Assembly (NCBI GenBank): GCA_017501345.1
Contig: JAFVXC010000019.1
Location: 1-60,209 of the forward strand
Length of the DNA: 60,209 nt
Direction of reading: 5' to 3'
Origin: Clostridia bacterium
GTDB taxonomy: Bacteria; Bacillota_A; Clostridia; Oscillospirales; CAG-272
Part shown: positions 1-60,209 of the stretch, piece by piece
Layout: every line of letters begins with the position of its first letter
Numbering within the stretch: the first letter of the stretch is position 1
Notes under the pieces: model-generated
Database searches by the model: none
Told to the model about the DNA's origin: nothing
Seen by the model: the letters and a program-made list of their open reading frames with translations, nothing else
Program-made: the position numbers and the translations under genes

Positions 1-820
1 CGTCAGCATCACTTAAGACGTCACGAACGATGCTCATAGGTTCGATTGCCTGAAGGGTGTAATTGTCGCCGTCCTCGGTGGTAATAATCTTGCCATCGTA
101 TTCCTGAACCAGCTGCATGGCATATCCGGGATTCTTCGTATTTATAAGTATAGCACAGACTGTACCGTGGGTATGCTGATGCTCCTCGCCTTCTTCGTGC
201 TCACCGTGTTCCTCACCGTGATCGTGCATATCCCAAAGGGTTTTGATTTGAGTAAATACTACGTTATCAAACGAGGAATGGCTTTCTTCAAGGATACCGA
301 CGACGGTGAGTCCTTGGGTATGCGTATCCGTACCGCTTGCTGAATGGCTGGTATAAATTAAATCTCCAACCTCAAGATCACAGTACTTTGCGATATTGGA
401 ACCGACTACGGCTTGCATCGTTTCGGCTACCGTAAACATTTCACCCTTTGCAACCGACTTGTTTTTCAGATAAGCAGGGGTGGTTCCGACTACGTTATAG
501 CCGTTATAATTATCTGCCATCGCAAAAGGAATCACGGAATCAACTCGCTGATCCTGCTGCAAGGAGGATACAACCGAATATGGAATCGTTCCTACGGGAG
601 AGTCGGTAAAATACATAGTATTCATAGCGAGCTGCGTGTTACTACCCGCAGGGCCGACAATAGCGGAATAATACTGTGCACCCGAGGTTATACCTTCGTC
701 AACCTGAGTTGCTACGTTAAAGGCAAGAACGCCGATGCCTGCGGAGATGACGATAGAGAGGACGATCAGAATGATCTGTACCTTTTTGATCGCCATATTT
801 TTTAACGCAAATTTTAACAT
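1..820 (-). CDS. FtsX/MacB-type ABC transporter permease, 3'-truncated by the window edge
   Basis: The protein starts at an ATG at 820, one base after the stop of the upstream ATPase gene, and runs off the left edge, so only about the first 273 residues are visible. It opens with a membrane segment (about residues 14-36) followed by a MacB-like periplasmic/extracytoplasmic domain, as in FtsX-family permeases that work with LolD/MacB-type ATPases. The odd part is a loop at about residues 198-218 (nt about 167-229) with seven His and seven Glu, of the type seen in zinc-binding transport proteins. Tight coupling with the ATPase at 822-1484 makes the pair a single transporter. A metal-related role is inference from the loop and from the Cys/His small protein upstream. 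The C-terminal membrane segments are not in the window. Confidence 0.85.
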   Translation of the reverse strand, partial: MLKFALKNMAIKKVQIILIVLSIVISAGIGVLAFNVATQVDEGITSGAQYYSAIVGPAGSNTQLAMNTMYFTDSPVGTIPYSVVSSLQQDQRVDSVIPFAMADNYNGYNVVGTTPAYLKNKSVAKGEMFTVAETMQAVVGSNIAKYCDLEVGDLIYTSHSASGTDTHTQGLTVVGILEESHSSFDNVVFTQIKTLWDMHDHGEEHGEHEEGEEHQHTHGTVCAILINTKNPGYAMQLVQEYDGKIITTEDGDNYTLQAIEPMSIVRDVLSDAD

Positions 821-821
821 C

Positions 822-1484
822 TCAATCGACCTCCTTTAGGGTAACCGTATCTCGCATTCCGCTGGTCATTTCATTCATATCTATGACTTCGTCGAAATAC
901 TTTGCAAGGCGGTCATCGTGGGTGACAGCAATCAAGGTTTTGCCGCGTGAGACTTCGATCAATTCCTTAATAACCTGTTCGCCAATGGCGAAATTGAGGT
1001 TGCCGGTAGGCTCGTCCGCAAGAATAATGTCGGGGTGCTTTACAAGAGCGCGTGCAATAGCGACTCTCTGCTTCTGCCCTCCGGAAAGATGCTTGATCTT
1101 CGCGTTTTTCTTTTCGTAGATATCAAGAGAACGGAGCATATCGTCCATATCCGAAATATCTACACCTTCAAGACGGAGAATGCCGATATTATCAGCGACT
1201 GTCATATCGTTTATCAGCTTAAAATCTTGGAAGATATAGCCGATCTTCCCAATTCTGAATTTGTCCTTTATCTTTTGTGTGGCTGCACTCATTTCTACGC
1301 CATCAATCACGATGGAGCCTTTTGAGGGAGAGAGAATACCCGCGATCATATTGAGCAGAGTAGATTTTCCACATCCCGATGCGCCGAGCAGCATATAGGA
1401 TTTACCGGTCTCAAAGGTAATATCACGGTATTCAATCTCTGTCTCGTTTTGAAACTGTTTGCCGAGATTTTTAATTTCAATCAT
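822..1484 (-). CDS. ABC transporter ATP-binding protein (LolD/MacB family)
   Basis: A 220-residue ATPase subunit that would power the permease encoded immediately downstream. Visible motifs are Walker A GASGCGKST at 34-42, the Q-loop glutamine near 86, the ABC signature LSGGQ at 133-137, Walker B with catalytic Glu (IILADE, 153-158) and the switch His in AVTHD. Length and the short leading segment fit the LolD/MacB/YknY group, whose members drive mechanotransmission or efflux rather than import. It lies in a minus-strand operon: DUF134 regulator, small membrane protein, ATPase, permease. The substrate cannot be read from the ATPase itself. Confidence 0.93.
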   Translation of the reverse strand: MIEIKNLGKQFQNETEIEYRDITFETGKSYMLLGASGCGKSTLLNMIAGILSPSKGSIVIDGVEMSAATQKIKDKFRIGKIGYIFQDFKLINDMTVADNIGILRLEGVDISDMDDMLRSLDIYEKKNAKIKHLSGGQKQRVAIARALVKHPDIILADEPTGNLNFAIGEQVIKELIEVSRGKTLIAVTHDDRLAKYFDEVIDMNEMTSGMRDTVTLKEVD

Positions 1485-1533
1485 ATGTTTTTTCCTTTCG
1501 TATTTTAGATTTGATCTGATAATAAATCAAGTC

Positions 1534-1818
1534 TTAATCCGAAAGCTTCACCTTAAGCGCAACGGGAGTACCGTTATTGCCCGATGGTATAGATTTGTAT
1601 GAGCATGAAATTGTAAACAAGATATTTGCTAATTGATGCACTGTGACAGCAAGCACAAGACCGATCATCGTGTTACGTGAGGTCTCAATCAAAGCGCAAA
1701 CAGTACAATCTGAGCCGACGCAGTCGTGTGCGTGAGTCAAGAAAACGATAGAGGTATGGGCTATGACCAATAATATGCACAAAAAGGCAACAATGCTTTT
1801 CCAGTTCTTGCTTAGCAT
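1534..1818 (-). CDS. small two-TM protein with a His/Cys cluster
   Basis: A 94-residue protein with two hydrophobic segments (about 9-28 and 50-70). Between them is the cluster H29-x-H31-x-C33-x4-C38-x2-C41, which looks like a metal or redox site exposed on one membrane face. I do not recognise a named family. It lies 49 nt before the ABC ATPase gene and follows the DUF134 regulator. The cluster and the His-rich loop in the permease of the same operon suggest that all parts handle or sense a transition metal; this is inference. It could instead be a disulfide-stabilised accessory subunit. Confidence 0.7.
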   Translation of the reverse strand: MLSKNWKSIVAFLCILLVIAHTSIVFLTHAHDCVGSDCTVCALIETSRNTMIGLVLAVTVHQLANILFTISCSYKSIPSGNNGTPVALKVKLSD

Positions 1819-1871
1819 TATTTTCTTATACCTCCAATTCCTAAATACTAATTTTGAATGAAAAACGTTAT

Positions 1872-2225
1872 TTATTCCGCATCACTTTTTCGTTGGCAGT
1901 GCTTTTGACAGCCACCGAATCCGCAGTGTGTTTCTTTCCCGTCACAAAGATGGTAATCACCACCCTCTATGCGAATCGTATATCCGTTCACAAGAGCTGA
2001 AGCAAGCTTCTTTCTTGCAGTATCACAAATGAGCTGTGCAGTCGCACGAGATACCTGCATATATTCAGCGCATTGCTCCTGAGAAAAACCATGATAGTCA
2101 ACGAGTCGAATGCACTCATATTCATCAACGGTCAAAACGACTGCTTCCTCTTTAGCTGAATTAGCAACGAATGTATCTGCAATGGGCATTCTGCAAACCT
2201 TGCGGCATTTTCTCGGTCTTGGCAT
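1872..2225 (-). CDS. DUF134 (UPF0251) DNA-binding regulator
   Basis: The start is placed at the ATG at 2225 (MPRPRK) because AAGGAG lies 9 nt upstream; a longer frame reaching 2258 lacks such a site. The 117-residue product begins with the PRPRKCRKVCRMP segment typical of the DUF134 family, continues with a sigma-70-region-4-like helix-turn-helix (about 50-85: GFSQEQCAEYMQVSRATAQ) and ends in a Cys/His-rich tail with several CxxC-like pairs. Family members are small DNA-binding proteins often found beside metal or redox genes. Two copies of an ATATACCAAAAA-type sequence and a perfect palindrome overlap its promoter, suggesting autoregulation of the whole operon down to the ABC transporter. 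Confidence 0.85.
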   Translation of the reverse strand: MPRPRKCRKVCRMPIADTFVANSAKEEAVVLTVDEYECIRLVDYHGFSQEQCAEYMQVSRATAQLICDTARKKLASALVNGYTIRIEGGDYHLCDGKETHCGFGGCQKHCQRKSDAE

Positions 2226-2244
2226 CTCACATAGCTCCTTATTT

Positions 2245-2286
2245 TTGGTATATACCAATTATATCACGGTTTTTGGTATATGTCAA
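2245..2286 (-). promoter_or_regulatory. promoter with palindromic operator for the DUF134-ABC operon
   Basis: On the minus strand, TTGACA (2286-2281) and TATAAT (2263-2258) are separated by exactly 17 nt. The perfect 14-bp palindrome TTGGTATATACCAA (2245-2258) abuts the -10 box, and a second half-site-like copy (ATATACCAAAAA) lies within the spacer. A repressor bound there would block polymerase. The DUF134 protein encoded just downstream is the obvious candidate, but this is inferred from position. Confidence 0.8.
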
Positions 2287-2305
2287 TAACTTTTGATATT
2301 TATTG

Positions 2306-2345
2306 TAAGAAAAAGGCGGTGAGAACATAATATTCCTCGCCGCCT
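2306..2345 (-). terminator. rho-independent terminator of the ABC exporter operon
   Basis: AGGCGGTGAG (2314-2323) pairs with CTCGCCGCCT (2336-2345) with one wobble. Read on the minus strand, the stem is followed by a T-rich run. It lies about 140 nt beyond the end of the exporter gene and directly upstream of the next promoter on the same strand, so it insulates the two operons. Confidence 0.75.
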
Positions 2346-2482
2346 CAGATCATTGGGGTAAGGTTTCAAAAAGCAACATTGCAGAACACGAGAGCAATTA
2401 CAAAGAGGTTGACTCAATACCAACTTCAAATAGTGAAGTGCTGATATTTTTGATAGTTTCTTTTTTCTCTGATTCATCCTTT

Positions 2483-4237
2483 TTATGCGTCCTGTTCTTC
2501 TACGTCAAACTGACTCTGATAAAGCTGATAATAGAAGCCGCCATTCTGCATAAGTTCTTCGTGATCTCCGCTTTCTATCACGTCGCCGTCCTTCATAACA
2601 AGAATAAGATCGGCATTACGAATAGTGGAAAGACGGTGCGCGATAACAAAGCTGGTTCTTCCCTTTGTCAACTCGTCCATCGCTCGTTGGATAATGACCT
2701 CGGTTCTCGTATCCACAGAGGAAGTGGCTTCGTCAAGGATCAGCATAGGCGCGTCCTGAAGCATCGCGCGGGCTATGGTAAGAAGCTGCTTCTGTCCTGC
2801 CGAAATAGTCGTTCCCTCGGTCAGTACCGTGTCAAGTCCATGCGGCAAGGAGCGAATAAACTTATCGATTCCGCAGACCTTGGCAACGCGCATGATGTCC
2901 TCGTCGGTGATCTCCGTCATATTGTAGGCAAGATTTTCACGAACCGTTCCTTCAAATAGCCACGTGTCCTGCAATACCATACCGAACATATCGTGAACGT
3001 CCTCGCGACGAATGTCGTGAATGGGCATGCCGTCAACCGTAATACTGCCGCCGTTGATCTCAAAGAAGCGCATCAAAAGATTAACCATCGTAGTCTTTCC
3101 CGCGCCCGTGGGGCCGACAATGGCGACCTTTTGTCCGGGTGTCACCTTTGCCGAGAAGTCCTTGATAATGACCTTGTCGGGGTTTTCGGGGTAGGCGAAG
3201 CGAACGTGATCAAATACGACAGCGCCCTTTGTTTCCTCGGTTTCGTGCTTTGGCTTGCCGCTTTCGTCCTCTAATTCCTCGGCTTCCATAAAATCAAAGA
3301 TACGACCCGCGCCTGCGGTAGCCGTCTGTAAATTGGTCATTCCCTGCGCGATCTGCGTCAAGGGGGCGGTAAAGAGACGAACGTACAGAATAAAGGAAAT
3401 AATAACGCCGAATTTGATCGTTCCGTTTATGGCAAGCGCCGCGCCGATGACACATACGGCAACATAGGAAAGATTGCCGATAACGTTCATCAGGGGTTGC
3501 ATCATACCCGAAAGAAATTGAGATTTCCAATTGGCGTCATAAACATCTTTATTAAGCTTACCGAATCGGTTCAGCACCTTCTTTTCGGCTCTGGAGATGC
3601 GAACCACGTCATGCCCCGAATACATTTCCTCAACGTACCCATTCAGTGCGCCGAGGCTGACCTGCCGCTGCTTAAAGTATTTCTGTGAGCGTCCCATAAT
3701 GAGCATCAGAAGCACCATACCGACCATCGTGATGAGAACGGCAGTCAGGGCAAGATGCCATTCGGTGACGAACATCATAATGAGACAGCCGATAAACTGC
3801 GTCGCGGCGCTGATCATTGTGGGCAGGCTGTTGGTCATACCCTGCTGAAGCACCGATACGTCGTTGGTAATACGGCTGAGAATGTCACCCGTTGAGGTTT
3901 CGCCGAATTGCTTTTGCGGTACTTTATTGATCTTGACCGAAAGATCGTGGCGCATTCTGCGGGAAGCTTTCAGGGTAACGGTCGCCATAATATAATGCTG
4001 AACAAAGTTCGCTAAAGCGCCGATCAGATAAAATACGATCAGCGTGATGCCCACCTTGGCGATAGCAGACATATCAATACCGCCTACAAGTCCGTCGGAA
4101 ATGATGTCGGTGATCTCTCCGACCTTATCGGGCGTGATGATCGTCATAACCGCGGCAAGCGCGGCGAGAAGCAACGCAAAAATAACGAGAGGCGCGTTGC
4201 CCATATATTTGAAAATTTTAGCAAGTGTTTGTTTCAT
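2483..4237 (-). CDS. heterodimeric ABC exporter subunit with the consensus catalytic Glu (TM288/BmrD-like)
   Basis: A 584-residue full half-transporter: six-helix transmembrane domain (about 1-315) fused to a nucleotide-binding domain. Walker A is GPTGAGKTT at 375-383, Walker B is MLILDE with the catalytic Glu at 503, and the signature is the degenerate ISAGQ (478-482). In heterodimeric exporters of the TM287/288 and BmrCD type, one partner supplies consensus Walker motifs and the other a consensus signature; this protein fits the first role. Its partner is the upstream gene at 4250-6007, 12 nt away. Such pairs export drugs or lipids-like compounds. The MarR gene upstream suggests drug-responsive expression. 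Confidence 0.93.
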   Translation of the reverse strand: MKQTLAKIFKYMGNAPLVIFALLLAALAAVMTIITPDKVGEITDIISDGLVGGIDMSAIAKVGITLIVFYLIGALANFVQHYIMATVTLKASRRMRHDLSVKINKVPQKQFGETSTGDILSRITNDVSVLQQGMTNSLPTMISAATQFIGCLIMMFVTEWHLALTAVLITMVGMVLLMLIMGRSQKYFKQRQVSLGALNGYVEEMYSGHDVVRISRAEKKVLNRFGKLNKDVYDANWKSQFLSGMMQPLMNVIGNLSYVAVCVIGAALAINGTIKFGVIISFILYVRLFTAPLTQIAQGMTNLQTATAGAGRIFDFMEAEELEDESGKPKHETEETKGAVVFDHVRFAYPENPDKVIIKDFSAKVTPGQKVAIVGPTGAGKTTMVNLLMRFFEINGGSITVDGMPIHDIRREDVHDMFGMVLQDTWLFEGTVRENLAYNMTEITDEDIMRVAKVCGIDKFIRSLPHGLDTVLTEGTTISAGQKQLLTIARAMLQDAPMLILDEATSSVDTRTEVIIQRAMDELTKGRTSFVIAHRLSTIRNADLILVMKDGDVIESGDHEELMQNGGFYYQLYQSQFDVEEQDA

Positions 4238-4249
4238 ATCGGCACCTCC

Positions 4250-6007
4250 TTACGCAAGCTCGGCAGCCGTCAGCTGAGACTGCGCGATCTCGCGGTAGAC
4301 GGGGCAGCTTTCCATCAGCTCGTCGTGTGTGCCGATGCCCACCGCCTCACCGCGCTCAAGCACGATGATCTTGTCAGCGTCTCGAATGGTGCTGATACGC
4401 TGTGCCACAATGATTTTAGTGGTATCCGACAGCTCTTTTGCAAGTCCGTGGCGAAGGGTAGCGTCGGTCTTATAGTCAAGTGCCGAGAAGGAGTCGTCAA
4501 ATATCAGTATTTCGGGCTTTCTTGCAAGAGCGCGGGCAATCGAAAGACGTTGCTTCTGTCCGCCCGACACGTTCTTACCAAGCTGTACGATTCGGTGATC
4601 CTTACCACCCTCGGTCTTATCCACAAACTCCTTTGCCTGAGAGAGCGAGATCGCCATATCCACCGTTTCCTCGTCAAAGCCGTCTTGGCTTTCACCAAAG
4701 GTAATATTCTCTCGGATACTTCCCGCAAACAAGACTGCCTTTTGCGTGATATATCCGATCTTATTATACAAGCCATCAAAGGTATAATCCTTGACGTTTA
4801 CTCCGTCCACAAGGACTTCACCCTTAGTGGCATCATAGAAGCGCGCGATCAAGGAAATGAGCGTGGTTTTGCCGCATCCGGTTGCACCGATAATGGCAAG
4901 TGTCTGTCCCTTTTCAATGCGGAAGGAGATGTCGGAGATAGCCTCCTCCTGCGCCTCGGGATAAGCAAAGGATACGTTCTTGAACTCTACCGTTCCAACC
5001 TCGTCGGCATTGCTCTTTGCGCCCTCGGTAACGGTTGCCTGTCTGTCAAGCACCTCATTGATACGTTCTGCCGATACCTGCGCTGCGGGAAGCATCATAA
5101 ACACCATGACCATCATCATAAACGACATGACCACGTAGGTCGCATAGGTGCTGAACACGACAATGTCACTGAACATCGCGATTCTACCCGCGACGTCGGT
5201 AATCGCTATTTGATTGATGAGAGCCGCGCCGAGCCAATAGATTGCCAAGGACAGACCGTTCATACAGGTTCCCATCACAGGCTGCATCAAGGAGAATAAG
5301 CGTTGATTTTTCAGCTGCGTATGCATCATCTCGGTGTTGGGCACGTCAAATTTTTCGGTCTGATAGCCTTCAGCATTGAAAGCGTGGACTACGTTGATAC
5401 CTGTCAGATTCTCTCTTGCCATGCGGTTCTGCGTATCGGTCAGCTTCTGAACCTTACGGAAGCGAGGCAGACAAACCGACATAATGGTAAGAACCGTCGT
5501 GCATATCACGACGACTGCGGATGCCGTTACGGCAGACAGCTCCCAGCTCTTGCCGAGAATCTTAATGATCGCCCATACCGCCATGATGGGCGCTTTTACA
5601 AGCGATTGCAAGCCCATAACGACAATCATCTGCAATTGCGTGATATCATTGGTTGTTCTTGTAATCAAGCTCGGAATTGAAAATTTGGACGTTTCGGCTT
5701 TGCCGAGCAGCATCACGTGAGAAAATAGCTTTTCTCTGACGGCAAAGCTGTATCCCGCTGCAATACGCGAGATCAGAAATCCGCAGGCAATCGCAAGCGC
5801 CGCACTTGCAAGCGTACAGCCGAGCATTTTCGCGCCCACAGTCAGAATATCTGCCATTTCACTTCCGGGGGTGTTGATCAAAACCGTCAAATCACTCATA
5901 TAGTCTGGCATCGTCAGATCAAAATAGATCTGTCCGATGATCAAAGCAATACTACCGAGAACCATCCACCGTTCCTGATTTTTCATGTATTTCAGCAATT
6001 TGAGCAT
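4250..6007 (-). CDS. heterodimeric ABC exporter subunit with degenerate Walker B (TM287/BmrC-like)
   Basis: A 585-residue half-transporter with an N-terminal six-helix domain and a C-terminal ATPase. Walker A is GATGCGKTT and the signature is a consensus VSGGQ, but Walker B reads ILIFDD, so the catalytic glutamate is replaced by aspartate. This is the expected hallmark of the non-hydrolysing site in heterodimeric exporters and complements the defects of the partner at 2483-4237. The gene starts 7 nt downstream of the MarR stop and is clearly in one operon with it. The protein sits in the cytoplasmic membrane; the substrate is not readable. Confidence 0.93.
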   Translation of the reverse strand: MLKLLKYMKNQERWMVLGSIALIIGQIYFDLTMPDYMSDLTVLINTPGSEMADILTVGAKMLGCTLASAALAIACGFLISRIAAGYSFAVREKLFSHVMLLGKAETSKFSIPSLITRTTNDITQLQMIVVMGLQSLVKAPIMAVWAIIKILGKSWELSAVTASAVVVICTTVLTIMSVCLPRFRKVQKLTDTQNRMARENLTGINVVHAFNAEGYQTEKFDVPNTEMMHTQLKNQRLFSLMQPVMGTCMNGLSLAIYWLGAALINQIAITDVAGRIAMFSDIVVFSTYATYVVMSFMMMVMVFMMLPAAQVSAERINEVLDRQATVTEGAKSNADEVGTVEFKNVSFAYPEAQEEAISDISFRIEKGQTLAIIGATGCGKTTLISLIARFYDATKGEVLVDGVNVKDYTFDGLYNKIGYITQKAVLFAGSIRENITFGESQDGFDEETVDMAISLSQAKEFVDKTEGGKDHRIVQLGKNVSGGQKQRLSIARALARKPEILIFDDSFSALDYKTDATLRHGLAKELSDTTKIIVAQRISTIRDADKIIVLERGEAVGIGTHDELMESCPVYREIAQSQLTAAELA

Positions 6008-6014
6008 CTTGAAA

Positions 6015-6455
6015 TTATTTCTCCTTTATGATCTTATCAATATTTGCGTCCATCAATTTGAAGCACCGCTCCATTACGGCGCGATCCTCCTCGCTGATCC
6101 CTTCCAAAACCGCTTTTGCAAACTGAATCTGACGCTCCCGTCCTGCTTCAACGATCTTCTGCGCCTTTTCCGTGCATACGAGTGCATCCTTTCTTCTATC
6201 ACCGGGAACGGCGCGTCTTTCAATGTATCCCCCCTGCACCAAACTTTCAACGTGAGCGGATACCACGGGGCGCTTCAGTCCTCTCATATCGCAAATATAG
6301 CTTGCCGTAGCAAACTCGGGATTATTGGCAATAAAAAGAAGGATACTTATCGCCGTATGAGGCATGTCAGTTTCTTTAGCCAACGGCAGCAATGCTTTTT
6401 CGTATGCCAATCCTATCTTTCTTGCGTGTCCATTCATTTCCTGAATCGTTATCAT
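6015..6455 (-). CDS. MarR-family transcriptional regulator
   Basis: A 146-residue winged-helix regulator. The central part shows the MarR layout: a helix-turn-helix (about 50-75, FATASYICDMRGLKRPVVSA) followed by the wing with GYIERRAVPGDRRKD, including the family's D-x-R motif. It is the first gene of an operon with two ABC exporter subunits. MarR proteins usually repress an adjacent efflux operon until a ligand binds. Palindromes sit in the promoter (6470-6490), consistent with autorepression. The start is the ATG at 6455, preceded by AAAAGGAG. Confidence 0.92.
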   Translation of the reverse strand: MITIQEMNGHARKIGLAYEKALLPLAKETDMPHTAISILLFIANNPEFATASYICDMRGLKRPVVSAHVESLVQGGYIERRAVPGDRRKDALVCTEKAQKIVEAGRERQIQFAKAVLEGISEEDRAVMERCFKLMDANIDKIIKEK

Positions 6456-6469
6456 AAAAAGCTCCTTTT

Positions 6470-6520
6470 GTTCATTTTTGAACTATTCAATATTATACTA
6501 TTCGCAAATGCAATTGTCAA
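6470..6520 (-). promoter_or_regulatory. promoter and overlapping palindromes of the marR-ABC operon
   Basis: Minus-strand TTGACA (6520-6515) and TATAAT (6497-6492) are spaced 17 nt. Two overlapping palindromes, GTTCA-TTTT-TGAAC (6470-6483) and TTGAA-CTA-TTCAA (6478-6490), lie between the -10 box and the ribosome binding site. Their placement suits binding by the MarR dimer; direct evidence is absent. Confidence 0.75.
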
Positions 6521-6530
6521 TGTTGAAATT

Positions 6531-6965
6531 GTGAATTTTTATGAAGGTCAGTTGAAAGTTTTAGAACGCAATTGGAACGAGCTTTTGATCTTCTCCCGCA
6601 GAACGCAGGAGCAGCTTAATAGTTGGGCGCGCCGATATGGATATAAGGATCAACCGAAAGAAATGCTTGAACACACCAAGAAGGGCTATGACGGCAGATA
6701 TACCTGTGTTAACCTTACAAACTATTCTACAATCGAATTCCGCATCTTCAGAGGTACGTTAAAGCTCAACACGATACTTGCCACCCTGCAGTTGGTCAAC
6801 CACATCTGCGAGGTGGCTGTTTCTTTGTCGGACGAGGAAGTGCGCCACCTCTCTTGGAGTCGCTTTGTCGATCAGATCACCGAGCCTGAGCTGATTCAGT
6901 ACCTTAAAGAACGCCGTATTTATGTCAACGAATCAATATCAAACGCCCTGTTTGGAAACACTTAA
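6531..6965 (+). pseudogene. 3' remnant of an amidoligase-like gene
   Basis: The reading frame ending at TAA 6965 encodes about 144 residues that resemble the C-terminal part of putative amidoligase proteins common on clostridial mobile elements, for example NLTNYSTIEFRIFRGTLK and SRRTQEQLNSWARRYGYKD. Nothing upstream of about 6531 belongs to the family: the similarity stops at the marR promoter and no start codon or ribosome binding site serves it. I read this as a gene truncated when an older element was mostly deleted. Family recognition is from memory and moderately sure; the truncation is visible. Confidence 0.65.
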
Positions 6966-6971
6966 AATACG

Positions 6972-6992
6972 ATTTGCGGCAAATTTGCGGCA
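6972..6992. repeat. tandem ATTTGCGGCA repeats (possible old arm sites)
   Basis: Two copies of ATTTGCGGCA start 11 bp apart just after the amidoligase remnant. One-helical-turn spacing is typical of arm-type integrase binding sites. Different sequence from the GGACATCAA sites of the intact element suggests they belong to another, lost element. Confidence 0.4.
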
Positions 6993-7008
6993 GACAGATA
7001 GAAAGAAT

Positions 7009-7040
7009 CCCCGAAAACCCAGTGTTTTCGGGGGTATTTT
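7009..7040. terminator. hairpin terminator beside attL
   Basis: CCCCGAAAAC (7009-7018) and GTTTTCGGGG (7024-7033) form a perfect 10-bp stem with a 5-nt loop followed by a T-containing tail. It closes the amidoligase remnant on the plus strand and lies just outside the left attachment site. Confidence 0.6.
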
Positions 7041-7047
7041 GAGAAAA

Positions 7048-7063
7048 TAATTATCTCTTCGAG
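7048..7063. other. attL core
   Basis: TAATTATCTCTTCGAG, identical over 16 bp to the copy at the rpsI 3' end; flanking bases differ on both sides, so the core length is well defined. Confidence 0.85.
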
Positions 7064-7181
7064 TTATAATGTAGGTGTTTTGTGCCGTTTTGTATCGTTT
7101 GAAAAATTCCTGTAATATAAGGCTTTACACGCATTATTGTATCATATCTTGGTGCAAATTGCAATACCTTTTTGTAATTTT

Positions 7182-7221
7182 GGACATCAAAAGGACATCA
7201 ACGGACATCAACGGACATCAA
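7182..7221. repeat. left arm-type integrase sites, four GGACATCAA copies
   Basis: GGACATCAA occurs at 7182, 7193, 7203 and 7213, spaced 10-11 bp, overlapping the 3' end of the integrase gene. The same word appears twice at the right end. This matches the arm-site organisation known for Tn916-type tyrosine integrases. Confidence 0.8.
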
Positions 7222-8357
7222 TCGTTCTGTAATTTCAGGGAAATCAAGTCTGCTACTTTTGCCTTTGAGCTTTTCAGAACATCAGCGTAAACATTCGCTG
7301 TTGTGGACACATCAGAATGACCGAGCAACTCACTCACGATTTTGAGATCAATACCGCTGTTTATCAAAAGCGTTGCGTTACAATGGCGTAAACTATGCAG
7401 AGAAATAAAGTCAAAGTCCGTTCCCTTTACAAAACGCCTGAACTGTGTGTTAAGCCCTGACCTGTCAACATAATTTCCGCTGTCTGTTGTGAATACCATT
7501 TCAGGATATTGATACAGACTTCCGAGCCTGCTCAATTTTTCATCATTATATTTCTTTTGTTCGATGAATATTTCAGCCAATATATCCGATAAAGCAATAT
7601 AACGGTTACTTGTTGCAGTTTTAGGCGGTTGAAGCCAATGTTTACCGCCGACATCTGTCAGAGTGTTTTCAATGTGAATTGTCCTGTTCTCAAAGTCTAT
7701 ATCTTGCCAACGGAGAGCCAAACACTCACCCGATCGCATACCTGTATATAACAGTACCTTTATAATGCGGTTGAACTGTGTGTTATCCTCTACCATTTTT
7801 AACAAGGCTTTTGCTTGATTTTCGTCAAGGAAAGGCTTTTTTTCTTTCGGCGTTTGTGCTTTTGGAAGTATAACCGCTTTTGTGCAGGGCGTTTCCTTGA
7901 TAAAACCTTGCTCCACAGCACGAGCGAACACACTTTGAAGAATTACATAGACTTTCCGACAGGTTGCAGGCTGATAAGTGCGAGTTTTGAAAAATGCCGT
8001 AATCTTTGCAGGGGTGAAATCTTTTAGTTTCATATTCCCCAATTCAGGCAGTAAATGGTTTCTTATTTGTCCCTCATAGGTGTAGGCTGTAATCGGTTTC
8101 AGCTTGTTTCTTGCATAGTTTTCAATATACCATTCAGCCAATTCAGAGAAACGCATATTTTCGTTTAATGAGGACAGCCCTCTACATTTACGCTCAAACT
8201 CAATAGCAAATTCCTGTGCGAGCTTTTCAGCCTTTTTCGGTGTGGTGTTTTCGGGCGGTTTATATGTGGTAGTTTTTCTGATCTTCTTTCCGTTCGTATC
8301 AAGTCCGAGCGATACCACAATTTGAAATGTGTTTCCACGTTTATTTATCGTTGCCAT
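7218..8357 (-). CDS. int: tyrosine site-specific integrase
   Basis: A 379-residue tyrosine recombinase of the Tn916/phage type. It has an N-terminal arm-binding region (MATINKRGNTFQIVVSLG), a SAM-like core-binding domain (about 65-150) and the catalytic domain with Arg in TGMRSGE, the HSLRH box, the LLGHSDVSTT box and the nucleophile Tyr in NVYADV. It integrates and, with the excisionase-like partner at 9549-9746, excises the element at the rpsI 3' end. Its end overlaps the left arm sites, the usual position next to attL. It overlaps the upstream gene by 17 nt, so both are co-transcribed from the promoter near 9290. Confidence 0.95.
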   Translation of the reverse strand: MATINKRGNTFQIVVSLGLDTNGKKIRKTTTYKPPENTTPKKAEKLAQEFAIEFERKCRGLSSLNENMRFSELAEWYIENYARNKLKPITAYTYEGQIRNHLLPELGNMKLKDFTPAKITAFFKTRTYQPATCRKVYVILQSVFARAVEQGFIKETPCTKAVILPKAQTPKEKKPFLDENQAKALLKMVEDNTQFNRIIKVLLYTGMRSGECLALRWQDIDFENRTIHIENTLTDVGGKHWLQPPKTATSNRYIALSDILAEIFIEQKKYNDEKLSRLGSLYQYPEMVFTTDSGNYVDRSGLNTQFRRFVKGTDFDFISLHSLRHCNATLLINSGIDLKIVSELLGHSDVSTTANVYADVLKSSKAKVADLISLKLQND

Positions 8358-9228
8358 TTTTTACACCGTCCTTATAGTTATTTAGAAAATCCCAATATTC
8401 CGACAAATTCTGTACTGAAGCGGTATTTTTGACTTTTGCCATATACTCCGCACATTCGTCCAAAAAATCACGGACAAATTGCTCTGTACTCAAATGTTCT
8501 CTAACCATTGAGTTATATATTCTTTTCTTTTTTCTTTGTAATTCTTGATTGATATTTCTCACAGCTTGTTCACAGGGCAAATGTTCATATCCGTTAAAAG
8601 TGCTTTTTCGGTTGCAGTATTTTTTGTTGCTTCCTGCTCTGCTTCCGTCTTTGAAAAACCACCGTCCGCAATGGGAACATTGAACAAGTTTATATCCATT
8701 TTCTAACGCAAAATGAATAGTTGAAAAGATTATATCTTTTATATCTGTACTTTCATAACAGTAAATTATTTCAGAGGCGGTGCTGTTGATTTTCAAGGGG
8801 ATATATGTACCGTTTTCCAATTCATACAATTTGCGGTTAAACGTTATCCGTTTATTGTTTGCAAAAATTGCAAGAAAATCAGGTGTGAAATTGCCATAGG
8901 ACATAAACTCTTTATAATCCTTTTCGGCGTGATTTAACTGATACTTGAAAAAACGACAGGACAGATCGCTCACCGCTACAAACATATTCTTGATATGTTC
9001 AAATGGATTTTCGCAAGCAAGCAAATTTCCGAGAAAATGAGTGTAATCAAAAAGATAGTGTTGTGTGTATGACAAGTCTATTTTTTCAACTTGATTTTCT
9101 GCCTCACCGTCCGCAAACTCTGCTCTTGCAGTTTCGCTCATTTCACTATAACTATCATATCGCACTCGGAGATCAATTCGTGCAGTTGTAGAGCCTTTGA
9201 CATAATACGCTTGATACTGTTGCTTCAT
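8341..9228 (-). CDS. DUF6076-like protein with a treble Cys zinc site
   Basis: A 295-residue protein with a C-terminal zinc-finger-like region (about 205-245) containing CSHCGRWFF, then a downstream Cys in KKYCNRKS and another in PCEQAVRN. This resembles CGNR-type fingers and proteins annotated DUF6076, which are frequent next to integrases on clostridial elements. The N-terminal part has no motif I recognise. It is translationally coupled to the integrase by overlap and probably acts in regulation or recombination. Its role is unknown. Confidence 0.7.
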   Translation of the reverse strand: MKQQYQAYYVKGSTTARIDLRVRYDSYSEMSETARAEFADGEAENQVEKIDLSYTQHYLFDYTHFLGNLLACENPFEHIKNMFVAVSDLSCRFFKYQLNHAEKDYKEFMSYGNFTPDFLAIFANNKRITFNRKLYELENGTYIPLKINSTASEIIYCYESTDIKDIIFSTIHFALENGYKLVQCSHCGRWFFKDGSRAGSNKKYCNRKSTFNGYEHLPCEQAVRNINQELQRKKKRIYNSMVREHLSTEQFVRDFLDECAEYMAKVKNTASVQNLSEYWDFLNNYKDGVKNGNDK

Positions 9229-9265
9229 ATATAATCACCTTTCAAAATGTTTCCTTTCATCATAT

Positions 9266-9317
9266 ATTGTATCACGACATTTTGACAATGTCAATAGTTA
9301 TTGTTTTAGTTTATAAT
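9266..9317. promoter_or_regulatory. divergent control region of the element with a TTGACA palindrome
   Basis: On the minus strand, TTGACA (9294-9289) and TACAAT (9271-9266) are spaced 17 nt and would drive the DUF6076-int pair. On the plus strand a TATAAT (9312-9317) precedes the replication block. The near-perfect palindrome TTGACAATGTCAA (9282-9294) lies in both, a natural operator for a switch. Candidate binders are the small HTH proteins encoded at 9371-9746. Confidence 0.65.
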
Positions 9318-9370
9318 AAAGTTACAAAAGGAAGTGCACAGCCTTTGATTTTATGAAAGGAATTAAAAAT

Positions 9371-9556
9371 ATGTACAATTTAGATGTAAGAATGTTGATT
9401 AAGAAAAACCGCCTCTGTCATTATGAGGTTGCAAAGGAAATCGGCATATCTGAATTTACCTTTTGCAAGTGGTTAAGAGAAGAACTGTCAGAGGACAAGA
9501 AAAAACTTGTTTTCTCTGCTATTGATCGAATTGTGAGAGGTGAAGCCAATGCTTGA
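9371..9556 (+). CDS. small HTH regulator of the element
   Basis: A 61-residue protein starting at the ATG at 9371, chosen because AAAGGA lies 9 nt upstream; a longer in-frame start at 9353 lacks a site. It reads as a short helix-turn-helix of the XRE/Cro kind (VAKEIGISEFTFCKWLREEL). It is the first gene of the plus-strand block and faces the integrase operon across a palindromic promoter region, so it likely controls the switch between maintenance and excision. That role is inferred. Confidence 0.75.
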   Translation: MYNLDVRMLIKKNRLCHYEVAKEIGISEFTFCKWLREELSEDKKKLVFSAIDRIVRGEANA

Positions 9557-9746
9557 TACTACCCCTCAATTCTTGACTATACGTGAAACGGCAAAAACAG
9601 GAATACTCTCCGAGCACGCTTTGAGGTTGCTCCAAAAACAAGGAAAAATCCCTCATATAATGTGCGGAAACAAATGCTTGATTAACTATCCCCTTTTGGT
9701 TGAACAGCTCACAGAGGAAAGCAAAAAGGCGGTGAGAAATGTTTGA
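9549..9746 (+). CDS. excisionase-like DNA-binding protein
   Basis: A 65-residue protein with a MerR/excisionase-type winged helix (FLTIRETAKTGILSEHALRLL followed by a KQGKIPHI wing). This is the usual form of Xis-like proteins on Gram-positive integrative elements. The ATG at 9549 follows GAGAGGTG; a GTG at 9540 is possible. It overlaps the preceding gene by 8 nt and the primase gene by 4 nt, indicating translational coupling. Likely partner: the integrase at 7218-8357. Confidence 0.75.
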   Translation: MLDTTPQFLTIRETAKTGILSEHALRLLQKQGKIPHIMCGNKCLINYPLLVEQLTEESKKAVRNV

Positions 9747-11809
9747 CTGACTTAAAATCTCAAAGTGTGTGGATATGTTGGCAATATGAAACCGACAAAG
9801 ACGGCAGACCGACAAAGATACCATACAATGCCAAAACAGGCGGTAAGGCTATGAGCAATAATCGGCAGAGTTGGAGCGATTATCAGACGGCATTTTCAGC
9901 CTGTAAAAAGTATGACGGTATGGGCTTTATGTTTGCGGACGGTATCTGTGGAATTGACATTGACGGAGCGGACGGGCACACAAAGTCAAACCCTCTCCAA
10001 AATGAGATACTGCAACTCTTTGAGGGGACATATATCGAACGATCACCGAGCGGAAGCGGTTTTCATATCCTGTTCAGGTGCGATATGTCAAGAATACCAA
10101 AGACCACAGACAAGGACGGCAAAATCAAACTTGACACACGGTATTATCAAAAAAACAAAAGTAATGAGCTTGAATGTTATTTCAGCGGATTGACAAATAG
10201 ATACTTCACATATACAGGTAATCGAGTATCTGACACCGAGAATATAACGGACAAGACAGAGGAAGTTTTATATTTCCTTGAAAAATATATGTATAAAGGC
10301 GGTAAACGATTGAGCGAAAATATCATTGACATAGCACGAAAAGCAAAGAACGGCACAAAGTTTATTGCTCTTTATGACAGGGGCGATATATCGGCGTATA
10401 ACAACGATGAAAGCTCCGCAGACATAGCCCTTTGTAATATGCTTGCTTTTTATTTGCAAGGCGATATAAATGCCATTGACACAGCTTTTCGGGGTAGTGC
10501 TTTATACCGTCAGAAATGGGAACGTACAGACTACCGAGAAGCCACAATTTCAAATGCTATTGCTTTGTGTGGGGGCGAGTATTACAAAGGCAGAGGCAGA
10601 CCACGCAAAGAGCCTCAAAAAGACGATACAGACGATTTATTTACACCCGAAGTATTATCCGAATACCTGACCGAAAACGGCGTTACAGTAAGGCTGAACG
10701 ATGTTACACAGAGCATTGATATTGAGGGTATGCAGGGCGAAAGTCAAGAGCGTTTGCACTCCAATATATCAGCCATTCTGTATAGTGAATTACAGGGCAA
10801 TTTCAAACGGTGCAATATACAAATCATATCCGCATACCTTGATATAATTGCAAGCCGTAACAGATACAATCCTGTGATTGAACTGCTGAACTCATACGAT
10901 TATGACGGCAGGGACTATCTTTCAGAATTGTATTCTATTCTGCATATTGCCGATAATGACGAATTGAGCCGTACACTCATTAAAAAATGGTTATGGCAAA
11001 GTATCTCCCTGTTACATAACGATGAAACAGAGCCATTCGGAGCAGACGGCGTTCTCGTAATCACAGGCAGACAAGGAATAGGCAAAACCTCTCTTTTCCG
11101 AAAGTTAGCACTAAAACCGCAATTTTTCAAAGAGGGCGTTTGTGTGGATTTTCGTGATAAAGATACGTACATTCGAGCCTTGTCCTGTTGGATAGCTGAA
11201 ATGGGAGAAATCGAAAGCACGTTCAGAAGCGATATTGAACGCCTGAAAGCGTTTATCACAAATTCCGTTGACGAGTACCGCCGTCCATACGGTAGGGACA
11301 GTATCAGAGCGATACGTAGGACAAGCCTTTGCGGTACTTGTAATAGCGATGAATTTTTGATAGACAGCACAGGAAATCGCCGTTTCTTGACCGTTCAGAT
11401 CGACAAAATAGACCTTGACCGTTTACGAGATTTTAACGCTGTTATGCTGTGGAAACAGATCGAGCAAATGGCGTTGAATGATATTCAGGGATTTAGATTG
11501 ACACAGGCTGAACAAAAGCAACTTGCAGAGAGAAACGCCAATCACGAAAAGAAACTCAAAGGCGAAAACGAAATTGAGGACATTCTCAATCAATCCGATA
11601 ATGCAAGGTATAAAATCGAATGGTTATATATGACCGTTACGGATTTTAAGCAGTTATACCCCGATGAACTCCGAGCCTATTCCTCTGCACAAATCGGAAA
11701 AGTGCTTGATAAAATGGGCTATAATGCAGAAATCCGAAAGATTGACGGCAAAACCCAAAGATTGAGAGTGTTACCGAAACGCAATTATAATTTTGTCCAT
11801 CATATTTAA
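9743..11809 (+). CDS. PrimPol-type primase fused to a VapE-like helicase
   Basis: A 688-residue replication protein that starts at TTG 9743 with AAGGCGG upstream and a 4-nt overlap with the previous gene. The N-terminal part has archaeo-eukaryotic primase features: the acidic GIDIDG motif (about 72-77) and SGSGFHI (about 107-113). The C-terminal part is a virulence-associated-E/SF3-like ATPase with Walker A GRQGIGKTS (about 440) and the later Asp/Glu-rich WIAEMGEIE segment. Such fusions replicate phage satellites, plasmids and integrative elements. It is the only replication gene present, so it probably supports autonomous copying after excision. Confidence 0.88.
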   Translation: MTDLKSQSVWICWQYETDKDGRPTKIPYNAKTGGKAMSNNRQSWSDYQTAFSACKKYDGMGFMFADGICGIDIDGADGHTKSNPLQNEILQLFEGTYIERSPSGSGFHILFRCDMSRIPKTTDKDGKIKLDTRYYQKNKSNELECYFSGLTNRYFTYTGNRVSDTENITDKTEEVLYFLEKYMYKGGKRLSENIIDIARKAKNGTKFIALYDRGDISAYNNDESSADIALCNMLAFYLQGDINAIDTAFRGSALYRQKWERTDYREATISNAIALCGGEYYKGRGRPRKEPQKDDTDDLFTPEVLSEYLTENGVTVRLNDVTQSIDIEGMQGESQERLHSNISAILYSELQGNFKRCNIQIISAYLDIIASRNRYNPVIELLNSYDYDGRDYLSELYSILHIADNDELSRTLIKKWLWQSISLLHNDETEPFGADGVLVITGRQGIGKTSLFRKLALKPQFFKEGVCVDFRDKDTYIRALSCWIAEMGEIESTFRSDIERLKAFITNSVDEYRRPYGRDSIRAIRRTSLCGTCNSDEFLIDSTGNRRFLTVQIDKIDLDRLRDFNAVMLWKQIEQMALNDIQGFRLTQAEQKQLAERNANHEKKLKGENEIEDILNQSDNARYKIEWLYMTVTDFKQLYPDELRAYSSAQIGKVLDKMGYNAEIRKIDGKTQRLRVLPKRNYNFVHHI

Positions 11810-11949
11810 TATACGGTTACAGGTTACAGGCGTTACAGTAAAATCCTATGGAGCATCTACAAAAAATAAAATAATATATTTATGTTTTTATCCTCTATGG
11901 AAAAATGCGTAACTCTTGTAACCTTTGTAACCGACAGAAAGGTGAAACG

Positions 11950-12162
11950 ATGACTATTCTATCACAAGAGAAAATATGCACGCATAAGGGCTGTATAGTG
12001 TGGTTGCAAAGAATACAAGACTATTCACCGCCTGATTATGCTGAATGGTGCGTACAGTTTGCAGGAAACGGACATTATTTCCCTGAATACGATGAAGCCG
12101 TGAACTATATCCGCAAACGAAAATTTTTGAATAATAAACAAATTGAAATGTTAGCGAGGTGA
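11950..12162 (+). CDS. small protein of unknown function
   Basis: A 70-residue protein (start ATG 11950, after AAAGGTGA at 9-10 nt; a longer frame from 11905 has no site). It contains VWLQRIQDYSPPDY and a C-terminal basic helix. No family recognised. It begins the block of small genes that follows the primase, separated from it by an AT-rich 140-nt gap with no clear signal. Confidence 0.6.
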   Translation: MTILSQEKICTHKGCIVWLQRIQDYSPPDYAEWCVQFAGNGHYFPEYDEAVNYIRKRKFLNNKQIEMLAR

Positions 12163-12168
12163 TAAAAA

Positions 12169-12315
12169 ATGACCGATTATAATGCAATGTTGATTGATTT
12201 ACTTAACGAAAAAATTCAGCGTTTGGAACATCAAAAGGACGAATATCGAAAGGAAGTCAATCGCCTGAAAAAGCAAATCAAAGAAATGAAGAAATCCGAA
12301 AGTGAGGGCGAATAA
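12169..12315 (+). CDS. short coiled-coil protein
   Basis: A 48-residue gene from ATG 12169 to TAA 12315, preceded by GAGGTGAT. The product is almost entirely heptad-like and highly charged (LNEKIQRLEHQKDEYRKEVN and onward), so a coiled-coil dimer is expected. It begins 7 nt after the previous stop and ends exactly at the start codon of the next gene, so it is part of a tight operon. Function unknown; a small regulator or adaptor is plausible. Confidence 0.6.
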   Translation: MTDYNAMLIDLLNEKIQRLEHQKDEYRKEVNRLKKQIKEMKKSESEGE

Positions 12316-12795
12316 ATGACCGATATTGACAAGATCGAAAAACGCAGAGCATATCAACGGCAGTATTATCAAAACTACCGCAAAGGCAAAAAAGCTCTTG
12401 ATTATGTATGTAATCTTGAACAATCAAAAAAGGACAGAGCGGAAAAGCTGAAACGCCTGAAAGGTGTACAAACAGTTGCTTTTCTCTTGCTTGTTTCTGT
12501 CTGTTTGCTGTCCTTTGTGGGCTGTAATAATGAGCCAAAGACACTATATCAAAGTGATAGCGTTCTAATCGTCCGAGAGGGCGTAATAACTACCGTATAT
12601 GACCTTGAAGCAGAACAGGAATACACTTTCCGATCTGTCCGTGTAAAGCGTTCAGAGGGCGTTTCAGAGCCTCATACAGCCATTGAAACGGACACAATCA
12701 AAATAGAGATTATTCCGTCAGGCTTGCGAGTGTATGACAAAACAGCAGGTAAAATCTTTACATATCAGCGAAAAAACGCACAAAATAAGGGGTGA
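12316..12795 (+). CDS. membrane-anchored small protein, possible lipoprotein-like segment
   Basis: A 159-residue protein. The first 50 residues are very basic and Tyr/Lys/Arg-rich, then comes a single hydrophobic stretch (about 53-72) ending in LLSFVGCNN, which looks like a lipobox, then an approximately 85-residue beta-rich tail. The N-terminal extension is unusually long for a lipoprotein signal, so it may simply be a type II membrane protein with the tail outside. It directly abuts the stop of the preceding gene. No family recognised. Confidence 0.6.
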   Translation: MTDIDKIEKRRAYQRQYYQNYRKGKKALDYVCNLEQSKKDRAEKLKRLKGVQTVAFLLLVSVCLLSFVGCNNEPKTLYQSDSVLIVREGVITTVYDLEAEQEYTFRSVRVKRSEGVSEPHTAIETDTIKIEIIPSGLRVYDKTAGKIFTYQRKNAQNKG

Positions 12796-12799
12796 TTTA

Positions 12800-13162
12800 A
12801 TGGAATTGAAACCGAAAGACGAACACATCTTGACCGCTCTGTTATCGTGTGGAAGCATAGCGGAAGCCGAGAAAATTTCAGGTGTAAGCCGTACCACGAT
12901 TTACAATAGGCTTGCTGATGAAACATTCAAGGCAGAATATGACCGCAGGCGTTCTCTTGTTTTGAATGAAGCCTGTACCACATTACAAGCAACATTGACA
13001 AAGGCGGTTGACACGATCAGGGGCATTATGGAAGATACGGACACCGCTCCACAGGTGAGATTAAACGCCTCTGCCCTGATATTGCAAAATTGCTTGAAGT
13101 ACACCGAGCAGATAGACATTCTTTCAAGGATTGAAGAACTTGAAAAGAGTGTGAGTAATTGA
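12800..13162 (+). CDS. phage terminase small-subunit-like HTH protein
   Basis: A 120-residue protein starting at ATG 12800 behind AAGGGGTGA. Residues about 10-40 form a helix-turn-helix (LLSCGSIAEAEKISGVSRTT), followed by a helical region ending in a short coiled coil. This architecture is common in small terminase-like proteins (phBC6A51/terS-type) on phages and satellites. There is no large terminase in the element, so if it is a TerS it would have to redirect a helper's packaging machine. It could instead be an ordinary regulator. Confidence 0.6.
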   Translation: MELKPKDEHILTALLSCGSIAEAEKISGVSRTTIYNRLADETFKAEYDRRRSLVLNEACTTLQATLTKAVDTIRGIMEDTDTAPQVRLNASALILQNCLKYTEQIDILSRIEELEKSVSN

Positions 13163-13175
13163 GAGGTGATACACT

Positions 13176-13430
13176 ATGTCAATGATTGATAGATTGATAA
13201 AACTTGATGATTTTTTGCAAGCCAATCCTGACGGCAGATATATGATTAAGGACAAACAAGGCACGCAAAAGATATTGAACGCCGAGCAACTTTTAGAACA
13301 CGCCACAAAGGGCGATATATCGTATTTGTCCTATGGAAGCGGTAGTTTTATAGGACAAGTCGCAAAGGGACTTTGCAAGGACAAAGACGGTAATTACACC
13401 GCAAATATTTTTGAAGCTGGAGGCTATTAA
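13176..13430 (+). CDS. small protein, paralogue of two later genes
   Basis: An 84-residue protein with an N-terminal amphipathic helix (MIDRLIKLDDFL), a beta hairpin (YMIKDKQGTQKILNAEQLL) and a Gly-rich end (LSYGSGSFIG). The order RL-x-x-L, KDxxGTQK-I, then a hydrophobic strand ending in Gly recurs at 14367-14594 and 14575-14814. It starts 13 nt after the previous gene behind GAGGTGAT. Function unknown. Confidence 0.6.
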   Translation: MSMIDRLIKLDDFLQANPDGRYMIKDKQGTQKILNAEQLLEHATKGDISYLSYGSGSFIGQVAKGLCKDKDGNYTANIFEAGGY

Positions 13431-13431
13431 A

Positions 13432-14100
13432 ATGAATGAGAAAAGAATTTATTTGACCGATTATATCAACAGAATGAGAAACGCATACAGACAAGCACGT
13501 GCAGGCTTTGAGGTTTACGCAAATGCTCTTGTCAAGGAACGTGAAAAGTGGAACAAGGAACAGCAGAGAGGGTGGAGAAACCCAAACGAAAGACAGGAAG
13601 CGTACATCAAGAATGAGCAAATTCAAAGGGACTTGAAAAACCGCCTTGATAGTGTGGTAAGAGAAGCAAAGGCAGAATTTGCCGAAATCCTTAACGAAGC
13701 AAACGGCGTTTTTGACAGACATTATCGTGCTACACCTGAACAGATTGACGAAAAGGGGCTTGCTCTGATTAACAGCGGAGCGTTAAGCAACAGGGATTTA
13801 ATGGCACTTGCTGACGAATACCCCGAAAATTATACAATGCGTAAGCTGATAGGTGCAAAACTCATTGAAACAGGCGAAAAGCAGGGATATAGAGAAATGG
13901 CAGACAAAGGCAGGGCTTTGCAAATCGTCCCTAATGCTCATAGTCAAGCCCTTGAAGCTGTAATCAAATGGGGCGAATATGCGTTAAGACCTGAAGAAAT
14001 TGAACTCTCTGCTGTGTTCGATAGGCAGTATATGGACAGGACAGACGAAATTATAGCAAAGGTAGAGGGCTATTCTATCCCCGATACAAGCAATGAGTAA
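13432..14100 (+). CDS. helical protein of unknown function
   Basis: A 222-residue, highly charged, mostly helical protein. The start is ATG 13432 with GGAGG 8 nt upstream; the longer frame from 13411 is rejected. N-terminal two thirds are coiled-coil-like (VYANALVKEREKWNKEQQRG), the rest is a helical bundle. The gene overlaps the next start by 8 nt. Similar long helical proteins occur on phage-derived elements, sometimes as scaffold-like proteins, but no motif allows a claim. Confidence 0.6.
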   Translation: MNEKRIYLTDYINRMRNAYRQARAGFEVYANALVKEREKWNKEQQRGWRNPNERQEAYIKNEQIQRDLKNRLDSVVREAKAEFAEILNEANGVFDRHYRATPEQIDEKGLALINSGALSNRDLMALADEYPENYTMRKLIGAKLIETGEKQGYREMADKGRALQIVPNAHSQALEAVIKWGEYALRPEEIELSAVFDRQYMDRTDEIIAKVEGYSIPDTSNE

Positions 14101-14254
14101 AACGGTTAAAAATAGGCTGATTGAGGTTGAAAAGAAGATAGTACACGATGAGGCAATAGAAAAAGCACATCAAGAATTTTTAGACTATATTCAATACCTG
14201 ATAGATCACCCACAGCCAAACAGAAATATACACGATTTTGAAAGTGAGGACTAA
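14093..14254 (+). CDS. small charged protein
   Basis: A 53-residue gene, ATG 14093 to TAA 14254. It starts inside the end of the preceding gene and its stop is followed at once by the ATG of the next gene, so translational coupling is likely. The product is a charged helix (VKNRLIEVEKKIVHDEAIEK) with an acidic end. No family recognised. Confidence 0.5.
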   Translation: MSKTVKNRLIEVEKKIVHDEAIEKAHQEFLDYIQYLIDHPQPNRNIHDFESED

Positions 14255-14404
14255 ATGACAAGGGATATACTGAAACGTATTCAAGCGTTAGAAAATGACG
14301 AGGTTATCGAAATCGAAGATATTTCAATGTATGAAAGAGAAATTTTCGGAGAGGAAACAATAGCAGATGACGAACAGCATAATTCAAAGGTTGAAAAGGC
14401 TTGA
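14255..14404 (+). CDS. small acidic protein
   Basis: A 49-residue gene, ATG 14255 to TGA 14404, starting directly after the previous TAA and overlapping the next gene by 38 nt in another frame. The product is acidic (ENDEVIEIEDIS). Its reality rests on tight packing and a continuous frame rather than on homology. Confidence 0.4.
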   Translation: MTRDILKRIQALENDEVIEIEDISMYEREIFGEETIADDEQHNSKVEKA

Positions 14405-14594
14405 ACAAATCTCACCTAATCGCCTTGTTATTCTCGCAGACTTTGACGGTGTGGAAAAGGAATGTTCCGTTGATGAACTTGAAGCAAATCCAAACGCTTG
14501 CTTTATCAGAGTAGTAAGCGGAAACAGCCTTGACGATGTGCAAAGAATATTAAACAGAATTGAGGCGATAGCGTATGCAGAAGAAAATATATGA
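14367..14594 (+). CDS. small protein, second member of the element's paralogous family
   Basis: A 75-residue protein: helix (IIQRLKRLEQI), strand-turn-strand (LVILADFDGVEKECSVDELE), then CFIRVVSG and a C-terminal helix. The layout matches 13176-13430 and 14575-14814. It overlaps both neighbours, the usual packing of this block. Function unknown. Confidence 0.55.
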   Translation: MTNSIIQRLKRLEQISPNRLVILADFDGVEKECSVDELEANPNACFIRVVSGNSLDDVQRILNRIEAIAYAEENI

Positions 14595-14814
14595 AAGACT
14601 TTCCGATCTTGAAAAAGAGCTGTACCGTGATGTGTGGGCAGATGTTACATACAAGGACGGCACACAAAAGCGTATCAAGATGTTAGAGGTTTTGAGCCTG
14701 TACACAAACGGCGGTACACCGCCACAGATAGCAGATGTATCATTTATCGGTAATACATCTAATCAAGGGATATTGCCTGACCTTGTAAAATATCTGATTG
14801 AAACAAGCCGATAA
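14575..14814 (+). CDS. small protein, third member of the element's paralogous family
   Basis: A 79-residue protein: helix (IYERLSDLEKEL), hairpin (WADVTYKDGTQKRIKMLEVL), then DVSFIGNTSNQG and a last helix. It shares the GTQK hairpin with 13176-13430. Last gene of the element; its stop lies 10 nt before a bidirectional terminator. Confidence 0.6.
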   Translation: MQKKIYERLSDLEKELYRDVWADVTYKDGTQKRIKMLEVLSLYTNGGTPPQIADVSFIGNTSNQGILPDLVKYLIETSR

Positions 14815-14824
14815 AAAGCAAAAA

Positions 14825-14862
14825 AGCGGTTGAGGTTTTTACGCCTTAACCGCTGATTTTTT
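14825..14862. terminator. bidirectional terminator between the element and rpsI
   Basis: AGCGGTTGAGG (14825-14835) pairs with CCTTAACCGCT (14844-14854) with one wobble. An A-run precedes and a T-run (14857-14862) follows, so it can stop the element's plus-strand operon and rpsI transcription from the other side. Confidence 0.8.
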
Positions 14863-14879
14863 ATAATTTTTGAGCGTTC

Positions 14880-14899
14880 GGACATCAAACGGACATCAA
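14880..14899. repeat. right arm-type integrase sites, two GGACATCAA copies
   Basis: GGACATCAA at 14880 and 14891, 11 bp apart and about 85 bp from the attR core, mirrors the four-copy set at the left end. Confidence 0.75.
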
Positions 14900-14983
14900 A
14901 ACGGAAACGCCGTTCTGCAAAATCTCGCAAAAACGGCGTTTATCTCTGTTTTTCTCTTGTTTTCTCGCTTTTTGATAATGTTG

Positions 14984-14999
14984 TAATTATCTCTTCGAG
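14984..14999. other. attR core in the rpsI 3' end
   Basis: TAATTATCTCTTCGAG; on the minus strand it covers the last codons and the TAA of rpsI. Integration leaves the S9 C-terminal SKR tail and stop intact. Confidence 0.85.
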
Positions 15000-15388
15000 A
15001 ACTGAGGTGCGCGACGAGCTGCCTTGAGTCCGTACTTCTTTCTTTCCTTCATACGAGGATCACGGGTCAGGAAGCCTGCTGCCTTCAGAGCTGCACGATA
15101 GCTGTCGTCAGCCTTCAGAAGCGCGCGGGAGAGGCCGTGGCGGATTGCACCTGCCTGGCCGGAGATACCACCACCGTTTACGAGAGCGATGATGTCGAAC
15201 TTGCCTTCGGTTCCGGTAACTGCGAAGGGCTGGTTAACGATCAGCTTCAGGGTCTCGAGACCGAAGTAATCGTCGATGTCGCGGCCGTTGATGGTGATAA
15301 CACCGGTGCCGGGAACGATACGAACACGGGCGGTAGAATGCTTACGTCTGCCGGTGCCGTAGAAATAAGGCTTTAAGCTGGTATACAT
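14987..15388 (-). CDS. rpsI: 30S ribosomal protein S9
   Basis: A 133-residue S9 with [14 protein letters not shown] near the N terminus, [16 protein letters not shown] in the middle and the conserved basic C-terminal tail ending QFSKR, which in S9 reaches toward the P-site tRNA. It lies 17 nt after rplM, the universal L13-S9 operon. Its 3' end serves as the attachment site of the element at 7048-14999; the coding sequence is unaltered because the att core regenerates the last codons. Confidence 0.98.
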
Positions 15389-15405
15389 ATTCGAAGTCCT
15401 CCCTT

Positions 15406-15834
15406 TTAGATTTCAACAGCGGTGGGCTGCTGTGCTGCCTGGTTGTGCTCTGCGCCTGCGTAAACCTTCAGACGGGTGAAGGACTTTGCGCCGATGCTGT
15501 TGTGGGGAAGCATTCCCTTAACAGCGTATTCCATAGCGAGCTCGGGCTTCTTTTCCATCAGCTCCTTGTACTGAACCGACTTCAGACCGCCGATCCAACC
15601 GGAGTGATGATAGTGGTACTTCTGCTCCATCTTCTTGCCGGACAGGGTTGCCTGTGCAGCGTTGATGATGATGACGAATTCACCGCAGTCAACGTGGGGG
15701 GTGAACTCGGGGCGGTGCTTACCGCGAAGAATGTTAGCGGCAGCTGCAGCAACACGGCCGAGGGGCTTGCCTGCCGCATCGATGACATACCATTTACGCG
15801 AAATGGTCTCTACCTTTGCCATATAAGTGGACAT
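15406..15834 (-). CDS. rplM: 50S ribosomal protein L13
   Basis: A 142-residue L13 with [16 protein letters not shown] near the start, [19 protein letters not shown], and the [20 protein letters not shown] end region. The start is ATG 15834 because GGAGG lies 8 nt upstream; a TTG five codons earlier overlaps that site. First gene of the rplM-rpsI operon with its own promoter and a short leader hairpin. Confidence 0.98.
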
Positions 15835-15861
15835 TTTCGATTCCTCCAAATCAGAATTCTC

Positions 15862-15878
15862 GCTTCACATTGTGAAGC
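15862..15878 (-). promoter_or_regulatory. L13 leader hairpin
   Basis: GCTTCAC-ATT-GTGAAGC forms a perfect 7-bp stem with a 3-nt loop in the short 5' leader of rplM, between promoter and ribosome binding site. Firmicutes rplM transcripts are known to carry a compact leader through which the operon autoregulates. Position fits; I cannot test the consensus. Confidence 0.55.
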
Positions 15879-15898
15879 ATCATTTTTTCGACCTGCAT

Positions 15899-15927
15899 AT
15901 TATAGCACACCCCCCTTTGTTTGTCAA
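15899..15927 (-). promoter_or_regulatory. rplM-rpsI promoter
   Basis: Minus-strand TTGACA (15927-15922), 17-nt spacer, TATAAT (15904-15899): a full consensus vegetative promoter. Confidence 0.9.
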
Positions 15928-16107
15928 TACCTTTTTTCAAAATTTTTCGATTATTTTAATTTTGATATAGGTATGCTCCCGTTTCCTCGTTTTTTCTCGT
16001 TTTTTCTCTTGTTTTCAGGGGTGCGATTTATAATTTTTTTGTTCTGCTCCCCGAGAAACGCGCATAGAATCTACCGTAGAACACCAAAAAGCAAGGAGAA
16101 CGAAGGA

Positions 16108-17139
16108 ATGATACAACAGTTTCCCTTCAGCGAATTCCCATACGAAAAAGCCGATCCCGGCTGCACGTACAAAACACCCTATCTGCCCGAGGGCAGTCTC
16201 GCATCCGATCCGCGGAACATCGAATACCGCTCCTCTCTCACAGGTCTCGAAAAGGCACTGCGCGAGGGTCGGATCATTGAAGCCCCCGTTACGCTTTGCG
16301 ACCACCGCTTCCGTCTCCACGTCGATCTGTTTCCCGGTGCCGACGGCATCATCGAGCGAGAGGAATGCCTTCTCACCCGCAAGGGTGAAGCGATCAAGGA
16401 CATCGCGATCCTCACCCGCGTCGGAAAGTCCGCCGCCTGCAAGGTGATCGCGATCGACAAAAACGAAAATGGCGGTGTGACCGTCCGCCTCTCTCGTAGG
16501 CTGGCGCAGGAGGACTGCGCCGCGCATTACCTGTCAAGCCTCACACCGGGCGACCTGATCCCCGCAAAGGTCACCCATCTCGAGCCCTTCGGCGCATTCT
16601 GCGACGTCGGATGCGGCGTCGTCGCGCTCCTTTCGGTCGACTCGATCTCGGTGTCACGGATCTCGCATCCGCGCGACCGCATCGCTCCGGGCGACCGCAT
16701 CACGGTTGCGGTCAAATCGATCGACCGTGAGCAGAACCGTATCTTTCTCACAATGAAGGAGCTGCTCGGAACGTGGGAGGAGAACGCCTCTCTCTTCGAG
16801 CCGGGCGAGACCGTTGCGGGGATCGTACGCTCGATCGAGCCGTACGGCGTGTTCGTCGAGCTCACGCCGAACCTCGCGGGACTTGCGGAGCACGGCTCCT
16901 CCGATCCGTCGGAGCTCCCCGCGATCGGCTCGTCCGTTGCGGTTTACATCAAGAGCATCCTGCCCGAGCGGATGAAGATCAAGCTCGTCTTGATCGATCC
17001 GATCGAAACCGAGCTTCCGCGCCCGTCGGCGAAAAAGTCGCTTCGCTACTTCGTTGATCCGCGCGTAACGCCACATATGGACGTTTTCCGCTATTCCCCC
17101 GAATGCGCATCGCGCGTGGTGGAAACACGGTTTGAATGA
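16108..17139 (+). CDS. S1 RNA-binding-domain protein
   Basis: A 343-residue protein. The start is ATG 16108 with GGAG/GAAGG upstream; the frame is open much further back but that part is an untranslated overlap with the rplM promoter. Two consecutive S1 domains are visible, about 165-235 (GDLIPAKVTHLEPFGAFCDV) and about 240-310 (GETVAGIVRSIEPYGVFVEL), after an N-terminal region of 150 residues without a known motif. It resembles short RpsA-like proteins of Clostridia, thought to bind mRNA or ribosomes. It is monocistronic and ends at a strong terminator. Confidence 0.85.
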   Translation: MIQQFPFSEFPYEKADPGCTYKTPYLPEGSLASDPRNIEYRSSLTGLEKALREGRIIEAPVTLCDHRFRLHVDLFPGADGIIEREECLLTRKGEAIKDIAILTRVGKSAACKVIAIDKNENGGVTVRLSRRLAQEDCAAHYLSSLTPGDLIPAKVTHLEPFGAFCDVGCGVVALLSVDSISVSRISHPRDRIAPGDRITVAVKSIDREQNRIFLTMKELLGTWEENASLFEPGETVAGIVRSIEPYGVFVELTPNLAGLAEHGSSDPSELPAIGSSVAVYIKSILPERMKIKLVLIDPIETELPRPSAKKSLRYFVDPRVTPHMDVFRYSPECASRVVETRFE

Positions 17140-17145
17140 AACTCC

Positions 17146-17186
17146 AAAGCCGCCCGACGGAGCTCCGTCGGGCGGCTTTCTTTTTC
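17146..17186. terminator. perfect palindromic bidirectional terminator
   Basis: A 34-bp perfect palindrome (17146-17179, arms AAAGCCGCCCGACGGAG and its complement) with T-run to 17186. It separates the convergent S1-protein and MATE genes and can serve both. Confidence 0.93.
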
Positions 17187-17189
17187 ATA

Positions 17190-18554
17190 TCACGCATCCT
17201 TCGGCATATGCCTGAAAAAGACGAGCATCATAGGCAGTGAAACGATCGCCGCCGTGAGATAAGCGAGCGGCTGTGCGATCTCAATACCCAGAATATCAAT
17301 AAACTGCGGAAGCACGATGCACAGCGGAATGAAAACGAGACCGCTCTGAATGCAGGAAAGGATGAGCGCAGGTATGCTTTTTCCGATGCTTTGGAAGAGC
17401 ATCGTCGCCACGACCGAGATCGGCAGAACGGGCAATATCGCACACTGAATGCGAAGCGCTACGCTTCCGATCGCCACGACCTCCGCGTCGTTTCCGAAAA
17501 GGGCGATGATCTGCGGGGCAAGGAGGAAGCAGCAGGCGGCAATAAGCCCGATGAACGCTGCCCCGAACCAAAGCGTAAAGAAGGTTCCCTTCTTCACACG
17601 GGAATACTTTTTCGCACCGTAATTGAAGGCGGCGACGGGCTGAAAGCCCTGCCCGATCCCGAGCCCGACACTGAAAATGAGGCTCGACGTTCTGCCGACG
17701 TACCCCATCGCGGCGATCGCGGCGTCTCCGAACGCCTTCGCCTGCAGATTCAGAACCATCGTCGAAATGCTGTTGAGTCCCTGCCGCGCAAGGCTCGGAA
17801 GTCCCATTACAATAATGTTCAGAAGGGTTCTGAGGTGCGGCACAAGAAAACCGCGAAGCGAGATTCTGCTCTCGGTCTTGCGAAGCAGAAATACCGACAG
17901 AAGGATCGTGAAGGAGACGTACTGCGACAGTGCGGTCGCGAGTCCCGCGCCTGCGATCTTCATATCAAGTCCAAAGATAAACAGCGGGTCAAGCAGAATG
18001 TTCAGAATGCCGCCCGTCGTGAGTCCGATCATCGCAAGAAGCGCCTTGCCCTCGTAGCGAAGGATGTTATTCAGTACACAGCTCGCCGTCATCGCAGGAG
18101 CCGCGAGGAAGATGTAAAACGCGTAATCCATCGCGTGCGGCAGGATGGTCTCTGTGCTGCCGAGCAGTCGCATCAGGGGCTCGAGGAGGATGAGCCCGAT
18201 CGTCATAATGACGGTGCCGCAAATAAGGGCGTAGAAGAAGCCCACCGACGCGTATTCACTTGCCTTTTTCGTCTGCCGTTCGCCAAGCAGACGGCTGATA
18301 TAGCTCCCCGCCCCGTGTCCGAACATAAATCCGAACGCCTGTAAGATCGCCATAACACCGAACACGATGCTCGTCGCACCACCCGCACTGCGCGAGATCT
18401 GGCTGACGAAATACGAGTCCGCCATATTGTAAATATTTGTAATAAGCATACTGATCGTCGTCGGAAGCCCGAGCATCAGAACGAGCCTCGCCACCGGCGT
18501 TTCGGTCATTTTGCGGTACTGCGCTTCACTGCTTACGCCGCCATGTCCTGCCAT
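17190..18554 (-). CDS. MATE-family efflux transporter
   Basis: About 454 residues with twelve hydrophobic segments in two related halves, typical of MATE (MatE domain) exporters that expel drugs or metabolites in exchange for Na+ or H+. The N-terminal PVARLVLMLGLPTTISMLI and the NIYNMADSYFVSQIS signature are clear. The preferred start is ATG 18554 (MAGHGG), which has GGAGG five nt upstream; an ATG at 18566 overlaps that site. Single gene, no regulator adjacent; substrate unknown. Confidence 0.93.
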   Translation of the reverse strand: MAGHGGVSSEAQYRKMTETPVARLVLMLGLPTTISMLITNIYNMADSYFVSQISRSAGGATSIVFGVMAILQAFGFMFGHGAGSYISRLLGERQTKKASEYASVGFFYALICGTVIMTIGLILLEPLMRLLGSTETILPHAMDYAFYIFLAAPAMTASCVLNNILRYEGKALLAMIGLTTGGILNILLDPLFIFGLDMKIAGAGLATALSQYVSFTILLSVFLLRKTESRISLRGFLVPHLRTLLNIIVMGLPSLARQGLNSISTMVLNLQAKAFGDAAIAAMGYVGRTSSLIFSVGLGIGQGFQPVAAFNYGAKKYSRVKKGTFFTLWFGAAFIGLIAACCFLLAPQIIALFGNDAEVVAIGSVALRIQCAILPVLPISVVATMLFQSIGKSIPALILSCIQSGLVFIPLCIVLPQFIDILGIEIAQPLAYLTAAIVSLPMMLVFFRHMPKDA

Positions 18555-18668
18555 ACCGTCCTCCATCTCTGTCTAAGGTTCAGTGAATTGATTATAGCAC
18601 GTTTCGTGCCGTATTTCTCGCCTTTTTTGTGAACTTTTGCCTTTTTCGCAAATTTTCCCCAAATTCCG

Positions 18669-18704
18669 AAAAAAGCGGACGGCTCACATTACCGTGAACC
18701 GCCC
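18669..18704 (-). terminator. terminator of the sulfatase-family gene
   Basis: Minus strand: GGGCGGTTCAC pairs with GTGAGCCGTCC around a 6-nt loop (18677-18704), followed by a T-run (18674-18669). It ends the gene at 18738-20258. Confidence 0.8.
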
Positions 18705-18737
18705 GAAAGCGACCTTTTCCGTTAAGAGCCCCTCGGC

Positions 18738-20258
18738 TTATTTCCCGAAAAACCGCTTGTTATAAAACTCGGATTCCTTCATAAGCTCGTTGTCAAGGAA
18801 TTCATAGCCGTACTGCTCGGTCAGCGTTTTCTCACCCGAAAAAAGATTCGTACCGAGCGCAAGACGGTTGCCCTCGATCTCGGCACCCATTGCCGCGAGC
18901 GTGGTCGGAAGCATATCGAACGCACCAAACTGCCGATTCTTTTCGTTCACGGGCTCAACTGCCGAGTTGATGATGCAGTTGTAGGTCGTTCTGACGTAAT
19001 TCTCGTCAACACCCTTCAAAAATTCGGGATCCATCGTCAGATGGTCACCCGAGAGCACGATCGTCGTGTTCTCGTAGAAGGGCTGCTCCTGAACCCACGA
19101 AATAAAATCGTAGACCTGCCGTGACGAGCACGAAATGACGTTCGCGTACTGATTCTCGTGCGTATCGGGGCAGCTGCTGCAGCCATATCCGTCGGGAAAA
19201 TGCGTATCCGCCGTCAAAAGCGTCAGATTAAAGGGCTCCTCCCCACTGCTGAGACGCGCGAGCTCCTCCTTCGCAAAGGCAAACATCTTCTCGTCCTCAA
19301 AGCCCCACCACTCGCGGTAATCCTGCGGGAGACGTCCCGCCTCCTTCAAGGCATCGATATCAAGAATATCGTAGTCTCCGTGCTCGGAGAAATACTCGTA
19401 CCGACAAGCAAACTCGGCATCCGATCCCATAATGATCGTCTGCGTATAGCCCGCATCCCTCAGAATATCGCCAAGCGTGATCGCCCCGGGCATATAAGAG
19501 CCATTCTCGCCGTATTCGTTGCCCGTGAGCGGGACCTTAACGGTCACACCCGCAGTCTGCGCTACCATAGACGCCGCCGTCCACATCGTTCCCGCATAGG
19601 GCAGTGCCCCGCCCTTCCCCGACGTGTGCGAAAAGCTGACGTTTTCCTTTGCGAGAAGCGAAAGCTCGGGCGTAAAATCGGTCGTGATCGGTCCACCCGC
19701 CGCAGTGTCTCCGTAGGTCGTCTCCATCGACTCAAGGAAAATATAGATCAGATTGCGCTTCTCCTCGGGGAAGCTGATCTCCGTATTTGACGGATCCTTG
19801 TAGTTCATCTCGATGAAGTCTGAGTCTACATTCGTCCTATAAACGTAGCCGATAACATCAAGCCGTATCAGAAAAAACGCAGACGCGCTGATCAAAACGG
19901 CAAGCGAAAGCGGCAGAACGCGCTTCTGAAAGAACGCGCATAACTTTTTCGAGGAATATGCGGTATAACGTTGAAAGCGACCGAAGATCCTCTTCAGATT
20001 GCCCGAAAGGAATAAATAGAGAAAGATCAGAAAGGACGTCGAAAGTAGCCCGAGGAACCCGTACGTGATCGCGCTCCAGGAAAGTCCCGGCGGTGTACCC
20101 GCCGCCGAGGTCGTGATCTGATAGAGGATCTGATCAAAATAAATGCGGTCGTATTTCTGAAGCAACCACAGCGTCAGAAAGAATATAATATTCGCAAGCA
20201 GGATGAGGAAAACTCCCACGCCCGCCTTGATATGCTTTTTTCTTGTTTCGCTCATCAT
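18738..20258 (-). CDS. membrane sulfatase-fold phosphoglycerol transferase (LTA synthase/MdoB-like)
   Basis: About 506 residues from ATG 20258, which has GGAGG 8 nt upstream. Four to five N-terminal membrane segments (about 15-165) precede an extracellular sulfatase-fold domain. Metal/catalytic positions typical of LtaS/OpgB enzymes are visible: Glu in IFLESMETTY, the Thr of GTMWTAASM, DTHFPDGY and the LSGDHLTMD Asp-His pair. These enzymes move glycerol-phosphate from phosphatidylglycerol onto teichoic acid or glycans. The MdoB-like ESMETTY form makes a phosphoglycerol transferase more likely than a true polymerase. Single gene. Confidence 0.87.
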   Translation of the reverse strand: MMSETRKKHIKAGVGVFLILLANIIFFLTLWLLQKYDRIYFDQILYQITTSAAGTPPGLSWSAITYGFLGLLSTSFLIFLYLFLSGNLKRIFGRFQRYTAYSSKKLCAFFQKRVLPLSLAVLISASAFFLIRLDVIGYVYRTNVDSDFIEMNYKDPSNTEISFPEEKRNLIYIFLESMETTYGDTAAGGPITTDFTPELSLLAKENVSFSHTSGKGGALPYAGTMWTAASMVAQTAGVTVKVPLTGNEYGENGSYMPGAITLGDILRDAGYTQTIIMGSDAEFACRYEYFSEHGDYDILDIDALKEAGRLPQDYREWWGFEDEKMFAFAKEELARLSSGEEPFNLTLLTADTHFPDGYGCSSCPDTHENQYANVISCSSRQVYDFISWVQEQPFYENTTIVLSGDHLTMDPEFLKGVDENYVRTTYNCIINSAVEPVNEKNRQFGAFDMLPTTLAAMGAEIEGNRLALGTNLFSGEKTLTEQYGYEFLDNELMKESEFYNKRFFGK

Positions 20259-20355
20259 AGGAATGCCCTCCGAAACAGTAATCCGATTTATTATACCATA
20301 CACTCGTAAACAAATTTTGAATTTTTTTTGCATAGCATATTAAACTTAAAAACGG

Positions 20356-20401
20356 AAAGGGTAAAGTGCAAAAGCCGAAAAGCCTTTGCTCTCTACCCTT
20401 T
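20356..20401 (-). terminator. terminator downstream of spoVT
   Basis: AAAGGGTA (20356-20363) and TACCCTTT (20394-20401) close a two-part stem with an inner GCAAAAG/CTTTGC helix; read on the minus strand it follows the spoVT stop by about 10 nt. Confidence 0.6.
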
Positions 20402-20411
20402 TTCTGTTTGG

Positions 20412-20963
20412 TTAGCCCTCAAGCTGGCGGCCGAGGAATCCTGCGGCCGTCTGGATCAGCTTGGTCTCGACGTCGCTGTCGAGCGTTGTCTTTTCGCCTT
20501 CCCTCGGAAGGACCGAGATGACGCATCCGACGATATCTCCCTCGCTGAGGATCGGCATCGCAACGCTTACCGAATGGCTCGCGCCGTCTGCCGTAACGGG
20601 GATCTCGTCGTCCCCCTCCTTGTAGACGTAAAGACCGCGCTTTTCGATGATCGCTTCAAGCTCGGGGGAAAGCCGCTTGTCGCTGTACTCCTTCCGAGGA
20701 ACACCCGCAAGAGCAACGACCGCATCCCGATCAGAGATCAAAACGGCAAGTCCGCAGGTCCTGTGCAGGGTCTCGGCATACTGCGCGGCAAACGAGGAAA
20801 GCTCCCCAACGGGCGAATACTTTTTGAAAATGACCTCACCCTCCCTGTCGGTGTAGATCTCAAGCGGGTCGCCCTCGCGGATACGCATCGTTCTTCTGAT
20901 CTCCTTCGGGATAACGACGCGTCCGAGATCGTCGATTCTTCTGACAATTCCTGTTGCTTTCAT
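20412..20963 (-). CDS. spoVT: stage V sporulation protein T, AbrB-GAF regulator
   Basis: 183 residues from ATG 20963 (AAAGGAG 9 nt upstream). The N-terminal swapped-hairpin AbrB domain (MKATGIVRRIDDLGRVVIPK, to about 50) is nearly canonical SpoVT, followed by a GAF-like domain (about 60-180). In Bacillus and Clostridium it acts in the forespore under sigma-G and tunes late sporulation genes. Presence suggests the organism or its recent ancestors sporulate, though SpoVT persists in some non-sporulating Clostridia. A CGTATA followed about 19 nt later by CACTATTA upstream could be a weak sigma-G-like site; I am not confident in it. Confidence 0.92.
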   Translation of the reverse strand: MKATGIVRRIDDLGRVVIPKEIRRTMRIREGDPLEIYTDREGEVIFKKYSPVGELSSFAAQYAETLHRTCGLAVLISDRDAVVALAGVPRKEYSDKRLSPELEAIIEKRGLYVYKEGDDEIPVTADGASHSVSVAMPILSEGDIVGCVISVLPREGEKTTLDSDVETKLIQTAAGFLGRQLEG

Positions 20964-21252
20964 ATATATAAACTCCTTTGAACATTCCGATGAATTTGGC
21001 AATATCAAATGTTGCCTTAATAGTGTTCGCGTAATGTGGAAATTTATACGAAAGTCTTCGCTTTTTTTGCATTTTTCTGTTTTTTCGCAAAGGCACGAAA
21101 AAAAGTCAGGTAGCTGTCGGAAATGAGACATACAAGGGAGCACGAATTCGTCTTTTTCGCAAAGGGCTCATAAAAAGCACACATTCGCTCGAAGCAATGA
21201 GATGAATTCGATTAAAATATGTCAAAAAATAGGATTTCTTGAAAAATTTATG
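20964..21252. other. AT-rich intergenic region upstream of spoVT
   Basis: The stretch carries the spoVT ribosome binding site and presumably its promoter. No consensus sigma-A promoter, hairpin or small gene is convincing here; frames through it lack ribosome binding sites. Confidence 0.5.
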
Positions 21253-21281
21253 TTGACAATAGCAACATATTGTGATAAAAT
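21253..21281 (+). promoter_or_regulatory. promoter of the vWA-tubulin-GTPase operon
   Basis: TTGACA (21253-21258), 17-nt spacer, TAAAAT (21276-21281). It is the only strong promoter seen before the seven-gene operon. Confidence 0.85.
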
Positions 21282-21311
21282 ATTCCATATATATAAATAT
21301 TTTTTCATAGA

Positions 21312-21455
21312 TCGTGGAGGCTTTTTGATTATGACCTGATCCTCGGCACGCAATTTCGACCGTAAAACCTACTTACGGTCTTTTGGCGTGTCCGCGAAAG
21401 CCCCCGTCTTGTTCAACAAAGCTTGGCTCCCCGCCAAGTGACAATCAAAAGGAGA
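21312..21455 (+). promoter_or_regulatory. structured 5' leader with possible ribosome-binding-site sequestration
   Basis: Within about 170 nt of leader there is a 7-bp stem GGCACGC/GCGTGTC (21345-21351 with 21386-21392) enclosing an 8-bp hairpin GACCGTAA/TTACGGTC (21358-21380), then CTTGGC/GCCAAG (21422-21438). CTTTTTGATT (21321-21330) can pair with AATCAAAAG (21443-21451), which runs into the GGAG of the first gene. A minimal frame, ATG-ACC-TGA at 21331, follows its own GGAGG. The layout is riboswitch-like, but I could not match it to a known class. Confidence 0.5.
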
Positions 21456-21465
21456 TCATTACCAA

Positions 21466-24231
21466 ATGAAGAAAACCATCAGAAATTGTGCCGTCCTTAT
21501 GGCACTCGCGATGCTCGTCTCCCTGTTCGCGATCGGCATCGGTGCGGCGTCCGAGTCCGACTCGTACGAGATCGTGCTCCTGCTCGATACGAGCGGATCG
21601 ATGCAGAGCGAGTCCGACCCCACGCACATATCGGTCGATTCCGCAAGAGCGTTTGCGTACTACCGCCCCTCGTATACGGATATGTACGTCAGCCTCGTCG
21701 CGTATAACACGACCGCCTATACCGTAGCCGAAAGCCTGAACGTCAGCACCGATAGCGGTATGAACAGGTATCAGGAAGCACTTGATTCGATCGACGACAA
21801 CACGATCGGCACCTTCAAGTGCTGGAAGGGTATGACGAACATCGGCGATGCAATGCAGAAGGCAGAGGCGATCCTTTCGAAGTCCACCGCGACGCACAAG
21901 GCAGTCCTTCTCTTCACCGACGGTAAGACTGAGGTCAATTCCTTCTCTTACAAGGGTAACAGCTACTCGGGCACGGAGGCGGTCGAGAAGTGCATCGAAT
22001 GCGCACAGACCCTCGCAACCTCGTTCGGCTCTCAGGGCATCCGCGTTTACTGCGCCGGTCTTGATACCAGCGGCGAAAACCTCGACAGAAGCTTCCTCGA
22101 AAGCCTCTCGGGCGTTTCGAAGGGCACGACTGCAGTCTGCGCCAACGCTACCGAGGTATCCACGCTCTTTGCTAAAATCTTTGCAGACTTTCTCGGCGGT
22201 CAGTCCGGTGAAAAGAACGACTACGACCTGCTTCCGAACGTAGAGACCTCGCATACCGCCAACATATACGGTCAGATCATCAAGGAGGCAAACATCTCCC
22301 TGATCAGCAGCTCCGCGATCTCGTACTTCAAGGTCATTGCACCCGACGGAACGGTTGCCGTAGAGATCGGAGAAAGCAGCAACACACTGAACGCAAATCT
22401 ATGCTCGGTGGACAAGACCGAAAACAATATGCTCATCAACGTCAAGCTTCTCCGCCCGATGGACGGCGACTGGAAGGTCGTTATGATGAGCAAGACTGCG
22501 GGCAAGGTTACGCTGAACCAGGTCTACCTTTACGATCTGTCACTCGACTGCACCATCCCCACGCGCGTAGGTGCCGGTGAGGAGCTCTCCTTCGCCGCTA
22601 AGTTTATCAACGACGAGTCCTCGTCCGCGATCACCAATAAGCGTATCTACTCGGATTCCACGATGTCCGTGAAGATCACGGATCTCAATGCAGGCACGAC
22701 GAAGACCCTCACGGGCTCGCTCGATTCCTCGGGTCTCGCCTTCAACTTCAAGCAGGCGATGGACACCTGTGGCAAGTTCAAGATCGAATGCACGATCGAA
22801 AACCCTCAGATCAAGAAATCCCACGAGGCTACCGTCGAGGTGCTTCCCGCCGTTCCCGTGCTCTCCTCCTCCCCCGCAAGCGTTTGTATCGGAGAAAGCG
22901 CAACGCTGAAGCTCTCCTTCAAGAGTGCGCTCACGGGCAAGACACTCACCTCCCTTCCCTCCTATCTGAAGGACTTTACCGCATCGATCGACGTTCTGAA
23001 GGACGGCGTGAAGATCGAAACGATCTCGCTCAGTGCAAAGAACTTCTCAAACGGTGCCGTAACCCACACCTATACGCCCGACAGCGCAGGCAATTACACC
23101 TTTGACGCAAATCTCAAGGAGCAGAACGGAACCCTTCACTCGGTCGAGACCGCAGGAAGCGGCTTCGGCGCAACGCTGTCCTACTCGATTGGCGTGACTG
23201 CTCCCTCGGGCGACGTAAACTGCAAGGACGGCGCTAAGATCTCGGTCATTCTGAAAAACTCGAACGGCGACCCCATTGCAGTGCTTCCCGAAAGCTACGC
23301 AAACGTTCAGGTCACCATCAGCATCTTCTCGGGTGATTCGGTCGTTGATACCGCAACCCTGACGGCAGCCGATTTTGTCGGCGGCACCGTCGATTACGTC
23401 TTCAAGCCCAAGGCAGCAGGCTCCTACACGGTTGCCACGACCGTCCTGAACGACGGTGAAACCACCGAGGCAGAGCGTGTCTCGCTCTCTATCGTAAATT
23501 CGCAGATCTCCCTTTCCGATAATAAGCCCTCGGGCATCAAGGAAAGCAATTTTGAAGGCACCGCAGATAAGACGATCGACTTCTCGGGACTCTTCACTGA
23601 CAGCGACGGCGATGCACTCACCTACACGGTAAAGGTAAGCGATCCCGACGCTGTAACGGCTACGATCGAGGGCACAACGCTGAAGATCTCCGTAAGCAAG
23701 TTCACAAAGGGCACCGTTACGATCGTCGCAACCGATGCATACGGCGCATCCGCATCGCACGAGCTGAACGTCACGGTCAAGTCCGCAGTCGGCGGCCTCA
23801 TCGTGTGGATTATCGTCGCGATCGTCCTCGTCATCGGACTCGTCGTGCTCTTCATCGTCCTCAGAAAGAGAATGATCATCAGCACCGCGTTCGACGTGAA
23901 GATCACGAGCAACGAAAGCTATGATTCGGTCGTATACAGCATTGCGAAGCTGTCGAAGAAGAAGTACGCAAAGCCGACGATGACGCTTTCCGAGATCTTG
24001 AACAGCAATGCTGCGGATATCGTGAGCGGCGACCTGAACGCCTCCGACTTCATCGACTCCGATGCCTCCAAGATCTCCCTGACCGGTCTCATCAAGGGAC
24101 GCGGCTTCAAGATCGCGATCCAGGGCAAGCCCTCAAAGCGCACCTTCTCGGGCAGATCCCAGACCTCGGTCTCGGTCGGTGACTACAGCGTAGCGTTCGG
24201 CCGTGTCGGTACCTTCTCGGATGAATACTGA
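21466..24231 (+). CDS. secreted, membrane-anchored von Willebrand factor A protein
   Basis: A 921-residue protein. Signal peptide 1-28 (KKTIRNCAVLMALAMLVSLF), vWA domain about 33-245 with a complete MIDAS (DTSGS, the Thr in GMTNIG, and LLFTDGK), then two similar Ig-like repeats (about 460-560 and 575-690), a cadherin-like repeat (about 700-770), one membrane helix (about 776-801) and a 120-residue cytoplasmic tail rich in beta strands. So a metal-dependent ligand-binding head faces outside and a conserved-looking tail faces the cytoplasm. It is the first gene of the operon and follows a structured leader. It could be the surface sensor or adhesin of the system; ligand unknown. Confidence 0.88.
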   Translation: MKKTIRNCAVLMALAMLVSLFAIGIGAASESDSYEIVLLLDTSGSMQSESDPTHISVDSARAFAYYRPSYTDMYVSLVAYNTTAYTVAESLNVSTDSGMNRYQEALDSIDDNTIGTFKCWKGMTNIGDAMQKAEAILSKSTATHKAVLLFTDGKTEVNSFSYKGNSYSGTEAVEKCIECAQTLATSFGSQGIRVYCAGLDTSGENLDRSFLESLSGVSKGTTAVCANATEVSTLFAKIFADFLGGQSGEKNDYDLLPNVETSHTANIYGQIIKEANISLISSSAISYFKVIAPDGTVAVEIGESSNTLNANLCSVDKTENNMLINVKLLRPMDGDWKVVMMSKTAGKVTLNQVYLYDLSLDCTIPTRVGAGEELSFAAKFINDESSSAITNKRIYSDSTMSVKITDLNAGTTKTLTGSLDSSGLAFNFKQAMDTCGKFKIECTIENPQIKKSHEATVEVLPAVPVLSSSPASVCIGESATLKLSFKSALTGKTLTSLPSYLKDFTASIDVLKDGVKIETISLSAKNFSNGAVTHTYTPDSAGNYTFDANLKEQNGTLHSVETAGSGFGATLSYSIGVTAPSGDVNCKDGAKISVILKNSNGDPIAVLPESYANVQVTISIFSGDSVVDTATLTAADFVGGTVDYVFKPKAAGSYTVATTVLNDGETTEAERVSLSIVNSQISLSDNKPSGIKESNFEGTADKTIDFSGLFTDSDGDALTYTVKVSDPDAVTATIEGTTLKISVSKFTKGTVTIVATDAYGASASHELNVTVKSAVGGLIVWIIVAIVLVIGLVVLFIVLRKRMIISTAFDVKITSNESYDSVVYSIAKLSKKKYAKPTMTLSEILNSNAADIVSGDLNASDFIDSDASKISLTGLIKGRGFKIAIQGKPSKRTFSGRSQTSVSVGDYSVAFGRVGTFSDEY

Positions 24232-24290
24232 TCCCATAAAGCAAGATCTCAATTAAACACAACTTATATATAATTTAAGGAGAAAAATTC

Positions 24291-27200
24291 ATGGCTTACT
24301 ATGTACTTAACGACACCAAGCTCAGCGAATTGTCCGAGCTTAGTGCAAGCTCCCTCGGCGTTATCCAGAAGAATAGCGGTACCGCAATGAATCCCAATGC
24401 AAGAACCCTTGTCATTGGTCTTGGCGGCATGGGTCTTGCTACGGTCTACGAGCTGAAAAAGACCCTTGAGGAGAGAATCGGTAAGATCCCGGACAACAGC
24501 CCGGACATCAAATTCCTTGCGATCGACACCTCGAAAACCGAGTTGAATCTGCGTGTTGAGAGCGGCGTTCTCTCCGAGCAGGAGGTTTTCCACCTCTACA
24601 ATGACCACATCGGTCTTGAAATGAGAAGATCCCTCGATCCGAATCAGAGAGCATTGGTCTCGAAGCCGATCGAAAACATCATTCCTCCGATCGCTATGAA
24701 CTTCAACCCCGGCCTCGCAGGCTCGGGCGCAAACCAGGTCCGTCTCGCAGGCAGACTCTCGCTGATGGAGCCCGACATCTTTGTTCAGCTCTACAACCGC
24801 ATCAAGTCCGCGATCACGGCTCTGAGCGATTTCACGAGCAGAAACCTTGAGGTCTACATCGCAGCGGGCATCGGCGGCGGTACCGGTAGCGGCCTCGTCG
24901 TAGATATTCCCTACCTTGTCAGAAAAGTTCTCTCCGAGCTTGGCGTTCAGGACACCAAGGTCAGAATTTTCGGCCATATTTTCCTCCCCAACGTATACGA
25001 TGGCGGTCAGGTCGCCAGCCTTACGGGCGCATACAGAAACGGTTATGCGGCTCTGAAGGAGATCGACTACTATATGAACATCGAGCGCATCAACGAGACC
25101 TACGACGTCGTATTCCCGTCGGTCGGTGCGTTCTCCTCCTCGAAGGGCATCTTCAATCTCTGTACGCTTGTCGGCGGTAAGATCGCAACGAACAAGGTTC
25201 TTGAGGATCCGAAGAAATCTGCGATCGAATGCTGCGTTGCAAACCTCGTAAACCAGGTCACCAGCGCAAAGGCAAGTGATGACAAGGGGGCGCAGAACTC
25301 CCTCGCGGACATCTTTACATCCGATGCGTTCCTTGATAACATCAACTCCGCACTCAACTCGATCTTCGCATCGGGCGATGCAAAATTCCATAACAGCGGC
25401 AACTACAAGTATGCCTGCGTCGGCTCGGCTACCCTGAAGTTCCCCTCGAACGCGATCGTGGAATGCTTCGTCGGTGATGCTTACGCCAAGATGATCGCTC
25501 ACCTGAAGCAGAGAGCAGAGACCCTTCAGCAGAAGGATATCGATGCATTTGCCAAGGGTCTGATCGCCCCCGACGATCTCCTTGCTCCCTACCTCTCTGC
25601 CTTTATGAGCAAGATGGAGGATTCCCTCCCCGATATGAGCGAGATCAATAAGCGCTCTGTCACAAACAGCGGTGACATCGACTCGAAGCTGAACCGTATG
25701 GTCGACAACTTTGAAATGGACACCGACCTTCAGATGATCCCCACGAGGATCGCAGCCGCAAACAACAAGGCAGCAGAGATCTTCAAGGATTCGAACAGAG
25801 GTCCCTTCTACCTCGCACGTCTCCTGACGAGCCGCCATCAGACGGATGGCGTGGTCGGCTACTACGAGAAGCTCGACGCTTACGTCAACGAAATCGTCAA
25901 GAAGAAGCAGAATGCCGAGGACGAGGCAAAGCAGGCTGAAAAGGATCGCCGCGACTTTGCAAACAAGGATATGCAGAAGCTCATCGGTGGCTGCTCCGAC
26001 GCGAATAAGGAGAAGTATCTCGGTTACTTCAGAGAGATCTATCGGAAGAAGCTTGAGGCAAAGCTCTGCGATAAGCTCGCGAACGAGTACTATCACGCGA
26101 TCAGCAACAGAGTCGGCGCTTGCTACAAGATGAAGATCAACCTCGACACGAACTATCTCTACTACGTGGATATCCTCAGCCGCATCGGCGAGATCCTCGC
26201 ACAGAACGTATTGATCTCGAAGAAGGAGCTCTCCTCCGCTTCGGATGACGCAGGTAACATTCTCGCACTTTCGGGTGATGCTTGCCTCCGTCCGCTTCAG
26301 TTCAGCGTCGAAAAGACCCTTGAAAACAAAAAGAAGGATCTCACCGAGGATGCGATCAAGGCATTTGCCGCTGCTCTTACGGGTGATATTCTTGATAAGA
26401 AGGAAGCTTGGGCGATGGCTGAGACCGTCAACAGACAGCTCGGTATGTCGAGACCCGCAAACGCATTCAGAGCCTTCGTCAAGAACTACGCTCCCTTTGC
26501 AGACGTAGTCAACCAGAGCTTTGCAGGCTACTTTGAGGCTGCATATAAGGACGAAACCGAGTCCGCAAAGTCGGGCATCGTTTCCTACCTTGTCAATTAT
26601 CTGCGCACGAACTCCTCCCCGATGTTCAACATCTGGAACGACTTCTCGTGGGCAAGCATCAAGGAGCTTCAGCATCAGTACATGATCATTCCGAACAATA
26701 TGGGCGAATACTGGGGCGAGAAGTTCAAGACGAGCATCGGCTTCAACGGTATGACCAGCAATATCTTCGAGAGCCCCGACCAGAGCGCGATCTACAACTA
26801 CACGCTCTACGCAGGTCTCCCGATGTGGCTCCACGCCGACATCGTCAAGTACGAGGAAAAGTACTACGCGATGACCGCACCCGGTGTACATATCAACGAA
26901 AACGAGAGATTCCAGCCCTCCTATAAGGAATATCCCTCGCTGATGCCGCAGGAGCAGTGGTTCCACGCCGCTCAGGGCTCTCAGCTCTACCAGAACGATG
27001 CAGAGCTCGCAATCGACGCAGAGATCAAGACGCTCGTGAACTCCTGCCTGAAGCACGGTATCATCCATATGGATACGATGAGCAACCTGTACGTCGTTGA
27101 CCTGATCAAGAACAAGCCCGAGCCCGGCAGCGACAAGCTCAAGACCTTCTTCAAGAGATACCACGCAAATCCCGACAACCTGAAGGAGAACGGTATGCTG

Positions 27201-27878
27201 AAGGAGGGTGCAAACCTCTACAATGCCCTGCTTGCAGAGTACGGTGCGACCCGCGTCACGATCGCTTCGGTCGGTCACGCAAACGTTCGCCCCGACAGCG
27301 TAGACCTTCTGCCCACGCTCATCCGTCAGCAGATGAAGCTCGTCGGACTCCTCCGCAAGGAGCGTGCATATCTCCTCGCTGACGGATCGGTCACGAAGGA
27401 GGTAGAGCGCTTCAACGGAGAGATCGAGGGCAACAAGAAGCGCAACGAATACTTCAGCTTCCTGTTCTACGGACTCATCGCTCCCGGTGAGAGAGGCGTA
27501 TGGTCCTACCGTCTTGGCGAAAAGACCTACCAGATCACCTCAAAGCTTGAGGTCGGTGCAACCGAGAGAGAGCTCGTTGATTATATGGAAATGGCTGTTT
27601 ACAACGCGTTCTACAAGCACGAAAACATCGATGCACACGTAGGCCTTCTCAGATCGCAGGTATCGCAGTCGATCCAGGCGATCGTTGCAGGCTCGCTCGA
27701 CGTGAATGAGGTTCTCAAGAACTACAACACCTACGTCGATGGCGCAAACGAGAAGCTCGGCGCATTTATGCAGAAGCTCGCAAACGGCGAAGCACTCTCG
27801 CCGAAGGAGCTTGAGATCAAGGAATTCTACGAAGCCCTGAAGGCCGAGTTCAACGCGATCTACAAGGTCTTCTCGTAA
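24291..27878 (+). CDS. giant tubulin-like (Tubulin_2-type) GTP-binding protein
   Basis: A 1195-residue cytoplasmic protein. Residues about 38-80 contain a Rossmann-like start (TLVIGLGGMGLATVYELKK, then FLAIDT), residues 143-157 read GSGANQVRLAGRLSL, and residues 195-201 are GGGTGSG, the glycine-rich tubulin/FtsZ signature that contacts GTP phosphates. The order matches the family called tubulin-like (Tubulin_2), not FtsZ: it is three times longer and carries about 900 additional residues with helical, Lys-rich stretches. Whether it polymerises is unknown. It sits between the vWA gene and two unrecognised genes in one operon with a second, P-loop GTPase. Confidence 0.85.
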   Translation: MAYYVLNDTKLSELSELSASSLGVIQKNSGTAMNPNARTLVIGLGGMGLATVYELKKTLEERIGKIPDNSPDIKFLAIDTSKTELNLRVESGVLSEQEVFHLYNDHIGLEMRRSLDPNQRALVSKPIENIIPPIAMNFNPGLAGSGANQVRLAGRLSLMEPDIFVQLYNRIKSAITALSDFTSRNLEVYIAAGIGGGTGSGLVVDIPYLVRKVLSELGVQDTKVRIFGHIFLPNVYDGGQVASLTGAYRNGYAALKEIDYYMNIERINETYDVVFPSVGAFSSSKGIFNLCTLVGGKIATNKVLEDPKKSAIECCVANLVNQVTSAKASDDKGAQNSLADIFTSDAFLDNINSALNSIFASGDAKFHNSGNYKYACVGSATLKFPSNAIVECFVGDAYAKMIAHLKQRAETLQQKDIDAFAKGLIAPDDLLAPYLSAFMSKMEDSLPDMSEINKRSVTNSGDIDSKLNRMVDNFEMDTDLQMIPTRIAAANNKAAEIFKDSNRGPFYLARLLTSRHQTDGVVGYYEKLDAYVNEIVKKKQNAEDEAKQAEKDRRDFANKDMQKLIGGCSDANKEKYLGYFREIYRKKLEAKLCDKLANEYYHAISNRVGACYKMKINLDTNYLYYVDILSRIGEILAQNVLISKKELSSASDDAGNILALSGDACLRPLQFSVEKTLENKKKDLTEDAIKAFAAALTGDILDKKEAWAMAETVNRQLGMSRPANAFRAFVKNYAPFADVVNQSFAGYFEAAYKDETESAKSGIVSYLVNYLRTNSSPMFNIWNDFSWASIKELQHQYMIIPNNMGEYWGEKFKTSIGFNGMTSNIFESPDQSAIYNYTLYAGLPMWLHADIVKYEEKYYAMTAPGVHINENERFQPSYKEYPSLMPQEQWFHAAQGSQLYQNDAELAIDAEIKTLVNSCLKHGIIHMDTMSNLYVVDLIKNKPEPGSDKLKTFFKRYHANPDNLKENGMLKEGANLYNALLAEYGATRVTIASVGHANVRPDSVDLLPTLIRQQMKLVGLLRKERAYLLADGSVTKEVERFNGEIEGNKKRNEYFSFLFYGLIAPGERGVWSYRLGEKTYQITSKLEVGATERELVDYMEMAVYNAFYKHENIDAHVGLLRSQVSQSIQAIVAGSLDVNEVLKNYNTYVDGANEKLGAFMQKLANGEALSPKELEIKEFYEALKAEFNAIYKVFS

Positions 27879-27926
27879 TCAACAGGATCGATTAAAAATC
27901 AACTAAATCGACAAAAATCAACACGG

Positions 27927-27960
27927 GCAAGAAGAGGGGGCCGTGGCTCCCTCTTCCTGC
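27927..27960 (+). terminator. intercistronic hairpin, possible attenuator
   Basis: GCAAGAAGAGGG (27927-27938) pairs with CCCTCTTCCTGC (27949-27960) with one mismatch. The following TTTCCATTTG is only moderately T-rich, so it may attenuate rather than end transcription. It lies in the one long gap (27879-28201) of the operon; no promoter is evident after it. Confidence 0.5.
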
Positions 27961-28201
27961 TTTCCATTTGTCCTGAGCCCGAATGGGTTCCCTTGCAAAT
28001 ACTATTGTTGTTGCCCTGCAAGCCCATCCATACGCTCCGTCTATCGGATGCACTTTTTATATCTTATCCTATTTTTCGAAGCGTGATACGAATTCACGGT
28101 TCGATTCCAAGCCTTGCAATCACGGTGCCAACGGCACCTGAAAATATATTGATTCAGTCGGTCTCCCATTCTGAAGCCGACGTTTATGGAGGATGGCTTT
28201 T

Positions 28202-29926
28202 ATGCCCAGCTTGAACCATTTATACCGTACGGTATACCAGACCGGCACAAAAAAATACGATCCGGATAAGCGCCACTACACGATCGTACTGGCGGCAAAC
28301 GCACCATACGAGGGCTTTTTCGATTCTATGGAACAGAACCTGAAGCTCCGTATGAATGACGACACGGTCTCGGTCGTTAACCGCTCAGAGGAAAATCCGA
28401 ACGAGACGAGACTCCGCATTCGCGATATTCGTGATAACCTTTACGAGCAATACTACGAGTACGAGTCGCTCCCGATGAATTTTGTGCTCATCGACTACAT
28501 AAAGGACGGATCGCCCGAGGAGTATCGGCGCGTGGCAGAATTCCGCGAGTGGATCGGAGATATGAACCTCCGTCCCGCAGACAAGATATTCGTCATCTAC
28601 GTACTCCGCGGCGATAAGGATGCAGTCGATCTTGCAAAGACCATCCCCTCCGTTGCCTACGAGGACGTGCATTTCTATTGGTTCACGCTTGCAAGTGACG
28701 CATCCGAGGTCAAAAAGACGAACGTGCTCAACAGCATCTGCGGATCCGTGATTCTGAACTCCTTCCCCGAGCAGTTCACAAAGCACGATCAGCGCAGAAA
28801 CAATGCGGTCGCTGAGGCAGAAGCCTTCAAAAAGAATCTGAACGAGTCTGCCGCAGGACTTTTTGCACCGAGCGAAAAGCTGATCTGGTCCTCCCTGCAC
28901 TGCAGATTCTTCGACCGCAAGATGGATTTTCTTGCGTGGTGCTCCTACAATCTTTGCGATAAGATGAAGCGCCTCGACAAGAGCATCGTGATGGAATCCT
29001 TCCGCCAGCTCTATAAGAATAACGTAAGAGAGGGTAGCAACCGCGACGAGACCAAGGCGGCGCTTCTCTTTGCCATCAAAATGATCCCGACCGTCGAGCC
29101 CCCGCCGAAGAAGAAGCGAAATGAAAGCAACTCTCTGAAGGGACACTTCGAGCGTCTCTACGGCCACGGCGGCGAAAAGATCGTAGAGCTTTCCCTGAAG
29201 ATGACCTATGCGTCTCTCCAGAGCTCCTCGACGATGCCTCCTCTCCAGATCTGTGCACAGAAGCTTTACAACGAGTGCAAGCGCTACTACACCGAGGATC
29301 TTCATACGACGATCCACTCGGCACTTGAGGAATATATCGAAAATGAGCTCAGACCGATGCTCGATCAGAAGGAGAGAAGCCTTCACGGTATGCTGAACCA
29401 GGGAGAGATCGATGAGGAGATGCTCTTCCACCACTACGAGAATAAGCAGCCCATCGTTTCCGATTATATTGGAAAATATATTGAGGTCTACGAGTTCCAT
29501 AAGGAGCTTGATTTCTGGGTAAATATGTCCCACTACCTGATGGCTGCCAAGGAGGAGCTTGCCAAGCTCGCACAGGAATCGACCGCCGTTCTGAACGAAA
29601 TCGCCGCCTTCAAGCAATTCTGCAAGGAGTCGATGGTTCCGATCGAGGACACCGAGCATATCGTATTCGAGGAATGCTCGATCGACGATATCCAGGCCTT
29701 CATCGCAGGAAAGCCCTCTGCGGCAAAGCATTATGAGGTCATCCGCAGAGCCTTCAAGGAAACAGCTTCCGCGCGCGAAACGCACGCCGTCAACCACTTG
29801 AACGACGTCGTGAGCCTCCCGCTGATCCACAATATTTACTGCGACGTCGACGTATCCTTCGAGCACGACACCTATTCGATCCGCGGCTTCGAGCGTAACG
29901 GTAAATATATGATTTTCGGTGATTAA
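28202..29926 (+). CDS. uncharacterised operon protein
   Basis: 574 residues from ATG 28202, chosen because GGAGG lies 9 nt upstream (an ATG at 28193 is too close to it). No signal peptide or membrane helix. The first 190 residues look alpha/beta (YTIVLAANAP, NFVLIDYIKDG, DKIFVIYVLRGD alternate with helices), the remainder mostly helical. I do not recognise a family or catalytic motif. It is conserved in position between the tubulin-like gene and the GTPase, so it probably acts with them as an adaptor. Confidence 0.75.
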   Translation: MPSLNHLYRTVYQTGTKKYDPDKRHYTIVLAANAPYEGFFDSMEQNLKLRMNDDTVSVVNRSEENPNETRLRIRDIRDNLYEQYYEYESLPMNFVLIDYIKDGSPEEYRRVAEFREWIGDMNLRPADKIFVIYVLRGDKDAVDLAKTIPSVAYEDVHFYWFTLASDASEVKKTNVLNSICGSVILNSFPEQFTKHDQRRNNAVAEAEAFKKNLNESAAGLFAPSEKLIWSSLHCRFFDRKMDFLAWCSYNLCDKMKRLDKSIVMESFRQLYKNNVREGSNRDETKAALLFAIKMIPTVEPPPKKKRNESNSLKGHFERLYGHGGEKIVELSLKMTYASLQSSSTMPPLQICAQKLYNECKRYYTEDLHTTIHSALEEYIENELRPMLDQKERSLHGMLNQGEIDEEMLFHHYENKQPIVSDYIGKYIEVYEFHKELDFWVNMSHYLMAAKEELAKLAQESTAVLNEIAAFKQFCKESMVPIEDTEHIVFEECSIDDIQAFIAGKPSAAKHYEVIRRAFKETASARETHAVNHLNDVVSLPLIHNIYCDVDVSFEHDTYSIRGFERNGKYMIFGD

Positions 29927-29945
29927 CAAGAACGGAGACACAGAG

Positions 29946-30599
29946 ATGTTTAGTAATGTAAATATAAACTCGGCAGACGCCACCATCTCAACGCATTGGA
30001 GATGGAACTACGTCAGAGGCGGGGTCGTTCCGCGTTGCACCTATTTTTGCTGTGATATGCCCGAGGACGTTTTCCTGAAGCGCTCACTTTTCCTTGAAAA
30101 CGAGATCCTCGCCTGCTTTGAGGAGGATATCCTGCGTATCGACGGCGAGGACTCCCGCGATGATGCATTCCGTCTTTACAATTCAACGCACAGCGACTCC
30201 TCCCGCCTTATCGAATGCCAGCTGGAAAGCGGCGATCCAATCGAAAAGGATATCAATATTGCTGTTGAGCCAAATAAAAAGAGCCGCATTTTCTATGTTT
30301 GCGTATACGATGGCCATCAGCATAAGGCAAAGGTCATAGCTCCCAGCAACCACGACGTGCTGGAGGTAAAAAAGACGAAGCCCGGCTTTATGCGTCCGTA
30401 CCAGATGATCGAGCTTCCGAATGCAGATGGGCGCAAAAAGGTGCTGAAATGTCAATACAAGGGATTTACCACCTATTCGGTTCTGCCCGAGCGCTGTGAC
30501 AAGTATTACTTCGACCGCGAGAAGGATATCGAGAATATTCAGATCCAGTACCTCTCTATCCTGACAAATCCCGGCGGAGGCCACGGCAACCAGGGCTGA
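29946..30599 (+). CDS. uncharacterised beta-rich operon protein
   Basis: 217 residues from ATG 29946 with GGAGA 7 nt upstream, 19 nt after the previous gene. The product is beta-rich and soluble, with Cys at RCTYFCCDMPED and no recognisable motif; it ends in a Gly-rich GGGHGNQG. No family comes to mind. Its small size and position suggest an accessory subunit of the same complex. Confidence 0.7.
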   Translation: MFSNVNINSADATISTHWRWNYVRGGVVPRCTYFCCDMPEDVFLKRSLFLENEILACFEEDILRIDGEDSRDDAFRLYNSTHSDSSRLIECQLESGDPIEKDINIAVEPNKKSRIFYVCVYDGHQHKAKVIAPSNHDVLEVKKTKPGFMRPYQMIELPNADGRKKVLKCQYKGFTTYSVLPERCDKYYFDREKDIENIQIQYLSILTNPGGGHGNQG

Positions 30600-30668
30600 T
30601 CCCCTCGCACCACGTTGCTGAAGAAAAAGGAATCAATTTTCTATATTCTATATTAAGGAGAAAAAGAT

Positions 30669-32207
30669 ATGCATGACATTATTTGCCCTGCGTGCGGCAG
30701 CCGTTTCATCGCACGAGACGTAGCCTTTGATATGTCTCAGTACATCACCGAGCTTCTGTTCGACGATCCGCGCGATGAGGACCGTATCTTGAGCGCAGGC
30801 TTCAAGTACTACGCGGACGAGGAGAGCATCGTCTCGAATACGACCGAGGACAACGAGGTTCCGCTCTTCTGCGAAAGATCGGTCGGTCCCGATTCGTCCG
30901 ACCCGTGGTATCCCTACGTCGTTACAGGCAGAACCGTTCTTGATTACATCGAATCGAGAATGAACAATCTGAACGCCGATTTCGACGAGCTTCTCGAGGA
31001 CATCCGTGAGGTTTACGAGGACACCCAGCAGCACTACAACGTGCAGCAGAGAAACTTCATCAGAGAGCTGTATCAGAGATTCTTCGCGGCGGCTGAAAAT
31101 ACCACCGAGTTCGACATCGACGACTACAACGTGCAGACCGCGATCCAGATCCTCCTTTACCTCAGCGACAACGAGGAAAAGAGCCTGACGCTCAATATTC
31201 GTCTTTACAGCTCGGGTGCCGGTGCCTCAAACAAGGGTGGATACGTCATCCCTGATATCCTCTTCCTGCTCGAAAACGGCAGAAGCAAGCGTATCAACAA
31301 GTGCTGCAGAAACTGCGGCGCGCAGATGCCGATGGAATACGGCTACTACAAGATGGTACCCGTCGTCCTGCTCGGCTCCCACTTCTCGGGTAAGACCTCG
31401 CTCCTGCTTGCAACGCTCTTCACCGCGAAGTTCAGAGCGCCCTTCTCAACGATCAACACGAATCTCAGCATATCGACGCTCGACAACGACCCCGATCTGG
31501 TCGCCTTCAACAACAATATTCAGCGTTACGCAGACGGTCTGTCCACCATCAAGACCGACTTCTCGAACATCCCGATCCTCAATCTCCGCGTGAACGACAC
31601 GATCTACACCTTTGTCGACTGGCCGGGTGAGAAATTCATCAGCGCGAACGAAGAAAAGGACGCAGACTTCATCTTCAACAAGAGAAGGATCATTTCCGAG
31701 GCAAGACACTTTATCTGCTGCCTCGAGCCCTCGCAGATCGACAGCAGCGTCGGTGAGGCGGATGAGAATGTCAGATTCAACGCAATGGATCTCGTCGAAA
31801 GATTCAGATGGCATATGCACTTCGCAGACCTTGAGCGCCTCAGAAGCATCGTATGTGTCATCAACAAGTTTGACGTTCTGAACGGACGCAGCAATACCGC
31901 GCCCGTATTCGATATGACGGCAGAGCTTTCCGAGAGCGACATCTACTCCGACTCGACGTGGAAGCAGGAAGCGTTCGACCGTGTCAACAACACGACCAAG
32001 CGTTATATGGAGGGCCGTGCAGCAATCCTTTACAGCTCCTTCGAGAAAATGCTCGACCTCGAAAGCATTCCGAAGTATTATTTCCCGGTCTCCCCCTACG
32101 GTCAGAACCCCGAGGGTGCGGATGACAACGGCTTCGTAACCAACAACGGTCACTTTGCCGGTATGCCCCTCCTCTCGATCCTCAAGACCGACCTCATCAT
32201 TCAGTAA
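30669..32207 (+). CDS. P-loop GTPase with an interrupted zinc ribbon
   Basis: 512 residues. The nucleotide-binding set is complete: P-loop GSHFSGKTS (236-244), DWPG as the DxxG switch motif (317-320) and NKFD as the NKxD guanine-specificity motif (399-402), so it is a TRAFAC-type GTPase rather than an ATPase. A CPAC pair at residues 6-9 and a CRNC pair at 213-216, right before the P-loop, would together make one four-Cys zinc ribbon with a 200-residue helical insert. No membrane segment. It starts at ATG 30669 behind AAGGAG. It lies directly before the GAP1-like gene, and the two likely interact. Confidence 0.88.
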   Translation: MHDIICPACGSRFIARDVAFDMSQYITELLFDDPRDEDRILSAGFKYYADEESIVSNTTEDNEVPLFCERSVGPDSSDPWYPYVVTGRTVLDYIESRMNNLNADFDELLEDIREVYEDTQQHYNVQQRNFIRELYQRFFAAAENTTEFDIDDYNVQTAIQILLYLSDNEEKSLTLNIRLYSSGAGASNKGGYVIPDILFLLENGRSKRINKCCRNCGAQMPMEYGYYKMVPVVLLGSHFSGKTSLLLATLFTAKFRAPFSTINTNLSISTLDNDPDLVAFNNNIQRYADGLSTIKTDFSNIPILNLRVNDTIYTFVDWPGEKFISANEEKDADFIFNKRRIISEARHFICCLEPSQIDSSVGEADENVRFNAMDLVERFRWHMHFADLERLRSIVCVINKFDVLNGRSNTAPVFDMTAELSESDIYSDSTWKQEAFDRVNNTTKRYMEGRAAILYSSFEKMLDLESIPKYYFPVSPYGQNPEGADDNGFVTNNGHFAGMPLLSILKTDLIIQ

Positions 32208-32222
32208 CAGGAGGCGTTTATT

Positions 32223-34892
32223 ATGCAATTCTTCTTTGGAGACAACAGATCCAAATACGACCTGTTGTATACCGATGCGCCCAAAAGATCGGATGCACAG
32301 TCCATTTGCAATAAGATAAGCCTTCCCTTTTCTCCCGAGGCGGGTTACGACGTTTTCGGCTATATGCCGCTCGGAACGAACGCAAACAGCCCGATGTTCT
32401 TCCGTTGCCGTCACGATACGGGCATCACCCAGCGTGGTGCGTATTATCTGCACGGCGTTTACCTCGATGCGCAGCCTGACTTCTTTTTCTCAAACGACTA
32501 CGTGAAAGGTATTATGATAAAATATGCGGACCAGGCTGCGTTCGATAAGCTCCGTGAGGATCCGAACGGCTTCTCCTATACGCTCGGCGTAGAGGAGGAG
32601 CTGATGAACGCGCCCCTCGACGAGAACACGCTCGAAAAGGGTAAGCTCATCGAGATCCTTGCAAACGTTTATCAGAGAAACAAATTCATCATCGTTGTGG
32701 ACGACGAGGCATTTGAGGCAAATTACCTGCGTCAGCTCCTGCGTCTGGTGTTCAGCTATCTCACTCCCTCGCTTCGTAAGACCTGCTCGTACGTTACGGC
32801 AATGCCGACGGGCGGCGACTTTATGATCCGCATCATCAAGCGTAGCACCTACCGTAAGGATCGCACCCCCTGTGTCGATCTTTCTGCGCCTCCCACCGAT
32901 GCGGGCATCCCCGCGCAGTATTACGATCTCGCTACGAGCCTCATCGACGCGACGAAGGCACAGCGTGACCGCAAGTTCGAGCTCTTCGAGGACGTTTACT
33001 ACGGCAAGCTCTCCTCCTACCAGAAGCAGGGCTTCAACGATTTTCTGGCAAGTGATAACGGTACGGTCGAGGGATACGAAAAGCTCCTCACGCAGTATCT
33101 TGAAGACAGACGCTTCGACGAGTCTATGGGAATCCCGAGGATCCTCTCGGAGGAGTTGTCCGAAACGTACGCGGATGAAGCCTATCTCGACGGTGTGCTG
33201 AATCTCGCCGGATTCGACGTTCTGAAGCCGCTCGACTACTACCCGAAGAATCTGACCGCGCTCCGCAAGTATTACTTCCTTGCCTCCGACTCCACGTTCG
33301 AATACGGGCGTAGGAGGATCGCCGAGAAGTACGCACAGAATGTCGGAACGATCGACGATAAGAATTTCCCCCAGATCGACCGTATGATCGTCTCCGCGGC
33401 ACCAAACCTTACCGACGACCGTATGGCGAATCTTAAGAGCAAGATCGAGGAAAGCTTCACGCGCGCCCTCCGGAACGTGCTTGCAGTGATCTCCTCTCGC
33501 CGTAAGGCATATTTGGAATTAACCTCCGAAAGCACCATCAAGGAGGTGCTCGCCCCCGAGCTCAGGCTCTACCGAGATGAACCGATCCCCGACGAGAAGA
33601 TCGATCCTACCGTTGACGAGCTGATCTCCCGTTATATGGCGGCACAGGCAGAAACGCTGAAGGAAAAGAACATCTGCATCACGGCGGCGGCTACCGCCGA
33701 GGCGAAGAAGCAGATCGCACTCCACAACAAGAGAGCCAACGAAAAGATCGCCGCAGACAAGGCACGCCGGGAACAGGAAGCCTTTGACGCGGAGACAAAG
33801 GTGTTTGAAGATAAGTTCGGTGAAATTGCCGCCCTGATGGCTCAGGTTGAAAAGCAGCTGAAATCGCAGAAGGCGGTCAAGGCGCAAAAGGGCTCGACTC
33901 CAATCTCCTGGAAGAGCTTTTCGTATCGCGAAAAGCTTCTCGCACTTCGTGAGGTCCCAGAGCGATTTGAGGAAGAAATGGCACTCTGCCTCCTGAATCA
34001 TATGCTCTACTCCTATCAGGCAGACGAAGCCTTCTTTACAGAGGAGGACGAGATCCTCAGAAATCACTCCGACCGCAGAACCGTTCTGACGGTCATCAAG
34101 GTTGCTCTGCAAAACGCCGCGGGCGAGCCCACGGCAGGCTGGATCTGGTCCCCCTACGCGGTGGCTTATGCAGGATCCTTCAAGGACCTCTTTGATACCG
34201 TGGTTGAAGCGGCTACGGTCTATAACGAACAGCTTAACGCCCTCCCCCAGCCCGCATTCAAGCAGTCCTGTGATCAGTTCAAGCGTATGATGGATACAAA
34301 GCCCCCGATGCTGACGCACGAGGAGCACGCAGACTGTCTTGCGGATAAGCCGAAGCTTGATCAGCTCCTCGCAACGAGCAAGCTCGCACAAAAGCTGAAG
34401 CCGATCATTGACGGATATCTGAAGAAGCCCGTTTTTGTCGAGGATATGAAGCCTGCAGCAAACGAGACGGCTTCCGAGAACGAGGATGCCACCTCGTGGG
34501 ACGACGCATACGTTCCTACGGAAAAGGCATCCGCAAGAAAGCCCTCCGGCACCGGCCAAAAGTCGGGTGGATGGGCAACCATTCCGTTCTATGCGTCCGC
34601 CGCACTGAACCTGGTTCTGATTGCCGCCCTGGTCCTCGTATTTATGTTCGGAAACAGCTTCTTCTCAAGCGGTGACGCGGACACGACCGAGCCCTCGGCT
34701 GTTTCCGACCCCGTCGGAAGCGACGATCCCACGGATCCCGCCGATGACGGCGGTGAGCTCGAGGATCCGACCGACGAAGGCAGCGGATCGGGCACCTCTA
34801 CGCCCGCAGACGACGTTACCACTGCAGGCGACGCTACCACTGCAGGCGACGTTACCTCGGCAAATGACTCCTCAGAGTCATCCGAGTCCTGA
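32223..34892 (+). CDS. membrane-anchored GTPase-associated (GAP1-like) protein
   Basis: 889 residues, starting 15 nt after the GTPase stop. The first 250 residues resemble the GAP1 N-terminal and middle domains described for GTPase-centred bacterial systems (YLHGVYLDAQPDFFFS, then LLRLVFSYLTPSLRKTCSYV). Residues about 495-560 form a Lys/Glu-rich coiled coil. A single membrane helix (about 789-811) is followed by a 75-residue Asp/Ser/Thr tail that would lie outside the cell. So it could tether the GTPase to the membrane. Family assignment is from memory of the sequence pattern and should be tested by profile search. Confidence 0.7.
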   Translation: MQFFFGDNRSKYDLLYTDAPKRSDAQSICNKISLPFSPEAGYDVFGYMPLGTNANSPMFFRCRHDTGITQRGAYYLHGVYLDAQPDFFFSNDYVKGIMIKYADQAAFDKLREDPNGFSYTLGVEEELMNAPLDENTLEKGKLIEILANVYQRNKFIIVVDDEAFEANYLRQLLRLVFSYLTPSLRKTCSYVTAMPTGGDFMIRIIKRSTYRKDRTPCVDLSAPPTDAGIPAQYYDLATSLIDATKAQRDRKFELFEDVYYGKLSSYQKQGFNDFLASDNGTVEGYEKLLTQYLEDRRFDESMGIPRILSEELSETYADEAYLDGVLNLAGFDVLKPLDYYPKNLTALRKYYFLASDSTFEYGRRRIAEKYAQNVGTIDDKNFPQIDRMIVSAAPNLTDDRMANLKSKIEESFTRALRNVLAVISSRRKAYLELTSESTIKEVLAPELRLYRDEPIPDEKIDPTVDELISRYMAAQAETLKEKNICITAAATAEAKKQIALHNKRANEKIAADKARREQEAFDAETKVFEDKFGEIAALMAQVEKQLKSQKAVKAQKGSTPISWKSFSYREKLLALREVPERFEEEMALCLLNHMLYSYQADEAFFTEEDEILRNHSDRRTVLTVIKVALQNAAGEPTAGWIWSPYAVAYAGSFKDLFDTVVEAATVYNEQLNALPQPAFKQSCDQFKRMMDTKPPMLTHEEHADCLADKPKLDQLLATSKLAQKLKPIIDGYLKKPVFVEDMKPAANETASENEDATSWDDAYVPTEKASARKPSGTGQKSGGWATIPFYASAALNLVLIAALVLVFMFGNSFFSSGDADTTEPSAVSDPVGSDDPTDPADDGGELEDPTDEGSGSGTSTPADDVTTAGDATTAGDVTSANDSSESSES

Positions 34893-34955
34893 TCGGTATC
34901 CCAAACGATTTGCTCCACACATTTATTTTAGCATTCTAACGAAAAGGGGAAAGCA

Positions 34956-36206
34956 ATGTATCAAATCAAATCCAACACGCACCGTATCACACGATTTGTG
35001 ATCGGTGAAGCGTATAAGTGGCTTTACCGTGAGATCGATAAGGGAAATTATACGACGAACAAGCACACCGAAGCCAGAAATCTTATGGCACGCATTAAGG
35101 CCGCGAAAAAGCTCGACGCAGAAACCTACTCCGCGTTTCTCGAGATGATGAACAACAGTCCCTTTAACCATCTGATCGGTCAGAAAAACAAGACGCCCAC
35201 CATTACCACGAATAACATTATGAATTATTTTGTGGAATTCAACGGCGTTGCGCTTCCGCTCGGCTTCATTATGGAATTCTTTGAGGACGAATATGAAATG
35301 CCGAAGGATCGTCAGAAGGTCATCGACGCCTTCATCGACTCCGAAAGAAATCAGTCGTTCGGCGACACCTGCAGAGCAGAGATTATGAAGCATCTCGATC
35401 CGCAGACCAAGTTCAGAAAGAAGTATCCCTGCGTTTTCTCGACGCCCGCAGGCTTCTACGCATCTCACATTGCCCGCGTGATCTTCACCATCGTTCTTGC
35501 CGTATTCTTCTTTACGTTTATGGCGCAGAGCCGTATGGGGGCGATCCTCGGCGACTACCTGCTCGACGCAAAGTTTGACGCCAAGGCTGAGATCTCCGCA
35601 GAATACGGTGTGATCGAATCCTACCTGCAGGAGATCGACACTGCAGATCCGCTCAATCCCATTCAGTACAAAGATTATTTTGCAAAGTTTGGCGGACATA
35701 TCGCGCTGAACGCTCTGCTCTTTATCATCCTGCTGTTCAGACTTTCGCACCTCATTAAATTTATCATCGTCGTGATCAAGCTCCTCTCCGCAAGATTTGC
35801 GCTGAATAAGCAGGACGCGGATATCGCGTATCTGGACGATCAGGGCATTGAGGATATGAAGGCTTACTTCTCTGAGATCGCTCCTTCGCTGAAGAAGAGC
35901 CGTAAGTTCACGGAGGATATGTTCGAGGGCGTTCCGAAGGCAAGCAAGCGCTACGTTTCGGTCGTGAATTTCGAATTCAACAAGATCGAACGGAGCATCC
36001 GCAATATGTACTCCAGCTCGAGTGCGAAGAAGATCAACGCAATATACACGAACGAGACCGAGCTTTCGATCTGCAGAAAGAAGTGGCGCTCCGGCTTCAT
36101 CAGACTGTCGCTGCTCACCATCTTCTTCCTGATCGTCAACATTTCCGGCCTGTACGAGCTCATCATTCCCCAGGTTGCAGAGATCATTGTGAACATTTTC
36201 GGTTAA
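34956..36206 (+). CDS. three-TM membrane protein of unknown function
   Basis: 416 residues, last gene of the operon. An N-terminal cytoplasmic region of 165 residues (basic, helical), then membrane helices at about 170-190 and 247-275, a cytoplasmic helical domain (276-378) and a C-terminal hydrophobic segment (about 380-415). No family recognised. It may act as a membrane platform together with the vWA and GAP1-like proteins. Ribosome binding site AAGGGGAAAG precedes ATG 34956. Confidence 0.75.
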   Translation: MYQIKSNTHRITRFVIGEAYKWLYREIDKGNYTTNKHTEARNLMARIKAAKKLDAETYSAFLEMMNNSPFNHLIGQKNKTPTITTNNIMNYFVEFNGVALPLGFIMEFFEDEYEMPKDRQKVIDAFIDSERNQSFGDTCRAEIMKHLDPQTKFRKKYPCVFSTPAGFYASHIARVIFTIVLAVFFFTFMAQSRMGAILGDYLLDAKFDAKAEISAEYGVIESYLQEIDTADPLNPIQYKDYFAKFGGHIALNALLFIILLFRLSHLIKFIIVVIKLLSARFALNKQDADIAYLDDQGIEDMKAYFSEIAPSLKKSRKFTEDMFEGVPKASKRYVSVVNFEFNKIERSIRNMYSSSSAKKINAIYTNETELSICRKKWRSGFIRLSLLTIFFLIVNISGLYELIIPQVAEIIVNIFG

Positions 36207-36228
36207 ACCGAGGCATAGTATAAACCCG

Positions 36229-36263
36229 AAGGGGCTGAGTCAAATTGACTCAGCCCCTTTTTT
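36229..36263 (+). terminator. terminator of the vWA-tubulin-GTPase operon
   Basis: A perfect 15-bp stem: AAGGGGCTGAGTCAA (36229-36243) with its complement (36244-36258), then a T-run. Very strong; it closes the operon about 20 nt after the last stop. Confidence 0.95.
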
Positions 36264-36285
36264 CAGGATATAACTAACGGAAATA

Positions 36286-37626
36286 TCAGCGCGTCTCGGT
36301 CTCTCTGCGGAAGAACAGAACCGAAGCAAGCGCTACCGTAACGGTCACGAAGATCCCCACAGGCAGACGAAGGACCGATCCGCAGCCCTCGTCCTCTGTC
36401 GCGGGGGCGTCCGGTGACGCGGTGTCGGCATTCGTTTCGGGATCGGATCCGTCTGTTCCCTCCTCATCGGTATCGGAGGATGGCTCGGTGACTTCACAAT
36501 CGTCCGTATCGAGGGCTGTCACGGTCGTTTCGGAGGGATCTGTCTCTCCCGTCTCTTCCGTGGAATCCGTCGGCGTTTCGTCTCCCTCGGTCGTCTCATC
36601 TGTCGTATACGAATCCTCTGTTTCGGTCGTTTCAGTGGGTTCCTCCGACGTCGATTCTCCCGCTCCGCTATCCGTCAAGGACTCGGAGCCTGAAGTCTCA
36701 TCGGTTGCAACATCCGCCTCGGTCTCGGTCGTTTCCTCCTCGGGATCGTCCCGTACGATCTCCAGAACGGTATCCGCGATCACCGCGTGTCCCGCCGCGT
36801 TCGGATGGAAATCGAGATTCGGAGCGAATAAGCTGTCGGCATTCGCAACGCAAAGATTCTCGGAGGAGCCTCTGAAGGCTGTGTATACGTCGGCTACCGT
36901 ATAGCCGAGCGCATCCGCATTATCCGTGATCACCTCGTTCAGTGCCACGACACCCGCCTCGACCTCGGTGTAAAGAGCACCGTATATCCTATTCTCCTTA
37001 AAGGCATTGTAGGGATTGTACTGCGTGTTCAGAACGATCGTTGCGGTCTCATTTTTCGCACGGAGGTACTGCATCACGCGTGTGAGATCCTCCTCATAGC
37101 GTTCGATTCCCGCACGGAAGGCATCGGTCTGTGCAAAGTCGACGAGCACCGTCGAGGCATACTGCAGGAGCGACGCGATCGTAAGCGTTTCGTGCGTACC
37201 CGCAAACGCCGAAAGCACCTCCTCGGGCTCGATGTCGGGATCCTTCTCGGCGTTATACGCATCTGCGATCGCCGCATACAGAAGTGCCATCATATCGTTT
37301 CCACCGCAGGTCAGCGTGATCAGCTCTGCCCCCTCGATCTCTGCGTCGAGCGCGCCGTCCTTGATCTGTCGGTAGATATCCTCTGCCGTATATCCGTTCA
37401 CCGCGCGGTTCTCGAGCGTATAGCCGCCCTGCGAAGCAACGATGTAGGTATACCCCTGCACGGAAGGACTCGAAAGCCCATAGCCTGTCGAAATACTGTC
37501 ACCGAGCGCGAGATAGTCCCTTTCACTCTCAGCGCCCGCAGCAAAAGCATACGAGGAGCAGACCGAAAGTACGATCAGCGCCGCAAGTAAACATGCAACG
37601 AGCCTTCTCTGTTTTGTCATTAGCAT
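36286..37626 (-). CDS. surface SGNH/GDSL hydrolase with Ser/Thr/Glu-rich stalk
   Basis: 446 residues. Signal peptide (about 1-30), SGNH hydrolase domain about 35-280 with LALGDSISTGYG (catalytic Ser in GDS), CGGND and the DFHPNAAGH Asp/His block. A Thr/Ser/Glu/Asp-rich linker (about 285-415) leads to a C-terminal membrane helix and RRETETR, the layout of a wall-spanning anchored enzyme. Such lipase/esterase-fold proteins deacylate lipids or glycans at the surface. It lies 8 nt downstream of a beta-helix protein gene, with which it is co-transcribed. Confidence 0.88.
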   Translation of the reverse strand: MLMTKQRRLVACLLAALIVLSVCSSYAFAAGAESERDYLALGDSISTGYGLSSPSVQGYTYIVASQGGYTLENRAVNGYTAEDIYRQIKDGALDAEIEGAELITLTCGGNDMMALLYAAIADAYNAEKDPDIEPEEVLSAFAGTHETLTIASLLQYASTVLVDFAQTDAFRAGIERYEEDLTRVMQYLRAKNETATIVLNTQYNPYNAFKENRIYGALYTEVEAGVVALNEVITDNADALGYTVADVYTAFRGSSENLCVANADSLFAPNLDFHPNAAGHAVIADTVLEIVRDDPEEETTETEADVATDETSGSESLTDSGAGESTSEEPTETTETEDSYTTDETTEGDETPTDSTEETGETDPSETTVTALDTDDCEVTEPSSDTDEEGTDGSDPETNADTASPDAPATEDEGCGSVLRLPVGIFVTVTVALASVLFFRRETETR

Positions 37627-37634
37627 AAATCTCC

Positions 37635-38876
37635 TTATACGTTTTCAAATTCGGGGGGCTGAGGGAGCACGCCATCGTTTACGACAGCCCCGCCGCCCGT
37701 ACGGATATTCCGTGCAGACAGCCTCTTCACCTCGCCGTGATTCACGAAAAAGGGCATTTCCTGTCCCGTGTGATTTTCGACGGTAACATCGTCGAGGATC
37801 AAATTCTCGACGACGGTATTCGCGCCGATATGAAGGGTCTCGACGGGAACCTTTTCTTCCCTTCTGTGAAGCGCAGTGATCGAGAGATTGCGCACGTACA
37901 GATCCCGTTGAACCCAGATGAGCGGATACACATAGCTCTTCAGATTCGGGTAAAGATGCGGGAGACGCTCCGCCTTCGACGCATAAACGTGGTCGATCGA
38001 GATCGAGTCATAGCCGCCGTCAGCCTCGCCCGGGTAGTATTTTGAGATCCCGATGCAGTACTGATAATAGGTTCCGAAGACGTTCGAGATATGGATCCTT
38101 TCTACCTTGTGATGTACCGACAGGAGCCGCACCGCGCTATGGCACTCCTCGGCAAAGATCCCGTCGATCTCAATGTTCGTGATCGGTCCTGCGCTTCCCT
38201 CGTCGGCATTCAGCGCAACGAGATCGTCACGGCAAGCCCCCTTCAGATTACGGATCGCACCAAAGTGACAGTTGCCGTTAAGATGCACACCGTCCATATT
38301 GAGCGAATGGGGGTTTCCATCGTTAAAGTCAAAGGTAAGATTCTCGATGGTAAAGTACGAGGCGCGGTCAAGCGTGACTGCGAAATTCGTCGGATCCTTC
38401 AGGGTCATATCGGCAATACGGAGATTTCTTACGTTATAAAACAGCATTCCGAAGCCCGTGAAGCCGTGGATCGAGTAATCCTTCGAGCGCATCGGGTTCG
38501 GATTCTGTCCGAGGTTGTTGAAATTCCAGATGCCGCCGACGAGCTCGATGTTCCGCACGGTATCCTCCTCTGCGGGAGAGCACTCGTTTACGAAATGGTA
38601 GAAGTAACGCCATTCCGCATTCTTCTCCGCAGGGAAGCGCTCCGCGTGGCTTTCGACCGTCTTATTCCGCAGCATCGGGCAATTCGAGCCGTCCGCAAGA
38701 CGGATCTCGGCAAAGCGCGGCAACGCAAGGCGCGTATTCGCGCCGATATATAAGGTTCGCGAGATGAGATAATACGCCTCGGGCTCGGGCAATATGATCT
38801 CTCTTTTCGTGTCAAGCAGCTCCTGAATCGCGGCGGTGTCGTCGTGGATACCGTCACCGTATAACGTATGATACAT
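37635..38876 (-). CDS. right-handed beta-helix glycosidase-like protein (GH28-related)
   Basis: 413 residues without a signal peptide. It begins YGDGIHDDTAAIQELLDT, the standard entry of pectate-lyase-3/GH28-like beta helices, and continues with repeated short strands (IENLTFDFNDGNPHSLNMDG, IHISNVFGTYYQYC). The Asp-rich turns resemble polygalacturonase active sites, but I cannot confirm the catalytic set. It may process plant or host glycan fragments inside the cell. First gene of a two-gene operon with the SGNH hydrolase; the promoter is at 39023-39051. Confidence 0.8.
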   Translation of the reverse strand: MYHTLYGDGIHDDTAAIQELLDTKREIILPEPEAYYLISRTLYIGANTRLALPRFAEIRLADGSNCPMLRNKTVESHAERFPAEKNAEWRYFYHFVNECSPAEEDTVRNIELVGGIWNFNNLGQNPNPMRSKDYSIHGFTGFGMLFYNVRNLRIADMTLKDPTNFAVTLDRASYFTIENLTFDFNDGNPHSLNMDGVHLNGNCHFGAIRNLKGACRDDLVALNADEGSAGPITNIEIDGIFAEECHSAVRLLSVHHKVERIHISNVFGTYYQYCIGISKYYPGEADGGYDSISIDHVYASKAERLPHLYPNLKSYVYPLIWVQRDLYVRNLSITALHRREEKVPVETLHIGANTVVENLILDDVTVENHTGQEMPFFVNHGEVKRLSARNIRTGGGAVVNDGVLPQPPEFENV

Positions 38877-39022
38877 TGAATTTCTCTCCTTTTTCTTCTT
38901 ATTTCTTCATATCGCAAGGCTTCACCCCGCGACAACCCCATTATAACAAACAGATTCTTTTATTTATATGAAAAACCAACCGATTTTTAGGATTTTTCAC
39001 CCACTTTTCTGCCGTTTGATCC

Positions 39023-39051
39023 ATTATAACATACCCCTTGCCGATTTTCAA
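39023..39051 (-). promoter_or_regulatory. promoter of the beta-helix/SGNH operon
   Basis: Minus-strand TTGAAA (39051-39046), 17-nt spacer, TATAAT (39028-39023). A second TATAAT closer to the gene (38945-38940) has no -35 match. Confidence 0.75.
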
Positions 39052-39101
39052 CGAGGAACACGAATTTTTTTCAAAAACTCAGACTTTTTTCATCAAAGAT
39101 A

Positions 39102-39130
39102 GTGACAAACCGAAAAAAATGTGTTATAAT
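39102..39130 (+). promoter_or_regulatory. purC promoter
   Basis: GTGACA (39102-39107), 17-nt spacer, TATAAT (39125-39130), divergent from the promoter at 39023-39051. The rest of the 326-nt gap (38877-39202) shows no gene. Confidence 0.75.
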
Positions 39131-39202
39131 GAAAGGCGCGAAGGATCGCAAAGAAAAGATTCTATATTTAGTTACGCCGCATCTACGGCAGAAGGAGTTT
39201 CT

Positions 39203-39901
39203 ATGAAACTGGTTTACGAAGGAAAAACAAAAAATGTTTACGCGCTTGACAACGGCAATGTTATGCTGAAGTTCAAGGACGATTGCACCGGTAAGGATGG
39301 CGTATTCGATCCCGGAGAAAACGCGGTCGGTCTGACCATCGAGGGCATCGGCAAGGCAAATCTCGAGACCTCCGTTTACTACTTCGAAATGCTGAAGAAG
39401 GCGGGCATCAAGACCCACTACGTTTCCGCAGATCTCGCAAACGCAACGATGGAGGTCCTCTCCGCAGAATGCTTCGGCAAGGCACAGGGTGGCGGCGGAC
39501 TTGAGGTCATTTGCCGTCTCGTTGCTACGGGCAGCTTCATCCGCAGATACGGCGAGTATATCAAGGACGGCACCCGCATTGAGGGCGGCTACGTCGAATG
39601 CACCTTCAAGAATGACGAGAAGGGCGATCCGCTCGTTACGGGCGAGGCACTTGCAGTCCTCGGCGTTATGACCCCCGCAATGTTCGAGAGCCTGAAGGAG
39701 CAGACCCTCAAGATCACGAAGATCGTCGCAGACGACCTGAAGACCATCGGTCTTGATCTTTGGGACATCAAGTTCGAATTCGGCTACCACAACGGCGAGG
39801 TCGTTCTGATCGACGAGATCGCATCGGGCAATATGCGCGTCTACAAGGACGGCGTGATCGTTCCCCCCGTTGAGCTCACCAAGCTGATCAACAACCGCTG
39901 A
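39203..39901 (+). CDS. purC: phosphoribosylaminoimidazole-succinocarboxamide synthase
   Basis: 232 residues from ATG 39203 (GAAGGAG upstream; earlier in-frame codons overlap the promoter). SAICAR synthase joins CAIR and aspartate with ATP in purine synthesis. Diagnostic segments are [13 protein letters not shown] at the N terminus, [16 protein letters not shown], and [20 protein letters not shown] near the end with the Mg-ATP-binding DE. Length matches bacterial PurC (about 235). It stands alone here with its own promoter and terminator, without other pur genes. Confidence 0.97.
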
Positions 39902-39920
39902 AATCATTCTATAAAAAATC

Positions 39921-39954
39921 AGAGCCGCATCTTTCGATGCGGTTCTGCTTTTTA
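39921..39954. terminator. terminator between purC and ugd
   Basis: AGAGCCGCATC (39921-39931) pairs with GATGCGGTTCT (39936-39946), then a T-run; it lies between convergent genes and may serve both. Confidence 0.85.
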
Positions 39955-39956
39955 TA

Positions 39957-41141
39957 TCAGTCTCTGAAATAGAGGTCTCTCGTGTAGACCTTATCGAGCA
40001 CGTCTGCGATCTCCTCGCTGTAACGGTTTGCAATAATGACGTCGGAGATCTCCTTGAATTCGTCAAGCTCGCGGATTACGCGGCTGTTCTCAAAGCTATC
40101 CCCCCGATAGGTCGGTTCAAAGATCACGACCTCAACGCCTCTTGCCTTGATACGCGCCATTACGCCCTGGATCGAGCTTTGACGGAAGTTGTCGCTTCCC
40201 GACTTCATCGTGAGACGGTAAACACCGACCACGCGAGGATTCCTTGACAGGATCTGCTCCGCGATGAAATCCTTTCGCGTGCTGTTCGCCGCAACGATCG
40301 CCGAAATGATATTCTGCGGCACGTCACGATAATTCGCGAGCAGCTGCTTCGTATCCTTCGGGAGACAGTAGCCGCCGTAGCCGAAGGAGGGGTTGTTGTA
40401 ATGACTTCCGATGCGGGGATCCAGTCCGACGCCCTCGATGATCGATTTCGTATCAAGCCCGCGCACCGACGCGTAGGTGTCGAGCTCGTTGAAGAAGGAA
40501 ACGCGAAGGGCAAGATAAGTATTCGAGAAGAGTTTGACCGCTTCCGCCTCGGTAGGATTCATAAAGCGAACCTCGACATCCGTTTTCAGTGCGCCGTCAC
40601 AAAGAAGATTGGCGAAGATCCGCGCCTTTTCGGAAAGCCGCTCATCCCCCTTCGGGACACCGACGATCACACGGGACGGATAGAGGTTATCGTACAGCGC
40701 TCTTCCCTCTCTCAGAAACTCGGGGCTGAAGAGGATATTTTTGCATCCGTACTTCTCAACTACCGATTCGGTAAATCCGACAGGCACCGTCGACTTTACG
40801 ACCATCACGGCATCGGGATTCACGCGCATTACCGTTTCGATCACAGATTCGACCGAGGAGGTATCGAAGTAGTTCAGCTTTTCATCGTAGTTCGTAGGCG
40901 TCGAGATCACGACGAAATCGGCATCCCGATACGCACCCTCTCCGTCGACGGTCGCCCGAAGATCAAGCGCGTGCGACGCGAGGTATTCCTCGATCTCGCG
41001 GTCTGCGATCGGCGATATCCTGCGATTCAGCATCTCCACCTTTTCGGGAATGATATCGACCGCCGTCACGCTGTTTTTCTGCGATAAGAGGACCGCGATC
41101 GAAAGCCCGACGTATCCGGTACCCGCAACTGCAATTTTCAT
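39957..41141 (-). CDS. ugd: UDP-glucose 6-dehydrogenase-type nucleotide-sugar dehydrogenase
   Basis: 394 residues, the compact HasB-like size. NAD-binding [10 protein letters not shown] at 7-16, the central [15 protein letters not shown] and the catalytic Cys loop [14 protein letters not shown] are all present. It oxidises UDP-glucose twice to UDP-glucuronate, a precursor for acidic polysaccharides. It is the last gene of the polysaccharide operon starting at 46157, so the polymer probably contains uronic acid. UDP-ManNAc dehydrogenase is a less likely alternative given the length. Confidence 0.92.
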
Positions 41142-41164
41142 AAATCAAAATCCTTTCCGCCGTG

Positions 41165-42238
41165 TCAGAAAACGCTGATGTACGGCATAATGGGAGAATC
41201 GTAAAACTGATATACGGAAAAAACAAACAGGAAGATCCACAAAGCATACTTGCCGACCTCCGCAAGCATTCGGCTTTTCCGATAATCAGCGAGGATATTC
41301 GGGATGAACGCGATACCGAGGATCATATAATACAGGATCATTCTTCCGAAGACCTCGTTGCTCATTGCAAAGATCTGGAACGGCATCGCAAGCAGGAAGC
41401 CCCAGCACAGGATCGAATTTCGTTTCTCCTTCATCGAGTCGAAATCAAGCGTGATAAAGGCGGCGACCGCAAAGAGCAATAGCAGCGTCGTCATATTGCT
41501 CCACTCGAAGGAGAAACTCGCATAGCTGTTCTTTCCGAGTATCTCAAGCACACGCTTCACAAAGACGTTGAAGACAAACGGAGACACCGCGATCAGGACC
41601 ACCCAAAGCGCCGCATTGACGAGATAGACGATCCGCGTGACCTTCACGTAGCGTGCGAGATAGAGCACAAGGAACACGATCGCCGTTCGGTGAACGGTAA
41701 AGGCAAGTAGGACGAGGAGGAGGAACGGCAGGAGTCGTCTCCTCTTTTCGATGAATGGAACCGCCCACAGAAGGATCGAGATCGCAAGAAGCTGACGGAG
41801 GATGCCGAAGGAATACTCGAAATAGCTGAATGCGATCAGCATCGAAAAGCTGAGCCACGGCAGTCTCGAATAGCGGTAGATGAAGACTCCGAACGAGGTC
41901 ATACAGAACGCCGCGTGCAGGACCAGGAAGGCGTGGAAGCTGATCCCTGCCTTGCCAAGAAGCCAATTCAGCACCACGTACCCGCTCTCGTACTCGTACG
42001 GATAGACGAGCTCAGCCGTTGAAAGAAAATTGAGACGGGAGAGCATATCGGTAAAGCCGAGCGAGGAGATATAGTTGTAGCCGCCCGAATAATTCGGCAG
42101 ATCGACGCCAAGCGTCGGATCGCGCAGTGCAAGGATCAGAAACAGCTGTAGCGTCAGGATCGTAACGAGCTTTTTTCTGTCCTTGATCAGAACGTCATAT
42201 ATGGGTAACGTCAGAAAACACAGTACGTAGATCGCCAT
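41165..42238 (-). CDS. EpsG-family polysaccharide polymerase
   Basis: 357 residues with about ten membrane helices. It resembles EpsG/Wzy-type polymerases of exopolysaccharide operons (GVDLPNYSGGYNYI after the second helix, then FHAFLVLHAAFCMTSFG and AFSYFEYSFGILRQLLAISI). These proteins join repeat units on the outer face of the membrane. It is flanked by glycosyltransferase and UDP-glucose dehydrogenase genes in a minus-strand operon. Assignment rests on topology and context as well as these motifs. Confidence 0.82.
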   Translation of the reverse strand: MAIYVLCFLTLPIYDVLIKDRKKLVTILTLQLFLILALRDPTLGVDLPNYSGGYNYISSLGFTDMLSRLNFLSTAELVYPYEYESGYVVLNWLLGKAGISFHAFLVLHAAFCMTSFGVFIYRYSRLPWLSFSMLIAFSYFEYSFGILRQLLAISILLWAVPFIEKRRRLLPFLLLVLLAFTVHRTAIVFLVLYLARYVKVTRIVYLVNAALWVVLIAVSPFVFNVFVKRVLEILGKNSYASFSFEWSNMTTLLLLFAVAAFITLDFDSMKEKRNSILCWGFLLAMPFQIFAMSNEVFGRMILYYMILGIAFIPNILADYRKSRMLAEVGKYALWIFLFVFSVYQFYDSPIMPYISVF

Positions 42239-42279
42239 ACCGCCATTTCTACCTCCTTTCTGCCTTTTTCAGACCGCGC

Positions 42280-43332
42280 TTACGCCATACGGTCGGTGAG
42301 TATATTCAGTGCAACCTCGGGCGTGTACATCAGCGCACGCCTCGTGCAGCTCCCCTTCATACGGAGAAGCGGAGCCCTGTCCTCTGCGAATGTAAGAAGA
42401 ATCTGTGTGAGCTCCTCAGGGCAAAGGATCGTATAGCCGACACCCGTGACCCCCTCCTCAACGAGATCCGCATAGCTTTCCCAACGCGCGGAAATAACGG
42501 GGACGCCTGCGGCATATGCATCGATGATCGTCCCGGGGATTCCCTCGGTCAAAAAGCGCGTGGGAAACAACAGCGCGAGACAGTCTCTGATCGCGTCAAC
42601 GCTCTTTTCGGGCGCGATCCTGCCGCAGTAGCGGACGTAATTGGGGAAATCCGCCTGCAGAGCGGAAAACCATTCCTCCTGCCCGCCTTCGACCTGACCG
42701 TAAATATCAAGGGTATAGACCGTTCTTCCGAAGGTCTCGTTGACCGTACGCACCGCCTCGACCGCATCCCCGATCCCCTTCTCAAGCATAACGCGTGAAA
42801 AGGTACAGAGGCGATAGGGCTCCTCGGAAGGCATTTTCAGCTCCTCGGGTGCAAGAACGCGAAGCTCCTTGCAGTTCGGCATTACGATCGCATTTTCAAG
42901 CCCAAGTGACGTAAGAGCCCTTCGCATCGTCTCGGTCTCAACGTAGATCCCCGAGAAGCGCGAGAGCTGCCGCCGCAGGATCGGTCTTTTTTTAAGGAAG
43001 GACTGCAGCCAGCCACCGATCACGGCGTAGTGCAGGCTTCGTCTATAGAAAAAATTCCAAAAGGAAAGAAGCGGAGTAACCACACGGAGACCGTTATGTG
43101 CAGGCAGGATCACGACGTTCTTGCAGCTCCGAAGCGCCCGAAGGGTTGCAAACGGAAGCCTGAGAAGCGCCTTAACGCCGCCGCGCGTGTCGATCTTCAT
43201 AACCTCCGATTCGCCAAATCTTCGATCGAGCTCCTTCGTCAAGGTTTGCGTCTTTACGGTTTGTCCGTTCAGAAGGGTCTCGCCGAATCCGAAGTGACCG
43301 ATCACACATACCTTTTTCAGTTGCTTTGCCAT
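42280..43332 (-). CDS. GT-B glycosyltransferase (family 4-like)
   Basis: 350 residues with the two-domain GT-B layout. The C-terminal part carries YRLCTFSRVMLEKGIGDAVE, DIYGQVEGGQEEWF and a nucleotide-sugar region with LFPTRFLTEGIPGTIIDAYA, where the Glu-x7-Glu pattern of GT4 enzymes is recognisable. It transfers a sugar to the lipid-linked repeat unit in the cytoplasm. Between the EpsG-like gene and the GT2 gene. The specific sugar is unknown. Confidence 0.87.
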   Translation of the reverse strand: MAKQLKKVCVIGHFGFGETLLNGQTVKTQTLTKELDRRFGESEVMKIDTRGGVKALLRLPFATLRALRSCKNVVILPAHNGLRVVTPLLSFWNFFYRRSLHYAVIGGWLQSFLKKRPILRRQLSRFSGIYVETETMRRALTSLGLENAIVMPNCKELRVLAPEELKMPSEEPYRLCTFSRVMLEKGIGDAVEAVRTVNETFGRTVYTLDIYGQVEGGQEEWFSALQADFPNYVRYCGRIAPEKSVDAIRDCLALLFPTRFLTEGIPGTIIDAYAAGVPVISARWESYADLVEEGVTGVGYTILCPEELTQILLTFAEDRAPLLRMKGSCTRRALMYTPEVALNILTDRMA

Positions 43333-43460
43333 ATGACAGGTCTCCTTTCGGCTTTTCGGGTACCGGATGTGAATTTATCTTGCTCCGAATGCGTGGCTCG
43401 ATAATCGCGGAAATGTTTGTCTTTTCGGGGACAAGCGTAACGCCACGCGCCCCTTCGCGT

Positions 43461-44213
43461 TTATTTGATACGGAATACCTTGAGCACGCACCACCAGAAG
43501 ATGTGGAACGCCGAACGGAATACGTTCAGATGCTCGATCTCGCGGTAAAGGATCCAGTGATACTTCACCACCTTCAGCTTGTTGCTCGAGATCGAATTCT
43601 TTCGGATGCGGTAGCGCATCAGGACCTCGGGCATTCCGTAGATGTATTTCTCCTTCTTCAGCATCTGAAGCCAGAGCGCATCGTCGTTTCTTTTACGGAT
43701 ATTCGGAACCTCGAATTTTCCCATAGCGGCAACGCTGTACATCACGGAGGAGTTGCCGACGGGGCAATCGAGAAGAAGCCGATTGTAATCGGTCCTTTTG
43801 ACCGTCTTGATCACTCTGCCGAGGCTATTACTCTCCTCGTCGATCTGCTCGTACGCCGTGCAGGAGAAGGCGTAGCCGTTCTCCTGCATAAAGGCGAGCT
43901 GCTTTTCAAGCTTGTCGGGCATCCAGAGGTCATCGCTGTCGAGGAACGCCATATATTCGCCCTCCGCGAGTGCCATTGCGTGCGTTCTTGCGACCGCCGC
44001 CCCCGAATTTTCTTCGAGACAATGGTACTTGATGCGGTCGTCGTCCTTCATAAATTCATCCACGACTGCCTTCGTGTCGTCGGTCGAGCAGTCGTCAACG
44101 ATCACGATCTCCCACTGAGAATAGGTCTGCGCCTGCACCGAGCGGATGGTTTCTGCGATGAACGCACCGCAGTTGTAGGTCGGCATAATAATGGATACAA
44201 GATCTTTAACCAT
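43461..44213 (-). CDS. GT2-family glycosyltransferase
   Basis: 250 residues from ATG 44213, with AGGAG 7 nt upstream; a longer frame to 44279 lies inside the previous gene. GT-A fold: LVSIIMPTYNCGAFIAETIR, VDDCSTDDT, and the metal-binding AFLDSDDLWMPDKL. It overlaps the preceding sugar transferase gene by 8 nt. It adds a sugar to the growing repeat unit. A 128-nt gap separates it from the GT-B gene; nothing is seen there. Confidence 0.92.
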   Translation of the reverse strand: MVKDLVSIIMPTYNCGAFIAETIRSVQAQTYSQWEIVIVDDCSTDDTKAVVDEFMKDDDRIKYHCLEENSGAAVARTHAMALAEGEYMAFLDSDDLWMPDKLEKQLAFMQENGYAFSCTAYEQIDEESNSLGRVIKTVKRTDYNRLLLDCPVGNSSVMYSVAAMGKFEVPNIRKRNDDALWLQMLKKEKYIYGMPEVLMRYRIRKNSISSNKLKVVKYHWILYREIEHLNVFRSAFHIFWWCVLKVFRIK

Positions 44214-44958
44214 TGTCGTTCTCCTCTCCTTTTTGGGGATCTGCCTCGTCTGTGTCGGGCGCCTTATATTCTTTCCCAAGCACCGCGAAGACCGTTTTGA
44301 ACATCACGCCTATGTCACGGAAAAAGCCAAAGCGACGGATCGCCATCAGGTTATACCGCATTTTCGCGGGCAGAATCTCACGCGTATAGACCGCATCGGG
44401 ATCCTCCGCACCGTCAAGCAGTGCGTCCTCGTCCTTGTAATAAATGCTGGCCTCAGACGTCACACCTGCGGGCAGGAGGAGCGTCGCCATCATTTCGTCC
44501 GAATACGCCTCGACGTATTTCGGCACCTCGGGACGGGTCCCGACAAAGGTCATCGTACCGCGGAAAACGTCGATGAGCTGACAGATCTCGTCGAGTCGGC
44601 ATTTTCTGATGAGCCGCCCGACGCGCGTGATGCGCGGATCGTGTCCGACCGTGACTGCCGTGCCGAGCTTGTCGGCGTTCTGCACCATCGTACGGAACTT
44701 GAAAATACGGAAGGTCCGTCCGTACTGCGTGACGCGCACCTGTCGATAGAATACGGGGCCGCGCGAGTCGAGCTTGATCGCGATCGCAAGGATCAGAAAA
44801 ACGGGCGACAACACGATCAGCATAAGAAACGATACAACAACGTCAAACACGCGCTTCAGGAAAAGCGAGAAGCGCTTTTTCCGCAGGACGTCGTAGTATT
44901 TTCTGACCGCATCGGTCTTCATTTCATCGGGGAGCGCATCCCATTTTTTCAGCATCAT
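44206..44958 (-). CDS. initiating sugar-phosphate transferase (undecaprenyl-phosphate type)
   Basis: 250 residues: basic N terminus, one membrane helix (about 38-60, FDVVVSFLMLIVLSPVFLIL) and the bacterial sugar transferase domain with FKFRTMVQNAD, RKCRLDEICQLIDVFRG and FVGTRPEVPKYV. Short enzymes of this kind (EpsL/PglC-like) transfer a sugar-1-phosphate to undecaprenyl phosphate, the first step of repeat-unit assembly. It overlaps the upstream aminotransferase by 4 nt, suggesting the aminotransferase makes the amino sugar it uses. Confidence 0.92.
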   Translation of the reverse strand: MMLKKWDALPDEMKTDAVRKYYDVLRKKRFSLFLKRVFDVVVSFLMLIVLSPVFLILAIAIKLDSRGPVFYRQVRVTQYGRTFRIFKFRTMVQNADKLGTAVTVGHDPRITRVGRLIRKCRLDEICQLIDVFRGTMTFVGTRPEVPKYVEAYSDEMMATLLLPAGVTSEASIYYKDEDALLDGAEDPDAVYTREILPAKMRYNLMAIRRFGFFRDIGVMFKTVFAVLGKEYKAPDTDEADPQKGEENDNG

Positions 44959-46157
44959 AGGTACTCTCTCACGATCTCGGTGAAGCTGTCGATCACATAC
45001 CGGATCTCCTCATCGGAAAGACAGGTATGAAGCGGCAGGGTGATCTCGTTTTCAAAAAAGGCGTTCGCATTCGGATAATCGGCAATATCAAAGCCGAGCG
45101 CACGATATGCCGTGTGGAGCGGCAGGGGCTTATAATGCACGTTGCAGGCAACGCCCCTCTCCGCCATTTTACGGATGATCGCCGAACGCTCCTCGGCGGT
45201 GATCCCCGGGATGCGGGTGATATACAGATGCCCCGACGAAGCGTAGGCATCCGTGTAATGATCAAGCGTTATAACGCCAAGCGGACGGAATGCCGCGTCA
45301 TAGCGGGAGATGATCTCGCGCCTCCGCTCGAGCATCGCGGGATAACGGCGAAGCTGGGCGAGTCCGATCGCTGCCGCAATATCGGTCATATTGCATTTAT
45401 AATACGGGCCAACGATGTCATACTCCCACGCACCGAGCGCGGTTTTCGCAAGTGCGTCCTTCGACTGTCCGTGAAGGGACAGGAGCTGAATCGTGCGGTA
45501 GAGCTCCTCGTCGTCCACACCCTCGATCGTGTTCCATGTGAGTGCGCCACCCTCTGCGGTCGTCATATTCTTGACCGCGTGGAAGGAGAAGGAGGAGAAA
45601 TCGGCAATGCTGCCCGTTCTCTGCCCTTTCCGCATCGCTCCAAAGGAATGCGCAGTGTCGGCAAGCACGGCGATCCTGCCGATCGCTGTCTGGAGCCGCC
45701 CCTTCGGACGGAAGAGATACTTCTTTTTTTCGACAAGCGCAAAAATGCGGTCGTAGTCGCACGGAATTCCTGCGTAGTCCACGGGAATGATCGCCTTCGT
45801 ACGCTCGGTGACGAGCGCCTCTGCCTTATCGTAATCCATTTCAAAGCCGTCCTTCACGGTATCGACAAGGACGATCGTAGCGCCGACGTGGTCGATGACC
45901 GATGCGGTCGCGGTATAGGTATATGCGGTCGTGATGACCTCGTCTCCCTTCCCGATCCCGAGAAGGCGGAGCGCCATCTCGGCGCAAGCCGTTTGGGAAT
46001 TGAGACAGACGGCACGCGCGCATCCGACGTATTCGGCAATATCGCGCTCAAGCTGCTTCGTGCGCGGGCCCGTGGTGATCCACCCCGATTTAAGGGTCTC
46101 CGCCACCTCATTTATTTCAAGCTCGGAAATATCCGGAGGGGAAAATTTAATATTCAT
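44955..46157 (-). CDS. DegT/DnrJ/EryC1-type sugar aminotransferase
   Basis: 400 residues. PLP enzyme with TTAYTYTATASVIDH near the cofactor phosphate site, DTAHSFGA with the Asp that contacts the pyridine N, and the Schiff-base Lys in SFHAVKNMTTAEGG. It aminates a keto sugar nucleotide, typically for UDP-linked amino sugars such as bacillosamine-type or perosamine-type residues. It is the first gene of a six-gene operon and is coupled by 4-nt overlap to the sugar transferase. The precise substrate is not readable. Confidence 0.93.
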   Translation of the reverse strand: MNIKFSPPDISELEINEVAETLKSGWITTGPRTKQLERDIAEYVGCARAVCLNSQTACAEMALRLLGIGKGDEVITTAYTYTATASVIDHVGATIVLVDTVKDGFEMDYDKAEALVTERTKAIIPVDYAGIPCDYDRIFALVEKKKYLFRPKGRLQTAIGRIAVLADTAHSFGAMRKGQRTGSIADFSSFSFHAVKNMTTAEGGALTWNTIEGVDDEELYRTIQLLSLHGQSKDALAKTALGAWEYDIVGPYYKCNMTDIAAAIGLAQLRRYPAMLERRREIISRYDAAFRPLGVITLDHYTDAYASSGHLYITRIPGITAEERSAIIRKMAERGVACNVHYKPLPLHTAYRALGFDIADYPNANAFFENEITLPLHTCLSDEEIRYVIDSFTEIVREYL

Positions 46158-46314
46158 TCTCTTCTCCTTGTATGCCGCGGCGTGCCACGTGACTTGGGCT
46201 CCGTCGGCTCCTTCTGTTTCAGAATATGCACGATCCTGCCGCTGAAACCGTCGAAAGAGGGTTCTCTCAAGCGTTCCGTCAAAATCGGCACAAAAAACTA
46301 TAAGTCGACATTTT

Positions 46315-46343
46315 ATTATAACACACTCTTATGAAAAAGTCAA
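46315..46343 (-). promoter_or_regulatory. promoter of the polysaccharide operon
   Basis: Minus-strand TTGACT (46343-46338), 17-nt spacer, TATAAT (46320-46315), followed by an approximately 150-nt leader before the aminotransferase start, without an obvious structure. Confidence 0.8.
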
Positions 46344-46390
46344 CAGGTCGCCCCCTAAAAAGAAATACCAAAAAAGTTAAGAGACGGCAC

Positions 46391-46429
46391 AAAAAAACAG
46401 ATGAGCTCCACGCCGTGCGGCGCGGGCTC
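46391..46429 (-). terminator. terminator of the PHP-hprK operon
   Basis: A GC-rich stem (46403-46429, GAGC/GCTC ends, CGCC/GGCG core) followed on the minus strand by a seven-T run (46397-46391), about 110 nt after the hprK stop. The gap 46158-46540 otherwise holds only the promoter at 46315. Confidence 0.8.
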
Positions 46430-46540
46430 ACCCTTTGCTTCAAAATCGCTTCAGACCTATTATTGATTGAGATTTTTAACCTCTACCGGGTAAGAGAATA
46501 CGGCGTATTCACGCGATGGGGAGGCCGAGGAGGAGAGACA

Positions 46541-47500
46541 TCACTTCTGCCCCATCGCACCGAGCAGCTTTTTATTGAATTCCTCCGCGGTATTGTATCC
46601 CATCTTCTTCTGGCGGTTATTCATCGCCGCGATCTCAAGGATGATCGCAAGATTTCGACCGGGCTTTACGGGGATCGTGATCGTGGGTAGCTCAATACCG
46701 AGAATATCGATCTTCTCGGTGTCAAGCCCGAGGCGGTCGTACATCTTGCCCTGCACCCAGTGCTCGAGCTGAATGACGAGGTCGATCGACTCGGTATCCT
46801 TGACCGCACCCATACCGAACAGGCGGCGCACGTCAACGATGCCGATACCCCTGAGCTCAACGTAATGGCGAATGATCTCGGGGGCACTTCCGACGAGGGT
46901 GGTCGCCGAAACGCGCTTGATCTCGACCGCATCGTCCGCGATCAGTCGGTGTCCCCTCTTTACAAGCTCGATCGCCGTTTCACTCTTACCGACGCCGCTG
47001 TCACCGAGGATCAGAATACCCTCGCCGTAAACCTCGACAAGAACGCCGTGGCGCGTAATGCGCGGAGCAAGCTGCACGTTGAGGTATGCGATCAGCGCCG
47101 CCATAAAGGCAGAGGTCTTCTCCTTCGATCTCAGAAGCGGAACGCCGAACTCCTCTGCCGCCTGCAGCATCTCGGGATAGGGCTCAAAGCCCGTGGTCAG
47201 AACGACCGCCACGGGGCGTTTTTCCATATAAACAAAGATATTGTGCCGTCGGGTCTCGTCGTCAAGCGTTCTGAGATATTCGATCTCCGCCTTACCGATG
47301 ATCTGAATACGGTAAGACTCGAACACGTCAAAGTAACCGGCAAATGCAAGACCGGGACGCGATACCTCGGGAGAGGTAACAAGACGGCTCGCTTCGTCGG
47401 TGTTTCCGTTCTCGTCCTTTGGCATATAAAGCGCTTCAAGACGCAGCTTTTTCATAACCTCGGACAGCGGAATGCTGTACTGCTCATCAGGCATATTCAT
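46541..47500 (-). CDS. hprK: HPr kinase/phosphorylase
   Basis: 319 residues, usual length. It phosphorylates Ser46 of HPr with ATP or pyrophosphate and reverses this, controlling carbon catabolite repression. Visible: RHGVLVEVYGEG with the catalytic His, the P-loop GDSGVGKSE, LIADDAVEI, and the HprK signature IELRGIGIVDVRRLFG-like segment. It lies about 30 nt downstream of a PHP-domain gene in a two-gene operon. HPr itself is not in the window. Confidence 0.96.
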   Translation of the reverse strand: MNMPDEQYSIPLSEVMKKLRLEALYMPKDENGNTDEASRLVTSPEVSRPGLAFAGYFDVFESYRIQIIGKAEIEYLRTLDDETRRHNIFVYMEKRPVAVVLTTGFEPYPEMLQAAEEFGVPLLRSKEKTSAFMAALIAYLNVQLAPRITRHGVLVEVYGEGILILGDSGVGKSETAIELVKRGHRLIADDAVEIKRVSATTLVGSAPEIIRHYVELRGIGIVDVRRLFGMGAVKDTESIDLVIQLEHWVQGKMYDRLGLDTEKIDILGIELPTITIPVKPGRNLAIILEIAAMNNRQKKMGYNTAEEFNKKLLGAMGQK

Positions 47501-47528
47501 ATATCGTCTCCTTTTTATGTATTTCGGA

Positions 47529-48419
47529 TCAGGATCTCGGGATCAGGTTGGAATATACGGTGCGTCCCCCTCGGTCCGTGACCTCAACGCGCAGAAAGCG
47601 ATCCGTATCTCGCCAGGTATAATACGCTTCCGTAATATTCTCACCAACAATGTGTCTGCCTTTCGCCCCCGCCGAATTCGTAAAGATCTCGACCATCACG
47701 GCAGGACTGCACGAAATGTGCGCGCCCTCCTCACTTAAAGTCACCTGCACGGAGGGAGCACCCGCACCGCCGCTGACAGCGCAAAAATCCTTTCTGCGGA
47801 TCGCATCCATAACGCCCTCGCGCGAAAGCTCCGAAAGCGCGACGAGGATCGCCCCCGACGTCGCATCCTCCTCGTAGTAATGCACGTCATCTGATGACAG
47901 AAGCGGATAAGAAATGCCGCGGCTTGCCATCATATCAACAAAGGCACCCGAATACGGACGAACCGAATTCTTCACGCCGGATACCGTGTTGAAGATCTCG
48001 GTCGCGTCAAAGCCCTCTTTTTTCTGAATCGTCTCGACGAGATCCGGCTGATTTACCGACCACGCAGGGTGGGCAAGGACGGCAAGTCCGTCCGCCGCAT
48101 GGATCTTGCGGATGCACGTCTCGACGCCGTCCTCCCGCGTGACCTCGGGATCACGCGTGCAAAAGAGCGCAAGAATATGATATACACCCTTCGCCGTATC
48201 GTTTCCGCCGAAATTGTACTCACATCCGGCAAAGATCTTCAGTCCGCCGATCTCGCGCTCAAGACCGTGCTTCCAATGATCGGTGATCGCGACGGCGTCG
48301 TATCCTGCCGCCTTGTAGATCTCCACCGCCTCCTCGGGCGATCTTCTTCCGTCCGAATCGGTAGTGTGCATATGCAGATTGATGCGATAAAGCTTTTTTT
48401 CACCAGATTTCGTATTCAT
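47529..48419 (-). CDS. PHP-domain metal-dependent phosphoesterase
   Basis: 296 residues with the PHP motifs NLHMHTTDSDG near the N terminus, AVAITDHWKHG, an AHPAWS segment and a later DVHYYEED. PHP proteins hydrolyse phosphoesters with two or three metals; single-domain forms act on small nucleotides or sugar phosphates, and some resemble the YciV/RNase AM group. The C-terminal region adds about 80 residues of beta structure. Substrate unknown. It precedes hprK and has its own promoter. Confidence 0.87.
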   Translation of the reverse strand: MNTKSGEKKLYRINLHMHTTDSDGRRSPEEAVEIYKAAGYDAVAITDHWKHGLEREIGGLKIFAGCEYNFGGNDTAKGVYHILALFCTRDPEVTREDGVETCIRKIHAADGLAVLAHPAWSVNQPDLVETIQKKEGFDATEIFNTVSGVKNSVRPYSGAFVDMMASRGISYPLLSSDDVHYYEEDATSGAILVALSELSREGVMDAIRRKDFCAVSGGAGAPSVQVTLSEEGAHISCSPAVMVEIFTNSAGAKGRHIVGENITEAYYTWRDTDRFLRVEVTDRGGRTVYSNLIPRS

Positions 48420-48449
48420 AGCTCTTCACCCTTATTTTATGATACTTTA

Positions 48450-48478
48450 TTGTAGCACACTTCCCCGTCTTTTGCAAG
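48450..48478 (-). promoter_or_regulatory. promoter of the PHP-hprK operon
   Basis: Minus-strand TTGCAA (48478-48473), 17-nt spacer, TACAAT (48455-48450). Confidence 0.7.
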
Positions 48479-48567
48479 CGCAAACGCAGAAAAATTATGA
48501 AATCTTCCTCACCTTCATCCGCAGAACAAAATTTTTCATAAATTACCGCAAAAAATCGAAAAACCTC

Positions 48568-48596
48568 TTGCAATTTTCCGAAAAAAAAGGTATTAT
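48568..48596 (+). promoter_or_regulatory. promoter of the sugar isomerase-like gene
   Basis: TTGCAA (48568-48573), 17-nt spacer, TATTAT (48591-48596), about 105 nt before the gene. Confidence 0.6.
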
Positions 48597-48702
48597 TATA
48601 ATGTATGGATCCGCATCGCCGGTATAATCCAAAGCGGCGGAGCTCACGCGGAATATCCGCGTCGAAGTATAAAAATAATTTCTGAAAGGATATACTACAC
48701 CT

Positions 48703-49695
48703 ATGAAGCTTTCTGTACTTGCAAATCTGTACGGCTCGAAGACCCTCGACGAGACCCTCTCGATCCTGTCGGGACTCGGCGTTCACACCGTTGAGATCGG
48801 TGCGGGCGGCTACCCCGGAAAGGCACACTGCAACCCCGAAGCCCTTCTCGCAGACGAGAAGGCGTACGGAGAATTCATCGCGACCTTCAAGAAGTATGAC
48901 ACCGAGGTCTGCGCACTTGCCTGCCACGGCAACCCCGTGCATCCGAACAAGGAGACCGCTAAGGCATACGACACCGATTTCCGCAACGCGATCCTGCTCG
49001 CCGAAAAGATGGGCGTCGACACGGTCATCGGCTTCTCGGGCTGCCCCGGCGACCGGGAGAATGCACTTTACCCGAACTGGGTCACCTGCCCCTGGCCCGA
49101 TGACTTCCTCGCGATCCTTGACTGGCAATGGAACGAAAAGCTCATCCCCTACTGGTGCGAGATGGCGAAGTTCGCTCTCGACCACAAGGTCACGCATATC
49201 GCGTTCGAAATGCATCCCGGCTTCTGCGTTTACAATCCCGAGACCCTTCTGAAGCTCCGCCGTGCTGTCAGCGAAAAGATGGGCGCGGAGGTCGGTGCCG
49301 TTCTCGGCGCAAACTTCGACCCCTCCCACCTCATCTGGCAGGGTATGGATCCCGTTGCGGCGATCCGCGAGCTCAAGGGCTGCATCTACCACGTCCACGC
49401 AAAGGACACGAAGATCGACAAGTACAACACCGCCAAGAACGGTGTGCTTGACACGAAGCACTACTCCGACGAGCTGAACCGCGCGTGGGTATTCCGCACT
49501 GTCGGCTACGGCAACGGCGAGACCTATTGGAGAGATCTCGTCTCAAATCTCCGTCTCTGCGGCTACGACCGCGTTCTCTCGATCGAGCACGAGGATAGCG
49601 TGATGTCGATCGACGAGGGACTCCGCAAGGCAGTCTCCTTCCTCAAGGATATCGTCATCTACGAGGAAAAGCCCACCTCGATGAGCTGGGCGTAA
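48703..49695 (+). CDS. sugar phosphate isomerase/epimerase-like TIM barrel (AP-endonuclease-2 fold)
   Basis: 330 residues. The alternation of strands with metal-binding residues (HTVEIGAGG, ALACHGNPVHPN, FSGCPGDREN, THIAFEMHPGFC, LGANFDPSHLIWQG, YHVHAKDTKID, LSIEHED) is that of xylose-isomerase-like TIM barrels. These enzymes isomerise or epimerise sugars and inositols, often in catabolic gene sets. This one is monocistronic, with its own promoter, and is followed by a large hairpin. Substrate unknown. Confidence 0.9.
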   Translation: MKLSVLANLYGSKTLDETLSILSGLGVHTVEIGAGGYPGKAHCNPEALLADEKAYGEFIATFKKYDTEVCALACHGNPVHPNKETAKAYDTDFRNAILLAEKMGVDTVIGFSGCPGDRENALYPNWVTCPWPDDFLAILDWQWNEKLIPYWCEMAKFALDHKVTHIAFEMHPGFCVYNPETLLKLRRAVSEKMGAEVGAVLGANFDPSHLIWQGMDPVAAIRELKGCIYHVHAKDTKIDKYNTAKNGVLDTKHYSDELNRAWVFRTVGYGNGETYWRDLVSNLRLCGYDRVLSIEHEDSVMSIDEGLRKAVSFLKDIVIYEEKPTSMSWA

Positions 49696-49710
49696 AATGG
49701 GGATATTTTT

Positions 49711-49910
49711 GCGGGGAGGGAACTTCTTAAAAGAAGATTCCCTCCCCGCACCCCTCCCTCAAGAACTTTTGAAGAAGGATTTTGATTGTCCTCTTCCCGA
49801 AATCTTGTTTCAAAAGCTTTTGAAGAAAATATCAATCTCCCCCCTTCCTCAAAATTTTTTAAAAAGGGGGCACGGGGGAAAAATCTTTTTTCAAAAAGTT
49901 TTTCCCCGCA
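49711..49910. repeat. palindrome-rich intergenic repeat block before pyk
   Basis: It opens with a perfect 12-bp stem, GCGGGGAGGGAA (49711-49722) with TTCCCTCCCCGC (49738-49749), with an inner CTTCTT/AGAAG helix. There follow decayed copies of an A/T palindrome (AACTTTTGAAG, CAAAAGCTTTTGAAG, CAAAATTTTTTAAAAAG, CTTTTTTCAAAAAG) with G/C-run borders. The first hairpin may terminate the upstream gene; the rest looks like a dispersed repeat family. Confidence 0.65.
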
Positions 49911-49936
49911 AAAAGAAATCAATCAAGGAAAATACA

Positions 49937-51355
49937 ATGCGCAAAACCAAAATCATCTGTACGATCGGGCCTGCGTGCGAAAACGAAGAAACGCTGACCC
50001 GTATGTGCCACGCGGGTATGAACGTGGCACGTCTGAACTTCTCTCACGGCACACACGAGGATCATCGCAGTAAAATCGAGCTCGTTCGTACGGTTCGTGA
50101 GCGTCTCGACCTGCCGATCGCCATTATGCTTGACACGAAGGGACCCGAATACCGTATCAAGACCTTTGAAAACAAGCGCATCACCCTGCACGACGGCGAT
50201 ACCTTCACCTTCACAACCGAGGACATCATCGGGGATAACACCCGCGTTTCGGTCAACTACCCGCACCTCACCGAGGAGCTGAAGGTCGGTGACCGCATCC
50301 TCGTAAACAATGGCCTCGTCATTTGTGAGGTAAAGGAGATCAGCGGACAGGATGCCATCTGCACCGTGCTTTGCGGCGGAGAGCTGTCCGACCGCAAGAG
50401 TATGAATTTCCCGAACAAGGTACTGAAGCAGGATTATCTCAGCGACGCCGACAAGGCGGATCTTCTCTTCGGCATCGAAAATGACGTCGATTTCATTGCC
50501 GCATCCTTCGTGTCAACCGAGCAGGACGTCAGGGATCTTCGTGAATTTCTCGACGAAAACGGCGGCAAGGAGATCTCCATCATCGCAAAGATCGAAAACC
50601 GCGCAGGCGTCGACAACATCGAGGAGATCTGTCGCATTGCGGACGGAATTATGGTCGCGCGCGGCGATCTCGGCGTTGAGATCCCCTACGTCGAGGTGCC
50701 CGCAGTCCAGAAATATCTGATCAAGAAGTGCCGTCTGCTCGGCAAGCGCGTCATCACTGCAACCGAGATGCTTGAATCGATGATCCAGAACCCCCGCCCG
50801 ACGAGAGCCGAGATCTCCGACGTGGCAAACGCCGTCTACGACGGATCGTCTGCGGTTATGCTCTCCGCGGAGACCGCCGCGGGCAAATATCCTGTCGATG
50901 CGGTACGCAATATGGCAGAGATCGCCGAATACACCGAGGCACTGATCGATTATAAAGAGTGGTTTGCAACCACCGAGTATCGTATCAATAACAATCTTGA
51001 CGCGATCTCGCACGCAACGTGTGCAATGGCGATCGACGTAAACGCCCGCTGTATCGTGGTAAATTCGATCTCGGGACGCACCGCGCGGATGGTCAGCCGC
51101 TTCCGTTGCCCCGCCGATATCGTCGGCATCACGACAAGCCCCCGCGCGTGGCGACAGCTCAACCTCAGCTGGGGCATCACGCCCGTTCTCGGCGAGGTCT
51201 ATAATTCCCTCGATGTCGTGTTTTATCAAGCGCTCAATCACGCGAGACGCGTAATGAATCTGAAAAAGGGCGACAACGTCGTCCTCACGGGCGGTCGAAC
51301 CAACGGTGAGATCGGTAATACCAATACCATCAAGGTCGAGACCGTGATGAATTGA
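49937..51355 (+). CDS. pyk: pyruvate kinase
   Basis: 472 residues from ATG 49937 (AAGGAA upstream; the open frame before it runs through the repeat block and is not coding). It converts PEP and ADP to pyruvate and ATP. Landmarks: KIICTIGPAC, MNVARLNFSHG, LDTKGPEYR, IIAKIENRAGVDNI with the catalytic Lys, MVARGDLGVEIP and ITATEMLESM. It ends after the small C domain; the extra PEP-utiliser domain found in some Bacilli is absent. It is convergent with the next gene, with a gap of only 3 nt and no terminator between them. Confidence 0.98.
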   Translation: MRKTKIICTIGPACENEETLTRMCHAGMNVARLNFSHGTHEDHRSKIELVRTVRERLDLPIAIMLDTKGPEYRIKTFENKRITLHDGDTFTFTTEDIIGDNTRVSVNYPHLTEELKVGDRILVNNGLVICEVKEISGQDAICTVLCGGELSDRKSMNFPNKVLKQDYLSDADKADLLFGIENDVDFIAASFVSTEQDVRDLREFLDENGGKEISIIAKIENRAGVDNIEEICRIADGIMVARGDLGVEIPYVEVPAVQKYLIKKCRLLGKRVITATEMLESMIQNPRPTRAEISDVANAVYDGSSAVMLSAETAAGKYPVDAVRNMAEIAEYTEALIDYKEWFATTEYRINNNLDAISHATCAMAIDVNARCIVVNSISGRTARMVSRFRCPADIVGITTSPRAWRQLNLSWGITPVLGEVYNSLDVVFYQALNHARRVMNLKKGDNVVLTGGRTNGEIGNTNTIKVETVMN

Positions 51356-51358
51356 CCG

Positions 51359-51985
51359 TTATTCCGAAAAGCGAGTCTGCTCCCGTTGCTCCAGAAAGCG
51401 CTCGATCTCAAGGCAAAGCCGCGCGAGCTTGCCATCGAAATCGGTGCTGTTGTCGATCACGCGGCGGTACGGATGTCCTGCCCACGCGTCGAGGGTGAGG
51501 TCGTCGAGCCGCGCCGCCTCCTCGGGCGTTTCCCTACGCGCCGTGTTGTTCGCAGTCGTATAGCTGCTCTCTGCCCCCTTCGCCGCCGTAACGAGGTGAA
51601 ATACCGCCCCGTAGCCGTGGATAACGTCCTCTTCGGTGAGCCCATACTGCCCGATCGTATCAAGCCAGAGTGTCTTCGACGCATATGCGAGACTGTCGAG
51701 ACTGCCGCGATCGCAAACGATCAGGACACGATCAGCCGACATCGTTTGAGCCGCCTCCACGTAGAGCTGCTCCTTTTTCTCCTGAAGAAGGATCTTTACG
51801 CGCTGAAAATCGGCATACGATCCGCACGTCCAAGGCGCGATTCCTCCCTCGATCAGCTCGGTCGCGACCTCGGAGATCGTAAGGACCGTATATCCGCGTG
51901 CCTCAAAATGCTCCTTGACCCTCACGAGCGCCGACGATTTTCCGCCGCACGGCCCTCCCGTGATCACGATTTTGGTGACGTGCAT
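51359..51985 (-). CDS. P-loop ATPase/kinase-like protein (AAA_28 type)
   Basis: 208 residues. Walker A is GGPCGGKSSAL (about 11-21); other elements are a helical lid and VLIVCDRGSLDSLAY with the Walker-B-like Asp. The fold matches the small AAA_28/NadR-kinase-like group, which phosphorylates nucleosides or related small molecules. Substrate unknown. Its start lies about 200 nt from the tRNA-Asn gene in divergent orientation; the gap contains the tRNA promoter. Confidence 0.85.
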   Translation of the reverse strand: MHVTKIVITGGPCGGKSSALVRVKEHFEARGYTVLTISEVATELIEGGIAPWTCGSYADFQRVKILLQEKKEQLYVEAAQTMSADRVLIVCDRGSLDSLAYASKTLWLDTIGQYGLTEEDVIHGYGAVFHLVTAAKGAESSYTTANNTARRETPEEAARLDDLTLDAWAGHPYRRVIDNSTDFDGKLARLCLEIERFLEQREQTRFSE

Positions 51986-52123
51986 ATCGATACCTTCCCT
52001 TTTTCGAAAATATAGCTGCCGTAAAACGGCCTATATGACGATTATAGCAAAGATCTTGTCAAAAATCAAGGAAATGGATAGAAAATTGCAGGAAATTTTT
52101 TTTGCTTTTTTTCAAAAAAGGTA

Positions 52124-52152
52124 TTGACAAACCAATCCCCTTGTGCTATAAT
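52124..52152 (+). promoter_or_regulatory. tRNA promoter
   Basis: TTGACA (52124-52129), 17-nt spacer, TATAAT (52147-52152), 40 nt before tRNA-Asn. Confidence 0.9.
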
Positions 52153-52192
52153 ATCAAACGTTGACGGGAAAACCCCGAAAACAAACCGATAT

Positions 52193-52428
<236 letters not shown>

Positions 52429-52429
52429 A

Positions 52430-52558
52430 CAAAAAGAAAAACCGCATATCCGATATGCACCTTTAGCTCAGTTGGTAGAGCAACTGACTCTTAATCAGTG
52501 GGTCCCGGGTTCGAATCCCTGAAGGTGCACCATATCGGATATGCGTTTTTTCTTTTTG
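52430..52558. repeat. 28-bp inverted repeat bracketing tRNA-Lys
   Basis: The sequence at 52430-52457 is the reverse complement of 52531-52558 with one mismatch; the inner ends read CCGATATG and CATATCGG. The repeats touch the first base and the CCA of the tRNA, so the whole tRNA is the loop. The right half also gives a T-rich end after the stem. Confidence 0.85.
52457..52532 (+). tRNA. tRNA-Lys (CTT)
   Basis: Complete cloverleaf: acceptor GCACCTT with AAGGTGC, D-arm GCTC/GAGC, anticodon stem ACTGA/TCAGT around CTCTTAA, T-arm with GGTTCGAATCC, discriminator A and encoded CCA. Anticodon CTT. Confidence 0.97.
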
Positions 52559-52731
52559 CTATCTTCTTTTGGATTTGAGCCAACGACGTCTGCGGGCAAC
52601 AGTCACAGCGGCGAAGCCGCGGTGACTGGCAATGTTTGCCGGTTTGCGTAGCAAATGTGGGGCGCCGCCCCACAAGGCAAACTTGCGGCATAGCGGAACG
52701 CTATGCGGTTTAATAGCGCCCAACGGGCGCG

Positions 52732-52745
52732 TCATGATGTCGCTG
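52732..52745 (+). pseudogene. tRNA-Asn fragment
   Basis: TCATGATGTCGCTG is identical to the anticodon-stem/variable/T-stem junction of tRNA-Asn (52230-52244 region). It directly follows the hairpin at 52716-52730, with a GTTTAAT remnant before it. Confidence 0.65.
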
Positions 52746-52761
52746 TTTAAGATTTTCTCGC

Positions 52762-53027
52762 GCACCTTTATGCTCACCCACCAGCCCGCCACGCGGTCTG
52801 GTATGAAGAATGCTACGGCATTCTTCAAGTTGGTGCTCAGCTTCGCTGAGTCGAGCAACTACGACTCACACTGTCGCGTAGCGACAGGGAAAGTGTGGTC
52901 CCGGGGCAAGCTGCTTTGCGGCTTGCGGGCGAATAGCCGGCAATGCCGGCGTCCTGAATGGTGCTCCACATTGGCCGTCGGCCAATGTATAAAGGTTGCA
53001 AGCAACCTTTACCATATCGGATATGCG
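52762..53027 (+). pseudogene. tRNA-Lys pseudogene split by inserted hairpins
   Basis: Blocks of the intact tRNA-Lys occur in order: GCACCTTTA plus GCTCA (52762-52776), AGTTGGT (52828), GAGCAACT (52853), GACTC (52863), TGGTCCCGGG (52896), CCTGAAtGGTGCtCCA (52953-52968) and the 3' flank CATATCGGATATGCG (53013-53027). Between the blocks lie perfect hairpins rather than random sequence. It cannot fold as a tRNA. The colinearity is seen directly; how the hairpins arose is unknown. Confidence 0.8.
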
Positions 53028-53146
53028 GTTTTCTTTTTGCTATCTCTGTATCGGGGTTGAACCATAGGAAGATTCCCTCTGACTCACAGATCAGCACTTG
53101 CCTTGGAGAATCTTCCTCCAAACGCGAAGCGTTTGGGCACAAGCGT

Positions 53147-53162
53147 CCAGCAGGGGGAGCCA
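53147..53162 (+). other. copy of the tRNA-Asn 3' end (att-like)
   Basis: CCAGCAGGGGGAGCCA, identical to 52253-52268, marks the left edge of the first metabolic module. Confidence 0.7.
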
Positions 53163-53310
53163 TCCTCATAGGTCAAAAAAACAACCTATGCCAAAAAGCC
53201 TTGTTTCACAAGGCTTTTTCGGTTTTTTAGGGCTGTTTTTTTGACCTTTTGTTTTTTGCAACTTTTTCCGAACCTTATGGACTTGAACCATCGACATAGT
53301 GGTGATTTTT
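53163..53310. repeat. module-edge sequence R2, copy 1
   Basis: A hairpin CATAGGT..ACCTATG, then the terminator-like AAAAGCCTTG..CAAGGCTTTTT, then GGTTTTTTAGGGC and ending GGACTTGAACCATCGAC. The same order recurs at about 56579-56700 and 58980-59110. The end reads, in reverse complement, like a tRNA T-arm. Confidence 0.6.
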
Positions 53311-53445
53311 AAAAGGATCCTGCTTTGCACAAATTGATAGTAGAAGTTGTTTTGTGTAATAACTCGGGTGTTTTGTTACTTTTCGCAGTCTAAGTTTTAT
53401 GCTATACTATTAACGTATTATATGAACAAAACGGAGGTCTTACAT

Positions 53446-54489
53446 ATGATAACATCACAGGAAATTAAGGCAATGGCAAAAAGAATGGGTGCCGATATTG
53501 TGGGTATCGGTTCGATTGACCGTTGGAGCACCGCGCCGATCCAAATGGATCCCAAGCAGATCATGCCAAAGGCAACGTCGATCATAGCTCTCGGCTTCCG
53601 TGTTTTGCGCGGATCACTCAGAGGTATTGAGGAAGGTACATATTTTTCAAATTACTCCGCAATGGGCTACGGCGGTATCACCTATCTTTATATGCCTATG
53701 ACCGTCATCAATTTGAGCAAAATGATTGAGGATGAAGGTTATGAGGCAGTTCCTATGGGACATCAAAGCGATTGGCGTGCTATTGACAACTTGGGCTATT
53801 TGCGCGAGAATTATTCCAGACCCGTGGCGCCCGGCAAGGCTGCACCGGACGTCATGATCAGTATGCGTATTGCGGGATTTTTGTGCGGGCTTGGTGAGAT
53901 CGGATATTCTAAAATGCTGCTGACTCCCGAATTCGGCCCTCGCGTTCGCGTTGGCATCATTATTACCGAGCTTGAGCTTGAGCCCGACCCAATCATGGAA
54001 CCCGGTACTCTTTGCAATCGTTGTATGGCGTGTGTGCGTGAATGTCCCGGCGGTTGTATTCCTGCCGACAGAACGATCAAGGAAAATGTCGGTGGGTACG
54101 AACTCGAATGGGCAGATGTCGATATGAAAAAATGCGATATCGTATTCCAAGGCAAGGAGCCTGTGAAAGAAGGAGAAAGAGGGGAATATTTTGTTAGCAA
54201 AACAGGCGAAGAGTACAAATCTTCCGCGATCAATCCCTTCGTTCATCAACCTCCGATGCTTTATAAATCGGGAAAGGCGATCTGCGGCGCGGCAGGCTGT
54301 ACTCGAGCGTGTATGAACAGCCTTGAAAAACGCGGTGTTCTGAAAAATAAGTTTGAAAGTCCGTTCAGGGCAGGGAAACCGTGGAAGATAGATTGGTCTC
54401 AAGAGGCAATTGAGGTGGATTATAAGGCTCCGTATGAGGGCCTGAACTCTCCGAACGCCAAGGTTAAGGATAATTCGGATACCGATTGA
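53446..54489 (+). CDS. QueG-like Fe-S reductase family protein
   Basis: 347 residues from ATG 53446 with GGAGG upstream. It has an N-terminal domain like epoxyqueuosine reductase/reductive-dehalogenase relatives (ADIVGIGSIDRW, KATSIIALGFRVLRG) and a ferredoxin-like site LCNRCMACVRECPGGC plus a second group CGAAGCTRACMNSLE. True QueG acts in queuosine synthesis; this version lacks the usual length and HEAT-like tail, and sits with a U32-like protein and an AraC regulator. A dedicated anaerobic reductase for a small compound is more likely. Assignment is to family level only. Confidence 0.75.
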   Translation: MITSQEIKAMAKRMGADIVGIGSIDRWSTAPIQMDPKQIMPKATSIIALGFRVLRGSLRGIEEGTYFSNYSAMGYGGITYLYMPMTVINLSKMIEDEGYEAVPMGHQSDWRAIDNLGYLRENYSRPVAPGKAAPDVMISMRIAGFLCGLGEIGYSKMLLTPEFGPRVRVGIIITELELEPDPIMEPGTLCNRCMACVRECPGGCIPADRTIKENVGGYELEWADVDMKKCDIVFQGKEPVKEGERGEYFVSKTGEEYKSSAINPFVHQPPMLYKSGKAICGAAGCTRACMNSLEKRGVLKNKFESPFRAGKPWKIDWSQEAIEVDYKAPYEGLNSPNAKVKDNSDTD

Positions 54490-54510
54490 CCGAATATCAT
54501 GTAGAAAATC

Positions 54511-55545
54511 ATGAAATATTGTGTAGGATTTCAGCTATACGAAAACGGCGAGGAGCCGTTTTCGCAAATTGTCGCAACGTATAGAGATTACATATCCGAA
54601 GTGTTTTTCGCCTGGCAGGATATCGCAACGGGTAGGAGCGCGATCGCAACGCGCCGCGGCTACACCGACTGGTCTGCCCAAGCGAGAACGGAAGAAGAAC
54701 TTCGCAGGATCAAGCAAATGGGTGTGAAGCTGGACTTGCTCTTCAACGGAAACTGCTACGGGGAGTACGCAATCTCCGAAAAGCTTGCTAATACGGTCGT
54801 TTCTGTGATCGAATATTTGGAGAGCGTCGGTTGCGGCGTAGATATCGTTACCACAGCATCTCCCGCGATCGCGCATACGGTCAAAAAGCATTTCCTCACC
54901 ATCGATGTACGCGCTTCGGTCAATATGCGCATCGGAACGGTGAAGGGAATGGAGTATCTCTCTGATCTTTTCGACTCCTTCCACGTGCAAAGGGAATATA
55001 ACAGAGATCTTTCACGCTTGAAGTTGCTGAAGGAGTGGGCAGATACAGCGGGAAAAAAGCTGATCATGCTTGCTAACAGCGGTTGTTTTGTCAACTGCTC
55101 TGGGCAGAGCTTTCACGACAATCTTGTGGCGCACGAATCCGAGATATGCGAGGTGAAGAATCTGGATGATTTTACACCTTACGTTTGCTGGCAAGCCTTG
55201 AAAAACAAGGAAAACTGGCATATGCTCTTGGAAAATACGTGGGTACGCCCCGAGGACATTCACCACTATGAAGGTATCTTCGATACGGTTAAACTCGCTA
55301 CCCGTATGCACGCACTTCCCGGAATGGTAATCGATGCCTATGCCAGAGGTCGGTATATCGGCAATACGCTCGACCTTTTTGAACCCGGATTCGGCAGAGC
55401 TATCGCACCTTATATCATCAGTAATCTGAATTTTCCCGAAAAATGGTTTACAAAAACGTCTTCTTGTGATAAAATATGTCATAGATGCGGGTACTGTAAG
55501 GCAGTACTTGAACAAGTGCTTATTAACACAGAGGAAAAGGTATGA
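54511..55545 (+). CDS. U32-peptidase-like TIM-barrel protein with Cys motifs
   Basis: 344 residues. TIM-barrel pattern with LDLLFNGNCYGEYA, VNMRIGTVKGMEYL, LIMLANSGCFVNCSGQSFHD and a C-terminal CDKICHRCGYC. Members of the U32 group (for example UbiU/UbiV and RlhA) are Fe-S proteins that perform oxygen-independent hydroxylations rather than proteolysis. The clustered Cys here would suit a Fe-S site. Co-transcribed with the QueG-like gene 21 nt upstream and overlapping the AraC gene by 4 nt. Confidence 0.65.
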   Translation: MKYCVGFQLYENGEEPFSQIVATYRDYISEVFFAWQDIATGRSAIATRRGYTDWSAQARTEEELRRIKQMGVKLDLLFNGNCYGEYAISEKLANTVVSVIEYLESVGCGVDIVTTASPAIAHTVKKHFLTIDVRASVNMRIGTVKGMEYLSDLFDSFHVQREYNRDLSRLKLLKEWADTAGKKLIMLANSGCFVNCSGQSFHDNLVAHESEICEVKNLDDFTPYVCWQALKNKENWHMLLENTWVRPEDIHHYEGIFDTVKLATRMHALPGMVIDAYARGRYIGNTLDLFEPGFGRAIAPYIISNLNFPEKWFTKTSSCDKICHRCGYCKAVLEQVLINTEEKV

Positions 55546-56393
55546 CGGTAAACAATCAATTTTTTGATGACCTGCGTATCTCCGACATTTCGGTCATTTC
55601 GGGAACCCGCCCTTCCGGAAGAATGATCGATAATAGCTGTTACGGAAGAAGAAACAACGGAATTCTGTATGTTTGGAAGGGAGAAGCCACCTTTTACGAC
55701 GATCGGGAAGAAACGGTCGTGGTATCAGATGGAGAACTGGTCTTTATACCAAAGTACAAAAAGTACAGAATGAAATACACGGCGGAAAGCACGACTTTCG
55801 TTTTGTTGAATTTTGATTTGTATGACAAAAGCAATGAGGACGTCTATCTTTTTGAGGATATCACCGTGCTGGCAAAGGACGATGAGTTCAACAGATTTGC
55901 AAAAATAATGACGAGCTTTGAGCTTTGTAGCGCATCAAAGACGATCGGCGCGACACTCCGAAAAAATGAGCTGATGTACCGATTGCTCGGGTCAATTTAT
56001 GCATTAACGCCCTATTTGTCGATCGGGCGCGATATCGATTCAAAAATATCCGACGGCGTTCGCTTGCTGGAGCAGACATATCTCGAAAATTTACCGATTG
56101 TGCAATATGCCGAGGCAAGTCACGTCAGTGTAAATACGTTCAGGAATTTATTTCAAAAGCAATTTGGAATGTCTCCGTTAAAATACAGAAATCATTTGCG
56201 CATCGAGAGAGCGAAAGAGCTATTGTGTGAAGGCAGTTTTACGGTCGCAGAGGTGGCGTACGCCAGCGGATTTGAAAACATAGGCTATTTTTGCAGATAT
56301 TATCGACAGATTACGGGAGAATCCCCGAGTGAAACGAAAAAAGGAACCAAAACGGCCGACCGCAACATCGGCGGTTGTAATTTTGTTCTGTGA
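55542..56393 (+). CDS. AraC-family regulator
   Basis: 283 residues with an N-terminal cupin-like sensing region (VVVSDGELVFIPKYKKYRMK) and a C-terminal double helix-turn-helix (VSVNTFRNLFQKQFGMSPLKYRNHLR, then ASGFENIGYFCRYYRQITGESP). The ATG overlaps the previous stop (ATGA), so it is coupled to the QueG-like/U32-like pair and probably controls it. The operon promoter has a weak -35, consistent with activation. Confidence 0.92.
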   Translation: MTVNNQFFDDLRISDISVISGTRPSGRMIDNSCYGRRNNGILYVWKGEATFYDDREETVVVSDGELVFIPKYKKYRMKYTAESTTFVLLNFDLYDKSNEDVYLFEDITVLAKDDEFNRFAKIMTSFELCSASKTIGATLRKNELMYRLLGSIYALTPYLSIGRDIDSKISDGVRLLEQTYLENLPIVQYAEASHVSVNTFRNLFQKQFGMSPLKYRNHLRIERAKELLCEGSFTVAEVAYASGFENIGYFCRYYRQITGESPSETKKGTKTADRNIGGCNFVL

Positions 56394-56396
56394 CCA

Positions 56397-56555
56397 CAAA
56401 CAAAAACAGACCACCTTGCGTGGTCTGTTTTTGTTTCCCTTCTCTTTGTTCGGCTCTAACCGGAAAGATATCGTGATTCGCGGAGCAAAGCGACGCATAA
56501 TCACGATTCGCCTCGAGCGCATCGCGCTCGTAATTCGAGCCCAGCAGGAGGAGCC
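56397..56555. repeat. long repeat R1, copy 2
   Basis: Matches 52267-52428 with a constant offset of 4130 bp; only isolated changes are seen, such as TCACGAT for TCATGAT and one A in the G-run near the end. It follows the AraC stop by 3 nt and ends with a tRNA-Asn-like 3' end, GAGCCCAGCAGGAGGAGCCA. Confidence 0.93.
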
Positions 56556-56578
56556 ATCTTTGGAGGTCAATTTGACAA

Positions 56579-56706
56579 TTCCAGCCGAAAGCCCTTGATT
56601 TTCAAGGACTTTTTTGGTTTTTAGGGCAAAAATTTAAGAAATTATTTTGTGACAACTCTTTGCGAACCATCGGGGCTTGAACCCTCGACAATATCGCAGT
56701 TTTGAA
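56579..56706. repeat. module-edge sequence R2, copy 2
   Basis: GCCCTTG..CAAGGACTTTTTTGG hairpin, GGTTTTTAGGGC and a GGGGCTTGAACCCTCGAC end, in the same order as at 53163-53310. Confidence 0.6.
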
Positions 56707-57552
56707 CTAACTTCCTTTTTTGGATATAATATACTCACTTGGAGACATACCGTATCGTTTCTTGAAAGCTTTGTTGAAATATGAAATATTGTCGAATCCG
56801 CACTCAAGAGCGATATCAAGGATTTTATCCGTTGTTCCCAATAACAACGACTCCGCTTTTTTTAGTTTCAATAAAAGGCAGTATTCATGAAAGCTTATCT
56901 GCATTTCGTTTTTAAACAAGCGCCCCATATATTTCTCGTTTTTATGATAAATGGCAGACAGATCCTTTAGTGTTGGATTAAAACAATACATACAATCGGC
57001 ATGTTGCTTGAGAGCGAAAACCAACCAGTGCATAGAAGTGGATACTTTTGGCTCTTTTATGTATAGCATTGTGATGTAATCGCAAACAATTTCAGCAATT
57101 CTCAAAAATTCATCAGGAGTATTGGAAAACTCACAGTTCTGCGTTTGTTCGGAAAGCATTTTTCTGTCAACACCCGTGCGTTGGCAGACTTTTTTGATTC
57201 TGGATTGGGTATGATCTATGTCTACAATAGCATTTCCAACGTAGACAATTGCCACCACCTTTTCCCCTATGATAACGGGCATAGCCGCCTCATAAATGCC
57301 ATATATGCAGTGACCGCAAAAGGGCTTTTTTAATGTGATGGCTTTGGCATTTGCCAGACTTTTACAATGCAAGCAAGCGCGGTAGCCCTTTTCTGTGGAC
57401 TTGGCAATATCACAGATTTTTTTTGAATGAATCACGTTTTCAAAACAGATTCTGGTTGAAGGAGTGTTGAGTATGCCGTTTAAATCCAAGATGCTGATAT
57501 GCAGCTTCCTTCCCTTTGTTAGCATATCGATCAATACCTGAAGATTTTGCAT
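56707..57552 (-). CDS. PocR-domain AraC-family regulator
   Basis: 281 residues. The N-terminal half carries the PocR ligand-binding pattern (ICFENVIHSKKICDIAK, GYRACLHCKSLANAKAI, PFCGHCIYGIYEAAMPVII), a Cys-containing sensory domain, and the C-terminal half an AraC-type double helix-turn-helix (ILDIALECGFDNISYFNKAF, KKRYGMSPSEYI). PocR-type regulators respond to small metabolites such as propanediol. It is divergent from the FAD oxidoreductase gene and probably controls it. Confidence 0.9.
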   Translation of the reverse strand: MQNLQVLIDMLTKGRKLHISILDLNGILNTPSTRICFENVIHSKKICDIAKSTEKGYRACLHCKSLANAKAITLKKPFCGHCIYGIYEAAMPVIIGEKVVAIVYVGNAIVDIDHTQSRIKKVCQRTGVDRKMLSEQTQNCEFSNTPDEFLRIAEIVCDYITMLYIKEPKVSTSMHWLVFALKQHADCMYCFNPTLKDLSAIYHKNEKYMGRLFKNEMQISFHEYCLLLKLKKAESLLLGTTDKILDIALECGFDNISYFNKAFKKRYGMSPSEYIISKKGS

Positions 57553-57682
57553 TTTTTATCCTAACTATATTTTTTTGTTTTATTATACCATAAAAGCTTC
57601 CTTTGTACAAGACTTTTTTACCTTTTGTATAAGACAAACATAAGTAATGGTGTTATAATAAAAGAAAAATCGGAGGTGTATG

Positions 57683-58933
57683 ATGAAAAAATATGATCTT
57701 GCTGTAATTGGTGGAGGCTTTGCGGGAGTGGCGGCAGCATTAGCGGCTGCAAGAGGCGGTGCTAAGGTTCTGATCGTTGAAAAATCAAATTGTCTTGGCG
57801 GTGCGGCGGTGAACTGTCTTGTTAACCCATTTATGCCATATTGGACAAAGATAGACGGAAAACGAGTTGATCTATCTACCGGTATCTTTAAGGAAATACA
57901 CGACCGTCTGGAAGAGCGCAATGCTATGAAGAAAGAAAGCTTTTTGGAAGAAGAGCTGAAATATATTTTGAATGAAATGGTGATCGAAGCAAATATCGAC
58001 CTGCTTTTCCATGCATATATTTTTCGAGCAAATACATGCGCTGACCGTATTGTGTCTGTTACTGTTGCTACCAAAAGCGGAGAAATGCAGATAGAAGCAG
58101 ATTATTTTATTGACGCTACCGGAGATGCACAACTTGCGTATCTTGCGGGATGCCCTACGGTACTTGGCAGAGAGCCGGATCATTTGTGTCAGCCTATGAC
58201 GTTGTGCTTCCGCGTCGGAAATGTGGACGTTGACAAATTTTTTGCAAGCAGAGAAAGATTAAAAATTTCGCATGCACAAAGTCTTGCGGCGGGAGAGCTT
58301 ATCAATCCAAGAGAAAATATCCTTGTATTTAGAACGCCTATACACAACGTACTTCATTTCAATACCACAAGAGTGGTCAGGAAGAATCCCACCTCACCGG
58401 AAGAGGTAACAGAGGCAGAGGTGCTGGCTCGCAAGCAGGTGTATGAAATATATGACTTTATGAAAAGGCATGCCGATGGACTTGAAAATAGCTTTTTGAT
58501 GATGACTGCGGCGGAGATTGGCGTGAGGGAAAGCCGCATGATCGTTGGAGATTACGTATTGACTGAACAAGATTGCAAAAATTGTGTGAAATTTGAGGAT
58601 GCGATCGCTGCCTGCAACTATGATATAGATATTCACAATCCCGAGGGAACGGGAACCAGCCATTACTATTTCCCGGCAGGAGCCTATTATACGATCCCTT
58701 ACCGCAGTCTGATCCCCAAAAATATAAATAATATGCTCGTGGCGGGCAGATGTATTTCCTCGGACCACGGCGCGCAGGCATCGTACAGAATTATGCCCGT
58801 TGTTTGTTGCATTGGCGAAGCGGCAGGCTCGGCCATCGGGTTGGCGGCAAGAAGCGGTTGTTCAGTGCGCGACATCAACCCCAAAGATTTACAAAGCGTT
58901 TTGAAAAAGAACCGCGCATATATCAATGTGTGA
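57683..58933 (+). CDS. FAD-dependent oxidoreductase (FAD_oxidored type)
   Basis: 416 residues. The start is placed at ATG 57683 because GGAGG is 6 nt upstream (3 nt from the ATG at 57680). N-terminal Rossmann motif GGGFAGVAAALAAARGG with LIVEKSNCLGG, a central DATGDAQLAYLAG and a C-terminal LVAGRCISSDHGAQASYRI. This is the FAD-dependent oxidoreductase group common in gut anaerobes, acting on unknown organic substrates, often beside dedicated regulators. Here it is divergent from the PocR regulator. Confidence 0.9.
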   Translation: MKKYDLAVIGGGFAGVAAALAAARGGAKVLIVEKSNCLGGAAVNCLVNPFMPYWTKIDGKRVDLSTGIFKEIHDRLEERNAMKKESFLEEELKYILNEMVIEANIDLLFHAYIFRANTCADRIVSVTVATKSGEMQIEADYFIDATGDAQLAYLAGCPTVLGREPDHLCQPMTLCFRVGNVDVDKFFASRERLKISHAQSLAAGELINPRENILVFRTPIHNVLHFNTTRVVRKNPTSPEEVTEAEVLARKQVYEIYDFMKRHADGLENSFLMMTAAEIGVRESRMIVGDYVLTEQDCKNCVKFEDAIAACNYDIDIHNPEGTGTSHYYFPAGAYYTIPYRSLIPKNINNMLVAGRCISSDHGAQASYRIMPVVCCIGEAAGSAIGLAARSGCSVRDINPKDLQSVLKKNRAYINV

Positions 58934-58979
58934 TAAGGGGCAATTTTCATAAGTTGTCAAATTGACCTCCAAACACATA

Positions 58980-59112
58980 ATGGGGCAACAGTTTTGCACC
59001 CTAACACAAAAGTCCTTGTAAATCAAGGACTTTTCGTGTTTTTAGGGGTATAAAACCCCCCCCCTTTCACCGTTGCACCTTTTCCCCGACCTTTGGGACT
59101 TGAAGGTGCGAC
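58980..59112. repeat. module-edge sequence R2, copy 3
   Basis: AAGTCCTTG..CAAGGACTTTT, then GTGTTTTTAGGGG, then CCTTTGGGACTTGAAGGTGCGAC, in the same order as the other two copies. It separates the FAD module from the next gene. Confidence 0.6.
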
Positions 59113-59182
59113 TTTATAGAAATGCACTTGAAAAAAAGGTGATTTTGTGTTATACTTTTTTTTAAAAGGAGGCGATGAGATT

Positions 59183-60058
59183 TTGAAAAAAGATATATTT
59201 TTTAAAGGAAAAATTAAAAAAGAATATTTTTCATATATTTTTGGATGTATGATCTTTTTCATATTGTTGTTTGTAGTGGGCGGAGCATTGTGTATATATG
59301 CTTTCGTTTTGGAAGGGTCTTTTCATGTTTCAGGAGTGCGTTCTTTGCTTGCCATATTCGGTATCGTTTCTTTTGTACTTGGCGGAGGGTATGTTTTTCC
59401 TCAACTTTTCATCATTCGTAATTTTCCCAAATACCCAAAGTTAAGAAGAATATTCTTCAATTCAGATATTTATTTTACTGACAGCACCTCAAATGAGTAT
59501 TTCGGAGGTAGCAGAACGCTTCGCGGACGTAGAAATAAAGCTACTTTTGAAATTGTAACAGCTGTTGCGGAGGCAGAAAAAAGAATGGGGAATAAGAAAC
59601 CCATTCGATATACCGTTTATTGCGCATTCATGCTTCTTTTTAGTGTGATTGGGCTTGTATGTTTGTTTGCTATCCCTCTGTTGTTTGAAAATGGAACCAT
59701 TTTTCCCAATATGTCGGACGATGCTTTTTTGCTTTGCTGGATATCGGGTTCTGTTGTTTGTATAGCTTTTTCTATTTTCTTTCTCAGCCGTGCCTTGAAA
59801 ATTGCGCGTCTTTCCTCTTCGCAAAATCATAGTTGGCGTTTTGATTTATATGAATTGCTTGTACATCTTTCTTGTAAAAGTAACAAAAGGGATAAGTTTT
59901 GGTACGACATAGATCAACTTGAAAAAATCGAAAAAATAGTGAAATCTACCTCCAAAAATGCCGAACTGAGGCTTGAAATGAAGGGAAATAAAACTGTTTC
60001 TTTCACGGTTGTTGACAAGACAAATAACAGTGTAATATTTAAGGGATTGTTCAGGTAA
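59183..60058 (+). CDS. membrane protein of unknown function
   Basis: About 291 residues, with TTG 59183 as the best start because AGGAGG lies 10 nt upstream; the ATG at 59147 precedes that site. Four membrane helices at about 20-42, 48-75 and two later around 155-180 and 190-215. The C-terminal 60 residues are cytoplasmic. No family recognised. It stands alone between R2 copy 3 and R1 copy 3, a third cargo module of the island. Confidence 0.7.
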   Translation: MKKDIFFKGKIKKEYFSYIFGCMIFFILLFVVGGALCIYAFVLEGSFHVSGVRSLLAIFGIVSFVLGGGYVFPQLFIIRNFPKYPKLRRIFFNSDIYFTDSTSNEYFGGSRTLRGRRNKATFEIVTAVAEAEKRMGNKKPIRYTVYCAFMLLFSVIGLVCLFAIPLLFENGTIFPNMSDDAFLLCWISGSVVCIAFSIFFLSRALKIARLSSSQNHSWRFDLYELLVHLSCKSNKRDKFWYDIDQLEKIEKIVKSTSKNAELRLEMKGNKTVSFTVVDKTNNSVIFKGLFR

Positions 60059-60087
60059 GATAAAGGTTCGAAATTGTTGGGTTCACC

Positions 60088-60209
60088 CAAACAAAAACAG
60101 ACCACCTTGCGTGGTCTGTTTTTGTTTCCCTTCTCTTTGTTCGGCTCTAACCGGAAAGATATCGTGATTCGCGGAGCAAAGCGACGCATAATCATGATTC
60201 GCCTCGAGC
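60088..60209. repeat. long repeat R1, copy 3, cut by the window edge
   Basis: Identical as far as visible to 52267-52388 (offset 7821 bp). Starts 29 nt after the last gene; the rest lies outside. Confidence 0.93.

Follow-up and report, generated by a model that had tools for sequence, protein, structure and literature searches.

A seven-gene clostridial operon that probably belongs to the DO-GTPase/tubulin-like kind, and its possible role as sensor, switch and scaffold across the membrane

Seven same-strand open reading frames spanning 21466-36206 of the window (the whole 60,209-nucleotide stretch of Clostridia DNA that was analysed) probably make up a member of the DO-GTPase/tubulin-like kind of operon, which takes in the FtsZl1 operons and the GAP1-N2 tubulin theme. 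Our preferred reading, to which we give a rough probability of 0.45, is that of a divergent clostridial-type variant in which a membrane-spanning sensor, a switch and a scaffold would be combined. The kind was predicted from genomes, the FtsZl1 operons in 2010 (Makarova and Koonin 2010, PMC2875224) and the DO-GTPase systems in 2020 (Kaur et al. 2020, eLife 9:e52696, PMC7159879). A first-pass annotation of this DNA had put the gene set forward as a candidate undescribed machine and called its two GTP-binding folds unusual; the core is known from passages of both papers, which present the pairing of folds as a hallmark of the kind. What sets this variant apart is that it has no second vWA gene, that its gene 7 is multi-TM and that genes 3, 4 and 6 go unrecognised. 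The tubulin-like kind rests on genome comparison, with no experimental study found in the part of the literature surveyed, and we consider the strongest additions made here to be an interrupted tubulin fold predicted by modelling and the TIR-tubulin fusions seen in relatives.

The seven genes are present in the window's open reading frame list as first annotated, and the genes, the promoter-like site, the hairpin between genes 2 and 3 and the terminator all lie on the forward (+) strand. Upstream, a promoter-like site (TTGACA-17-TAAAAT with an extended -10 TG, 21253-21281) has 11 of 12 matches and ranks first among the 18 sites of this type in 20300-37700. The single promoter claimed for the operon is borne out as a site and, because shuffled sequence of this region yields 10.9 such sites on average, is no more than suggestive as a promoter. 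The claimed terminator is well supported: a 15-pair hairpin at 36228-36263 (-27.2 kcal/mol, z -7.95) ends in a T run at 36258-36263. From gene 1 to gene 7 the intergenic gaps are 59, 323, -8, 69, 15 and 63 nt with gene 3 starting at 28202; ribosome-binding sites in the sequence make 28202 and 29946 the likely starts of genes 3 and 4, and the 8-nt overlap vanishes when the latter is adopted. That all seven genes share one transcript is plausible at most, since the 323 nt between genes 2 and 3 include a stable hairpin, one that has no U tract (27925-27962, -25.9 kcal/mol, z -3.95). Another stable hairpin, with no Rfam match, is found in the 5' leader (window 21340-21400, -23.7 kcal/mol, z -4.66). 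An RNA element within 20300-38000 was considered and rejected, Rfam giving one match at chance level.

A Pfam search gave clear names to two of the seven products, vWA and Tubulin_2, and no significant match for genes 3, 4, 6 and 7. No NCBIfam model matched any of the seven at its cut-offs, and a search of PADLOC-DB 2.0.0 returned LeoA alone (gene 5, E 0.54), an absence that excludes nothing.

Gene 2 (24291-27878) encodes the tubulin-like protein of 1195 residues that had been reported, with a Tubulin_2 match (PF13809, E 6e-43) and GGGTGSG at residue 195. Pfam and structure prediction agree on a tubulin/FtsZ fold with GTP-binding loops, so that a GTP-binding fold, on which the earlier proposal depended, is present in this product. 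A candidate T7 loop lies at residues 324-344, in which D340 recurs in 69% of 76 rows. A sequence search for solved relatives brought up weak matches to FtsZ and others that are unrelated (best E 4.7e-4), and among viral structure models the top matches were FtsZ/tubulin-like folds only. The protein has an FtsZ-like N-terminal domain, a helical middle and a C-terminal region, which is the layout of FtsZl1, described in passages of Makarova and Koonin (2010, PMC2875224) as a long protein with an N-terminal FtsZ-like domain, a helical middle and a helical C-terminus, encoded in operons where vWA and GTPase genes are frequent neighbours though not universal. The window shares the domain layout and both neighbours. 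According to the same passages no similarity to tubulin was found in the C-terminal part of FtsZl1, whereas in our model the tubulin-type C-terminal domain looks to be there, split by a long helical insertion at about residues 410-786, which would account, in a way open to test, for that failure of 2010. Given such a predicted interrupted domain, it is reasonable to expect that the gene 2 product may form filaments. Compared with CetZ, FtsZ, BtubAB and eukaryotic tubulin, gene 2 is about three times longer, carries the helical insertion and a C-terminal extension, and stands among other neighbours.

The claim of a second, independent GTPase holds for gene 5 (30669-32207, 512 aa), whose P-loop lies at residue 236, DxxG at 317 (DWPGE) and NKFD at 399, with CxxC at 6 and 213. 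Judged from its sequence, it bears the two features by which DO-GTPases are told, an N-terminal zinc ribbon and a Walker B glutamate. Its match to DO-GTPase2 (PF19993, E 5.6e-5, 23.4 bits) falls under the cut-off of 27 bits, which its counterparts at two other loci, L002 (36.4 bits) and L101 (38.4 bits), pass. As a lone query gene 5 finds L001 (2.4e-41), L002 (2.4e-17), L101 (2.2e-13) and L028 (6.9e-5). On its own it gives no match to the profile of the Bacilli GTPases (hhalign P 5.2); that profile matches L101 and L002, both direct matches of gene 5.

Gene 1 (21466-24231, 921 aa) agrees with the description of a surface vWA protein with a complete MIDAS and a cytoplasmic tail. It matches VWA_2 (E 3.9e-10), and its DTSGS (residue 41), MTN (123) and LFTDG (149) agree with a full set of MIDAS motifs. 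Hydrophobic segments at 8-26 (signal-like) and 779-797 (TM), the latter followed by a tail of 124 residues, predict that the vWA region and Ig-like regions, which score under the Pfam cut-off, lie outside and that the tail lies inside, across the membrane. As a lone query gene 1 matches L010 (1.3e-28) and L002, and in the reverse direction the gene in the vWA place of L001 matches gene 1 (2.6e-11). This L001 gene (L001:6731-9937) has Big_9 repeats, no Pfam VWA match and DIGSN where DxSxS is expected. Among the seven products Pfam VWA models match gene 1 alone, so that no second vWA gene was recognised in the window. Gene 7 (34956-36206, 416 aa), annotated as a three-TM protein, has hydrophobic stretches at 172-197, 242-283 and 381-407 and hence at least three TM segments; it matches gene 7 of L001 (1.4e-9) and not the gene in the same place of L002. 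The latter (L002:19703-21154) has a C-terminal YARHG domain (E 7.8e-12).

Gene 2 matches 485 proteins at E <= 1e-3. Among the best 120 of the 485, 63 score at least 420 bits, the window's own included, and the next scores are 262 and 155. In a tree of 88 sequences the window groups with the 60 included members at or above 420 bits in a single clade (support 0.94) that leaves out L002. Of at least 243 relatives in named genomes, 80 were retained, and these come largely from Paenibacillus and Brevibacillus. The operons of Clostridia bacterium RGIG5330 from sheep colon (L001) and of an uncultured Lachnospiraceae (L002) have seven genes whose order and size match the window. In Brevibacillus, Paenibacillus and Lutispora the order is vWA-tubulin-gene 3-TM vWA-small gene-GTPase-GAP1, and vWA-tubulin-gene3-gene4-GTPase-large protein recurs in other genomes. 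A gene-order survey started from 113 sequences, less 20 short loci (L081-L100) excluded in advance and five more (L031, L066, L104, L109, L110) in which no tubulin reading frame above 700 aa matched; of the 88 remaining loci 15 lacked flanking sequence, leaving 73 with the window. Recognised by profiles seeded from some of the surveyed loci, a vWA gene is present in 72 of these 73, GAP1 in 69, GTPase in 67 and all three in 66 (the exceptions being L039, L049, L063, L065, L075, L076 and L112); for the window, L001 and L002 the labelling of genes 3, 4 and 6 is true by construction. Other genomes thus bring the vWA, tubulin-like and GTPase genes together in the order seen here, and co-occurrence elsewhere was the other thing on which the earlier proposal depended. 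From tests of one gene at a time, these three are tied to the other operons by sequence and the rest by place and build.

More distant Tubulin_2 loci are arranged otherwise. In L109 and L110 a vWA-like gene stands before the tubulin-like gene and two further large genes come after it, none of these neighbours being recognised as a GTPase or GAP1, and the Tubulin_2 gene of L103 has none of vWA, GTPase and GAP1 as a neighbour. In one clostridial operon (L102:8633-15750) two tubulin-like genes of 985 and 1142 aa occur together; further tubulin pairs are hinted at by equal contig sizes (P0012/P0062, P0046/P0052, P0055/P0059). A viral origin was rejected, as no relative was found in viral contigs or phage records and PHROGs gave one chance-level match, for gene 1; a plasmid origin was likewise set aside, the plasmid matches being three records with distant Tubulin_2 genes.

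Queried singly by phmmer and profile against L001, L002 and the Bacilli operons, genes 3, 4 and 6 match nothing outside the window; relatives found by search number four for gene 3 and one for gene 6, besides the window's own. Three of the proteins (P0004, P0122, P0127) come from contigs of equal size, 15043, which suggests linkage without proving it. Gene 6 (32223-34892, 889 aa) had been annotated as a GAP1-like protein with a single TM. The TM-like segment stands (791-809), followed by an 80-residue tail with 21 D/E, 26 S/T and no K/R, while the GAP1 label has no sequence support and is positional: Pfam, phmmer, profile and iterated profile searches for GAP1 were all negative, and hhalign to the Bacilli GAP1 gave P 4.9. 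Earlier profile matches that would have made gene 6 a GAP1 by sequence were traced by leave-one-out tests to the inclusion of L002, and were rejected. Iterated, the Bacilli GAP1 profile takes in L002 and L107, weakly also L102 and L101, and at no stage the window or L001; GAP1-M matches are 5.9e-5 to 2.2e-4 in L107 and L102 and 8.3e-5 in L002, and hhalign of the close clostridial gene-6 set with other clostridial GAP1 gave P 1.4. From position and architecture we infer that gene 6 is either a far-diverged GAP1 or an occupant of its place. Gene 3 (28202-29926, 574 aa), of no known family, has an N-terminal alpha/beta domain whose fold matches are non-specific; as a second tubulin it found no support, having no profile link, which leaves gene 2 as the one recognisable tubulin gene among the seven. 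The Bacilli gene in the gene-3 position scores P 30 (E 5e-4) against a tubulin profile and 0.077 against Tubulin_2. Gene 4 (29946-30599) is a small protein in the place of the small gene that is of FNIII type in Kaur et al.; FNIII was considered for it and found no Pfam or profile support; a WxW close to its N-terminus, a motif picked after looking, is common to 13 of 19 positional counterparts (10 close relatives).

Comparison with the GAP1-N2-type DO-GTPase system, whose tubulin theme is set out in passages of Kaur et al. (2020, PMC7159879), shows both likeness and difference. The window has the vWA gene, the tubulin-like gene, the zinc-ribbon DO-GTPase and then a large TM protein with a polar tail, and its gene order is that of the Bacilli operons carrying GAP1-N2; a Brevibacillus operon matches Tubulin_2 at 6.1e-78, DO-GTPase2 at 2.7e-9, GAP1-N2 at 8e-47 and GAP1-M at 4.6e-30. 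The acidic, K/R-free tail of gene 6 resembles the "highly-polar C-terminal extension" reported there for the firmicute GAP1. The firmicute version in those passages has two tubulin genes, two vWA genes and an FNIII-repeat protein, whereas the window has one recognisable tubulin, no second vWA, no recognisable FNIII, no detectable GAP1-N2 in gene 6 and a multi-TM gene 7 in last place. Because gene 1 is the sole vWA match, we place the operon in the wider GAP1-N2 kind and not in the described firmicute version.

Two relatives of gene 2 carry a C-terminal TIR_2 domain on the Tubulin_2 protein (P0044, residues 1032-1151; P0047, residues 1017-1108; E 2.2e-18 each). P0063 joins them in a clade (support 1.0) that lies within the 22-leaf clade of the window (0.994). 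The TIR piece of P0044 has no match among PDB sequences at 1e-3, and such a fusion appears neither in the passages of PMC7159879 and PMC2875224 nor, as far as recognised, in the part of the literature surveyed. These TIR_2 ends suggest an immune-type output, and may supply an enzymatic readout for a system argued so far from gene neighbours alone.

Under the divergent-variant reading, the vWA region would sense an envelope or foreign ligand, the gene 1 tail would carry the signal inward, and gene 5 with gene 6 may act at the membrane as a threshold governed by GTP, where the tubulin-like protein would assemble as a scaffold or filament and recruit or activate the variable parts, namely genes 3, 4 and 7 and, in two relatives, the TIR fused to tubulin. 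The parts and their topology agree with the membrane-linked, GTP-driven action first proposed, in which filament and GTPase activity are predictions. Against this reading, gene 6 matches no GAP1, gene 5 alone misses the Bacilli profile, no sequence tie joins genes 3 and 4 to other operons, and the second vWA of the Bacilli is absent. The wide presence of the tubulin-like gene in Brevibacillus and the lack of a recognised GTPase or GAP1 in L109 and L110 count against it as well. The most likely role is a regulated conflict or stress response; a role in conflict as such falls somewhat short of an even chance. A narrower version, rather unlikely in our view, is an immune or stress signalosome with an envelope sensor, a GTPase switch and, as activation platform, a filament of tubulin subunits each interrupted by a large helical insertion, GAP1 being rebuilt or replaced in the window; polymerisation of a TIR-bearing filament could then switch on NAD+ consumption.

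Passages of PMC2875224 propose a membrane-remodelling or vesicle-forming machine, and the membrane proteins and tubulin/FtsZ fold of the operon would suit a polymer lying under the membrane, anchored by the vWA and TM proteins, and deforming it; we hold this doubtful, as it needs neither the second GTPase nor the TIR fusions of relatives, and a reviewer of that paper had already proposed signalling instead. Signalling need not mean conflict: the vWA protein could read the state of the cell wall and the GTPases set a stress or sporulation response. The tubulin-like gene occurs in 23 of 26 Brevibacillus genomes, a distribution closer to that of a stable trait than of patchy defence, and in 26 of 51 genomes of the genus of Paenibacillus castaneae, and the YARHG domain in gene 7 of L002 (E 7.8e-12) points the same way; yet the gene is patchy in Clostridia (6/391 and 8/395 genomes at 1e-20 and 4/200 at 1e-30, the centre genome counted each time), and the fast-changing genes 3, 4 and 6 and the TIR fusions count against such envelope or developmental signalling, which we hold equally doubtful. 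Least likely, though three genes lack sequence links to L001, L002 and the Bacilli operons, is a hybrid in which genes 3, 4 and 6 came in anew, unrelated to the former holders of their positions, and the FtsZl1/vWA/GTPase core has new partners in place of GAP1, because gene 6 keeps position, similar length, one TM and a polar tail, and the poorly recognised GAP1-M of L107, L102 and L002 fits a gradient of divergence.

Elsewhere in the window, PADLOC matches of open reading frames at 0.8-6 kb look like generic ATPase similarity and were discarded. A VapE-like/NrS-1-polymerase-like gene at 9743-11809 lies in a low-G+C stretch and suggests a mobile element remnant. At 52193-60000, tRNA-Asn and tRNA-Lys stand at a drop in G+C, and after them come genes for two AraC-type regulators and for an FAD oxidoreductase.
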